Below, piece after piece: positions 1 through 64,000 of a DNA stretch of 64,000 nt. Each line of letters begins with the position of its first letter. Positions within the stretch are counted from its first letter, which is position 1. Below the pieces are notes generated by a model, which saw nothing but the letters and a program-made list of their open reading frames with translations, did not search any database and was not told the origin of the DNA. The position numbers and the translations under genes are program-made. Source of the stretch: Conoideocrella luteorostrata (taxonomy: Eukaryota > Ascomycota > Sordariomycetes > Hypocreales > Clavicipitaceae); the NCBI GenBank assembly GCA_032433595.1, contig JASWJB010000114.1, positions 54,151 through 118,150 on the forward strand, written 5' to 3'.

Positions 1-1190
1 TGTCCAAGATCCTCGGTCTCCTTGGTCGTAAGCTGCTGCTGCTGTTTCTTCTTTTTGAACAACTCAATATACCTCTGCCGGTCATCACGCCGCTGGCGGA
101 AATAATCCCAGGACCATTTGCGGTTTCTTTCACGAATCTTATTCAGCACAGCGTTGCCAGCAAAGAGTAGCCACGCACGAGGGTCTTCCTTTGGGCGAAC
201 ACCTTTTGGCTTCAAGCTCTTGTATTCCTGATGTCTAATAAAGTAATGGAATAGATCAACCATCATCAACGCGTCGCGATATTGATCATCGTCGAGAACA
301 AGACCAATCTCCTCGAAGAGAAGATTTGCTTTGAACTTTGGTGCATGAATATCACCAGATTTGTCCAGTTCAATTTTTGCTTGACCGTTGACTGGCCGCA
401 AGATGAACTGGTGATCAGAGATAGCAGCATTGACCTTACCTCCCATGCTCTTAAATTTCTCCACCATTTGGTCGTGCGATATTGGCTCCTTCAGAGGCGA
501 CGATGCTTCGCGTCCAGTTCCGAACAGCTCTGAATCTGTGTTCCAGTATACAGACAAGGCGCCCAACGTTGCCAATTTGTGTGTTGTCGTGTTTGAATCT
601 TGGATGAAGGTAGGTTTCCACTGACCATCGGTGCTGACAGCACTGAATTCTTGTAGAACCAGGCCTAGAGCGAATGGATGTCCGGGGGCAGAGATGGAAT
701 CCTCGTATCGAACATGAATATTCTTGACGGTTACCTGCAGATTGTCAACGACCTTAGTAACCAGGCTCTGGGTGAAGCTCTGGTTCTTCTTCTGTTCTTC
801 TTGGCTCATGCCTTCCTGGTTCTTCTCTTTCAGTAATTCGGCGCTGTCTAATTTCTCCATCTTGAGCCGCTGTCTTCTGCGCTCCTCTTCTTCATCGTCA
901 TATTCGGCTTCTTCCTTCGGGCTAGCCAGCAAGTAAACATCTTCGATAAGAACCTTAACCGGGGCACCACGGAGATTGGACCACGGTATGACCAGCGTGA
1001 GCTCACCCAGATGACCCTCAACGACATTGATGGGAAGTTTCAACTGGTCAAGAGCCTCGCGGCGGAGCTGGAGGTTTCGGAGTTTGACATCGCCAGACCA
1101 GATACCGACCTTGAGCTGCGTTGGGTCAAAGTTCTTGACGTACATGCCCAAGAAGCGGTTCAGCAGGCCGGCGACCAGTCCCTCCAACAT
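1..1190 (-). CDS. vps13: Vps13 bridge-like lipid transfer protein, N-terminal part
   Basis: This is the N-terminal end of the giant Vps13 family, which forms a hydrophobic groove moving phospholipids at membrane contact sites (vacuole, mitochondria, endosome). The start ATG is the complement of 1188-1190, within a good context (GCCACC before ATG). The frame then stays open to the left edge, about 396 codons, with no intron seen. The first residues read MLEGLVAGLLNRFLGMYVKN, the conserved chorein-N signature. It is followed by the family blocks LKVGIWSGDVKLRNLQLR and LPINVVEGHLGELTLVIPWS. A charged coiled segment (DDEEEERRQRLKMEKLDSAEL, about residues 110-130) and the VKNIHVRYED block follow, all typical of fungal Vps13. 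The family is usually more than 3000 aa, so roughly seven-eighths of the gene lies outside the window. Identification is confident; the full exon structure cannot be seen. Confidence 0.95.
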   Translation of the reverse strand, partial: MLEGLVAGLLNRFLGMYVKNFDPTQLKVGIWSGDVKLRNLQLRREALDQLKLPINVVEGHLGELTLVIPWSNLRGAPVKVLIEDVYLLASPKEEAEYDDEEEERRRQRLKMEKLDSAELLKEKNQEGMSQEEQKKNQSFTQSLVTKVVDNLQVTVKNIHVRYEDSISAPGHPFALGLVLQEFSAVSTDGQWKPTFIQDSNTTTHKLATLGALSVYWNTDSELFGTGREASSPLKEPISHDQMVEKFKSMGGKVNAAISDHQFILRPVNGQAKIELDKSGDIHAPKFKANLLFEEIGLVLDDDQYRDALMMVDLFHYFIRHQEYKSLKPKGVRPKEDPRAWLLFAGNAVLNKIRERNRKWSWDYFRQRRDDRQRYIELFKKKKQQQQLTTKETEDLG

Positions 1191-2437
1191 GGTGGCAGTA
1201 GTGTTGCCGTAACCCGGGCAGGGTAAACCAAGATGGCGTTGACGGCTTCCGAATCTCTACAATGACAACATGAGTAGACTTCAGATGTATGGATGGAGGC
1301 CGTGCGTATCGTATCGGTCGTTTCCCGCACCCTCAGTAACCAGCGCGGACGTGTTGTCACAGTCGGTTTGGTGACTGTTGTGAGGTGAGGGGCTCTCGAC
1401 TTTGAGCGCTGCAGAAATTAGAACGGCAGCTCTGTGTCTCGGCCAGGAGGAGAGGGACTATTTGTTGACTTCTGTGTGTGAATGGATGAACAGTATATGG
1501 TTGAGCGAATTTGATACACAATGTGAAATGTACGGCTACGAGAGTAAAGGACAGAGCATCAAAGGATGGGATGGGGATCGATGATCGAACGACGGATGGC
1601 CAAGCTGCTAGTTAGCTGGCTACTTGGATACCTCGGAGCTAGCACGGTAGCTAAGCTTTAGTTATTGGGCTGCTGGGCTTGGAGCAGGCTCCGAAAATCT
1701 GGGCAGTGCGTGCAGCTCAGACCTAGTCAAGTTGCTCAGGCACTACTGACCCAACTGGTGGTCCTTGGGGTGGTGACGTAGGGGGAAGTGGGAGGCCAGA
1801 CCGGGACGCTAGCTGTTGGCTGGGCTGTCAGTTGGTAACACCATCGTGTTGCTCCGCTATTGGAAGCTGCGAAACAGTTTGCGAGCTACTTATGGAGTAC
1901 CCAGCACGCGCGCCTGCGAAATTGCTGGTCGGGAGCGCGTGGCGGGGTATATATCAATGCTAGTAACGTACCTGTCCACCGTGGATGGTGAACGTGGCAA
2001 GACCTGTCGCCGCATTTCAGATATGAGAGACTTTCCAGAAATAGATAGAGCATGCACGTCAAGCCACACACCAAGCGTACTTTATACACTGTTGTTTGCA
2101 GGCTCCCGTATTCAGCCCCCCATGATTAGGAACCTTGCCATGAGCTTTTCACACGATGTCACAGTTGCCCAACAAGTGCTTCGAATATATTTGGGAAATT
2201 CCCTCTACTAGGAAATCACAGCATCTACTACCTATTGCTGTTCTCTATATTATTCTCTAATATCAGCTACACAGATATCAAACCTCATACAAGCTGAAAC
2301 TTGTACTATTGTCACGAGGCCGAACCTCAATACCAGAAATCTTTGGGTATTACGTCACCGCTTATGCTGAGTCCGTCTCCTTTATTTCACGGTCCGTCGT
2401 GATATGTGGGGCATTCCAAGAATCATCTACCTAGGGA

Positions 2438-2461
2438 GTACTCCGTACGGAGTACGGAGTA
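2438..2461. repeat. Triple TACTCCGTA-family word with 18-bp palindrome
   Basis: GTACTCCGTACGGAGTAC at 2438-2455 is a perfect 18-bp palindrome built from one TACTCCGTA and one TACGGAGTA sharing a TA. A third copy (TACGGAGTA) follows directly at 2453-2461. See the dispersed-family entry. Confidence 0.9.
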
Positions 2462-2643
2462 AACATATCATTACTGTATTATGTATGCTAAACACCATAA
2501 TCTTTGAATCACAGTATTCTTAAGAAGCTACATTATAGTGGCGGAATATAATAATAGAAGTCAACTAATTTGGTAGCAGTATTGTAGACATTCGGTAGGA
2601 GCGATAGCAATCTCAGAAGCAGCTATCTACCTGCGGAGGTACG

Positions 2644-2659
2644 TACTCCGTACTCCGTC
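2644..2659. repeat. Tandem TACTCCGT words
   Basis: An exact TACTCCGTA at 2644-2652 overlaps a second TACTCCGT that lacks only the last base. This gives a head-to-tail 7-bp repeat unit (TACTCCG twice), unlike the head-to-head form at 2438. Confidence 0.8.
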
Positions 2660-3301
2660 CACCATCGCTAAAGCAAGGTTCCACAAAATATTTTCGTCGG
2701 TCGACATTGTGTTAACGGCGCGGCAACGTTCAAACGTTAGTATCGATAGTGTAGTCGGAAAGTAGCGAATTGCAAATAATACTATAGTCTATGGAATAAC
2801 TTGCTCAGTTTTAGCGTCTGCATATAGATACATAGAAATAGAGAGCATTTTTTCCCAGCGTTTCTTCAGGTCTACAAATTCAACATTAAATATATGTCTA
2901 GGTGCCAAGTGCACACGTAAACTTGAGGTAATACCAATTGCAAGAGATGCCATCATTAAGTCATTCACCCATCCTGCTTTCGCCAGTCGGTCCTCAGGTC
3001 GTTTCAGCATTGACCAATGACCTCGAGAAGTCTCTACACAGATTCCAGATCTCATATAGCCGGCAATCATACAAAAGACTAGGGTATGCCATTCAACGCC
3101 AACAAAATGCAGAAATATCACCAGCATCGAATTTCAACCTCCAACAAACAGGCCATGACTCATACCATCGTCTCTGTTATCTTGGGCGGAGCACAATGCA
3201 CCATCAGGAATATATCCGCAACCTGTGCGCGTCGCCGTAGCCTCAAGGTCGAGCAAACCCTTGCTTGGCCTGTAATGGGTCAGAATACAGTTGGATAGGT
3301 G

Positions 3302-6063
3302 TTATAAACTACTACTTGCCTTCATTTGTTCAATACGAGCCTTGAGCTGGCTGGTTACCTCGGCTGCACGTCTCCAGCTCTCAACACCGCCACCACCGGT
3401 AGGTTGGGGTAATGAGGAAACAGGCCGCTCTCTGGTGATAGTCGCACTTGACTCGCTACTTTCATAGGACGCAGGCACAGCGCTCCGGAAGCCCCTAGCC
3501 GGAGAGCCACGTCCAGAGGACGCTCCACTGCCACTATGACGAAGTTCAGGACTGAGCTTGCTCCTAGGGTATGCCAGCTCTCCGTTTTCTTTCTCCTCTG
3601 ACATGGTACTGGTAAAACTCATCCTGTTACGATTCGCCGAAGCAGGTCCAGAATCGCGATAAATTCCCACGTCATCGTGAATCGGCGATGTCACTGACAG
3701 TTGGTTAGAGCTATGTGTATCCGCTATCAAGTCGCCAAAATTTGACATACCTGGACTGCCCAATCCTGGTGATGCTCCCAAGCCTTCAGCTCGGCTCAGC
3801 GCTTTCTTCAGGCGATCCAACTCTCGTCGTAATCGCTCGTTCACTTGTTCCGTTGCCTCAGCATCACTTCGAGCACGTACGAGTTGTGTTTCCTTGGCTT
3901 TGATGCTGAGTACATCTCTCGTATGATCTTCAATGAGGCCAGCATTTTGGTTCTTCAGCTCTTGGATTTCAGACATGAATTTATTCCGTTCTTGTCGCAT
4001 GTCATCCACTTGTCGTGAAAGGCGTTCGTTAGTGGCACGAAGCTCCTCTAGTTCCGCACGCTCGACGGCTGTGAGGCCGCTGGAAGGAGGCGGAGAGTCG
4101 GCTGCCGGCATGATGGGAGCAACTGCTGGCTTCGCCAGAGAACGTCCAGCAAGACCCCTGGATAAACCAACTCGAGGCTGGGGAGTCGGTGCCACAGGCT
4201 CATCATCTGAAGGCATCACGGGCGGTCCTGCAGCAGGCCGGCGAGGGGATGCTGCTCCAGGCCCAGCTAGTGCTCGTTTTTGAGGAGCCTTCAAGCCTCC
4301 CAAAGCGGAGGGCTTTGAGGCTCCGAGTTTGCTTCCGGCTATAGCGGGTTTGGCAACCGGTGGAGGTGGAGGAGATGTTTCCGACGGCATGACAGGAAGG
4401 GCTGCTTTTTTAACAGCCGGCTTCTTTGCCCCAAGAGGTTTTTTTGCTGAAGGGGGAACGGCCTTTGGTGCTGGCGCAACCTTTGGCTTTTCCTTAGCCT
4501 TTACCTCAGCGCTTTCGTAAAACTCCTTTACCTTAGTCTTGCGAATATCATCCAGACCATCAAGATAAGGTGTCATTGCTCGTTCTCCAATGATTTTCAT
4601 TACTGTTCCCAGAATCTCAGCACCTCCATCTCGAAGAGTTGGGCTGGATTCTGAAAGCAGCTTTTTGCCGGATTCACATATGGTAGCAATTTCAGGCTTT
4701 GCGGGAACTGTCCTGGTGGTACGTAAGCAGCGAATGAGAAATTTCATTGTGCCTTCTTTGACTTGAGGATTCTTGTTGCCCAAGTAGGCGATGATATCTT
4801 CTAGACAGTCGCTAAGACTTGTTGAAGCAAAAACTGCATCCAATGCTGCGCCAAGAGCATCAGAGACCGACGCTTTCTTCTCTTTCAAGCGATCCATGAT
4901 GGGCTGCATGACGACACCACGGTATTTAGAATAGCTTTGCCGCAGGCCTTTGGCCAGTTGCTCGATACACTGTGCCGCTTGCGTGACAACGGCTACATTG
5001 GCATCCTTCATACACTTCGCAAGACCCCTGTTAACCTCGTTGAAGTCGCTGTCTTTGATGCGAGGGACGCTCAAAGCTTGAAAAAGCCCTTCGACGGCTT
5101 CTTTTCGATCTTTCCACTTCGAGGACGCAAGCATATCTGTGAAGTTGGCGGGGATCTTCCTGCTGATATCCTCTGGTTCAGCTAGAGAGAATGCATCCAG
5201 TTCGGCCGCCTCTTCTCCCTCCACCTCACCATCTTCATAATCTTCACCTCCAGCAGGCGCAGACTCCACTGCCGCTTGCTGTGATCGAAGCAGTCGCTCC
5301 TGTTTCGGTGGCGCCTCAGCTTTAATCTTCTCGAACTGTGCTTCGAGGTCTGTCTGTTGCGTCGGTTTCAAATCACCCCAGAACATTGGTTTCATAGCTT
5401 CGCGCAACCATCGGTACAGTTCAACTGTGAGGCTCGTCGCCTCAGCACGTACGTTCTTGTCAGCGGCGCCGAAAACTTTGGGTAATGCCTTAAGCACTGG
5501 TTTGGGGTCCACTACTTTGCATCCGTAGTTGTGAAATATGGCAGTCAAAGAGTTCAGTGTTGCTGCAACGTTCTTTGGCACCTTGTTGGACAGGCCAGGC
5601 AAAACATCTTCCACCACAGGACCGGCGACGTCGAGCTCGATGTAGAGAAGTAAGGCTTCCTGAGCATTCTGTTTCGTAGCTGCTCTTGTTGATGATAAAC
5701 ATTTCTCGACCATGGGTGTGATTGTGAGGCCGCGTGTTCGCAGCGCACAGTCTCGTCCGCCATACTTGAGGAATGCGCAAAGGGCTATGATACCCTCTTG
5801 TTGCGCAGCGACGTTGGAATCTGTCACTGCCGATTTCCAGAGGCTGGGATCATTGAGAAACGGTCGAAAACAAGGGTCGGACTCGTCGGGAGATGCAGAA
5901 AATTGCTTGGCAGCATCTTCATACGCTGCCTTTCGGACTTTCCAAACCTATTCCGACAGGGGTTAGTTAACCTAAGTGAAGCAGTTGCAACAACGGGTCT
6001 AACCTTATGAGTAAATCGATCTGACAGCGGCAAGGAACTAAAGTCCTCTTCCTGGTCCGCCAT
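3302..6063 (-). CDS. stu2: XMAP215/Dis1/Stu2-type TOG-domain microtubule polymerase
   Basis: This is a microtubule plus-end polymerase that binds tubulin through TOG domains and acts at spindle poles, kinetochores and plus ends. It has two exons, 6004-6063 and 3302-5947. The 56-bp intron (5948-6003) has donor GTTAGA, a CTAAC branch and acceptor ATAG, and is phase 0. The protein is 901 aa, close to yeast Stu2 and Aspergillus AlpA. The start MADQEEDFSSLPLSDRF matches the fungal family. An in-frame ATG 150 bp upstream would add an atypical extension and was not used. Residues about 15-235 and 285-500 are two TOG-like HEAT arrays. A basic Lys/Ala/Pro linker (500-640) is followed by a heptad-rich coiled coil (645-740), which would dimerise the protein, and a Ser/Gly-rich tail. 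This is the two-TOG fungal arrangement. The gene is divergent from the G-patch gene at 7899. Confidence 0.95.
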
Positions 6064-7898
6064 CCTGTAAACGGGCCAGTCGTGGTCAAGATCTGGGGAG
6101 TCGGAAGATGCTTGACAGCGATAACGGGGTCTCTCCTGATGTATCGGCTTCACGAAGCGGGCTAATTTTGAGATTAGCTTTTGTATACCATGGCGATCAC
6201 GGTACTCTTCCATGATATTTTGATGATCGACAGATGAAGCATGGCATTAAAGAGGCTGAGTATGCGCAAAAGAGAAGGTGTGGAAGCTTTGAAGGACGCC
6301 ACATACATACCGGCAAGAGTTGTAACTAATTTGCCAGCAGACGGTCAAGGTTGACACAATGCAGGCTGTATCGGCTGGCAAACGAAGTGGCTACTTTAGA
6401 GCTGTATAACAGGCAAGCAAACCGTTCGGGTTGTGCTTGCTGTATGAATCGCGCGGTGGTGAATAGACGTAGACGCCAGTGAATATGTCCTAAACGATCG
6501 AGGGGTTCATAGGGGCACAACAAAAGTTGGAGACGGCAATTCAGTCTTCGATTTCGAAGGCGTCGATGCAGGAGCAGCAGCGCGATAATTTGCGATTGCC
6601 TACGGAGTAGTCAGTAGCAGATTATTTATATTAGCAACATAAAGGAAGCATTGAAGCCGTGTGCGCCTACAGAGACTTTATGGGATGGTGTTTCGCCGAG
6701 TTAAGAAAAGGGACCAAGCCCGGGCGAGAAGTATTGTACCTGGCTTGCTTTGGGTCCTTGGTTGCTGGTCACTTGGCGGGGCGACCAGCGCTATTCCTCT
6801 TTCATAGTACTTCACTCTGCCATAGATGGGACGGAAGCTATTGGGCCGTTACCAAATAGGAGCCTAGTGCTACAAAAGTCAACACCCTTCCACTGGACAT
6901 CTCCTGAACAGCACAGCAGCAGCTTGGCATAATGCCTGACCGGAACCAATCAGAGCCCAACCTCCACTGTAAACTTGCGTAGTGCCTCAAGACATGCGTG
7001 GCACATGGACGTGTAATTAGACAAGACGGTGTAAAGGGGATTCACTCAATGCCTTCAGTTTAAAATCACGATTTTTTACGAAGTACTGTTAGAGCCTGTA
7101 GTATTTATATGAGTCATTCAAACCAGCGGCAGAAACTGCGCAACATGCACCCACTGATTGGGTCTGGTTTTCCGCTCATTAATAAAGACAAAGAAAGATG
7201 CCCATATGCAGGGGATCACTGTTTACTCGTTGCCAATAGCCACCATTGCTCCAGAAACGACGACGCGCTAGACGCGGCCCTAACAAGAAAACAAACTGGA
7301 ATAGGCCAGGCCGCGCAACCAGTTCGAGACCCCTGTTCGAATGGTACAGTCCATACATAAATGCATTAACAATGCGCCATATTATCACTCTGTACTAGTA
7401 CGGTAAATGAGTAATCACTTTTGTCAAAAATTGGAGCTACAATGTTTTGCTCAGTCTCAATTGCTGTTGTCCGGCGAAGACAGCGGAAGCACAAGTACAT
7501 ATATAGGCGGCGTTTTTGGGAGTACAGAGGAGAGTACCCCCACTACTCGTGCCACACGCCACCTCCATAAGTACTGGATCACAAGTGACAAACGGAAGCG
7601 CGTGATAAGACGAAAAATAAATGTAAAAAGAAATTTAAAGGGCCAATGCCGACCGCATTTTGTGAAATTAATCATCTCTAAACACCTTGTTTTTCAACGT
7701 ATGCAGCAGTTGCCGAGAAATAGATTGCGCTAGGTGGGAGAGTCGCGAGGTCACGTGACGATAAGAGTATAACGGGGTGATTGACGTAAGTGCCTAGATG
7801 TTTTGCACCACTACCAGAAGTGCATCAAGGTCTTTATCATGGACAAGCCCACCACGCCTCGGCAAAGGCTCATGGAGCTTTAGGAATCCTTGTTCAAA
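6064..7898. other. Divergent promoter region, stu2 and ntr1
   Basis: About 1.8 kb separates two divergently transcribed genes. It contains one TACGGAGTA word (6601-6609) and short unsupported ORFs. A segment around 7318-7345 has two GTTCGA words reminiscent of a tRNA B box, but I cannot fold a cloverleaf around them. Nothing else is recognised. Confidence 0.55.
7839..7883 (+). promoter_or_regulatory. Candidate upstream ORF in the ntr1 leader
   Basis: A complete 14-codon ORF (MDKPTTPRQRLMEL, stop TAG 7881-7883) ends 15 bases before the main ATG at 7899. A further upstream ATG at 7799 opens a longer frame that overlaps the main start. If transcription begins upstream of 7839, the uORF could dampen translation of the main frame. 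The transcription start is not visible, so this is inference. Confidence 0.35.
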
Positions 7899-10247
7899 AT
7901 GGATGAGAACGGGGGGTTTATGTTCGACCGGTCTCGTCTCACAAAAACATCGGCAGCAGAATTCTCCTCGTCTGCATCGGAGGATGAAGACGATTACCAA
8001 ATACCTGGCGTAGCGGCCGATGACAACGACTTTGGAGACTTCAACCCAAAAAAGAAACGCCGCATCGGCAAGAATAATAAAGAGAGGGCTGCTCTGGGCA
8101 TATTTGGCTCGGACAGCGAAGATGATCGACCCGGTTCTCGATGGAAGAAAAAGACATTGAGGAACAAGGGCATGACCTTTGTTTCTACGACTACGAAAAC
8201 GAGCGATTCGGATGATGAACTGCAACAGGAAGAGAACCGACCAGTACTGGGCAACGGAAACAGTGATCAATTGAGCGAGGAGGACGAGGACGAGGAAGAT
8301 GGCAATTTTTCTGCGGGTGCCGGCCTCGGATTCGGCCGTGGCCTAGGTGCTGCGCTCGCCGAGTCAAGTCATCATGATGATAATTCATTAGCGGACACCT
8401 TGCCTCCGAAAGTGAAATCTAAGTTCAAGGGGACGAATGTCCTTGGAATGGGTTTTGTACCCTCTTCTGCAAAGGAACCAGTCCTGCGGGAACCGGACGC
8501 GCCTCAACCACAACCGCAAAATAAGCCACAACCCAGCACTTTCACAAAAACAGGGAAAGTGAATGCCAAAGGTTTCGGTGCCCGAATGATGGCCAAGATG
8601 GGATACGTTGAGGGCACAGGTCTTGGTAAGGAACGGCAAGGAAGAAACATCATCATTGAAGCAAATCTACGCCCACAGGGTATTGGTTTGGGTGCAGTGA
8701 AGGAGAAATCGGAACAGGAACGCCGGGAAGAAAAAAGGCAAGCCGAGCTAAGAGGTGAAAAAGTGGTTGATTCAGATGAGGAAGAAAAAAAGCGCAAGAA
8801 AGCGAAGAAAAAGGCCTTGGGTGTTGCTGGCAGTGGTTCCAGCACTCCACGACGACAAAAGACAAAGTATCTGACAGCCGACGAGTTGAAAGCCTCCGCT
8901 CCAGGTTTGCACATACCGGAAGCGTTCACACCAATTCTAGACATGACCGGGCCAGGGAGCAAGATGCTCACCTCGACCAGTGGAATCATGACACCCACGT
9001 CTGGTATCGCAGAACCACCGGAGATCGTTGAAGCCAGGAAATTGGTGAAACGAGCACAAACTGACCTTCAAGCATTTTCTGAAGAGTGGAGGAACTTGGA
9101 GGAAAGGAAAGCTTGGATAGATCTGGAGCTCAAAGAAAGGGAGCGAGAAATGCAAGATTTGCGTTCAGATTTCGAGAGGCTTCAAAGCTTTTCCGATATG
9201 GTCAACCAGGAACTCACCCCAGAGTCAAGTTTCGACCAAGTTCTCACTTGCTTAAGGAAAACGTCGGATGTAGGTGCCGCCAACGCGGAAACAGCCGACC
9301 TCGCCGTCGCCGCCATTCACCCTTTCCTTAAAAATGCAGATTGGGACCCTCTAAGAGAGCCATCAAAGTTTGCTATGGAGCTGAAAGGACTTTCTGGCCT
9401 GGTTATGAAGTCCGAGAATGATATGCGGACAGTCAATAAATGGGGTTCAAGTGATGCACAACCGGGAGGAATATACAGAAGGCACCAAAAAACAACAACC
9501 CCGTATGAAAGTATGATGTACAAGATATGGCTTCCAAAAGTTGGCGCTGCTGTACGGGAATGGGATCCGCTGACACCCAATCCCATGCTTGACGTTGTCG
9601 AAAACTGGAATGGCCTACTTCCCCCGTTTGTGAGGGCCCAGGTAATGGACCACGTCGCGCGAAAGCTAGAGACAGCTGTTTCGGACTGGAACCCGAAAAA
9701 GAAACGCCAAAGTCACCATCTGCCGCACACCTGGCTTTTCCCCTGGCTGCAGCACTTACCGCCCTACCACTTGGACCCCAAAGGCACCGGCCTAGTCGCG
9801 GATGTCAAGAGAAAATTCCGACAATTGATTGACGTCTGGGAGTTTGAGCGCGGAACAGTCCCCGGCCTAAAACAATGGGAAGATGTTATGGGCAGTCAAT
9901 GGCGACCACTAATCATGTCCCATGTACTGCCGTCCATGGGTCGTTACCTGCGAACCAACTTCCGCGTCGACCCTGCAGGCCAAGAACCTTATCTTCCTGT
10001 CCTCACTGGTGTTTTGAAGTGGAACCGTATGCTGGGCGACACTATTATCGCCGAAGTGCTCGTTCAGGACGTCTTCCCAATGTGGTGCGAGAAGTTGCGC
10101 CAGTGGCTGGCGCTCTCCGAAGTAGATCTGCAGGAAGTGGCAGATTGGTATTCTTGGTGGCGAGGTGTATTGTTGAAGGACATTGCTGGTATAAAGGGTG
10201 TGAAGACCGAGCTAGACAAGGGTTTACAGATTATGAATGTTGTATAA
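7899..10247 (+). CDS. ntr1: G-patch/GCFC spliceosome disassembly factor (Ntr1/Spp382, TFIP11 family)
   Basis: This family recruits and activates the helicase Prp43 to release the lariat intron and take apart the spliceosome; it acts in the nucleus. It is a single exon of 782 aa. The open frame reaches upstream of the ATG (to a TTG at 7890), but the first ATG in frame is 7899 (MDENGGFMFDRSRL), which fits the family. Residues about 1-150 are the acidic, Ser-rich TIP N-terminal domain with a basic patch (NPKKKRRIGKNNKER), a likely nuclear signal. Residues about 222-267 form the G-patch (GFGARMMAKMGYVEGTGLGK, then the NLRPQGIGLG block). A Lys/Glu-rich stretch follows. A coiled coil lies at about 380-440, and the rest is the GCFC domain. 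A uORF lies just upstream, and a MITE is inserted 142 bp past the stop. Identification is confident. Confidence 0.93.
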   Translation: MDENGGFMFDRSRLTKTSAAEFSSSASEDEDDYQIPGVAADDNDFGDFNPKKKRRIGKNNKERAALGIFGSDSEDDRPGSRWKKKTLRNKGMTFVSTTTKTSDSDDELQQEENRPVLGNGNSDQLSEEDEDEEDGNFSAGAGLGFGRGLGAALAESSHHDDNSLADTLPPKVKSKFKGTNVLGMGFVPSSAKEPVLREPDAPQPQPQNKPQPSTFTKTGKVNAKGFGARMMAKMGYVEGTGLGKERQGRNIIIEANLRPQGIGLGAVKEKSEQERREEKRQAELRGEKVVDSDEEEKKRKKAKKKALGVAGSGSSTPRRQKTKYLTADELKASAPGLHIPEAFTPILDMTGPGSKMLTSTSGIMTPTSGIAEPPEIVEARKLVKRAQTDLQAFSEEWRNLEERKAWIDLELKEREREMQDLRSDFERLQSFSDMVNQELTPESSFDQVLTCLRKTSDVGAANAETADLAVAAIHPFLKNADWDPLREPSKFAMELKGLSGLVMKSENDMRTVNKWGSSDAQPGGIYRRHQKTTTPYESMMYKIWLPKVGAAVREWDPLTPNPMLDVVENWNGLLPPFVRAQVMDHVARKLETAVSDWNPKKKRQSHHLPHTWLFPWLQHLPPYHLDPKGTGLVADVKRKFRQLIDVWEFERGTVPGLKQWEDVMGSQWRPLIMSHVLPSMGRYLRTNFRVDPAGQEPYLPVLTGVLKWNRMLGDTIIAEVLVQDVFPMWCEKLRQWLALSEVDLQEVADWYSWWRGVLLKDIAGIKGVKTELDKGLQIMNVV

Positions 10248-10388
10248 TGAGATCCATAGATTTCGACGCGTCGAGGCCAAGTTTCAATCCACCCAGATGC
10301 TTGGTCACTTTAATGTCATATTTGTGCTAGAGAGAGGTGCAAATAACTTTATGAAGCAACATATGACATGTTTAAACCTATTATTATA

Positions 10389-10757
10389 GGGAAGTGTTAT
10401 GCAGCACCCTTTTGTTCCCCGCTGATAGAATAATTTGCGTTATGACCTTATGCAGCTGTTTATAAATATATATATATTACTCTAAACTTCCCTTTTTTTT
10501 TCTCCTTTTTTTTTTCTTTTTAATTTATTATGTGTAATTCTCTTTTGAGGCTTTTACTTAGCTAGCACACGCTGTATTACAAGCTATTGTGCGCTGCCTA
10601 CTCTGTACACGATGAATATATACTGAGTACCGCTGTGTGTAAATTCAGGATCCTGTTAGTGGAGGACTTTGAGGACTTAGGAGGCGGCTTATGTAGTAGC
10701 CAATTAGCTATGCTGATAGAGTATTCCCCCACAAGAGGGTGCTGTACAACGCTTCCC
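10389..10757. mobile_element. Non-autonomous TIR element (hAT-like MITE), copy 1
   Basis: A 369-bp element is bounded by imperfect terminal inverted repeats of about 26 bp: left GGGAAGTGTTATGCAGCACC, right end complement GGGAAGCGTTGTACAGCACC. It is flanked by a perfect 8-bp direct repeat TTATTATA (10381-10388 and 10758-10765), which is a clear target site duplication. It has no ORF of note. An 8-bp duplication is characteristic of hAT-superfamily transposition, so this is probably a hAT-mobilised MITE. A second, larger copy is at 35444-36095, with the same ends and the shared internal block GAGGCGGCTTATGTAGTAGC. Confidence 0.85.
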
Positions 10758-10765
10758 TTATTATA

Positions 10766-12955
10766 TGCGCATCTCGTCACTGGCTCCCAATTGCCAGGGC
10801 GTGCAAGAGACATTCGCCGGCTAATTGCAACACCGCCACAGGATAAGCCCTGCCATCCTAGCGAAATGAGGCCTCGACTCGTACAGCTACGGGCAGCCGG
10901 AATGAGAAACGTGGCAGGCTGGGATTGAAGGCCGCTGGGCCATGCCGACACCCAAGCATTTGAATGAATTCTTATGAAGAACTCGCATCTTCAACATCAA
11001 AGTACACGAAGACGAAGAGAATCAAGCTACATTTAATTAAGCTTTTGTATAGCCCTAGCTAGTTGCGATGCTATGCTTTCTCTAGCCCATAAATAGCTAC
11101 TTTGCAGCACAATGCAGTAACTGGGCCCAACTTTGTTGTAGTTATCAGTATGGAGTACAATGAATAAGACGGATCAGTCCTCGAACAACCCACAATCTCC
11201 ACGCAAGAAACAACTCACCAGTACCAGGCGATACAGTGCCATGCGATGCCTAGCCCGCTTTTATGTGGTTTCCGTCGTGATCCATTGAACTAACTAGGGC
11301 CAGGAACAAATCGCAAATCATAGCTTGGCAAGGGCAAGGGCAAGGGCACGACCTCGCGCAAATTGGGTATTTATTTAGAATCTAACAAACTCACTGCAAT
11401 CCGCTTCGGCATTGTGGGCACAAGGCACGAGCATGAGCAAGAGCGAGGCGGAGGTACGGCCGAAGGCGGGTAGAGCATAAGCAAGCACCTACCAAGTAGG
11501 CACTTAGGTAGTTATTAGGGGTATTGGCCAGACAGAGACTTGATAAGCAGGCAGGTACGAACTTATAACGACTACTTCATCATAACCGAAGTACGCAGTA
11601 GTTAATTACTGTATACGGAGTAAATGGGTACCGAATACTTAGTAGGTAAGTCCTGAACATAGCAGCGTACTCCGTATGCAGGTTGGGGGTCTCGGATGGC
11701 TTGTCTTGTCTGTGGCGGTCAATCAACCTGCTTAAAGCACTTAAGTAGGCCGGACTATTATTCCAGGATACTGCTTTTGCAGCTGGGAATTGCACCTGAT
11801 GGGGGCGATGCATTGGGTTCTGCATCCGTACCGGAATACTGTACCCAAGACACAAAATTGCAAGGCATACAGTAGTAGGAGTACGGTACTTGGTAGCCGT
11901 TGAATAAAGCCCGCAACGTGTAGCATGATGTTGCGCCGCAGCGGATGCCATCGAGCGATACATGGCACCGACTTGCAAAAGATTGGACGGAAACGACTTG
12001 TGTAAATTGCCTGCAGTATGGTGGTGGTGCGGCACACAAAGAAAGGAGGACGTGGTCGATCAAGGTGCTCGCGGCTTCAGGTCACGGGGCCATGGTCTCA
12101 ATATTCGAGGAAAGGTAAGGGCACGGTACCTAGAACCGGCTCTATTCCTGCAGCCTTGAGCAGCACGGTCCCCGGTATAGTGCACCGCACCACAATCAGA
12201 GCGTTGACGGAACATAAAATGTTTCTCAATGGTACCCATACACAGGCAATATACTTCCGCACATTCGAGGGGGCTAGAAGCCTCAGCGCCACGAGCACTT
12301 CCGGAGCGGCTTGCCCCAGTGCGGTAACCCTTGCCAGAACGGAACGTTGAACCAGATCGGACAATGAAGGCCACCGAGGCGCCAACCTGTAGCTGCAATT
12401 TCGCTGAGCAGCACCCAACTACGGAGTGTGTAGCACCCACCAGACCAAACCTCACAAAATCCTGTTCCAGTGCCCGACCGCTTCACCAACCGGCCCGAAG
12501 CACCATAGCGCCCAACAAGTGCGGTTCCGGCTGGTTGGTCAGATTCTCCTTGTCCACCACTCGACTCGCGACCAGGTACCCAACGGGATGCATTAGAATC
12601 AGCTGGAAGCATCCCAGGTGCCCTTCTCTCGCATCGTCACCGTTGTTTTATTTCACATCTCACTTGTTATATTGCATCGCACCAGATTCGCCGACCGCGC
12701 GCTGCGCTGTGTGACGCATTTTCTCCTATCTGCTCTTCAGCCGGTTCCCTCTCTCCCCCAAACGCCGCAAACCCGTTTCTCGACTCTGTTCCGTCACGTC
12801 TGCTTCATCCGAATGCCCAACAGGATCTCAACACCGACGACCTAGCTCTACAGCCCAGTACATGATCCGGCTCACCGAGCCCATCTTCTTTCATTCCCTC
12901 CGTCTCGACCGCCGGAGCCGTTCATTGCCCGGCGCCGTGACATAGAACCGCCGCC
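10766..12955. other. Intergenic region and leader of the SAPS gene
   Basis: No gene is supported. Two TACTCCGTA-family words occur (11614 and 11668). A short GGGCAA tandem lies near 11328-11346. From about 12620 to 12790 the sequence becomes pyrimidine-rich, as expected for a fungal promoter and 5' leader ahead of the ATG at 12956. Several ORFs on the minus strand (11580-12612) overlap one another in different frames and look like chance. Confidence 0.55.
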
Positions 12956-15900
12956 ATGTTCTGGAGATTTGGCGGTTACGCCAACATCTCCACAATCGAC
13001 ACAATTCTCGATAAACCCGACTTCACCCTCGAGGAGCTTCTTGACGAGAGCGACCTGATCCAGGAGCTTAAGCAGCACAACTCCAAGCTTATCGAGTATC
13101 TCCGCGAGGATAAAATTCTCGAGAAGCTGCTAGAATATGTTGTCGCTCCGAAACTCGAAGTCTTCACCACGCCCGACGACCCCACCGACGACGAAGCAAA
13201 GGGAAAAGGTCGCCTGCTGCCTTTCTCTCGCCCGCGTGCGTCGTCTCGCGCCACTGATGATGCCGACAGTGACGAGGAAGAGCAGGAGAAGAGGCGTAAT
13301 AGATACGCCCTCGTTGCCTCTGAGGTCTTGAGCTCCGATACTTGGTCTATCTACGAGGCCCTTGCCGAGAACCGGCAGCTGATCCGCAAGTTCTGGCAAT
13401 TCCTCGACGCGCCTGCCCCCCTTGATCCTCTTCAGGCGAGCTACTTCACCAAAGTCAATGAGTCTCTTTTTGAGAAGAAGACAGACGACATGATGGAGTT
13501 GTTTAGGACCATCCCCAATGTGGTTCCGGAGCTCCTTAAACATGTTGAATGTCCAATGATTATGGATCTGCTGCTCAAGATCATTGCTTTGGATCGCAAT
13601 GAAGGTGGTCAAGGCATTGTGGAGGTTCGTGACGACCCGTATCGCTCTACCGATATCAAATGCCACGCTTCTAACTAACCTCATTCTGCATATAGTGGCT
13701 CTACTCCAAAAACATCATCCCTACGCTCCTTTCATCCCTGGACCCTTCCCACAGCTGGGTTGTGCAGACAGCTGCTGGTGACTTCATCAAGGCCATCATT
13801 ACTATATCAGCGAATGCATCCCAGAACGAACAGCAATGCATCGGCCCCAACGAACTTACACGACAGCTCGTATCACAACCTTGTGCCGAGCAACTCATTG
13901 GTTATATGCTTGGAGGAGGCAATCCTCTTACTGTCGGTGTCGGAATTGTCATTGAAGTTATTAGAAAAAATAACTCGGATTACGACCCTGATGTAGGGGC
14001 CGAGGTCAACACTGTGCCGTCGAGTCGAGACCCCATCTACCTGGGAACCTTACTACGACTTTTCGCCCAGAACGTGCCCAAGTTCATGAGTCTCATTATG
14101 AATGGGCCTTCAAAGAACGGGGCGCTTGAATCTACTTTTGGAGAGAAGCTGGAGCCCCTTGGCTTCGATCGATTCAAAACTTGCGAATTGATGGCTGAGC
14201 TGTTGCATTGCAGCAATATGGGACTTCTCAACGAAGTTGGATCTGAGCAGCTTATAGCAACCAGAGATTCCGAACGCCATCGGTTACGAGTTGAAGGAAA
14301 ATTGGGCCCTATGAGAGAAGAAGACCCGGCTGCGGAAGATTTAACCATGCGAATGTCTCATGGCGCGCAAGACGAGGGCCGACGATTGGAAGTCACGAAT
14401 GCTGATGATGATGGCTTCGAAGAGGTCGAGCCAAGCAAGGAAATGAGTGAAGATACCTCACACGAATTCGTTAAGGCTGAAGACGATATCGCCGCCGCCC
14501 CTCCCGCCTCGTTCCTCGAAAAGGACGAAGATGACTTTGTTGACGAACCACTCAGCTCCCCTCGGCTTTCTGTCGGGGCTGATAAGATTAATGAACAGCG
14601 CTTCGAGGACCCAGACCTCGTCGTTGCGCCGTTATCGCCTAGCAAGGCTAAGCCTAGTGAAGCTTTCAAGCCTGAAGAGCCGAATAGCACGAGTGACAGA
14701 GAAATAACTCAAATAAGTCACCTGGACTCGGCTACCAAGGAACTTGACGAACATCTCAAGCTGCCCGAGAATGCAACTATTCTTTCTCTTTCTACTGCGC
14801 CTGTTCCTGAAGCAAATCCTATTAGTGCTTCCTTGGATCCCAACGAGTTACGAGAACAAAACCAACACGCTGGATTGTCTCCACACCCAGAAGACTTGCC
14901 AGCGCCACTGTTTTCGTCGTCAAATGTGAGCCCGTCAACAACGGAGCAGAGCATAGAAGGTGCTAATACCACTGTGGCCGATGCGCCGACAGTGGGAGAC
15001 ACCTCAGTGAAGGACACCGCTAACACAGAAGACTCTCTACTTGCCCATGAAGAGCCACAGTTGGAGGCGACCCTACCGCTGGAACCTGTCGTTGGAGATT
15101 ATTTGAAAATGCAGTTTGTCGAGCATCGTGTGGTGCCTGCGATCCTGGTAAGTATCATCTAGCATTTTATACCATTTTTTTTATGAACAACTGACATTGG
15201 ATAGTCTTTCTTCTTCGCCTACCCCTGGAACAATTTCCTGCATAATGTCGTCTATGATATTGTGCAACAGGTTTTCAATGGTCCTATGGATCGTGGCTAC
15301 AACCCCACCTTGGCCGTTTCTCTGTTCGAGGCAGCCGACATCACCACAGCTATTATCAACGGCCAACAGGCCAGCGATGAGTCACAGGCCAAGACCAAGA
15401 CTCGTATGGGGTACATGGGCCACTTGACTCTCATTGCTGAGGAGGTTGTCAAGTTTACTGAACGGCATCCTCCGGAGCTGTTGTCTGAAATGGTCCTGGA
15501 TAAGGTGATGAGCCAAGAATGGATCAACTACGTTGAAGGTGCGCTTGCAGAAACACGTGAGCGAGACAATGCCATTCTGGGAGGAATTCGTCCAGAAGTC
15601 GCTCTTGGTCATCGCGCAAGCATCGGGAGCGGGAGTGGCCTGGGCGGCGTTGGGTTGTCGGGTCTTGGGGGCCAATCAACAACCGGATCCAATGCGTTGG
15701 CGGACGCTGGTTTAAATGGGGGTATAGAGCTCAACGAAGGTAGCAGCAATGGCATTGGTCCCTTTGCAATCAGCGCCGGAACCTTAATGTCAGGCTTCGG
15801 AAGCAGCAGCGATGAAGAAGATGATGAAGGGGATGTCGAGGAGGAAGACGTTAACTCTGAGGTAAGTGGTGATTCATTTGACGATCGAAGCACTGGGTCT

Positions 15901-16140
15901 CCTAAGGTAGCTGCGAATGCAAATTTTGAGCCTGCAGCAGATGTTATCATGACTTCACCGGAGCCCCTGAAAACAGAGTCGGAGGACACCGTCGTGGAAA
16001 TTCATGCGGCACTGGGTTCACCTGTGCAATTTGCTGCACGACTGGATCACGACGAGATTATAGGAGAAGGCTCGTCACCTGAGCGCTGGCCCGTCAACGA
16101 TGACGGCGAGCATGCAGCAGGGCCGTCTATACCATCATAG
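12956..16140 (+). CDS. ekc1: SAPS-domain Sit4/PP6 phosphatase-associated protein
   Basis: SAPS proteins are regulatory subunits of Sit4/PP6-type phosphatases and direct them in cell-cycle and nutrient signalling. There are three exons: 12956-13624, 13696-15147 and 15205-16140. Intron 1 (71 bp) has donor GTTCGT and a CTAAC branch. Intron 2 (57 bp) has donor GTAAGT. Both are phase 0, and the total is 1018 aa. The N-terminus MFWRFGGYANISTIDTILDK is the family hallmark. The junction of exons 1 and 2 restores GIVEWLYSKNIIPTLLSSLD, and the next blocks (ELMAELLHCSNMGLLNEVGS and SFFFAYPWNNFLHNVVYDIV) are typical SAPS. The middle (about residues 440-690) is an acidic Ser/Pro-rich insertion, and exon 3 ends in another acidic region. 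A strong in-frame donor (GTAAGT at 15862) inside exon 3 raises the possibility of alternative splicing to the ORF at 16711. The 3' boundary is therefore the least certain part. Confidence 0.9.
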
Positions 16141-16710
16141 AATGTGGCTTTAGACTCTTGTCTTCGAGGTTTGGCAAGTGCGAACTTTGGAACTACAACA
16201 AGTCATGTAACAGATAAAGAGGAAGTGGGAGTGGCAGGATCAGAGGCATTCGGGCACTATGATGTCGATGATCTCATGCTACTCCTTGCTGGAACAAAGA
16301 TTTAATTGTCATACTTTAGGCGCAGTGGGGCATTAGACATGTGTATAGGTGGTGCGGAAATGAGACACGATATAACGGCGCATATAGACGCATTGGCATA
16401 AATTCATGTACGATGGGCAAATGCGGGGGGGCTATAAAGACGAGCAACGAGGCAAGGGCCATGGCGAAACAGAAAGAGCGAAAGAACAAAAAAACAAGAA
16501 ACTAAGAGACAAGTGGTCCAAGGCAACAAAACAAACAACATTGGCCCACCTACAACAAGTCAGTGGGCGATGGGATTATATTGTGACGCCAATCTGCAGT
16601 CACAGCTACCTCTACGCAACCCAGCTTGCTTCAATCCGTCTTGGCTGTCATGAAGTGTGGGAATTTTTGGTGCTGATGTCAAAAATGTGTTTAGTTCCGG
16701 TCTTATACAG
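16141..16710. other. Segment between SAPS stop and downstream acidic ORF
   Basis: The SAPS frame stays open for 46 more codons after the TAG at 16138-16140, to a TAA near 16279. The rest is gene-free. It is either 3' UTR or, if the ORF at 16711 belongs to the SAPS gene, part of a long intron. TTATACAG (16703-16710) and GTGTTTAG (16687-16694) are both usable acceptors for that ORF. Confidence 0.5.
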
Positions 16711-17411
16711 ATCCCCTCAACAATAGCGGCAATTCCATGAATCCGCCGTCAATTCCTCCTCCACCACCACCACCGCCACCACCGCTGAACATTCCTCCCT
16801 CAAGGGCCCGACTTCAACTGGCAGCTCGACTGGCAATGCACCAAAAGAGCAATCAATCAGCCCAACCATCTTCAGCAACACTGCATCATGATGTAGACGA
16901 CGACGACGACGATAATACACTGGATCCTTTCAGAGACGGCGATGACGATGATATTGACGACGATGACGACATAGATGCGGATGTTGCCCAAGACGGCGGT
17001 CGTGGATCATGGTGGAGAAGCATGGTCAGTAGAAAGAGCAATAATGATGACTCAGACGGAGGGGATGAGGATGAGGACGAGTTTGGGGAGTTTCACATGG
17101 CGGGGGGAGAGAAAGGCGACGGGACAGTGAATGCAGACAATCTAGTTCTGAGGCCCTTACCAGTCAACCCTGCGAAAGAAAGCAGCAGAGGTCTTAGCGG
17201 CCTTTGGCCGTTCGGTTCGAGGAGTGACAACAAATCAAAGAGGGAGGATGAAAAAGAAGGGCTGAAAGACGAAGATGTCACATTTACGGAGAAGAAAGGA
17301 GAAGACAGTAAAGCAGTCGAGGTGAAGGAAGCCACCAGCAGGACGAGCATTGAAGAGCCAGACGAGGAAGAAGTGGTAGTTGGTGTGGCCATGGATACCA
17401 AGAAGGTCTAG
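16711..17411 (+). CDS. Acidic proline-rich ORF, possible C-terminal exon of the SAPS protein
   Basis: The frame is open from 16695. A stand-alone start would be the ATG at 16737 (224 aa, MNPPSIPP then ten prolines). Next come PSRARLQLAARLAMHQ, long aspartate runs, GRGSWWRSMV, an acidic DEFGEF block, LRPLPVNPAKESSRG and LSGLWPFGSR, ending in a Lys/Glu-rich tail with RTSIEEPDEEEVVV. The composition resembles the acidic C-terminal tails I associate with filamentous-fungal SAPS proteins, and a splice acceptor sits immediately before 16711. I therefore think it more likely a last exon than an independent gene, but no short intron joins it in frame to the SAPS stop region. The 15862 donor with the 16694 acceptor would be in frame, but the 833-bp intron would remove acidic sequence. 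The joining is inference. Confidence 0.45.
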
Positions 17412-19668
17412 AAGCAAGTATGGAGGGCATTTCTATTGGTACGGGACAGAGTTTGACAGGTCTGTTTGAATGCGCTCATGGATGGGACATTGGTCGGTTG
17501 CGAAATGGGACAATACAATGTAATATTATGATGGGTTTGTTTGCTGTTTCACTTTTTGACTAGATCCCGCAGTTATGTAAATTACCATATAAGCAGCAGT
17601 GGGAATTGTTGAACAGTTAGGCTTGGTCATCAATACGTGCTTAGAGACATCTTTCGGTTGGGCCAGCTGGGTTGATTCAACCGATGAGGATTTGGAGGAC
17701 AGAATGACGACTCTTTCCCGTTCGAACGCGGCCAATGCAAATTCCCATCACCGATGTGTAGAGCCGACGTGTATGACTCTGGCCGCGTCGCACGCCTCGT
17801 GAACTTGTCTACGAAATCTGGAGGACAGCTGCCGCTTCATCAGGAGCCGCCATAACAAAGTCTCCATTGAGATGCATGGCAAGATTGTGTAAATAATTAC
17901 TATTACAATGACCGAACGAGCCGGGTATTTCGACTGCTCCAAATCCTTCAATTATTGGTGCAGTGGGTGTTAGATTGAGTCATGATTGGTAAGACGGCAC
18001 GCCAACATGACAGAATAAAGACAGCTTGCTGGTTGGATGTTTGCACGCCAAGGCACCAGCGTCTTGAAACAGCAGCTGCCCACTGTTCAAACTCATACGA
18101 ACTGGGCACCAACAGTAAGATTTTGTGGCAGGCGACAAACAAAATTACATCATGTCAGCAAACCGAATCGCCCGCCTGGCGATGATGAAGGATTTGGGGG
18201 CGAGCGGGCTAGGTTGATGATCCAACACGAGGCCGGGAGGCCCCCTCCCCCCCCACCGTTCGAGCATCCAGTCAGCTTATTCCAAAACGAACAATGCCGG
18301 TGTTGGTGCTGGCGAGAAGCTTGGTATTGTGTTGTGCAGTGCTAGTGCCTAGCTGTGCGAATAAGGCGAGAGGGGAGAACAAAAAAAATAGTAATATTCG
18401 GAGACTGTACGGAGTACAATAGGACGAGATAAGAGATGGACACAGACGAAGCGTGCGGAAGACCTACGTGCGCAACCGGCAGGCCGGTATTAATAGTCTT
18501 GTAAAATGAATAGATGGACCACGATGCTAATTTTGTCTGCGGTTTTTCTTTTCTTCGTATTGCTCTGGTTCTGGCATCAAATCCACCTATCTGCTCCGTA
18601 CTTTGGTGGGTATCAATCAACTGGATTGTCTATTTCGCAGCACAGCACCTGTTGCATGAGAGAGGCCTATTATCAATAGCAATGGCATGGGGAACCTGCA
18701 CAGCATAGGACCTGCTCGACGTCTGTGCGAGCATCTGGCTTCTGGGCGATTATTCCGCGCGAGGCATCCTCTTGGGCTGGGACTTGCTAGGGCCATGCAT
18801 GGTGTGGACAAAAGCCTTCTAATACTGCGATACTGCGGAACGGTTGTAGGGGGATCCTCACGAACGGTGGTTCTAATTGGGTGATGCCCTTGTCGATCTG
18901 GGATATTTTTGGGTGGCCCCGGTGAAGGAGCGCCGCCATGCCAAGGTGACATCACGGACTGTTGCTTATCCCGTGCGGTCTTCCAGACTCAGCTCGCGAG
19001 ACGTGGCTGTCTGGTCTGTCCTCCCTCAAGCTTCCGAATTCTGCCATTGCCATAGTAATACGGAGTGCCGGGGTCGGATATAGGCACTGCGCTGTATGGG
19101 GCCGTGGTTGCGTTGTGCCAAGTTTATGGGCTACAGACCGCCGGAGGAAACGCCTCTGAGCATTTTTATTTCGGAGTACGGAGTAGATAGTTATTGATTG
19201 TCTCGGACGAAAAGGCGGGACCTTGCCCCGAGCTTTGTAGCCCCAGCCACGCAGAAGCGGCGTCAGGTCAATCAGTCTTCAATCGAAAAACGAAGCTCGG
19301 AAGGGGCAAAGTCACCAGGGCTGTCATCAGATCGACGTGGGATTGGAACCCTGTTGCCCGATAGTGGCGGCTGCTGGTCACTCACGCCACTGGGATTAGA
19401 GCCGGCAATCCTCTGCAGACTACGGAGTTCGAGTACGGAGTAACTAGTTCAGTTCGCTATACCGTTGACTGGAAGCAAAGGCAGAGAGGCTGCGGCAGAG
19501 GCAGAGGCAGACCAGTCTGAAACGGGCTACGGACCACGGACGATTGATGACGGGATGATGTAGTTATAGTCAGTCCCCCAATCACCGTACCGGCCGGTTG
19601 TGTCCCGGTAAGGAAAGGACGAGGAAGGCCACTGTGGCTACCATCAGTATCCTGTATAGTTATATTAC

Positions 19669-19691
19669 TACTCCGTACGGAGGACGGAGTA
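19669..19691. repeat. Compound TACTCCGTA/TACGGAGTA cluster
   Basis: TACTCCGTACGGAG is followed directly by GACGGAGTA, so a word pair is imperfectly duplicated. An 11-bp tandem (AGTTACTAGTA, twice) adjoins it on the right. Confidence 0.75.
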
Positions 19692-20125
19692 GTTACTAGT
19701 AAGTTACTAGTAAGTTAGTCACTTAATAATAGTAAGGAGGCGTAAGGCTAGGTCCGCAAGGGTCCAGCGGAGCGAGAAAGCCACTCACTCACGTTGGCTC
19801 GGCCGACAGCAGAACAAACGGTCCAAAAAACATGGCGGGTGAAATGAAAATAAATTTTCAAAGGTGTCATCTTATTTTGGCACGGCAGCCCTTGGCAGGT
19901 TTTGTCTAGTAATTGCAGAAAGCGTATTGTGTTCCTGCTCGCACTGCACGGCTCGTCCTGGATATGCTGACACACACCTCCAGATGCCCAAACCCAGATC
20001 CCAAGACAGAACGTCATGCAAGCTCGGGGCCGGGATGCGGCCTGGTCGAATCTTACACACCAACAACACATGGCACTTGCTTGCGCCAAGGGTTCGCTGG
20101 GACCCAGCTGGTCGAGATGGCTGTC

Positions 20126-20161
20126 AAGTGGATGAAGTGGATGAAGTGGATGAAGTGGATA
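20126..20161. repeat. 9-bp minisatellite AAGTGGATG, four copies
   Basis: Three exact copies of AAGTGGATG and a fourth with one change lie in the promoter region of the NRPS-like gene. A similar 9-bp unit (ATGGATGGG) occurs at 63294. Confidence 0.9.
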
Positions 20162-20755
20162 ATGGATAGATACCCAACTGCGGAGTAACTAGCAGCCCCG
20201 ACTACGCGGAAGTGCTTATTTTATGACACTCGTGGTGATGGACGGGCCAGACTAGACGGGCAGACTAGACGGGATGGTGGATGGGGATGGGATGTCTGGG
20301 CCAGTCAGTCCTCATGGCACTTCTGCGAGCTCTGGCCTGGTCAATGGGCAACCTGGTAATGATTGTCGTGGCTGCGTGTTAGGAACAGCAGATCAGTTAT
20401 TCATCTAGATTCGAATATAATGTTTCATGACCCTTGGCTTTTTTTCTATATTTCATTCTTGGCCATATTACTCCATGTATCTGCTGCATCTCCCATGAAA
20501 CACCGCGCGCCCGTCCCTGCCTTGTGTAGGTCGATCTTGAACCGTGGGGGGCGAGATTGCCAGTATTAGTATTACCTACGTGCGCGCATGCATGCATGCA
20601 GGCAGGCAGAGACAGGCAGGCAACGCATGACACCTTCCGCGTAACTTGCCAGAGAACAAACGGAGCAGCAAGCAGAAAAGGCACCGGACAAAAAACAAGG
20701 GAGTCTTTGGCTGTGCTACTCGCTGTACGGGGTAGCTTGCAGAGACAGACTGAGG

Positions 20756-23700
20756 ATGACACGAGAGGCTTTGATGCCAGCACAACAACAGTCACCAAAC
20801 ACACAAGCAAACAGCCAGTCAGCTTGGCTGCTTGCCAACATGGACGGCCATGCACATGCGGATGCACTTACATATGGATATGGCTGTGGCCATGGCTATG
20901 CACGATCTCACCCGCGCCGCGCTCACCCTCTCTCACACTCGCAGACGCCCGATGAGCTTCCATTGGTTCCGCCGCTGAACCCGAGCCGCCTGCGAAGCTC
21001 CTCCTCGCCTTTGGCCACCCGCGAGCAACAGCAGCAGCAACAACAACTACAACTACATCTACATCTACAACACTCTGACCTCAGAACACCCGCTGCCCCG
21101 AGATTGCTGCACAGAGAAAGCAAGCTATCTGATTTATTTGAAGACTTGAGCACTGCCCACCGAGAATTGGAAGGATACTTGAACCGCATCTCCATTGGGC
21201 CCGTGGTGCATCCACCTCGGGCTTCCAGTCTGGCGGCTTCCAGCCTGGCGGCATACGACCTTGATGCAGATTCCCAATACGACACATATACTATTGCATC
21301 TTCGCCTTCCTCTTCGCCCGTCTCGGTCGTTTCTCATTCGGCCAGCACGGCAACCTGCGCCAGCAGCGCCAACATAGAAAACTCCTGGCTAAAGACATCG
21401 CCGTCGCCATCGCCTCCGCTATCGCCGTCTCCGTCTCCGTCGCCTTCACCGACACCGTCAGCATCGGCGTCATCGCAACCAGAGCTGGGCTCAGATTCGG
21501 AGTCTGAACCAGAGCCTGAACCAGCAGAACCAGAGTCAGAATCGCCCTCTCCCCAAAAACCCAGAGTTAGTAGCTATGACGAGGATATGCTTACCAGTAT
21601 GACTGTCGACGCGGCGGCCGCTCTCATACTCTCGTCCACTCAGGAAGACTCACGGCCGTCCTCACCTTTGCACTCGCACTCGCTCGCTCCATCAAGCACC
21701 ACCGCCTCGCCCAGACCACAGCCTAAGAGCAATGGTAACACCGCAGCCAATGCCCAGCAGCAGCTGCTAGAAAACCTATTGTTGTCGACCTCAAAGGTCG
21801 GTAGGGTGTGCCTGGTCTCTCCACGGGCAGGTCCGTTTGAGGGTCAGTTCGTCGCACTGATCACCAACGCGGCCGTGCATGTACCCAACAATGAGCACAT
21901 CACATTAATAGACGACTCTGAGCATGAAAGCGCCAGAAAGCTGATACATACATTGAGAACGGCTGTGGCCGAGTGGGGGTCTGAGTCTCGTCCGCCCGAT
22001 GTGTGGGTTATGCTGAAGTCCATGGCCATGGACTCGGAGAACAGGCCGGATGCGAGAAAAGTCCAGACTTGGGTTCAGAATTTGGATGAGGCGAGGGAGG
22101 CTAAGATCATGGGCATGCAAGTGAATAAGCACCGCAGGGCTGGTGGTGGTGGTGGTCGCGGTGGCGACGGCCGGAAAGGACGAATGGAAACGCCACCGAG
22201 ACCTGCGCGGCCTGATTCCTTGGTGAAGCCAATTACTGGAAACAGGTTCTACAGCTACCAGGGTGGTCATGATGATGAGTTGGAACTAATTGACAGCCCC
22301 AAGGAGGAGGAGGAGGAGGATTACTATCCTCTGGCCGTCATGCAGCAGCTCTTTTTCAGGACCTCCATGAATCCAACTGTTGAGATGGCGTCTGGAACCG
22401 GGGAAGAATATCGTTTCAGCCAGAGTATATTGTTGAACATCAAAGGAGATGTTCATTTGGCCGATATCGAAGCTGCTGTCAGCGTTTTGGTATCCAGACA
22501 CTCGATGCTCCGGGCCCGTTTCCGGCTCACGAGCCAAGGGTGGGCACAGGTCATTGCTGCAGAGTCAAGTCGCGCATATAGATTTGAGCACAAGTACATG
22601 AACGACGATGATGACCTGTTGGCTTGCATTGATGAAGCACAAACATCTCTCAACGTGTTCAAGGGACCAGTCTTCGCTGTCAAGCACATCCGAAATGCCA
22701 AAAATGAACAGCTTCTATATCTAGTAGCACATCACTTAGTTGTTGACTTGAAATCATGGCAAATCCTGCTGCACGACTTGGACGAGCTGCTCCGCGAGGG
22801 AACCCTAATTTCTGAGCCATCTATGCCATTCATATACTGGACAGACTACCAAAGCTACGAAAATAGCCAGAGACTGTTTGATCCTACGCTCCCATTCGAA
22901 ATTGGGCCGGCGAACCTGGGATACTGGGGTCTCGAGGGCCAGTCAAACATGTACGGGGATACGGTACACGTCAAATTTTCTCTGCCCCAGACAGCAGCCG
23001 CTTCGCTGCGAAAGAGATGTAACAATGTTTTCCGAACCGAATCGGCAGATATATTCCTCGCAGCCCTGCTGCATTCTTTCCAACAGACTTTCCCAGACCG
23101 AAACTCCCCATCCGTCTGGAAACAAGAACACGGCCGTGACGCTCGCAACAGCGACTTCAATATCGAACAGACTGTTGGGTGGTTCACCTCTCTTAGCCCC
23201 ATTAGTGCTCCCGTTTCTGCCAACTCTGACATGGTGCATCTAATCAAGACGATGAAAGACACGCGAAAAACAGCTCCCTCCAGCAGTGCGGCTTTCTTCC
23301 AGTCCAAATTTTCCACAGACAGCATGCCTGCAACCTCAATACCTCTCGAGGTCATGTTCAGCTGTCTCGAAACCCTTGACCAACTCCAGCGGGATAATGG
23401 CATCTTGGAACCAACTGCCGCCCCGGATCGTGAAGTTCGCTCACTTGCCTCTGACATTGGGCCTGCAATCGGACGGCTGGCCCTGATTGAGGTATCAGTC
23501 GGTGTGGATGATCACGGGGCCAGGATAGAAATACTGTATAATGCCAACTCGAAGCACCAAGATCGCATAGCATCGTGGATTAAAAAATTCGAGAGTTCCA
23601 TCCTGGAAATCATCTCCCGTTTAAGTTCCATGAAGCCCGAGCTCACACTCTCTGATGTACCTCTCCTTGAGACCTCGTACGATAGACTGTCCAAGTTGAC

Positions 23701-26700
23701 GGAAAAGCGTCTCATCGACATCGGTATCAATGACGTTCATAACATTGAAACCATATATCCAGTCGAACCCGCCCTGCAGGAGGTTCTAATTGCGCAGGCT
23801 CGCGACGCCAACTGCTTTCACGTCAGCCGGACATATGAGCTTATGAGTCAAGATGGGTCTCTGGCTGATCAGGGCAAGCTCTGTGCTGCCTGGGAAACAC
23901 TTGTCGCCACGCATAGTGTCTTGAGGAGTATCTTCATCGACAGCCTTTCTGAAAAGGGGCTTTTTGATCAGGTCGTCTTGAAGAAAATATCGCCTGCTAT
24001 GCTTTTCATTGATTCCAACGACCCAAAGGAGACACTTTCGTCGCTACCACCGATGAAAGTATCACCGTCACAACCCAGGCACAGACTTTCTGTGAGCCGA
24101 TCGAACAAGGTGACCTTTCTGAGATTTGATTGCAGCCAGAACTTGTGCGATGTGAGTATTTTGGCGTTTCTTGCCCGGAAATTTTTCTTCAACGTGCTAA
24201 CTGCAAGCTAGATGATCGCTATTCAAAACTTGGTGACACAGCTGAGACAGTTGTATATGGATAAGAGATTGACGATTGCTGAACCTCTCCCTCCGCGGAA
24301 ACAGCGTCATATTGCAGCCCTTGATGCCCCTCGCTGTGTTGATATATGGAAGGCCAACTTGAGCGGCGCAACGCCATGCATCTTTCCCCATCTTGCCATC
24401 AAGGACCAGGGACGTCTCGCATCTCGAGGAATCAGTCTCGACATCAGTCGTTACCAACTATCCTCATTTTGCTCAGAGAATGAGCTGAAAATAACAACGG
24501 TGATCCAACTGGCATGGGCTTTCGTTTTGCGTACGTATGTAGGTGAAGACCGTGTTGTCTTCGGCTACCAACAATCTGGACGAGACGAGGTCCTGATGCC
24601 AGACACGCCACATTACGTGGGGAGTTTGGCAGCCATCATCCCATGCATGGTTGATTTCTCTCCCACTTGCACTGTGCTTGACGTACTGTTGAATCTGGAG
24701 AGGGTGTGTCGGGACTCCAAGACGACTGAAATCCCAACTCTAGCTGAGATTGAGCACTCTCTTGGCATCCAGGACCAGCGCCTCTTCAATACTTGCATCA
24801 CTTGCCAGGACGTGTACGATACCATCTTGACTGATTCTGATTCACTGGACAACAGCGGCTGGGAACCTGTCCTTCTTTCCAATTCCGTAGATGGCAACTG
24901 TGATTTGTCGCTCTGTGTGACACTCCGCGACGACCGCATTCAAGCAGATGTCAGCTATGCATGCCTCTCCCCGGACCAACTCCACAACGTCATAAATACT
25001 TTTCAACGCGCGCTGCAGATCATCATAAACACACCAGGGCAGCCACTTTCACAAGCCGACTTGTTCACAGAGCACGACTTCCAGCAGATTATGAACCCCG
25101 ATTGGGAACCGGATCAAACAGACACCAAGATCTCGGCATGTCTGCACAAGTTGATATGGAGACAATGCCGAGCTCGACCATACGCAACAGCTATCTATGC
25201 ATGGGACGGCGAGCTTTCTTACGAGCAAGTTGAAGCCAATGTCACAAAACTCGCCACTTATCTCGTCAATCGTGGTGTCGGGCCCGGCGTCTTGGTGCCG
25301 ATCGTCTTGGAGAAGAGCCGGTGGTCACCAGTCATCATGCTGGCTGTTCTGCAGGCTGGCGGGTGCTTCGTTTGCCTCGACGCTCAAGACATGGCTATGG
25401 TCGAGGCCATGATTCGCCAGATTGAACCACAGCTCGTGGTTGTGACCGAAGGGGCTTGGAAGCACGTCAGCCAGTTCATCAGGAGTTGTGTTCTCATCAA
25501 CGAAACATTTCTTTCCTCTTTGCCGCCGCAAATCACCGTATTCGAGAAGGATCCCCATCCACAGCAAGCGGCCTGCGCTTTTCTGGCACCAGGAACCCAA
25601 CGACCAAAGGGTGTCTTCTTCACACACGAGTCTCTCTGCTCTATTTTGACTGAGCAAGGGCCTGCGTTGAAGATCCACAGCAACAGCAGAGTGCTTCAGC
25701 TGTCCGCCTACACGGTTGATGTGGCACTTGTGGAAATTTTAGGCACAATGCTCCATGGCGGCTGTGTTTGCATCCCTTCAGCATTGGAAAGAGTGAATGA
25801 CTTGGAAGGCACACTGGCTAGGATGGATATAACATGGACTTATATGACGACGGTCTTGTCGCGAAAGATCAACCCTTCTACCGTACCAAATCTCCAGACC
25901 ATCTGTTTCCGGACCAGGACACTCGACGAGGATACATTCAAGCCGTGGCTGGGAAATAGGGACGTTCTTCTTGCATATGGCGCGCCGGAGGTTTGTCCAT
26001 TGGCTATCTCCGTGTTCAGCATCTCTCAAGAGAGTGACACGAACATTATTGCCCCGCCAATGCTGGGCCGATTTCTCATTCTCAACCCCGAAGACCCCAA
26101 GAAGCTTATGCCTTTTGGCGCTGTGGGCGAATTGGCGATTGACAGCCCCATCATCACCCCTCACAAGTATGTTCACGGCAACCCTCTTGTCGACCCTGCC
26201 GTATTCGACAACAACCCCCACGGTCATAGAAAATGGCGGTATTTGCGAACTGGTCATCGCGTACGGTATCTGGACCGTGGCCATCTCCGCTTCCTCGACA
26301 CCATGCGGGATGAGGTCGGAGCCAACGGGTCACCAGCGTTGACTGCCGTCTTGGAAAAACAGATTCGAGAATGCCTCGGGGGTGATGTTGATGTTGCAGT
26401 GGAGCCCATCACCACAAACGAGACAATCAACTCGCTGGCAGCGTTCCTGGAATTCGGCGATGGCGAGTTTGTCGGACCATCTGAGCTGGACAAGCTGAGT
26501 GTGCAGATGAGATCCAAGCTTGCGGCCGCGAAATGGCTTGCAGAAACCTCCATGGCCCAAAAGGCCAAACTGGGCAAGGCGGCTTCACCTCATTGTGCCC
26601 CGACAATCTTCATTCCCATTCGAAGATTCCCGCTGTCCACTTCGCTGAAGACCAACAGACGCAAGCTGCAGAAGATGGCCTCTCCGTTCTCGTACACCGA

Positions 26701-29317
26701 GCTACTGGATCTGGCAAACGTGCCTTTCAGCAGCCAACCCTACTTCACGGGCATCCAAAGCAAGCCACTGCCTCTAACGCAGACTGAGGAGTCGATGCGT
26801 CTCATCTGGGCGGCGGTTCTGCACGCCATGGTGGCTGACATTAGAACCACGGACAGCTTCTTCAACGCCGGTGGTGATCGTCTTCTTGCAATGAGAATGG
26901 TTTTGTCATGTCGCCAGAATGGCTACAACGTATCCATCAATGACGTCCTCAACGGTGCAACACTGACGGAAATATGTCAGTCTCTAGAAATTGGAGAGCA
27001 TCAACATCATCATCCTAATCAACCTACCAAGCCATCCAAGACTAGGAGCTCCCCTAAACCCAGCGCAATCGCCCACAAGCTACCAGAGGGCGCCGACCAT
27101 GGCTTTGTCAAGCTTATTGTCGCACCACAGCTTGAAATCCCATGGAACGACGTTCTCGACGTTTCCGAAGCATCATCTCACCAGCTACATTGTCTCGAAC
27201 CAAGTCTGTACGGGTCGAGAAGCGATGTCCGTTGCCTTGTCATCAACTTCAACGGAGCTCTTCGACACCAACGACTCCAGGATGCCTGCGAGGCGCTGAC
27301 ACGATTGCATCCCACTCTGCGAACCGCCTTTGTGGTGCACGACTGCAACTTATTCCAGGTGGCCATCGACTCGTTCCGCGCAGACTTTGACTACAAGTCT
27401 GTTGCGGCATCGTCTCTCGACAAGGAGGCGCATCACGCCGTGAAGCGTTACCAGAAGGAGGCACTACAGCTTCGAAAGCCGGCCACGAAATTCACCTTTC
27501 TAGATGCCGGACAGCAGGGAGGAAGCCTCATAATCCGCTTCAGCTACGCCCAAGTCAGCGAATCTTCACTGCCAAGACTTGTCCAAGACTTCGTCAAGCT
27601 GTACGAACACCCCGCTACTGAACTCAAGCGAACCACCTTCTTCGACTATACACGTGCCTTGAGGGGTGCCCGCTACGATGACAGCATGTTCTACTGGAAG
27701 AAACGCCTCGAAAAGGCCAAGATGACGCAAATTGTGCCACAGTCAAAACCTCTCCCGCCCGCGTCCGAAGTGAAGACCATGAAGGAACACGTCAGGATTT
27801 CGCCGCTGAACGAATTCAGTATCACTTTTGACAGTGTCCTGAAGGCAGCGTGGGCCACCGTCCTGGCCACCTTATCCGGCAAGCCCGACGTGGTGTTCGG
27901 CGAGGTCGTTGAGGGTCGTCGCCTCAAGCTCGAAACAAGCGTGGATGTCTCATCCATTGCCGGCCCCATGGAGAACATTGTTCCCATTCGGGTGCGTTTC
28001 CCTATTGTGAACAGCTCGCCCTTGCAGGTTCTCCAGCTCATCCAGCGGGACAGTGCGACTTCGCTGCCCTACGAAGCTATGGGTGCGCAGAAGATTGTGC
28101 ATGAATGCACAAACTGGGCAAATTGGTCGAGGTTCAGCACTGCCGTGAGGCACAGATCGCAGGTGCCCGTGGATGGAACCACTACGCTGAACATTGATAA
28201 CACCACGTTTACGTATGATCTCGTCCAGCCACAGGTTCGAGATGTTCCCGATCTGTTCGCCCACTCGACCATGATAGCACCCGACAAAGTATGCCTCACG
28301 ATCGAATACTCGCCGGACCGCGTGCCAGAACAATTCGCCGAGACGGCAATGGGTCTTCTTGTCGCCTCGGTCGAAACCCTAGCCTGCTACGACACCATCA
28401 GTCAGCCAATCCTCCAGCCCTCAAGCGACTATGAGGCTCTCCAGCCACGCATGCTCCACGAGCAGCCCGAACCGGACGCTTCCGAACCGAGCTGCGCGAA
28501 GTGGTTGTCTGCCGAACAGCGCGACAATCTTCAGCAGTTCCTCATCTCAACGTGGAACGAGATCCTCCACCCAGCCACCCGGGGGCTCTCGGAGCCAGAG
28601 CTGCTGTCGTCCTGCTTCTACGACATCTCCGGCTCCATCTTGCCGGCGTATCTCTTCGCCGAGCGCTTCAACACTGACCTCCGTAAAGTCGAAATCGAGG
28701 GCATTCACACCGTGCGCGTCACCGCCGTGGAACTCATCTCCACACCCACCATAACTGGCCAAATGGCCCTAATTACCCGAAAAATGGAAGCTGCCGGCGT
28801 CCTCTACAAGCCCGGCCGCAAGAAGCCCGTCGTGGGCAGTTTTCACGCAGGCTTCCCCCCAAGCAAGAATGGTGGCAATGCCTCTTCAAACTGGACGCTC
28901 CTATCCAAGACCAAAGGTCTTCGTCGGTTCCGCCACGGCAACAACAACAGCAGTCACGGCTCCATGAGGGACTTTTCCAACAAGGCTGGCGACTGGATGA
29001 AGTCCTGCGTGAACCTCAGCAAGGAGAAGAGCCCCGTCATAGCGGAGGGCAATGTCCGCGAAGACCCAGGCTGGGAGGTCATCGGCCGGGATGGCATCGG
29101 CATGAAGGAAAGCAGGGGCATAGAGACTGTGCCGGAGGCCGCAGTGGAGATTGGTACAAGTGCCGTGGTTGTTGTGCACCATCACCACAGGCACGGACCG
29201 GAAGGAGATATCAGTCCTTTGAGTGGCGAGGAGCCGCCCAAGGATGATTGGAAAGATGAGTCGAGGGATAGGAGTAATTCGATTTCCCCAAGGAGTTGGA
29301 TGGGTGGCAATGCTTAG
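20756..29317 (+). CDS. Divergent NRPS-like megasynthase with E-C-A-T-C-T-like layout
   Basis: Two exons, 20756-24151 and 24212-29317, are joined by a 60-bp intron (donor GTGAGT, branch GCTAAC, acceptor CTAG, phase 0). The protein is 2833 aa, or 2805 if the better-context ATG at 20840 is used. Residues 1-335 are low complexity. Residues 340-455 resemble the small C-terminal subdomain of an adenylation domain (PDVWVMLKSM, RKVQTWVQNL). Residues 523-965 are an epimerization-type domain with HHLVVDLKSW (659-668) and TVGWFT (806-811). Residues 993-1425 are condensation-like, with DCSQNLC where HHxxxDG belongs. Residues 1445-1950 are adenylation-like, with A3 reduced to APGTQRPKG, A7 to LRTGHRV and A8 unrecognisable, though the A10 lysine region SLKTNRRKL persists. 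The carrier at 2013-2029 reads GGDR instead of GGDS. A second condensation-like domain (2110-2532) has SYAQVSESSL in place of SHAQYDGxSL. A last carrier-like segment (2575-2618) also lacks the serine, and a charged tail follows. The frame is fully intact. I cannot name a product. Confidence 0.85.
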
Positions 29318-29865
29318 TCTCGTCTCTTTTTTTTTTCCTGGCCATCTCTGTCTACTTTCTTTTCCCTTTTTAAAAAAAATTAGTAATGGAAAAGGGAACC
29401 TCTCCTTGTATAGTCAACTGGGTGGATATACAGTCAGTCATGCCAGTCATGCCTTTACCTTTGAGCCGGCGTTTGGAAGGGCATTGCCGGAACATACAGT
29501 TCTTTCTTTTCTTTTGTATAAGACCCGTAATATAGAGTATCAAAAAGAACGCATATTGCAAATTCTGGCTGTGTCTCGTGGTGAAGCAAGCGCACCCCCA
29601 CGTCCCCCCCCCTCAACACCTGTCCCTGTAAGTGTATATTGATCGCATCGTAGACGATGAATATACATATATATATTGCATGCGGAAGCAAGTACGTGTG
29701 CCCGTGCCCTCATTACTGACCGACAGAGCACACCACCACCGCGGGCGATGAGAACCCAAAACCCACCACTCAACTGCCTATTGCTACACTGTTCCCCGTA
29801 CTCCGTAGAGCCTACAGCCCTAACTAGGCCTAGCCGTGATCTTCTCATGTGAGACGAAGACGTTG

Positions 29866-29896
<31 letters not shown>

Positions 29897-30512
29897 GTGC
29901 TAAGCCCACAACACGTCGCTTTACATCTCCCCAAAACTGCATCATTGTGATAGCACGAAATAAACATCCCACACGAGCAGCCCATATCATTTAATAGTGT
30001 ATTGCTCTTGCTTTGCAGACCATCCTATTTTTGTACAATCCCAAGGTTGGAGAATCTGGCGCACCGCCATCATCACATCTACCGTTTACTCCACCCAATG
30101 CAGTGTCAATCAATTCCAACTGTAAATAAAATCGAGATCCATCGTGATAAAAACGGAAACACTTGACAAACTTGAACAACAAACAATAATATAATGAACC
30201 TAGGGTATAAATCTTGTTCTTGGGAGAAAATAAAAGAGAACCTTCTTTCCACTAACCATCACCACTTCATGCTTCAATACCATGAGTTCGGTTCCTCCCA
30301 AAACAAAACCAAAAAAAAAGAAACAAACAAACAAACAAACAAACACAACATCTTTTCCGAGTCATATGGGGTCCGGTACTCCAACTCCGTAACAAGATCG
30401 CTCAGCTTGATATGTCAACTAGTAAAAAGGGAACGTCGGCGCGAGATATCTATATATGTACGTCGTCGTTAAAGGCAACAACGGGCAAACAAAAACATCA
30501 GCATGATTCTAA
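29318..30512. other. Convergent intergenic region, NRPS-like gene and OPT transporter
   Basis: This is the 3' flank of both genes. It contains T-rich tracts just after the NRPS-like stop, a TACTCCGTA word at 29799, a TCGTCA microsatellite and an AAAC run (about 30321-30344). There is no supported gene. Confidence 0.6.
29866..29895. repeat. TCGTCA microsatellite, five copies
   Basis: Five exact tandem copies of the hexamer TCGTCA lie between two convergent genes. Confidence 0.9.
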
Positions 30513-33149
30513 TTAGCTGAACTGTCCTTTTTGAGGACCAAAGGACTCGCCAGGAGCTAGATGCTTAAGTGCGCAGGCGCTGCCCTCACAGCCCATCTCT
30601 GAAACGTTGTTGCCCCACCAGTTGAAATCTGTTTCAGTATATTGCAAGCTGAAGAAGATGATGATGCCTGCAATGGCAATGCCGCACGACCATGCTGCTG
30701 AGAGAACAAAGTTGTACTAAAAAGGGTTAGTCGACGGGAAATGGCTTTCCAAGCTAGTTGTGAATGAGACACGGCTACATACCTTGGACCACAGACCAAG
30801 GAACCTGGTTTTTAGGTAGATCCATGAGAAGTAGGCAATGGGCACGGACGGCCAGACATAGGACATGTTGTACGGTGCCCAGACAATACCTCCGTAGAGG
30901 ATAACAACAGGGTGTAGCTGACGAGCCCAAGTCCACTTGGGAAACTTCTTGTTCAAGGCCCAGATGAAAACGACAACGACGACTCCGAGCGGGAACCCGA
31001 CCAGGGTCTGGCTGTACTGGCCCTTGTGTCCAAAGATCTTTGCGGGACCAACCGTACCCCACAAAACAGAAGCAGTGAAGAATGTGTTCACACCCGGGCA
31101 GGTGAGCTTGTACTGAGCTTGGGGCGTGCAAACGTCATTGATGCTGGTCATCTGGAAGTTGAGTACACCAATGCAAACGATTGTGCTGAGGAACGTGGCC
31201 ACCATCTGTGCGACGAAAGTCTGGCGAGGGGGGATTTTGACGTAGTGCGCAAGCTTCAAGTCATTACAAAACCATATTGCGTGAGCACAAGTGACATATC
31301 CAAAAGACTTGAAATAGTTCATGGCGAGGGCATTTCCATCAACCCAGGAACCACCCACAAATTCGGCCAGTACATTGAGTGTCACCTCAACACCAGTCAT
31401 CGCCTTGATGATGCCCACAGGGATGACAAAGATAACACAGAGTGCAAGACCCCAGAAAACCACCCCGGGTGACGTATGAGTCTCCCATCCAACGATACCA
31501 GAAACACCAAAGGCAATGGCGATGGCTAAGCAAAGAAGGTACCACCATTCGGGAACTTCGGGATACGCCTTCATCAGTCTGTTGTGTACATCTAGGACGC
31601 GTTCCTCTTTAACGGGTCTCTTCTTCAAGCGCAGGTTGATGAACAGAGCTTTGAAGCCCATCGCAATTTCATGGCGGTGATACAGGACAGCATACGTGAG
31701 AGTCGAGGTATAGATGGCGAAGAAGAACATGTAAATGACGACATTGCCTGCTCCAAGGTACGGGGGCGAGTAGTCAGCGTACAATTGAGGGTTGAACAAA
31801 CCGTGGTCGTCAGTTGCTCTGGAAATGTTGTAAAGGTTAGCCCAACGGTCATAGACTCTGTTGGTGTTGATTGGCAAATAGCCAGTGTTGTACACATTCT
31901 TGTACCAGAAAATTAGGACGACCCAGAACGAAACAAACACGCCAATAAAACGATTGAGTGTGCTGAAGAAAGGCACCATGAGGGGGTCGGCAGAGTCCCA
32001 CAGAAGAACGTTCCAATCCCAAGTAGGGAATGGATTCAATCCCAGGCCATTGTTGATGCCGGTAATGATGTTTAAATCGCGGTGACCCGGGGCAATCCAG
32101 CTGATCCAGTTGAACTTGGACAAACTCTCCCAAATATAATTGGGGAACCAGAACCACACGAACATGGCGGCGAACATGAGATAGAAGAACTTGATGCGAG
32201 AAATGCGCCAAATGGACCGGAAGGGACCGCCTACAGGCGGGTTCGCATCGGTGTGAAATGCTGAATTAAGAGCAATTGTGACGAGCGAGGCGGGCCAGAC
32301 GCAGTAGGACGGATAGACGAGGAAGCGACGGCAGAGGCCGGCGATACCATAGCCAATGAAGTTGGTAGCGAGGGCGATCAGAAGCTGGTAGGCGAAATGC
32401 GAGGCATAGGGCTGATCGAAATACTGGGGAAGGTATTGCACCCAGATGATGTAATTCGTATACGGGGTGTTGTAAGCCACATTTGCCATGATGGTGATGA
32501 GCATGTGTTCCTTCTTGGAGAAAGGCCCTGGGTTGAGTGAATGTCGGACGCCAAAGAGCGTAAAGCCCTTGTCAGGAAGCCAATTTTGCGCAGCCTTGCC
32601 GATTGGGTAGGCAAGAAGCTGTGCGACGTTTGCCATGACGCGGATGGCAGGTTGGCGAATGTCAAAGAGCTGATTGACAAAGGCAAGCAAAACAGAGAAG
32701 AGAAGGCCGATAGTCCAACTGCGTATAGTGGAACACGGCGTAGTAGGATCGTCCTTGTTGCTGACAACTGCACGCACCTCGGCGTAGGGGCTGTTACTGG
32801 TGACAAGGGCGGCCTCGAGCTTCATTTCTTGAATAAGGTGTTGATGCTGATCAGGGTTTTCGAATACAGACTCATTCTCAAGAAACGTCTTGACTTTTTC
32901 GATGACTGTTGTGGGGAAATTCGGGTCTTTTTCGTGGATTTTGCGGACTCGGACCATGATTTCGCGGACTTCTTCTAAGGTGTACTGGGAGGCGAGCTCC
33001 TTGGCTTCGAGGAGGTCATCTTCCGTGACGTTCAAGTCATGCTCAGTCGCGGTGGGGGTGTGTGGTTGTTCGCCTCCACGGCCGTCAATGTTGTCATCTT
33101 CATCATATGAGAAAGGTTCCTGTACGTCGCACTCGGCGCTGGTCAGCAT
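30513..33149 (-). CDS. OPT-family oligopeptide transporter (PT clade)
   Basis: This is a proton-coupled plasma-membrane importer of small peptides, of the Isp4/Opt type. Two exons, 30783-33149 and 30513-30716, flank a 66-bp intron (donor GTATGT, branch CTAAC, acceptor TTTAG, phase 0). Splicing replaces a spurious tail with YNFVLSAAWSCGIAIAGII, giving 856 aa. The start ATG is the first after an in-frame TGA nine bases upstream. An acidic cytosolic N-terminus of about 140 residues leads to the conserved SPYAEVR..DDP..P..T.R.W signature (120-147). The NPG motif (LNPGPFSKKEH, 205-215) and the KIPPR motif (638-642), the latter typical of the peptide-transporter clade, are both intact. More than a dozen hydrophobic segments are evident. 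The C-terminal region ends in an extracellular-type FNWWGNNV segment, as in other family members. The substrate is not inferred further. Confidence 0.93.
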
Positions 33150-35435
33150 TGCTATTCAACAAGTTTCGCGCCGTCGATAGCTACGCAATGAGGCAAGACT
33201 TGGACTTGTTGGGAGGCTCTTGCACTGGGGATCTTGGATGTACGAGTCCTGTAATGCTGGTTGGTAGAGCGTCGTCTTCATCTCGAATGGCAGTATATTC
33301 CCCAGCAAATCTAATGATGCCGAACGGCCGAGGGCCAAGCTAGAAGGTAAGGAAAGAATCGCGGCACATTGAATCGGCAGGCTTTACGAGGAGCAGCGAG
33401 TCGTCACTTCGGAGGGGGGGTATTATCTTACCGAATTGTGTTCTGATTTCTCAGTAGGCGCAACTGAAGGTCGGCGCGAAGTCTCTTCGGCCGCCTCCGT
33501 TGCCGCTTGTTTCTCGTCTTTCACCATGACAGCTGGCTAGAGTTGTGGCTTCGGGTGATAGCCAGGCCAGACCGAGTTGCTGAGGGAAAGCCCTCGCTAG
33601 AATCGTGGAGTCGTTCGCAATGGTGCCAAGATTCGTATGGGTGATCGCTTTATCGCTTGGCCGGGCAGTGCGACTGTCAACAGACAGATCGGAAGCGTCC
33701 TGACTCCAGTAATGGGATGTCGTCGGATGAGTTGGGGGGGTGGAAGTGCAAAGGCATTCAAACGAGTTGAAGACGTGGAGAAGACGTTGATGGAGACGAA
33801 CCTGGAATGCAGGACAAGATGCGCAGAGAAGTTGGAGGGGGCGGCCGGATTCTTCCTGGCTGGCTGGTGCTGGGTCTGGGCCGTGAGAGATCGGAAGTAC
33901 TCCCTCCCCCAATATGCGTGTGCAAGATACAAGTCAGTAGACCTGGACTGGACGTGATATGCTGACCGGTACGGGCACTGGTTAGTGCCGGCCGGCTACC
34001 CCCACTGTGCAGTCGCCAGGCGATTGTTTTGGTTAGTGGATGAAGGAGCCAAAGTCCAGCGCATGGGGCACATCTTTCCAGGCGGGAGGTGCCCGGAGAG
34101 TCACGGTTACCTGCACTGCATCCTGCCTCTCTAGGTACGGAGTAGGTATGTGATGGTTGATTGCAAATTCTCTCAAGAGCACAGTCTCTAGACAAGTGTT
34201 TCCTTCCGCGGAGTAGTTGTCCTTTGTCAATCCGGAGCACGCAGTAACTACTGTAGATCCTGCAACACATCGAGTTATTGCACACCGGAGTCTCTCAACC
34301 CTATCGTGCAGGTTGACCAGTTTGCCATGCACTCTCCGTCCAGGGATTCAGCAAAAAAAGAGGGTCTGCTGGTGCCGTTCTTCCCGTCCCCATCTCCATC
34401 CATCTCCATCACCACCAGACCGAGCTGCAGCGCTCTTCTCCCTCGTCCGGCAATTCCTGCAACTTCTTTTGGCCATTTGGGTTGGTTGCATCACGTCTGT
34501 CTCCCACCAGATTGCCTAACTGGTCCAGCTACAGCTTAGATTAACTGGCGAACAGACGAAATGAGTCGACATAATCGGCCGGTGCTGCTGGCGGACGCTA
34601 CACTGATGAGACGCTGATGGTGGGCGGCCGCTTCCATGTGCCATGCATTGCGTGGTTCCGTGTCCCGACCATATATCCCCCTCATACAATACCTTCTGCA
34701 ACCAGCAAAGCGTTGCTGTCTTTGCGACCCGGGGCCAATCGCGAGCTCGTATCATTATTGGGCGACGCTGCGTCCTTGACTCGAACTAATCGGCTCACGG
34801 CACACGGCAGCGGTACCAGACCCTGCACTTGAAATCCATCCGCAGTCCGATAGAGTTTCCAACCAATTAGTTGGCTCCAGTTCGTCGACATGGAGCCCCT
34901 CATCAAGAGTTGTTGCTCCATATTCCAAAAGGGGTCAAGAGGGGACAATCGGGCAAACTGGTCTGAGGGGGCAATGCTGGCAGTCCAAGTTTCCGGGTCC
35001 AGCCACAGTCTACTGTGTTGATACCGAACACAACAAGTCGTGGCGGGAGCCTAGTCGGCTCGTGGCACACGCTCAACGGCATCAAAGATACCGGTGGACA
35101 AGACGGAGCGTCTGGGCAGTATTCGTGAATCTCTCATCAATCAACTCGGAGTTAGTGCTACATATTTGCAAGTGCAACACTGTGCTCCATACCCCTCCAA
35201 CCGAATTGCAGACTCCACCCTAGGAAAGTGCAGCAAACAAAGCAGACGACCACTAGAGACATTCTCGGGCCATCTTTGACTCGGAGGTACCATTGATTCT
35301 ACCCACGTCGCACACACTCAGGAAGAAAAAGAATACGGAAACAGGCCGATCGGCGTCGAAGAAGACAGGCCCACCACCACCAACCCGGCTATGTTTGGTC
35401 GATGGTTCTCCACATGATTAAAAAGAACGGGCTAA
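33150..35435. other. Upstream region of the OPT gene and start of gene-poor block
   Basis: Promoter and leader of the OPT gene occupy the first several hundred bases. No further gene is supported. One TACGGAGTA word occurs at 34136. Short ORFs on both strands overlap and have no recognisable domains. Confidence 0.5.
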
Positions 35436-35518
35436 TATTATAAGGGAAGCGTTGTGCAGCACCCCTTTTGTACCCCGCTAACAGAGTAATTTGCGTTGTA
35501 ACCTTATGCAGCGGTTTA

Positions 35519-35811
35519 TATATCTCCTTGATGACCGTAAAGCATCACTTTTCGACTCGAACCCACAGGCACCCCTGTTAACACCGACGACCTATTCCGT
35601 AGAGTGCCCTTAATCGGCGCCGCTCTGCACCAAAGACCCATCGGGGGTGCCAGACGTACAATGTAGCTCTTTATCAATTAGCAAATGACTAGGACTTCTA
35701 TCATAGTGTAAATCAGCAGGCAGAAGAAGTACCCTTGAAGGCGCTGCTTCTAATTTGCTATGGATCCCCGTCATCATAAAAGTGATGCTTTACAGTCACC
35801 AACGAGATATA
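35519..35811. mobile_element. Nested TIR element inside MITE copy 2, with tRNA-like box
   Basis: About 293 bp absent from copy 1 are bounded by inverted repeats of roughly 34 bp with four mismatches. The ends are TATATCTC...GTAAAGCATCACTTTT on the left and its near-complement on the right (AAAAGTGATGCTTTAC...GAGATATA). The insertion point is a TA-rich tract, and a TA target duplication in the Tc1/mariner manner fits, but the AT-rich context prevents proof. On the minus strand, about 35550-35645, it contains a tRNA-like A box (TGGTGCAGAGCGG) and B box (GGTTCGAGTC), plus an 8-bp inverted pair GGCACCCC/GGGGTGCC. The T-stem is not paired, so it is not a working tRNA. It has no ORF of note. Confidence 0.7.
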
Positions 35812-36075
35812 TTTTTTACTCTGTATTTCTACCTTTTTTTAAAAAAAGAATCTTTTTTTACCTTATTATGTGTAATTCTCTTTCGTGGCTTTTACTTAGC
35901 CAGCACACGCTGTGTTGCAAGCTATTGTGCTCTGTACATGCTGAATATATACTGAGTACTGCTGTTTGTAAATTCAGGGTCCAGTTAATGGAAGACTTTG
36001 GGGGCTTAGGAGGCGGCTTATGTAGTAGCCAATTAGCTATGTTTATGGAGTATGACCCCACAAAAAGGGGTGCTG

Positions 36076-36084
36076 TACTCCGTA
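36076..36084. repeat. TACTCCGTA word inserted in a MITE end (filled site)
   Basis: Copy 1 of the MITE reads GTGCTGTACAACGC at this point, whereas copy 2 reads GTGCTGTACTCCGTACAACGC. The 7 extra bases create the word and duplicate the TA. The left inverted repeats of both copies also lack the extra bases, so an insertion in copy 2 is the simpler reading. Confidence 0.85.
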
Positions 36085-36103
36085 CAACGCTTCCCTAATA
36101 TAA

Positions 36104-38810
36104 GCCAGCGCTGTCTTGAGGGGTTACACAGCTTAGTTTCTTACAGTAGTCGCCATCAGGGGACGGAATGAGTTTGCCCCAGTGATTGACTTATTGTGGG
36201 CAGTGGCCAAGCCTGATTGATATGCTTTTTAATGGACACGAGGCATTTTATCAATCATACGCCTGCTCACTGATATTCGACAGTGTCAAGTGACGAGTTC
36301 AAATATTGATATATCAGCTTCGTGGCGTTAAATTGAGCGCCACGTTGTCCGGCTCTCTCCGTTCACTGGTCAGTCAGAATTGACTCTGTGTCATGTTTAG
36401 ATGCAGAGCTGCAGGCCAGTTACCATCAGCAGGTGCCATGCTCGTCGGCAAAATAGGGCTGACAGGAGAAGGCTGCAAATGTATTCGAGATACGCGGTTC
36501 CAGAGCTTGACGGCTGGTTTCACACTGAATTGGTGTTGGATGGTGAGGGTGGGGATTTTCTGGAAGCCTTCCATTTCTGCGCACAGTCCGGCTGTCCAAC
36601 TTCATTATTCATGCACATCGACTAGGCATAGAGTCCTTTCCGATATTGCCGATATATGACTGCCAAGAGCATATCTAACGGCTCTTGGCGATGAGGAATT
36701 TGAGCAGAGTAGCTCAGATGCGTCGTCAGCGCCAGGATGAAATTATTCACCTCGAGCACTTGCCTACCCTAGGCCTTGTCTGTGTCCAATCGACTGTGAA
36801 CCACTTGAGACATGTCATCCATATGACGACATACTTGCCTTGGATTAACAAACGATAAAGTGAGGGGACGGACTCCTAGGTTTGTATCTACTGTCGTAAG
36901 TGTTAGTCTGCCAAAATGTTCTCGTAAACTGGCAGGCTGAAAATTGGTTTTTGGAGAGACTAGACCGATGCGAACGATTGCAGGGCAAGTATCAGCTCAC
37001 TCTGTGCATAATATGCATGCCTGTTGATCGAATTAATAGGTCATCTAATTATCGAAGAAGAGGCCAAATTCGGAGAGCATGCTAGACATGTCGTGAAGCA
37101 AATCATGACAGCAGCTCGTAAGAGAGACATGTGCCACAAGAAATGAATGAGTGCCCAACCAGTGGTGCGATAGTGCAAGTGAACCCGAATCAAGCATCCG
37201 GTGCCAAAGCCACACTTTATTTCCCCTTCTATGTTGGTAGCAGTACCATATTGCTAGTCATGTTACGGGCTGCAAGTCTAGATTGTGTGTAGCAAGACCT
37301 ACCCCCATAGCGAGGTCAGGCTGTCAAATTATACACTTGATGCAGAATCTTGGAGAGTATGGACCTACTCGACACCAAGGTCATTGATACAACTGACAAC
37401 TATTCAAGTGATAATTGCAGTGGTGGCACGATGCGATCATGTAGTAAGGGTATTGTTCAGCCGACACTTTGGTTGCGAACCAAAGGGATCGCGGGACGTC
37501 AAAGGGCAACACACTAACGTTACCGAGAATTTCGACCATATAGTGCCATTATAACAATGCAAGGATTAGGATCTGACGGAAGTCATCGCTACAGCATCAT
37601 CAATGCAATGCCAAGTGAGTCTCCCCGGTCAATAGGGAGACATGGAACCAGCGATCATTGCTGTAGAAGGTCTCCAAAAGGAACCACAGCTCATTTAATG
37701 CAGACGAAGCTACCTTTTGTATAGAATAGGTAGAGTTGACACCTTCTAGAAGATTCAAAACAACAAGCATGCTCAGTGAGGCTGAAGATGATGTTCATTG
37801 CAGTACAGGCAGGGCCTCACCGAATTAACTAATACATAAGGCAACATCGTGCTGGCTGCGGCACACCGGATGTTCTTTTACTCTGGTGAGGATCTTATAG
37901 GGGCAAGGCAGAATGATTTTGAGCAGTGCAGCAATATCTAGATATGCTCAGCATAAAAATGTGACCGGGACAACGCTTCTTACTCACACGACCTGACATC
38001 AAGCAGGCCAAGACGACATTGAAAGATCTTGTGGAAGATGTACCAACGAGAAGCATGAGACAGGTGTAGGTGGCGATTTATGAAAGCCGGAAGTTACCAT
38101 ATACGATTCCTCATCGCTGCTAGCTCGATATGATGAGGCGTGCTAGAGTATGATCTATGGATGTCCTTTTTTTTTCGGGCTGCTCTAAGGATATGGCTCC
38201 CACGTCTTCTCAGTGCGCGACGTGCTTCAAGTAAAGCTCACAGTTACACGTCACAATGTAGTAATTGGTGGCGCGTTGTGGTATACAGCTATTCACTGTC
38301 ATACATTTGGGTCCAGCGCTACATCACCAGTAGAGAGAGCCTCCAATATGGAGCGAGTCTATAGTTATCGTAGTGATGTACAGAGACAAACCGTTTCTGC
38401 CATGGGAACGAGTACGGTGCTGTGATTACCCTCTAAAATGATTCGTATACTAGACACCATGGTTGATTTGGCAACATGCCCGCAAGTAGCACTCCAAGAG
38501 CTCGCTAATATCATACCTTCCACTTCAGTGATATCCTGGAAGATGCGCGTATGTAGCTTGGACAAAGATATCCGTCACAGACAGGTGGAGGAGAAGCTGA
38601 TGGCTACTTCATCACTGATCGCGGAGACGATGTGATGAGACTGCGCCAGCATGGCATAAGAGCAAAGTGTCAGGCCACTTTGCTGGTTTTCATAGCAGCA
38701 CCATCCGCTCCGATGCTCATCAATGAACGAGAACCACTGGGGGCTGGTATCAATCCTGGCTACGTAGCGACGGGCAGAATATGAATTGTTATTCTGGGAT
38801 CACTACTAGT
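36104..38810. other. Gene-free block with possible decayed sequence
   Basis: No intact gene is supported. Two perfect hairpins occur: GCCAAGAGC/GCTCTTGGC (36662-36689) and AGCAAAGTG/CACTTTGCT (38661-38684). The right part has a minus-strand frame interrupted by few stops (see the pseudogene entry). None of the exact TACTCCGTA words lies in this block apart from the one inside the MITE end just before it. Confidence 0.4.
38170..38800 (-). pseudogene. Possible decayed coding sequence, family unknown
   Basis: On the minus strand one frame is open from about 38800 to 38370, except for a single TGA near 38576, and then continues with interspersed TGA, TAA and TAG codons toward 38170. Translated stretches such as WFSFIDEHRSGWCCYENQQ and GMILASSWSATCGHVAK are compositionally protein-like. 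Most of the stops could come from CGA, CAG, CAA or TGG by transitions, as repeat-induced point mutation would cause. No family is recognised. This could be chance. Confidence 0.2.
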
Positions 38811-41062
38811 TACTCCGGCTCGAGGACGATATGAGTTGTACATTCCGAGGTAAGACGGTTTGTGACGCAACTGCACATGCTTCAAATGCATCTTGAACCA
38901 CAACCCGCTCACCAACTCTTCTTTATGGGCTCGGCATATCCAGCACAGCTCTTGAATATGCATCAGCGTACGGAGTACCCAGAACAGCAACAAACGCAAC
39001 AAAAAAAAATCTTCATTATCTCACCATCACCACGATATCCGTTATCCCCAGCACCACGACTCCATCACGGAGTCCCACGACCCCATCCATACCCGCCCAT
39101 TGCGATCCAATAACAACTTCTCATCCGTCCGAAATCACGGCCGCAACCTCCGTTTTAAGTCCATACACCCTCCGTCTCCACATTCAAGGCATGAATTAGC
39201 TATGGTACCAGACATTTCTCCGGTCCCTCCACCATACTATATAAGCGAGAAGAGCCGACCCTCAGCGGGACTCACTCTGTCCAAAATATCTGGGTTTCAC
39301 GAAATTTCACACTCGGGCTCGACAGGACGGGATTGCATCGATTCGGATGTGCCCGTAACTTAGTCCGTACAACGGGAACCGAGCCCTTATGCAGCACGCA
39401 CCGCCTCGAGCCACCGAACATGATACACGCATACTGAATTACTGAGGCACGTGAAATAAATGTGGTAGGTATGAAGGGATTACGTAGCCCTATAAGGATG
39501 TATTTCTTGGCAAAGAACTGCCGGGCCTGTTTGCCGGCGTTGTGGCCTAAGAGAAGGGGGTACATGTGCGGTATATCGGAATAGGTGGTAGGGCACCCAA
39601 ATGAAAGACCGAACATGTCTATTTGCATGAAGCGGCCGAATACTTGTTCAATCGATGTAGAACCGGAGATATAACTACCACTCTGTTGTATTAATCAACA
39701 CAACTCCAGGCGCAGCAGTGCCAGCACCAATGCCAATGCCATCCATTAGTAATAGTTTTTCGTATTCACCAAAGCCCTGTTCCTGACAGGCTATATCGAC
39801 CCAGATATATGCAAAGCTCGGCAACCTCCCTCCATAGTTTCAAGTCTGCGGAAATTGCCGCCAAGGATGTGCCGCGTACCGCAGCAGCAGAGACAGCAGG
39901 TTTTCTGCGGCAGAATCAGAATCGCATGATTTCAACAACCCAAGCGAGACGGGGTTTGATTGAATGGTGGAGAAAGACGAGCAAAAAAGGGGGAAAGTTG
40001 AGTGGGCTGTGGAACACGGTCGTCTGAAACGCGCGGCCACTGGAAACTCGTCGAGTAGCGGAGGAGTAAACTAACTAAACACAGAGTATAACCAACTATA
40101 CCGGCACCTGGTGTTCGTAGGGCTGGGGCGACAGGGTCTTCATTGGGCAAGGAGAGAGGGTGCGGGGGGGGAGGGAAGGCTGGGCTGCTTGCCGCATGAA
40201 CATCCATGTGGTGACGGATCAAATGACCTCGTTTGGATGTCCCATGGTAGTTAGCTATATAATGAATGTGTGTGGTGTGGTGGAGGCGGAGGTGGTGTGG
40301 CGTGCAGGTTTCTAACTTGAAGCTGTGGTGATGACAAAGTAAGTGCCTGGTTGATGTTGAGGGCGTTTCGCGGCGCAGGATGGATGTCTGTGGACCAATT
40401 GCCGCAAACGATGGCCTGGGTGTCTCTCTGCAGTTTCGTGTTTGGAATGATGGCCAGGGCAATGCCATTCATCACATTGCGATATCAAGGAAGTATTTTG
40501 AGCGCCGCGCCTCGAACTCGATTTGTTTTCCGTTGCAAGCTATCTTGACACAAGAGTGGAGCGTGGGCATCACTTCCATATTACCGCGTAATGTATCTGA
40601 TACTGGTGCTCTCGCTTATGGTCCTAGGCCCCCGATGAAACGCAGATTAAATAATCTCCAAGGCTGACGGTAACTCATCCATAGCATGTGGTCGTCGACT
40701 CAGCTCATCATGTATGCGCGACGTGGAAGCGTAGGAACTAAGCATTTTGCGCAGTGTCCCATAACATGGCGACGTCGCGCTCGACGCTCGACCGAAAAGC
40801 GATCATAGCCAGCTCTATGTATACAAAACAACACAGACAGATATTGAACGAATTTCCCCGCTCCGGTCCCCCCCAAACAGAAACCCTACGCAATGCAGCA
40901 ATTACAGGATGAAACTCGCGACTATCGCCGTCACTCTCGTCAACCAATGCCTCTCTCTGCACTGCTTCACAACCCGTAACTCCACGACCACCGCCCTTAT
41001 TCTTAAGCGAGCATGGATATTAACGGCCCACGCCGCACCAGGTCAAGCAATGAACGGGCATA

Positions 41063-41082
41063 TCCATCCATCCATCCATCCA
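41063..41082. repeat. TCCA microsatellite, five copies
   Basis: Five exact tandem copies of TCCA, followed by degenerate copies, lie in the gene-poor block. Confidence 0.9.
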
Positions 41083-43785
41083 TCTGTCCGTCCATCCCAG
41101 AGCGCATAAATCCTGCTAGATAAAACGAATGCGTCGCAGCGAGTCCCCTGCGTAGCCCTTTGCCTCTCGCCAAGACGAAACCTAACCGTCATTGCATTCC
41201 CCATCCTCCTTGGCAGCACGAGCATTGCACAAAAACAATGCATCTTAAAACTCAATTAGGGCGGCGCGGCTTCTACCTGGATGTTATGCGCTGGAAAGAG
41301 CCGCAGAAGTTGCTTGGTTTTGTTGACTCTATGTGCACATCGGACGAAGGTCAAAGCCACGGAAATCGAGTGTACCGGTCACAAACGATCTGTACGTTGA
41401 GGCGGCCCGCATCGAGCGCATAAAGCAAGGTCATTGCGCTGCCGTGTTTTTAAGGCTATTCATTAGTTATTAGCTAGCCGTGCATCGAGGCCCTCGCGAT
41501 ATGTTCTGCAATAGGGTATAAATAAACACACCTTGTTTCAAGAATGCCAATACAAATGCCAATACAGAGAAGTAGCTAGTACAAACAGCTTGCTCTGTTG
41601 CCGCGTGCTCCCCTCCTCCCCGGTCCTCGAATTCTCACATTCATGGCAAGAAGACACGAAGCAAAGCAGCAGGTAAGCAGGCTTATCCATGCGTTCCCCC
41701 CGGCGCGGAGTGTTGCGACTTGTTGGCAAAGTAAATCACACGATCAAACGCCTGATGGGAGTCAATCTATACACCCCCAGACATGGATGATCCAAGTTCG
41801 TCGACCAAAGAGCCCGTAAGCGTCGGCCAAATTCACGTAAGCAAACAGATCCCCAATTACATCCCACATGAGCTCGCCTCTAAACCAGCCAATTCGTGCT
41901 CGCCTCCCCACGGAGTTTCTTGTACATGAAACATGACGTCGCCCCCACTGCTGGCCATGGACAGTTCATGGCAGCGTTTGTGACGAGCAGCGTTCCATCG
42001 GGCTAACCTCCCTCCCTTCTTCACCTCCCCACGGTATGATGCAACTTATTACCTAAATAGTAATGCTATTCGAGGGTGAAGGGCGAAAGAGGGGGGGCAA
42101 AGGAGGCACTGCTCGGCACTGCTGGCGGGATCGACGAGCTTAATCTGGTCGGCATTGGGAAGCCTTGTACTATGTATGAACGACGCTCTTCGTCCCAATA
42201 TTAACGTCTCTAGGTAGCTAAGCTTATCTTGCAGATTGTCTGTATATTTATGGAGAAGATCATCACGCTTAGTAGATGGACAAATGACGTTAGGACCCAG
42301 CGTGTAATCGTTCAAGTAACTACGGAGTATGCTTTCTCCAACTATGGAATCATTTTTCGTCCACGGCGTTTGGACCAGGGTATTGGCTGAACTGCACCGC
42401 TTTAGCCTCGCAAAGTCATTCTGCTTGGAGTAAAACGGGTAACATGTCCAGGCAATTCATGTATAAGTCTTCTCCTTAGCGGGCTATTGCCAAACCTTGT
42501 ACAAGATGATGCAGACACTCCCAAGATGTTGGCTTTACTTTTGCTCTGCAACTTTTTCTGCCACCTTAAGCCAACCCTGTCATTGTGACGGAGATGCCGA
42601 GCAGAAGCTACACCATGTTCCGAACCGCGCTGTTCCTGGCTAAATGCTCCCATCTCCATTGTAGGCGTTAAATGAAGATAAAATCCTCCGAACAGGAGGA
42701 AATAAAACCGGTGCCTAAATGAACGGACCACGTTCAAGGAGTCGGCGGTGGCCGAAGGATGGAATTTGGCCGATATTCTCACCTTCCCACTCCACACCGA
42801 GCTCCCGCATCCCGGCAAGCTCTACGGAGTACCTAAGTTCATGTTTAGCATTGTGGGGGGTGTAGTAGTTATCGCACCAACAGCAAGCAAGAAACGAAGG
42901 GATATAGACATGCTAAAAAAAAAAAAAAATTAAACTTGGAAGAAGAAGTAAGAAGAAGCAACGGCGTGGTCTCGGCAGGATGCCAGCCCTGCAAGGCTGT
43001 TTCGCGTTGCCGATGCCACAAATGTGGGTGCCAGGTCATCATGCCAATAATATGCCATGTGTGATATGCGTCGTACGACTGCAAAGCTCTATAATGCAGC
43101 ACGGATTAACAGGGTGGCAATGCCATATCAATCTGCAGCTGCAAACCTGCACGCACCTACGGAGTACCGGGAAAGCAAGACGCATGCTGCTGGCAGGATT
43201 TGTTTGGCTCCCTCCCGTCACGAACCCAACGGCCAACATCACGGCCCCGAGGTTGCAATCTGCTGTCCCGTTGGGTCTCTTTCCGAACCCACCAGTCATC
43301 ATCCTTGCCGCACGCCATCGGCAAAGAGACGGACGATGTTACACTTGGGGCTCATTGCCGTTTGCGTCGCACATGCCTGTCACTTTGTGCGACATCATAC
43401 ACGTTGTACGGAGTACACGCACATTATGTAGATAACCGCTGCAGTGATAAGACCGAGCAGAATACGAAATCTTCGGCCGGAGTGCATATCTTCATGTATG
43501 AAGAGATGCTTTCGGGCACGTACGCTGCAATTCTTGGCTGATCCTGTTTGATTTCGCCCAGTAAGGCTACGAGAAGACTGCCCCCCGTCCATTTTTTTTT
43601 CTTGGTGACCAGACTAACTAGTTCGTTACTCTAGCATAACGACCGGAAACTGGCCGACCGCCGACGTTCTTGACAATCTTTGATGCGGCATAAGACAACG
43701 TCACTATCTGCACAGCCCTGCGGTTTCTTTGTGTTGCAGTGGCCGCATGGTGCTCGAGGCGGTGCGAGTGAGTGCACACCGCAAG

Positions 43786-43801
43786 TACTCCGTACTCCGT
43801 A
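43786..43801. repeat. Head-to-tail pair of TACTCCGTA words
   Basis: TACTCCGTACTCCGTA consists of two exact words sharing the central TA. A third word in the opposite orientation lies at 43875-43883. Confidence 0.9.
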
Positions 43802-46800
43802 TGCTAGTCGTAGTTACGTCTTGTATTATTGTACTAAAATGTAAGGAGCACTGTATGTTTAATTTGACGCTGAGTACGGAGTACTGAGCCAACGTCCCCC
43901 ATCTCCTGTCAGTATGTACTCGGAAGTTGGCCTTGGCGGAAAGACGGGCACTGACCGAATAATAAGAACATCAGACCGCCATCTATTCGCCGAAAAAGTC
44001 TCCATTATGAACCGAGACATTTCCGCTTCGTCTGCCGTCTGTGATCCGCAATCCTGCGGCTCTGGCTCCATCACGGCCTCGCATCATCGGAAACACGAAC
44101 CGTATTGTGATGTGATGTGATGTGATGCGATGGCCCCTGGCAGCCTGCCCGTCTGTCCGTCTGCCCGCCGACCCGTCGAAAAAGCCATCTATCCCAGGAC
44201 ACTCGGGCAGCAAGGTATGACTTACAGTATCGACCAACACAAGTCCGTTCATCGCAAGCCTCCTTCTCCCCTGGGGATGGCTGCATTTTAGTCCGGTGTG
44301 CCTTACACAACATGCCCTTGGATTAATTGAAACGGGCTGCAAAGTCCCATGAACCAACAAGGCGAGCATGGTTGTTGCATCTTGAACCAACACATGTCTG
44401 CATATTTTTGTTCTCGTCCTCCCTCTGGTAGCCCCGCATGCATGATGGGTGTCGTACATACATCCATGAGGCAGAAGCCCCAACGATTGGTCTCAGATTG
44501 GTCTCAATAAAAGACAAGGCCACTCTCAGTCCAATTTTAAGTGCTGAGAAACTTGGCCCGTACTCTGCTGCCGTACCGCACCGGGGAATATGCAAGAATC
44601 CCCAATTGGCGTCTGATGTCGATGAATTGATGCCATTGTACACGCAGGGAATGCTAATCTGGTTAGGCGATCGGAATGGCCCCCATTTCACCAGACGCTG
44701 TGTAAGCCCCCATCCCGTGTGGTCGTCCAACAAATTGTTGGGTTGCCCTCGCCACCTTGTGCCCACCGACACCGGTCTACTGAAAAGTTAGCCGTGTGGT
44801 CTGGCAGGGCTGCAGCAGGCAGCAAGTCACGGCCAACTGAGAGACTTGCGACGTCCAACCAACCGACCATCTTGTTCCACAAGCGAGTAGAGTTTGGTCC
44901 ATAGCCCTGCAATAACATGTGAGGGCGCCCGGGTAAAGAAATACGAGAAGCTCTCTCTTGCTCCTTAATCAACCAGGCGCTGGAACCTGTGCGCGGAGGG
45001 ACTCGCGAGTAATTGTCAATCCGCAGGGAGCTCCGGAGCATCTGCAAACGGCAGAATACGAGATCAAAGAGTCAATAAGACCAAGACAGACACCGTAGGC
45101 CGTGTAATACAACATATCGAGTGCATTTGACGGCGTGCTCTTGCCTCGGCGGGCACGGTATCAGTGCATACACAATCCTCAAATAACCCCTCCCCCTGGA
45201 TGGATCCAAGCATCTACACAATCGGACTTCAGATCACAGGGTTACGGCCGAAAAGGCTCAGAAGAGGGGGCAGCGGCGCAAGGCCCAGAGAGAGCAGGAG
45301 CGACCACCATCAGCCCTGACGACCTGTTGCCACAGTCCAGACAGCTCGGGTGTACGGAGCACATACAAGATGGAGTGCGGAACTCCGGTAACTGGATAGT
45401 GTGCGGATAGCATAAGTACTCCGTACATGGCACCTGAGGTAGCTCCTGGACTTGCCCTGAACGTACTTGCTACGGACACGCCACGTAAGTGCATACATAG
45501 TTGGGTCGACCCGCCCGTCCGTGCTCTCTTCCACTAAGGTTCCAGAAGCCTTCCGCATTAGGAATCTAACTGACGCGTCACATTCATGTCCGAATCGCTT
45601 GTCCGCGCACATTTGTGTGTACATGCATAACTGGAGCTTGTTTTGTTTTGTTTGTTTTGCGTTTCTTTTCACTTCTTTCCGGTGGGAGAAGAGCCACGAA
45701 CGGAGAAATATCCAGACATGAGCACTAAATATAGCACCATCCGTGGCTTCTCTCCGCGTACTCATCAATAATTATCATCAGCCTCATCAGATGTTGCGTG
45801 TGTCTTATGGCGCAGCTCATTTCGTATAAGCTGCTCTGCTCTTGCCGTTACATTTCTGCGCTATACTACAACACAAGAGCCCACATGATTATTGGAGAAC
45901 CCACATAAAGAAAGGGACAACTACAACCCACAACGTGCCAGCGTGCTTTGACAACTTCACTCTGCAGATGGTCTATTTGCTAATATCTACTCCGTACTTT
46001 TGAGGCTATGGGGCAACTCCAGCCGCCCACTCGGTGGGTGTGCAGGTAGGTGTGTGAGGTGTCCGTGGCTCCGTAAGCAAATTTTGGCTGATGATACGTA
46101 CGCATATATGCCAAGGCCGTCAATAGCGCAGTTAATTAGTTAGCTTGTTGGACCTGAAATAAGAGAAGTCATGTTGTCCAGTGGACCTTTCTAGCTAATC
46201 CGATATACTATAGAGAAATACGGCCAAATGTCACGTACTAACCAAAAGGACGACCCTCTCCGTAAAACTGCTGCTGCAGCCTTGCCTTCGGAATGCCGAT
46301 CCTCTTCCGCTTTCTTCCCCGCGCTGCAGACATAGCCCTCCCTACGTGATCGTCCAGCTGCGGGATGCGTGAAACGTCTGTAGAGTAACCACGACAAGCT
46401 TGATCTGACCACGGCCTGGTCGCTGTTTGGATCTTCATATCGAATAGCCAAGATCGATATAGGATGCAAGGTTGCTCCCGGCTCGACAAGGCGAAAGTCA
46501 GGTATGGCGAGCCGGCCATTTTGCCACCTGCTACCCCCATCGTCCGAGATAGCCCCGTGAACACTCGGCGAATATGGGATAAAACGTTCCATATCGCCGC
46601 ACTCAAATCGATGCTCGCGCTGCCCCAGGAGAGGAGGGGGAAGGATTAATAACAGGTCTGGAGGGTATTTTATGGCGATCATTACTCAGTCCCTGACACA
46701 CTAACTAACTAATTGATGCCGACATTCAGGCTGTGCCAATGGGGGCAACTTGGAAGGGCCGACCAAAAACCTGCAGCCTGGCCTGGTAGTTCCTTGGCGG

Positions 46801-48494
46801 CATGCTTTCCCAAACGGCAGCTCCCCTGGCAGTTGGGAAGCAATTTGGGGAGGGAGGAACAGGGCCTCAGCGTGACATCGTGGCTCGTCCATAATGTACG
46901 GGAAGGCTAAAGTACGACCCCATAGTTGCCCTGAGAGTGGATGCCGAGGAAGCACGCACTGGCAAATGAGTCTGGGAAGGCCTGGACTAACTAGAGTCCC
47001 AGCTGAATTAGCCTTCCCTTGGAAACGCAGATAATTCCGCACTTGATGATCCGATATTACTGATTCTCGAGTTTCTGGAGGGGAGAGAGACCTGTATGCA
47101 ACAACGCTGCTACGCAAATGCAACCCCCCCCCCTCCTTCTTATTTTCAAAGTTGGTTAGTTTCCCACATAGCTTGAGCACTCATTGGCTGGTCATCAAGG
47201 GGCAGCAGCAGATGGGTTGGTTTCATTTTCTCAGGCCTCCAGGGCTGCATCTAGATCTGGCTGGACATGGGGAACGTCGCGCTCTGCGGAGATTCCAGAC
47301 GCTTCACCAGACAAATCGGAACCCGAACGCACCGTAAGCACCGTGCTTTGGAACCTACGTAGTTTCCTGCCAGGAGGGCAATTCGTTGCGCCCCCTTTTC
47401 TTGGGTTCCCAGCCGGCTGTATCGGCATTACGTAGCAAAGGGACGGAGTGCGGAGTATTGTAATCCGTACAGTCCTGCTATGGCCAGACGAAGGTTTTAT
47501 CACACAGACCCCGACACGACAGCCATTTCAACCGTATTCCCGCCAAGACAATTTAGCCGCTTCATCCAACCGAAGCTTGGGTTTGAAATGTATTCGTAAG
47601 CTCCGGAATGTGGGTGCCGAAGGCTCAAGTCTGGATTATGATCACGTGGTAAGACGAAAGACATCGGTGGTGGAATACAATATCTGGATCTGAGGGGGCG
47701 AGGCGCGAACTCATTCGTCATCTAGAACTGAGCTGACGACGACGGCAACACGACGATTGCCGGAAGCCGTCAGGCACATTTACATTGCTGTTGACTGGCA
47801 GCAAGCAAGCAAGCCAAGCCACCGGCAGTTGCTGCGATTCAACCGCCACAGGGTGCCAAGAGGTGCTACGCGAACATGACCAAGGAAGGATCAAACTCGA
47901 TAATAGCGGCAAAAATCCCAGGAAATGATAGACGGTTGCATGTGGAGAGAATCCCGTTCCTGGTCACCGAAATTGTAATCATTCGGGAGGGCGGCACTAT
48001 TTCACCCTACCCTCTCCTTTCTCACTGCACCTGGAGGCTGGCGTTAACTGAGTGGGAACTCATGGTAGACTGGATTGCCAGAGTACTAACGAACGAACTA
48101 ATAACTGTCCCTGAGGAGGCGCTAACTAATAGACAGCCCGATCCATGCGTGGCAGGCTTACCCAGATTTGCCTTATCGCCGTTGTTCAACGTCACCACAA
48201 ACCAAGACGCGCAGCCGCTTCAGCCGCAAAAAGCCACTTGCCATGGGGAGGGGGGCAACATTTTCTTGTTCCGCGTCTCGCATTCTATTACTCCGTGCCA
48301 AGCGTAAACTAATCAGTCCGTCGCTTAATTATTAGCCTGAGACAACTGACTGCTGCTCGGCGTCTGGCCTATGACATGCTCCGCAATCGTCCCATCTCTT
48401 GGCTGTATGTCATGGTGATCTCGACCCTTAATGCATTTGTAAAGTCAAGAGGTCTGTGTTATGTTGGTATTTGGAAAGGAGCACAATATCCTTT

Positions 48495-48532
48495 ATACAC
48501 ACACACACATATATATATGTATATATATATAT
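48495..48532. repeat. Compound CA/TA dinucleotide repeat
   Basis: A run of AC dinucleotides passes into TA dinucleotides with one interruption, in gene-free sequence. Confidence 0.9.
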
Positions 48533-50067
48533 GTTGTGATTAAATGTATTTTGTATAATAGCCATTTAACTATTCTTCTGCGCGGATTAACTAGGTAGTT
48601 TGATGTTCAATCAAGGACGTAGAATGCCTGCTTTGCCCTGAGGAGTATTTGTGGCAATATGGGTTAGTGGAAAGTAAAGGCGGCATTGTTTAATCCGTGA
48701 AAATGCGTTATTACATGTTGAATTCTCACAGATACATGTACTTTAGCACGTCTTATATGAGATCGACGTACCGTCCCCGAAACCAGAAACCGGAAGCCAG
48801 AAACCATAGCAATATGGAAATGGGACCAGGACGGGGTGCTCGTAGAGATGTGTTGTAACTACTCCATGGTTGGTATATCTCTGCGCGTTTTGCAAAAGCC
48901 TTTCTCGCTCTTTCAACGCAATCTAACTGGGGCAGGTGTCGACCCGCGGCATTTGCCGTTCATTCGCACAGCTTTCTCAGTTGAGGAGGCTTTCAGTTAT
49001 GCCAGTCCTGAAACTCAGCCCCTCAGACAACTTTGGACTGAGTAGTCTGTGGCCAATCCAAGCCAGCCTGGATCTATGTTAAAATGGAGAATGGCTTGTG
49101 GTTGACTCTGCAGTTCAGTTGCGGACGAGGCTTGGCTATTCCCGCGGAAAGTTGTCAGAACGACCACGCCAAGTCGACCCAACAACAATCCACACTCGCA
49201 TTCCCGGCAGTTTGGCACACTCGCGCTGGCGCATTCCGTGGGCCAACTAACCAACATACCCCGGAGTCGTTTAACGAGCTTCCACCATGTGAAGTAACAA
49301 GCGCAGGCCCTTGGTTGGCTTGTTGATCGTGTTGCACAACGGACAGATACGAAAGGAGACCCGCGCTTCCAGTCAATTGTATCCAACAGAGCACCTAATC
49401 TGGACTCAAATCTGACAGATTGACCGTAAAACGCTCTGACGCCGTATTGTACGGAGTACATGGCCAGTGGATATGGTTTCCAGGTGGCAGGCAGGGGGAC
49501 TGACGGGCTTGCCGGACACCCATTGGGAGAAGGTCGTCAAAAGTTGTCAAAGTCAAAGAAAGTCTGGCCCTGTTGTTGGCCTGATCAACCATGAACCATG
49601 TTCAGCCCTTTGGCGAGAATGCACACCAACTGCACTGCAACCCCCACGGCTGACCCCTGAAGCTGTGAGCATTGGTCCTGCAAAGCACAGGCCGGGTCGC
49701 CATACTCCGTACTAGTGCAAGTAACGCAGCGTCTTTTTTTGGTCTGCGTTGGAAGCTAGAACAACAAGTGCGCCCTCGCCCGCCAGACCAGAATTTTCTG
49801 CGCACTCCACACCTCGCCCTACCACGGAGCGGCACCACCTACTCCGTACATTTGATGGGGGACCAATTGAACTTGGAACTTTCGTTAGTTGCTCTCTACA
49901 CCGTCCAATCTTGGTCGTGGCCGAGTTCGGCCGATTCGACGGGTAGTAGAAATTGGGTTATTCCCGTTCTGATGACGACTCAGGGTTCAACGTCGCCGTG
50001 AATTGTTGATGCGCGTTTTGCTGGACCGTCTAGATGCCTGGGCGAATTGCACACGGTGACACATCAA

Positions 50068-50085
50068 TTACGGAGTACTCCGTAA
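50068..50085. repeat. 18-bp palindrome of two words, tail-to-tail
   Basis: TTACGGAGTACTCCGTAA is a perfect palindrome made of TACGGAGTA then TACTCCGTA sharing TA. This is the reverse order to the one at 2438. Confidence 0.9.
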
Positions 50086-51071
50086 CTGGCAAATTGGTAT
50101 GATCATTGAACTGAACCACGTCACTCGCAGAAAGTAAATGCCTTTTCAGGCTTCTCGTCATTTCATAAGCAGGCCGGCGATTTGCCATATGCTCAACTCT
50201 GATGGATGGCACTTCCGCCTTTGGAAGCTTTACAGTACAGTTCTCATCGCGCCCTGGGAATGAGGTCGGCGCTGTGGCTTATGATCAGCGCTCCGATGGT
50301 GGACAAGTGCGAACCATCGATTCAAAGTGGTTACTTCCAACCCCCACAAGGTCTCCTGCACACCCATTTCGATTTGTAACAGACATGTAACGAACATTGA
50401 TATCATGTCTCATCGAGGAGAGAGTGTCGTTGACGTACCCACGTTGTAGCAAAAGCTGAGCACAATCAAACCGATTCGAGAAAACATACGCCATCGCCAT
50501 GGCTGGGTTGCCCTCCCTGTAGCCTCCCTGCCTCTCAAGCTCCATTTGCAGTTGGACCGGTGTTGCTTGAAACCCGAGCAAGTAAAGAGATGAAGGCGTA
50601 GGTGGGGAAAACCTCACATGCAAGTTGTGGAAGTTTGCAAATTCGTCGAGTCAGCGGCCATTTCGAAACCACTTCGCTGAGCTGAGCTGACGCGTGCGAT
50701 GAATACATACTCCGTAGAGTGTCGTTCCTCCACCGGAACACATCTGGGCCAGTGGAGAAAACTCGTCTTGGATGGGTAAACCTCGCCTAGGATGTATTTG
50801 CAGTGGCTGACGACGCAAGTTCGCCTTCTTCGCAGAGCAGCAAGCCGACGTTGCCGACACCTGTCCTCCGTACCGCGTACTAGGTGTGATGTGAAATCCA
50901 GGGCACGCGACATTTTCGTCGAGCCTCCCAACCAAGCCGAGTAGGGCAAGGTTGCCGCCAGGCGAAGTGGTGGAGTGCGCTTGTCACTGTCAGATACGAT
51001 CTCTTAAGACCTTCGACGCCACCGTTTGAAACCTGCGCCACCGTTATCATGCTCTTGAATCTTGCGAAGCA

Positions 51072-51087
51072 TACGGAGTACTCCGTA
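51072..51087. repeat. 16-bp palindrome of two words, tail-to-tail
   Basis: TACGGAGTACTCCGTA has the same arrangement as at 50068. A shorter partial version (CGGAGTACTCCG) occurs near 55459-55470. Confidence 0.9.
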
Positions 51088-54000
51088 CCTAATCGCTAGG
51101 AATCCGCTGGTAGGCCACAGAGTCTGGCTGCCTGTAGCTGCTTTGTTAATTCTTATGAAACCCCTCCACATGTCGCTTCTCTCAAAGTCGGGGCTGACGA
51201 CCCGACAACAACCAACGGTGGGGATACCTGTAGTTGTGTATTACGATTTTAGGGGTGGGCTCTTTCGCTCTCTTGCAATACTCTGGGCGTACGGGCAACA
51301 GTGGTAAGGGAGGGACGGCGAACTTCGGGCGGTCATTAGTTTGTTGATGCCCCATCTCAGTGACACACAGACAGACGGTAAGATAAACCCTTAGCCTGTC
51401 ATTCAGCTCCGAGGCTGCCGTAAACGGGTACCCACAAGGTGACAGACAGTTCACGCTCTCGCTGCGTATCCCAAGTTTGGGGCTTTTCCCGTGACGGCGG
51501 AGATTTGATGCAAGCTGGTGTACGGAGGGAGTATGGAGCAAGATATACGGTATCAGCTGAGGTTGCAATACAATACGAATGCTCCACCAGATCCATGGGA
51601 ATTATAGCCCGGCTAAAAAGTAAAGTGTGTCGGCCCTCTCTTGTGTGTGTTGTTCAGCAGCCAGGCAGTACCGAGCAGCATCGCCTGCATCCCGGACCGC
51701 GCTCGAACGGGATCTGCCGTAAGGAGTACATGGGAGGGACGCTGCCGATAAATATCGTTCATAATTTCTTGCTGTCAATTGAGGCACGATCGACCGTCGC
51801 ATGCAGATGGATATTTGTTGCTTCACTTGCACTGCCTGCCAATAGTTGCTGGGCTACTTACACTCGACCACCTCTTGGGGGTCATCTTGGTCCATCTTGA
51901 GTTGACAAGGCTTGAGGACTATTGGCCAGCTAGTTTGCAAGCTAGCCTAGATCTTGCATATTGAAGCCTGCGCCGCTTTAACTTCCTCGTCCTTGGCATT
52001 TTATCGTCCATAGCACACGCAAGCATTGCAGAGTCTAAACAATGTCTAGCGCAGAAGAATAGATGTTAGCGACATTCGGGGCTGGGAATGAGTGGAATCA
52101 GCTTCGTTTGAATATGCGGGGACGCTGAAGCCGCTTGAAAAATGCTCAAAACTTATGGTGCTGCCGTCCCATGTAGCGAGTTGAGTAACCATCCACTTGA
52201 ATCTTGAATTTGAGGGCGGAGATTTGCTGTTGATCCACTCTAGTGCAAGGTATCAAGCACATCTGACGTAGAGGTTCAGGTGTTTCGCCGTTCCGGCTAT
52301 GCTGGTATGCGTGAAAGCATACTAGTTACTGACTACAATACACATTTGGGCTGGGCCTGCAGTGTGGTTCGGAGCCACCTACCGTAGGGGGTGTGTATAA
52401 GACATCCTTACATGCTCTCATGAGTCGCTATTCGTGAGTTTTGTTCTAGAGATGTCAGTATACTCCGTAATCCATACCCAACGACAAAACTACAAGGAAA
52501 CTGGGATGCGTGACCGTGGAGTGCAGCGCTTGTTTATACCGCTGGCCGCGCCTCGTCCTCCTCCTTTCGATTCAGATCTTCCACACTTTTAATACGAAGA
52601 CTTTTAATACAAGAAGAATGTGTTTTGTAACAATTTACGCAGAGAGGGCTACACGTAATCACTGCGGCTTGAATGGATCCGGGCCTTGGACATGTGCCTT
52701 TTACTCCAGTTCTTCGCAAAGAGTTGTGAAGTAGAGAGCCACTGGCTGTTCCAACGCACAAAAGGTTTGATCTAGATGCGCTATTATTTGCTACATTGGA
52801 TCCAGAGGTTTTCAGCATAAATGACTTTCTGTGGATTTCCCTCATCACTCTGCAACAGCTGGGACGCATACGGTGAATCATTCTGTGATAGACTTTAGCT
52901 GTGACCGACCAAAATCGTTGGTCCGTTGCAAGGGAGTGAGGAAGAATAACATCTCTTCTCAACTCTGCTCAACAGCTCAATGTGGTCTTCCTCACGTTCC
53001 CTCAGCAGGAGTTTTCGGGTCGGACTAAACGGGATAAATGGGACTAGTCATAAGAAATAGTAGCCGCCAGTTATTAATGGACCATTTCAGACGACGAATT
53101 GTAGAGCCTTGTGATCATATGCTGTCACTGAGCTGTTCTCTGTTGCTCGCGAATTGCTCAATGCGACACTGTTGAGGACATGTACTCGGACGAGTTGGGC
53201 TTCGGAGCCGTAAGACGGAGAAACCTTGTCAAAAAGCTGACTCAATACTCCCCAATGACAAGTTTGCCCTTTATTGAACTAGACCCAATCGGATAGGGCG
53301 GAGGGGGGGGGGGGTGGTCTGCAATAGAGAGCAGTGCTAGTTCACAGAAATAGACATAGCCTTACGGCCTTGCGGTGTAGGTCTTTCAGCCACTGAATCA
53401 GAAAATAGTGTGGTTCTACGGAGTTGTTACAGCGTACTCCGCAGACGAAGGTCAACTGGCTTCCAGCAGAGACATCTGCATACGATAGTGTCGGTCAAAT
53501 GGTGGTCTGCCAGTATCCAGTCTATCGGACCAGTCGGCCAGTCAGAAGAAGCAGCTGCACCAACGCCTCCCTTTTTAGACATGGGAAATTTTTCAAATTC
53601 TGATGTCGCATACCATTTCCCGATTTCAGATACCAGAGCCTGAGTCCTGATCGTGGCAAGGGGGGTCCCGACCGGCATATGCGCCTTCGCTGTTGCTGCA
53701 TTCACGCTATGGTGTCTCGTCAGGCGTGAGTGAGTAAGAGGAGTGTAAGCGTGACAAAGAGAAACCGGGCCTCGGGACCGAGGGGAATAATACAGTCAGC
53801 ACCCAGTAGAAGGATGAAATCATCTCCTGCTGATGCGAATATGTCGGTTGTTAGCCACGGGGAAGATGTGATGGCAACAAAAGACTGCAGCCTGAAGCGG
53901 GACAGCTTCAGCTCCACCACTAAGCAATTCCTCCGTATCGTGCAGCCAGCCCGTGCTCTAGCTGGCTGACATCGCGATCTGTTGTGCCTTTACTGATAGG

Positions 54001-57000
54001 TCTTTGATAACACCAGCACGTCGGCAACACTGACATGGACAGGTGGGTTTACCTGCTGGTACTCTCCATGGTTGCTTAGCTCATGTAATATACAAAACAG
54101 CACGAAAAGCCAAGAGTTTGCGTGGGACAGCCGGGCCTGCAGTCTGGCGCTCGGGAACGGTTCACATCCTTTCGCGCGTGATTTCTTTTCCTGCTTAGCC
54201 TCCTGGTCTTGTAGCTGGTCGGTGTTGTGAAAGAGGCAACGCAGTGGTAAACAAGTTAGTTGTTCAATATATTGTTTTCTCAGCAAATTTGGGGGGATTC
54301 ACCAGGTCATGGGTCCGGTTAGACTTCAGGTCGGTCCAGGAAGGCGCAGCCCTTGCGGTACAATATTGGAGTTTGCCCGCTATAAAAGCCAGTTTTTGCA
54401 CAATTGCTGCATAAGTCCTGTCTCGGAGCTCGGTGTGTGCACAACTCAGGCACAACTACGGAGTACGTTGAGAGGATGCAGCACACGCCCCAACTATACT
54501 AGTATTGCCTTCAGCCACTTGAATTCAAAGTGGGGCACCAAGGTAGCGCCCACGAGACGGACGTGCTGCGTAGGGCTGAGTGTTTTGCGGGTCTGGAGGA
54601 GAGCGAGTACGAGTTACGAGGCACGAGGCTGAGGTCTGGGTAAAGGCTGGCACTAAAAATTACGTGAAGCGCACTCCCGGCGACGTGAGATTGGCGCTAG
54701 AACGTACCGGAGGGGGGGCTTCAATTGGCATTGACGGATGATGATGGATTGACTGGCTGCGAATTGCTCGCCAGCATTTCGTCCAAGGGCCGCGCGCCAA
54801 AGCCAACTCCCCAATCGGGTTTTGTCTTTCTGCAGCTGCCATTTCGTTCCGCTGCGGCATAGTGGGCTATGCTCCTAATGAAGCTGGACGCCAAGGTCAG
54901 TCAGCGGCTGAGGTCCAAATGGTTTCTGCAATGAAAACTTGCTTCTTTTCACGGATGAGGATTAGCATGTTCCATTTGCCCATGCATGTTTAATATACTC
55001 CGTAGCGTTGATGGGCAATTGAGCGCCCGTGAGCTCAAGTGCGTATCAGCCAGCCAGAGGCTGAGCATCAACTACCGTGAAACGGTACTTCGACCAGGGA
55101 GGATTCGCTGTCCAGGCCGGCGGGAAAGATTGCAATAGCACCCTAGTCCCCTTGCAATCACTCTATTGGCTCGTTAGTGGCTACGGGTCGCCTAACGAGC
55201 AAGTGCAATTATTCCGGCAGGCAATTCTCGCCGTCTATTAGTACATGGCACCGCGGCGCGACCATCCAGAAACAAGAAAACTGCTACAGCCCTCTTTTGC
55301 AGGTCAGTCAGCAGGTCAGTGGACACGGGGTGCAATCTAAACTCAGCCGAGATTTCGATAGTATGAAACTATGGAGTACGGAGGCAATAGGCATATACAT
55401 CATGGCAAGGTCTATCAATAAACTTGGACGTGGTAAGCCATCGATGCCGAAGAGCGTGCGGAGTACTCCGTAACCCGTATACTCTATCGAATTCAAAGTT
55501 GGCTTTGACTGACGATAGCCAATTGTCTTTGACTCGGGGAGTGGTGTCTGGGAGTTGACAGTTCAAGTGCAAGCAGCCCTAAGCTAATCAACACTATATT
55601 CACACGACCTGCATGCGGCTGAGCAAAGGACGCAGAGGACATTAAGGAGGGCTCTACAGCATATTTGCCTCGGCCCACAAGCTGCGGTGAGCCAACCATG
55701 AAAAGTCCACCATTATACGGAGTATTTCGTGCAGAATTCAACACTGACGAGTTTCTGAATTGATCTGCTCCGCACTCCTTGCTCTTCGAATATGTAGCGA
55801 CACAACACCCGTGGTTTGCGCACGGCTAGCCATACCTTACAGCAGATATAATAGGAGGCATTGTAGCTGTTATTGGGCTTTCTTCGACCCGGTGAAGGGG
55901 CTGTGATAAGCAAAGTGATGCTATAGTCTCGTGCTGTCCCTGTCTCGACTGATTAGGTCCTAGTTACCGTCAGAATTGAGGCTATCCTTTTTAATAGTTC
56001 AACTGCTGAATACGGAGTACAATATGTGCAGATATAAGTCGTCTGCGAGTGGAGTAACACGGGGTTAAAGCCTGTAAAAGAAGATGGGTTTGCGATGACG
56101 TCCAAAAAGAACCACCTTTCCGTCCTATGCCGTGGCTGGAGCGGCCGAACCACGGTTGAGGTTGAAGGACGGCTTTCGATGCTTTGATCCTCACGTTGTT
56201 TCGCAGATGCCCATCTGTGTTGCAATGCGGGTGGTGTGCCCGCTCGGCCACCGTCGCTCCTCAAATCTGAGTGCCATGATAAAAGGTCTTTTTCAAGCCC
56301 CATGTTGAGTTCACTAGCCAGCTTTAGAATATGATAACTAGGTAACTAATCATTTTGACGTGGTGGCAGGAAGGGCGGACGCCATGCCAACGTTATTTCG
56401 GTGCTTGCGATCACCACTGGGCTGGTAGAGCATTCTACAAGAGGATCCACTAGTACTCCGCAGAGTTACGCTGCATACCAATGGGGGAACACTATGACGC
56501 TCGGCGCGAACATAGTTTCTAAAGTATGAGTACTCAATAGATTGGGAGCATCGCTTGGAGCGTCCCTGGCCTCGCACTGCTAACAAGCCGAGCTGATGGC
56601 GTTGACCTGGCTTGGCTGCTTGGCTACTCAGGTGCCCACATGGAGGTTGGGAGGGTGTCCATGAAGGCGAAGCCACATCGCGTGGCAATATCTTGATGAG
56701 GAGGAGCAAGGAAGTCGAGTCGTGCTGCATTTCAGGCCGAGGCTGAAGCAGATGTTCCTGTTTCTCGATGACGACAGCAGGTAGCCGGACAGGCCTGAGC
56801 CAGCCATGCTCATGACACTGTTTTCCACCTTGCCACCTGAATGGCGTGCAACCTGCTTCCCAGCGGATCGGGTCTCCTAATATGAATTACTCCGGGAACT
56901 GTACCACTAGGCCGTGGCCTGACGGGCCCCTCCCACTCTTACCATTACCGAGGACTATGCTCCGTACTGCGTACCACCGAGTCAAATCGCCAGAGTTCAG

Positions 57001-58840
57001 CTTAGAAACGGTCACACACTGTCAGATCCCAGCTCGCTGTCCCAGCCATCCACAGGTGGTGCTCCCAGCGGCGTAGGGGTCCGCCTTGCTGCTTAGGCTC
57101 CAAGGGTTAAAAGGCCTACGAGGTACGGAGCATCCGCCCCAGCATTTCATTGGATACCAGGAGAAGTATTTCAGCGCGGAATACCAGCGCGGCCACTTCA
57201 TGTGCGCCTCTCCTTGGCTTTCACCGACTGTGGCCCCATTCTTCAGGCTGTTCAAGGCTTCCGCACCACAGATTACCGCCCTGTGGCCGTGACTCGAGCG
57301 CTCGACAAGCTCAAACTCAAACCAGACGTTCCTGCACTTTTTCGCGCGCCTCGCACTGATGTTTGTCTGGCTGAAAAGTTCCCACTGTGTACGTCTTGCA
57401 CCCAATAAACTTAATTGCCTGGCAAGTCTTCGTTTTTTCCCTTCCTGTATCGTACAGAGAGGTGTTGTTGTCATATAAATGCTCGTTTCGTAGTGGTACC
57501 ACAACAGCGCCGACACGTCGTTGCACAGAAAATCCCAACATCGACAGGTGCTATCCGCTCAAAACCAGGCATGCCTCCAATCGGTCAATGGCGAATTGTC
57601 CCCAGGCAATCTTCAAATCTCCCCAAGCCCTAGTCGTCCGGCAATAGTCTCGATGAGGACTGTCAATGCATCGGGCCGCAGGAGACGGGCTTCTCTTCTT
57701 GCCTATCAACACCAGCGTAGCATGGACGGGACAGGCCGTGTTGATAGTATTTGTCCGTCGTGTGATCCGTTGCCGATGCCCGCACGATACGGGGCGCATA
57801 GTAATTTCGCAATTGATATGCCAAATACTCCGTATGCATGCTGTCGTCACGCTGCAAATATGGAACACATTCTCTTATCGAGAAAGACAGGCAGTAGCAA
57901 CCCATACCATGGCTCAACAGTTCCTAGATGTACTTCCGTCTTCGGATGTCGGCTACGAGGCTCATGTGTTGTCAGGAAATATTATTGCTGCCAGCACGGT
58001 TCTCGCTGATACTAGCAGTGCCATAACTCCGTCACTACCTGTCGTCTCATGTATTTGACTTTTTCCCGACATTATCATTACTAATGTAGCGCAAGTATCT
58101 GTAGAGCAGGTCCATAAGAACGAGGCGTCGACCATCTCCTGCGGCCAGCCACTGCCTTGATAACTAACTGTAAGCACAGTCAAGCAGTGGCTTTGGGTGT
58201 TTAACATTTTCCCAAACCTGCCGATTGGGTAATAGTGTTTTGGCTGTCTGGCGGGAGGGCACGCAAGGAAATCCTAGAATTGGGAGTGAAATGGCCGAAG
58301 GGCTAGTTACTTATCAGTAACGATCCGGTAGATGCCCGTTGAGCACTCTCTCCGAAGACATTTCTGGGCAATGCATAGCTCAACCCTCTGCTCCTGCACA
58401 GTCGCTGGGCACTGCAGGCTGCGGTCCGCACCTAAGCGACTCGGACCTGGCTGGGATAGACAGTGATGTGAGTGAGGATCAGCTAGGGGCTTGGTTGCTT
58501 GACCTTGGATCCTCCCAAGAGCGCCAGTCTTTTGTTTGTCCTACGAGCTCAGGAAGCTTGGGGGGGGAGTGGAGGTCCGAAGTCACCGGTACTGTTGTAC
58601 TTGGGTACTTCGCCGACAGGCACACCTGGGGTCCTGGCCTACCCAGTCCAGTTACTCTACACACACACCCGCCGCACCCCCTTGTCCGTTGCCCTCGTCA
58701 TCCTGGACCCCCCAAGCATCCACTTCTAATACAGGCCCGGAGGCAACAAAACCATAGCCCGCGACGGCAAAGCCTTGGAAACCACACTGTCCCTTCACTT
58801 ACACCCGTCGCACCTTCTTCCTCCCAGACTCTTTAGTATC

Positions 58841-59365
58841 CCATTGAACCACTCGCTGCTATTTCTTTTTCTTTCCCTTTTCTTGGTTGCGCGGCTCAGT
58901 CTCTGGTTAATTTGTCTCTTCCACTGTTTATACATTTGCTCTTCTTTCGTCTCTTCTATTCTTTGCCACCATTTGCTCCATTCTTGTTTTCAACGCCGAT
59001 GCTATCTCAGCTGGCCCGCATTGCTACAGCAGCCCTGGTCAAGAACCGCAGCCAAACAGACACCCTCTTGCTATCGCCACCAAGAAAGCCTCTCCTACCA
59101 CCCGAGTCATAGTTTGCCATCACCGTCAACAAATACACGACTCACGCTAAGTCCCTCGCGGGCATTCCCACTCTTCAATGATAGTGCTTGCATCGTAATT
59201 TGGTATTTCAAGCCTATTCGTCGGCGTCATCCCGTCTTCAGCCAGCCTCTTAGCCGTCTTCTCCCTAACCGTACGATACTGCAGACCGAGGCAGGGCCAA
59301 TTTGAGAAAAAAACAAAAATAAAAAGAAGTTTCAACCTGGCTATAATAGAAGACCTCCATCCACA
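58841..59365 (+). promoter_or_regulatory. Pyrimidine-rich promoter and long 5' leader of the C2H2 gene
   Basis: From about 58840 to 59000 the plus strand is strongly C+T rich, with many CTTT and TTCTTT runs. A short A-rich stretch precedes the ATG at 59366, whose context is CCACAATGG. Such tracts mark transcription start regions in filamentous fungi. The exact start is not visible, and a leader of several hundred bases with short upstream ORFs is likely. Confidence 0.5.
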
Positions 59366-61366
59366 ATGGCTTGCCCACCACAATATCGGGAGCCTCCTCC
59401 CAGGCTACCGAGCATCTTAACATCCGGTTCTGGACGTTATCGCCATCACCACGATATGCCGTTCTCTGGAAGTCCTGCAATGTCAATACCAGGAATCGAA
59501 TCCAACGACGACGGCCCTCCTCCACCTTTGCCACCGCCTCGTCACCTCCCTTTCCTAGATACTACCCCTCGCCCTGAAGAATTTTCAAAGGATCTGAGAG
59601 ATTACGAGCGTTCGGCCTCATCAATAACAAGCGTCTATAGCAGCTTGCACTCCGCATCTATAGATGAGAGGCCGGTTTTCAAGAGAAGGGATACTGGCAA
59701 TAACAACAATGTTGACGAGGGCTATGCCAGCTACACGGCAGCTGAAAGGTTTGTTTCCCCTTCAACGTCGAAGACATGGTATGGCACGAGATGTAGGTGA
59801 AAGTGACATTTCAACTAATATGCTCTATAGATCCGGAGACCCACGGCAAGCCGAGCTTTTGCATCACAGCAAGTTTCACTTTCAATCAGCCGCTGATTTG
59901 CATGGCGACACCATGAAGAAAAAGCTAGATCCGATCCGCACGGTTGACAGGTCTCCCCGATCGATTGGCCTTTCAGCATTGAGCGAACAAGTTCGTCGAC
60001 AGCCCGACTCCAGAGCCCCGACTTTGACTATGCCCGTTCAGCTGCCAATTCATAGCCGCTCAGTTCTAGATTCTCCAGCCAGGCTTACATCTGACTCCCC
60101 CATCTTTTCTGCGGCTTCTCCCCGAGCGGCTCCGTTTCGACATCTGCCATTAAACCCTCGCGGGACCAAAAATGGATCGGATTATGATCGTTCACCAAGG
60201 GCGCGCACTCACCGTAACAACAGCGACGATGCTTCATCGGTTTCTGGCGGTTATGAATTCATCGGTGCTGAAGATATGGAACTCGACGAGGCTACATCGC
60301 CGAAGAGGCTTCACCCTGAGGGAACATATGCCACTGTTGGCCATAAACGAAGAGCTGCTAGCCCTGCTGGAGACCACATGATTCAAAGTGGCTCCAACGA
60401 CCTTCGTCGACGCGATCTCGGTTCACGAGGTTCGCCGACACCTCGACTCACCGCAATGCCTCAAGGTTCATCCATATCTTCAATGTCGTCGGCTGCCATA
60501 TCCCGGTCCAACTCATACATATCGACCATGTCTATAGCTCCATCTAGTGCAACGACTGCCACTTCATATGGTCGCAGGTCACCGGGCATCAACTCTCCTG
60601 GCGAAGTTTCTCCAACTTCCTGCAATTCTCCATACACGACGCCAGCGTCTCTGAATCACAGTCCCCGCAACTCCATCTCTGGAAGGGCAATTACTCACGG
60701 ACGCAGTATATCCGGCACGAGTCCGAGAAAAGTGGCAGACATGCAGAAGCTTTCGGGCTCCAAGATACAGCGTGTGTACATGTGTGAATGTTGCCCTAAG
60801 AAGCCAAAGAAGTTTGACACTGCTGTAGAGCTTAGGTAAGTCTTACACTCACTTCATAATTTTTTTTATTTAATTTCGCTGCTAATTTTCTGTGTAGTTT
60901 ACATGAAGCTGAGAAACAATACGAATGCTCTTTCTGTGGCAATCGCTTCAAGAACAAAAATGAGATGGAGCGTCACCAGAACTCTCTTCACGTACGTCGC
61001 CACTCTTGGTCTTGTTCTGCTTTATCTGGGTATGATCGGGCATTTCATGATTCGACAAGCCGCCCTGGGGAGGCTGACACCTGTGGCTATTGCGGAGAGG
61101 AGTTTTCTCGATCAGGTAGAGGCCCTGGTGCTGGTGCTATGACCGGAGGCATCATGCGGAAGCACGCTACAGAGCAAGATTGGGACGACCGCATCCGTCA
61201 CCTCCAAGAGGTTCATAAGTTCCGAGAATGCAATTCTTCCAAGAAGTTTTACAGGGCGGATCATTTTCGACAACATTTGAAGCACAGCCATGCTGGGACC
61301 AGCGGCAAGTGGACCAACATGCTCGAAAACGCTTGCATGATGGACGAAGATCCTACGCCTCGTTGA
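59366..61366 (+). CDS. Fungal C2H2 zinc-finger protein
   Basis: Three exons (59366-59748, 59831-60835, 60898-61366) encode 618 aa. Intron 1 (82 bp) has donor GTTTGT, a CTAAT branch and acceptor ATAG. Intron 2 (62 bp) has donor GTAAGT and acceptor GTAG. Both split an AGN codon after its second base. Residues 1-440 are disordered and rich in Ser, Pro and Arg (SSISSMSSAAISRSNSYIS, many SP sites). The zinc-binding part starts at about 445. It has a CECC cluster, then CSFC at 473-476 with HQNSLH (a C-x2-C-x12-H-x4-H finger), then CGYC with HLQEVH separated by a long insert, and a last ECNSSKKFYRADHFRQHLKH finger. The block KQYECSFCGNRFKNKNEMER and the tail GTSGKWTNMLENACM are ones I recognise as conserved in filamentous ascomycetes. 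It is probably a nuclear DNA-binding regulator; target genes are unknown. Confidence 0.9.
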
Positions 61367-63902
61367 AGAGGACTGCTGCTCTGGCACCCCATCTCGGCAG
61401 GCTTTGTCTTCACCAAAAAAGGATATTTACGAATATGTATTAAATCATTCAGCTTCAACGGCGGTCTACGACAACTATTGAAAGTGCGGAACAAGGTCCG
61501 CACATCCGCGAATCTCAGTGATTATGACGTTACGATGTTAATTTGAAATTTATTCATGGAGTTCTGGCAAAATACGGTGGACTGTACGGATAATCGCAGT
61601 TCAGATTCGAATAGGACGTGTGATGAAACAATTGAGCGTGGGTTGTTGAAAGAGTCCTGTGTTGGTTCATCCAATCGCAGAGGCATTGCATTTATCCGAT
61701 CTGACGGACCGACGGGTCGCGATGTTCTTTGGGGCAACCCGGCATGTTTGCCGACAGCCCAGTCTAGTGGACTTGATGTCCAGTGTCCAATTTCCCGGCA
61801 GTTCACAGTCAGCATGCGAATTTTTCGACTTGAGAGCGAACGGGACGTGTGTGGCTTGCAGTTTTGGGTGGGCTGAAGGCGCCGACCCATGTCTTTGCAT
61901 GACAGCGGACTAGCCGGTGCCACTTACCAAATGTGACTGTTGCAATGCAGAAGGCAGCGAGCGAGAGCGAGACTAGCGGGGGACCTCTTTGTGTCATTGG
62001 TTGGGAGTTGATCTTCTCTGTCACAATATACCCAAGAGAGCGAAGCGGAACGGTTGCAGTCGCTACAGCTATAGCACAATTTACTGCGGTTTTTTTGTTT
62101 GTTTGCCTAGACCATATGTACCTGCTGGTGCGAGTAAGTTGACAGAAGATGTTATTAGCCACAGTGGCACTAAGTCACCAACTCGCATCGCTTCTGTAAG
62201 CCACTCTGGAGGAGACGTTGCCACTCGTCTGTACTGTGATTCTTTAGCTGCTGACTCTTGCCATGCTATGAAATTGGGAATTTTGGGCCACTGGAGCAAC
62301 AAATACACAAAATTTCAATAGTGTCAAAATTAAGCATACTGTATCCCATCTGGTGTCGTGCCAGCGTCGTCTGGGTGCTTGCTTCGCTTCTTCAATCATA
62401 GCGCTAATTTTTATTATTGGTCTTATGTCTTGTTGTAGTTCCCTGCATACGGAGTACCGTCATCGCAGTTACTTTCCGGAGCAATCAGTGTCAGCAGTCA
62501 GCAGTCAGCAGTCAGTCATCAGCCACAGAGACGTGAGCTCCATGCCTGTGCACAGAAAGGCGTCTCAAGTGAGGGTTGACCGATAATCGCTGACAAGTCC
62601 ACAGAGCACAGCCAATCCTCGAGCTAACGGGGGTCAAGTTTTCCTAACGGACACGGCAAGGCCGTGCTACCATCTGTCAAATGCCTCGGAGGATGCCACA
62701 ATCTTGCATAGCTCATGTAAGGCTGGATCAATAGTTTCAAAGGCAGGGCTTGCACTTGCCGCGTCATTCCGCTTGGGCACAATTGCTGCAAGAGGCTATT
62801 CGTGTGCGTGTGCGGGGGAGCGCAGACAGGCTAGGGACAGTGAGTGATGACTTGACCGGGTTGATGGAAACGGTATGGCGGGACGAGATAACTATGACAA
62901 GGCTTGAAGGATTTTTGGCGTTTTTTGCGCCTTGGGGTGGTGTGTTGCCCGTGCCGGATGATGATGGCGAGATGGCGAGATGGCGACTGTGGGGGATGCA
63001 TCAGACCCGTGGCTGTGGGAAGGGGTTGTTCAGAGAGGGCGCCTTACCCGAAGGGCAAAGACGAAGTCATGTAAATCCCCAAGCCAGGAGCGGATCTCGG
63101 ACGAAGCTTATAGAGTAAGATGGATAGACCGTACCAGGAGAAGTAGTTACTCCGTACAGGAACTAATGGTTCAGCTGGGCAAATTGTGGCGCTTCGGGGG
63201 GGGGGTTTGCTCGGGGGAAAAAGAGCAGGGGAGGGAAGAGGGGTGAGGAGGGTCTACTATTTCATGTACACATGTCATGTCGTGTGATGCACAATGGATG
63301 GGATGGATGGGATGGATGGGATGGATGGGATGGGATGGACGCAATTGGATGTCTGGTGGGTATTAATATATGGCAATTGTGCAAGCAGCGAGGACCGAGT
63401 GTTAGAGTGACATCAGCAAATGCGCGGTCACGACTCCTAGGATTGGATGAATATGTAAACGAACGAACGGACATGCGTCCTTTGACGCAACATTCAAAAA
63501 AAGTCGGCAGTAAATATTCAAACTCGTACGTCCTTTGGTTCCCAGGAGAGTGTTGTTTACCTTACTCCGTAGTTTGCTATTGTATGAACAGTTGAAACTT
63601 TTCTTTTTCAAGCCGTAGGGCTGGCCTGGCTGCTACCGTCGGTCTCGGACGGCAGGAGGGGTCCAACCTGACATGTGGCAAGTGGGCTGGTGTGGCGCCG
63701 TGGCGGTGTGTCGTAACCGGGAGCGGCAAAGACTGTGGCGGTGCGTAGCGAACTGCCAACTAGCAACGGAGTAACTCGCGGAGGGGTTCGGGCCAGAAAG
63801 TTGCGTGCATGTGGGAATATCAGTGCAAAAAAGGAGAGTTGCAACGGACACAACAGGAGCGAGGGCTTTAGGCAGACCCAAGTGTATACTTTGCGCGCAA
63901 TT
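61367..63902. other. Intergenic region after the C2H2 gene
   Basis: No gene is supported. It has three TACTCCGTA-family words (62448, 63148, 63563), a CAGTCAG tandem near 62494, a G-run near 63200 and a 9-bp minisatellite at 63294. Short ORFs near 62750-63246 overlap each other in different frames. Confidence 0.5.
63294..63329. repeat. 9-bp minisatellite ATGGATGGG, four copies
   Basis: Four exact copies of ATGGATGGG are followed by a shortened unit (ATGGGATGG). Confidence 0.9.
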
Positions 63903-64000
63903 TCACCGAATCTCGACTATAGAATCCTCCTCGGTTCTCTCAAGGCTATCGGAGTCGTCACTTGTACTGCACCGCTCCTCACTTTTGCGTCGTTTAAAAA
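63903..64000 (-). CDS. Probable C-terminal end of a gene running off the right edge
   Basis: On the minus strand a frame enters from the right edge and ends at the TGA complementary to 63903-63905. It encodes 31 residues beginning FKRRKSEERCSTSDDSDS and ending EDSIVEIR. The basic start followed by an acidic Ser/Glu tail looks like a typical disordered protein C-terminus. The fragment is too short to assign, and chance is possible. Confidence 0.4.
   Translation of the reverse strand, partial: FKRRKSEERCSTSDDSDSLERTEEDSIVEIR

Follow-up and report, generated by a model that had tools for sequence, protein, structure and literature searches.

The closest described counterparts of the sequence reported here are the footprints of Tc1/mariner and pogo elements (impala, Fot1, and Sleeping Beauty among them), which are left at TA targets in the form of a TA, a few fixed bases, and another TA, and which occur in both orientations; for Tc1/mariner excision, the available text of PMC7913693 gives a length of 2-4 bp. 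The same word has also been reported from other fungi in different contexts. In Aspergillus fumigatus, the target of the Starship Tardis is TACGGAGTAG, and the k-mer CTACGGAGTA lies above the 99.99th percentile in Af293, no insertion origin of this word being proposed in the accessible portion of PMC12153272. The motif of SomA in the same species is GTACTCCGTAC (PMC7667024, text available in part), and the ChIP-seq motif of UvCGBP1 in Ustilaginoidea virens is TACGGAGTA (PMC8344781, also available in part).

The nine-letter word TACTCCGTA, located at positions 36076-36084 on the forward strand of the window (the whole stretch of 64,000 nucleotides of Conoideocrella luteorostrata DNA analysed here), resembles each of these systems in some respects and departs from them in others. 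Being TA-CTCCG-TA, that is, a filled site, it shares with the Tc1/mariner/pogo footprints the TA target, the few fixed bases between two TAs, and the presence of both orientations, with further words of this type, having AC and CAG cores, matching the ends of resident elements. On the contrary, its CTCCG core has 5 nt instead of the 2-4 bp given in the available text of PMC7913693, its identical copies number in the thousands while truncated forms show little sign of accumulating, and the part of the genome read contained no element ending in CTCCG. With the Tardis target it has in common the identical 9-bp word and the genome-wide excess, but in the accessible portion of PMC12153272 that word serves a giant element as landing site and direct repeat, and the binding of a factor is the role suggested for it. 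The SomA and UvCGBP1 motifs match the filled GTAC site exactly, as exemplified by that at 36075-36085 on the forward strand, where the word with its flanks reads GTACTCCGTAC; in the available text they are described as regulatory, whereas the word here is an insertion product, and part of the motif calls of this type may therefore reflect genome-wide abundance. The EMSA with a mutant probe, as presented in the available text, argues for real SomA binding in A. fumigatus. Like MITEs, the word is short, dispersed, and has duplicated target bases at its flanks, but it amounts to 7 bp and has no inverted repeats of its own. To our knowledge, such a size is far below that of any MITE. Among the papers listed in literature searches, none described TACTCCGTA as an insertion, and matches to the word in other papers were primers or probes that were set aside.

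The window holds 42 exact copies of TACTCCGTA, the number already given in a preliminary description of this DNA, as compared with a mean of 0.13 and a maximum of 1 in 100 dinucleotide shuffles of the window. Over the whole assembly (46,424,744 bases, 46.4 Mb, in 620 contigs) there are 13,584 copies, 6871 forward and 6713 reverse, versus 438 (222 forward and 216 reverse) for the control in which the word is read backwards. A 264-kb sample, formed by the window and twenty 10-kb pieces picked by contig number, contained 92 words, and only one of the 92 fell within long open reading frames (stop-to-stop, at least 200 codons), which comprise 2995 of the 12,313 TAs of the sample. Forms with one mismatch were also in surplus, 112 being found in the sample against 34.7 expected, and genome-wide matches with at most one mismatch reached 31,269 against 11,675 for the control; both surpluses suggest that copies are decaying, the change per site under a simple model being roughly 5-9%. 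Regarding the target, 26 of all the words occupy the 840 GTAC sites and 66 the other 11,473 TAs (odds ratio of 5.5). A strong preference for GTAC was nevertheless weakened when isolated words were considered (n = 42, one edge-near word of the 92 being omitted from the count), with GTAC being the target of just 6 of the 42 (14% vs 6.8%); a G preceded the TA in 21 of the same 42 (vs 26%), and this is the firmer target preference of the two. As for the coding content of the window, a 785-residue TFIP11-like protein is encoded at 7890-10247, and its identity amounts to 76% with a protein of Pochonia chlamydosporia and, among the matches listed, to 74-77% with proteins of Epichloe and Claviceps, which places the host within Hypocreales, inside or close to Clavicipitaceae. 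Two long open reading frames, 20756-24211 and 24212-29317, run end to end in one frame with a single stop codon between them and, judging from their motifs, may be parts of one multidomain (NRPS-like) protein.

The site at 36076-36084 lies in the right inverted repeat (36069-36096, forward strand) of one of two MITE copies of the same family present in the window. Copy 1 spans 10388-10758 and copy 2 35443-36096, both on the forward strand. In aligned stretches of 254 and 92 bases they are 83% and 86% alike, respectively, and additional sequence in the middle of copy 2 is left unaligned with copy 1. They differ at their right ends in the way claimed in the preliminary description: copy 1 displays the empty site CTGTACAACGC, with a single TA, at 10742-10752 on the forward strand, and copy 2 reads CTGTACTCCGTACAACGC within its right inverted repeat, which bears the 7-bp insertion. 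The left inverted repeats (10388-10409 and 35443-35465) had been noted as also lacking the extra bases, and the 7 bp are indeed absent from them; as controls, however, they are weak because TGC, not TAC, is found at that spot and there is hence no TA to fill. Across the genome, 11 places fit the site pattern GTGCTGTA-N(0..28)-CAACGCTTC, a count restricted to MITE copies with a TA at the site, which the pattern requires. Nine of these places are MITE right ends, six of them empty with a single TA, one filled with CTCCGTA (copy 2 of the window), and two with other fillings, TA-TG-TA in one case and TA-ACTAGT-TA in the other. The 11 places also include two left ends (L014 and L017), both of which are empty. 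At this MITE site, the filled state is the rare one. The TA-TG-TA filling is found at G000:C230:38096-38116 (L017), and that of TA-ACTAGT-TA, which is open to interpretation as two AC scars, one nested in the other, at G000:C34:29856-29880 (L009).

MITE copy 1, searched against the genome, gave a list of 53 matching stretches, in some cases several pieces of the same copy, and the alignment comprises 30 rows, namely the two window copies, eight copies from the site-pattern search, and 20 fetched ones, with L011, L012, and L018 left out as duplicates. Pairwise gaps with good flanks among these rows gave 45 distinct 7-base segments, as compared with 21 segments of 6 bases and 17 having 8; rotations of the word account for 12 of the 45. 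Such segments are placements, and not all of them represent independent events. The 7 bp were then removed from each of the 20 exact words in the rows (two of them, L009 at 175 and L019 at 37, apparently located in flanking DNA outside the element), and the resulting junction was sought in the other 29 rows. For 15 of the 20 words, one or more of the other rows displayed the predicted single-TA empty junction, versus 20 of 180 control deletions placed at other TAs in the MITE rows; with three or more other rows required, the figures were 10 of the 20 versus 5 of the 180 (Fisher p of about 2e-9 and 2e-8, respectively), the junctions being less telling where placement is AT-rich (L010, L019 at 144, L041, L054, and L057 at 91). 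The filled junction, in turn, was common to at least three other rows for none of the 20 words, and to one or two rows for three of them; intact control sites were common to other rows in 99 of 180 cases. The best case is that of L057, CTTA-TACTCCG-TAGAAT, the empty junction of which is found in 22 of the 29 other rows, and the cleanest eight words are W35427, L043 (two), L049, L057 (248 and 349), L013, and L017. Both orientations occur among the 20 words, a number that compares with the 9.8 expected from the TAs of this family, designated A, at the genome rate.

Considering that (i) deletion of the 7 bp restores junctions found in other rows far more often than control deletions do and (ii) no filled junction is common to three or more other rows, the words are derived insertions. 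Within this MITE family, the word arises as an exact insertion that converts TA into TA-CTCCG-TA, with a net gain of 7 bp and in either orientation, as had been claimed on the basis of the two window copies. A deletion in copy 1, which had been regarded as the less economical option, turns out to be much less so, with six of nine right ends empty and the other words being single-row ones at other sites. For words beyond this MITE family, we infer the same insertion origin. Regarding the MITE itself, the flanks of L019 resemble a target duplication of 9-10 bp (AAGTTAACTA / AAGTTAATTA), and it may therefore be Mutator-like and not TA-targeting.

Two other repeat families were compared. Family B (TGTTGGAA...CCCACA; L021:3690-3930 and L060-L099) is high-copy and solo-LTR-like, with a length of about 205 bp, and its search gave 558 first-look candidates, of which 40 were scored. 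No word was found in 42 copies, whereas 3.8 would be expected for the 39 copies whose ends were countable; the copies were the best-scoring ones, a choice that favours copies without insertions. Family B looks young. In family C, the one insertion detected in 22 copies is an 8-bp variant, TA-CGGGAG-TA (L037:5270-5430). Finally, the word-rich stretch 42000-58000, used as a 16-kb query, matched only five other places, and these over 33-39 bp of one spot, so that its words have no paralogous empty site for comparison.

Words are also found next to each other, sharing their TAs. Within the window, three of them (+,-,-) form nested insertions of both orientations at 2439-2461, two follow in direct order on the forward strand at 43786-43801, and inverted pairs of the form TACGGAGTACTCCGTA occupy 50069-50084 and 51072-51087. 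Genome-wide, TA-sharing pairs comprise 843 direct ones, 368 of the form TACGGAGTACTCCGTA and 255 of the form TACTCCGTACGGAGTA, and their total of 1466 amounts to 8.6 times the 170 predicted for a random placement of words on TAs, insertion being therefore clustered or attracted to existing words. The clean 2:1:1 ratio that random orientation predicts was rejected (chi-square of 50), the TACGGAGTACTCCGTA form fitting the prediction, TACTCCGTACGGAGTA being low, and direct pairs being high.

These observations bear on three further origins of the word. A microsatellite-like 7-bp repeat that expands by slippage or tandem duplication would agree with the direct pairs being somewhat above the 733 expected for random orientation, but the 13,584 words give only 1466 adjacent pairs and, far from being tandem copies of a single orientation, 623 of them are inverted; since tandem slippage makes direct pairs only, it is not the source of the latter, and this origin, contradicted as the main one, is extremely improbable. 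Very improbable as well is that the word is ancestral and was lost from the empty copies through deletion between its two TAs: deletion between such direct repeats does leave a single TA, as observed, but none of the 20 MITE words is common to at least three other rows, empty junctions being the common ones, and independent losses would be required in nearly every copy and at many sites, which contradicts it for the tested words. We also consider it improbable that the word is a transcription-factor site (SomA-like or zinc-cluster) that is frequent because selection creates and keeps it. Such an origin is favoured by the rarity of the word in long open reading frames, as well as by the SomA ChIP motif with its EMSA controls (PMC7667024) and the U. 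virens ChIP-seq motif (PMC8344781), as far as the available text of both papers goes; however, the words are private insertions within MITE copies, which contradicts it as the origin of the tested MITE words, and they stack into arrays and have many one-mismatch forms. Binding and insertion are nonetheless compatible, as a scar can also be bound.

Other micro-words flanked by TAs were counted as well. TA-AC-TA occurs 138 times in the 264-kb sample versus 63 expected, nests with itself and beside CGGAG words (264-kb sample; L015, L120, and L125), and is the lone insertion in MITE row L015, being absent from 26 other rows; TAACTAACTA and TAACTAGTTA occur in the sample 5 and 3 times versus 0.2 and 0.1 expected, respectively. 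TA-CAG-TA was counted 38 times versus 21.5 expected, an excess that is doubtful because its reversed control (CTG) reached 42; the expected numbers of these short AC and CAG words, derived with a third-order Markov model, are approximate. Shortened or doubled forms of the CTCCG word were hardly in excess, with 4 occurrences of TACTCCTA versus 4.1 expected, 9 of TATCCGTA versus 5.2, and none of TACTCCGCGGAGTA; TACTCTA was found 34 times versus 17.3 expected, but its reversed control gave 33. The transposase matches listed were at least 14 for DDE_3 and at least 21 for DDE_1 (35), and six of the eight loci fetched from them had readable TA-flanked ends, with ACGTCG as the terminus of two pogo-like elements and CAGT as that of four Tc1/impala-like ones, so that the AC and CAG cores are the ends of resident elements. 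The search for a transposon with CTCCG termini, suggested by the preliminary description, yielded none among the six readable elements nor in the 346 kb read, which are part of the genome. In 264 kb, TACTCCG lacked the following TA 35 times, and no two continuations were alike in their first 5 bases; in 346 kb, the best of the 117 TACTCCG/CGGAGTA end pairs was a word array with 2/15 mismatches, the next having at least 5.

Our leading reading, to which we give about an even chance, is that TACTCCGTA is an exact TA insertion produced as the excision scar of a TA-targeting cut-and-paste DNA transposon. On excision, such an element would leave five of its terminal bases, CTCCG, or CGGAG when the other end is kept, together with the duplicated TA; it would have few copies and a long history of high activity, or would since have been lost from the genome. 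New events also hit the TAs of older words, building short direct and inverted arrays; the scars would decay through ordinary mutation, and in some fungi they may have been adopted as binding sites or as landing sites of other elements. The main reason for preferring a scar is that the other TA-core-TA words match resident transposon ends. Moreover, the end-joining of two non-complementary 5-nt overhangs would give both orientations, so that finding the word in both is expected for a scar. Considering the excess of AC words alongside DDE_1 matches that are few (at least 21, a lower bound), many scars with few surviving elements would not be unusual in this genome. Several features count against an excision scar: the 5-nt core falls outside the 2-4 bp range; shortened and doubled forms, which sloppy end-joining predicts, are nearly absent; no element ending in CTCCG was found in the part of the genome read; family B is wordless; and adjacent pairs exceed random expectation 8.6-fold with orientations that depart from 2:1:1. 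In addition, as the word is reported from A. fumigatus and U. virens, the parent of the scar would be old and widespread. We know of no such parent ending in CTCCG.

A rather less likely but possible origin is a self-sufficient micro-insertion, in which a precise process would put the 7-bp unit at a TA without a full-length transposon, for example through a domesticated enzyme, or through break repair in which CTCCG is copied from pre-existing words by TA or GTAC microhomology. The uniformity of the 5-nt core, with truncated or double forms hardly in evidence, the lack of a CTCCG-ended element in the part of the genome read, the strong word-beside-word clustering, as the copying of neighbours would give, and the over-representation of the word in the distant A. 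fumigatus, according to the available text on that species, would all be in line with such a process. On the contrary, the match between other TA-core-TA words and resident transposon ends makes a transposon origin simpler, and the search for elements covered a minor part of the genome. Neither an enzyme nor a template for a micro-insertion of this kind is known to us. At that same lower probability, TACTCCGTA might be viewed as a self-propagating 7-bp micro-insertion with a dedicated mechanism, which would operate in this genome and perhaps in filamentous ascomycetes at large.

If the words in the MITEs represent the rest, one genome would contain about 13,600 identical 7-bp insertions, a source of small indels for which no description was found in the literature searched, and strains are predicted to differ in whether single TAs carry exactly CTCCGTA. 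If the copies in other fungi were also born by insertion, genome-wide abundance would have to be taken into account as a check on ChIP motif calls, and regulatory sites may be seeded by a mobile process. Should the micro-insertion be true, no smaller dispersed insertion sequence would be known to us, and ready-made factor binding sites would be scattered by it through intergenic DNA.
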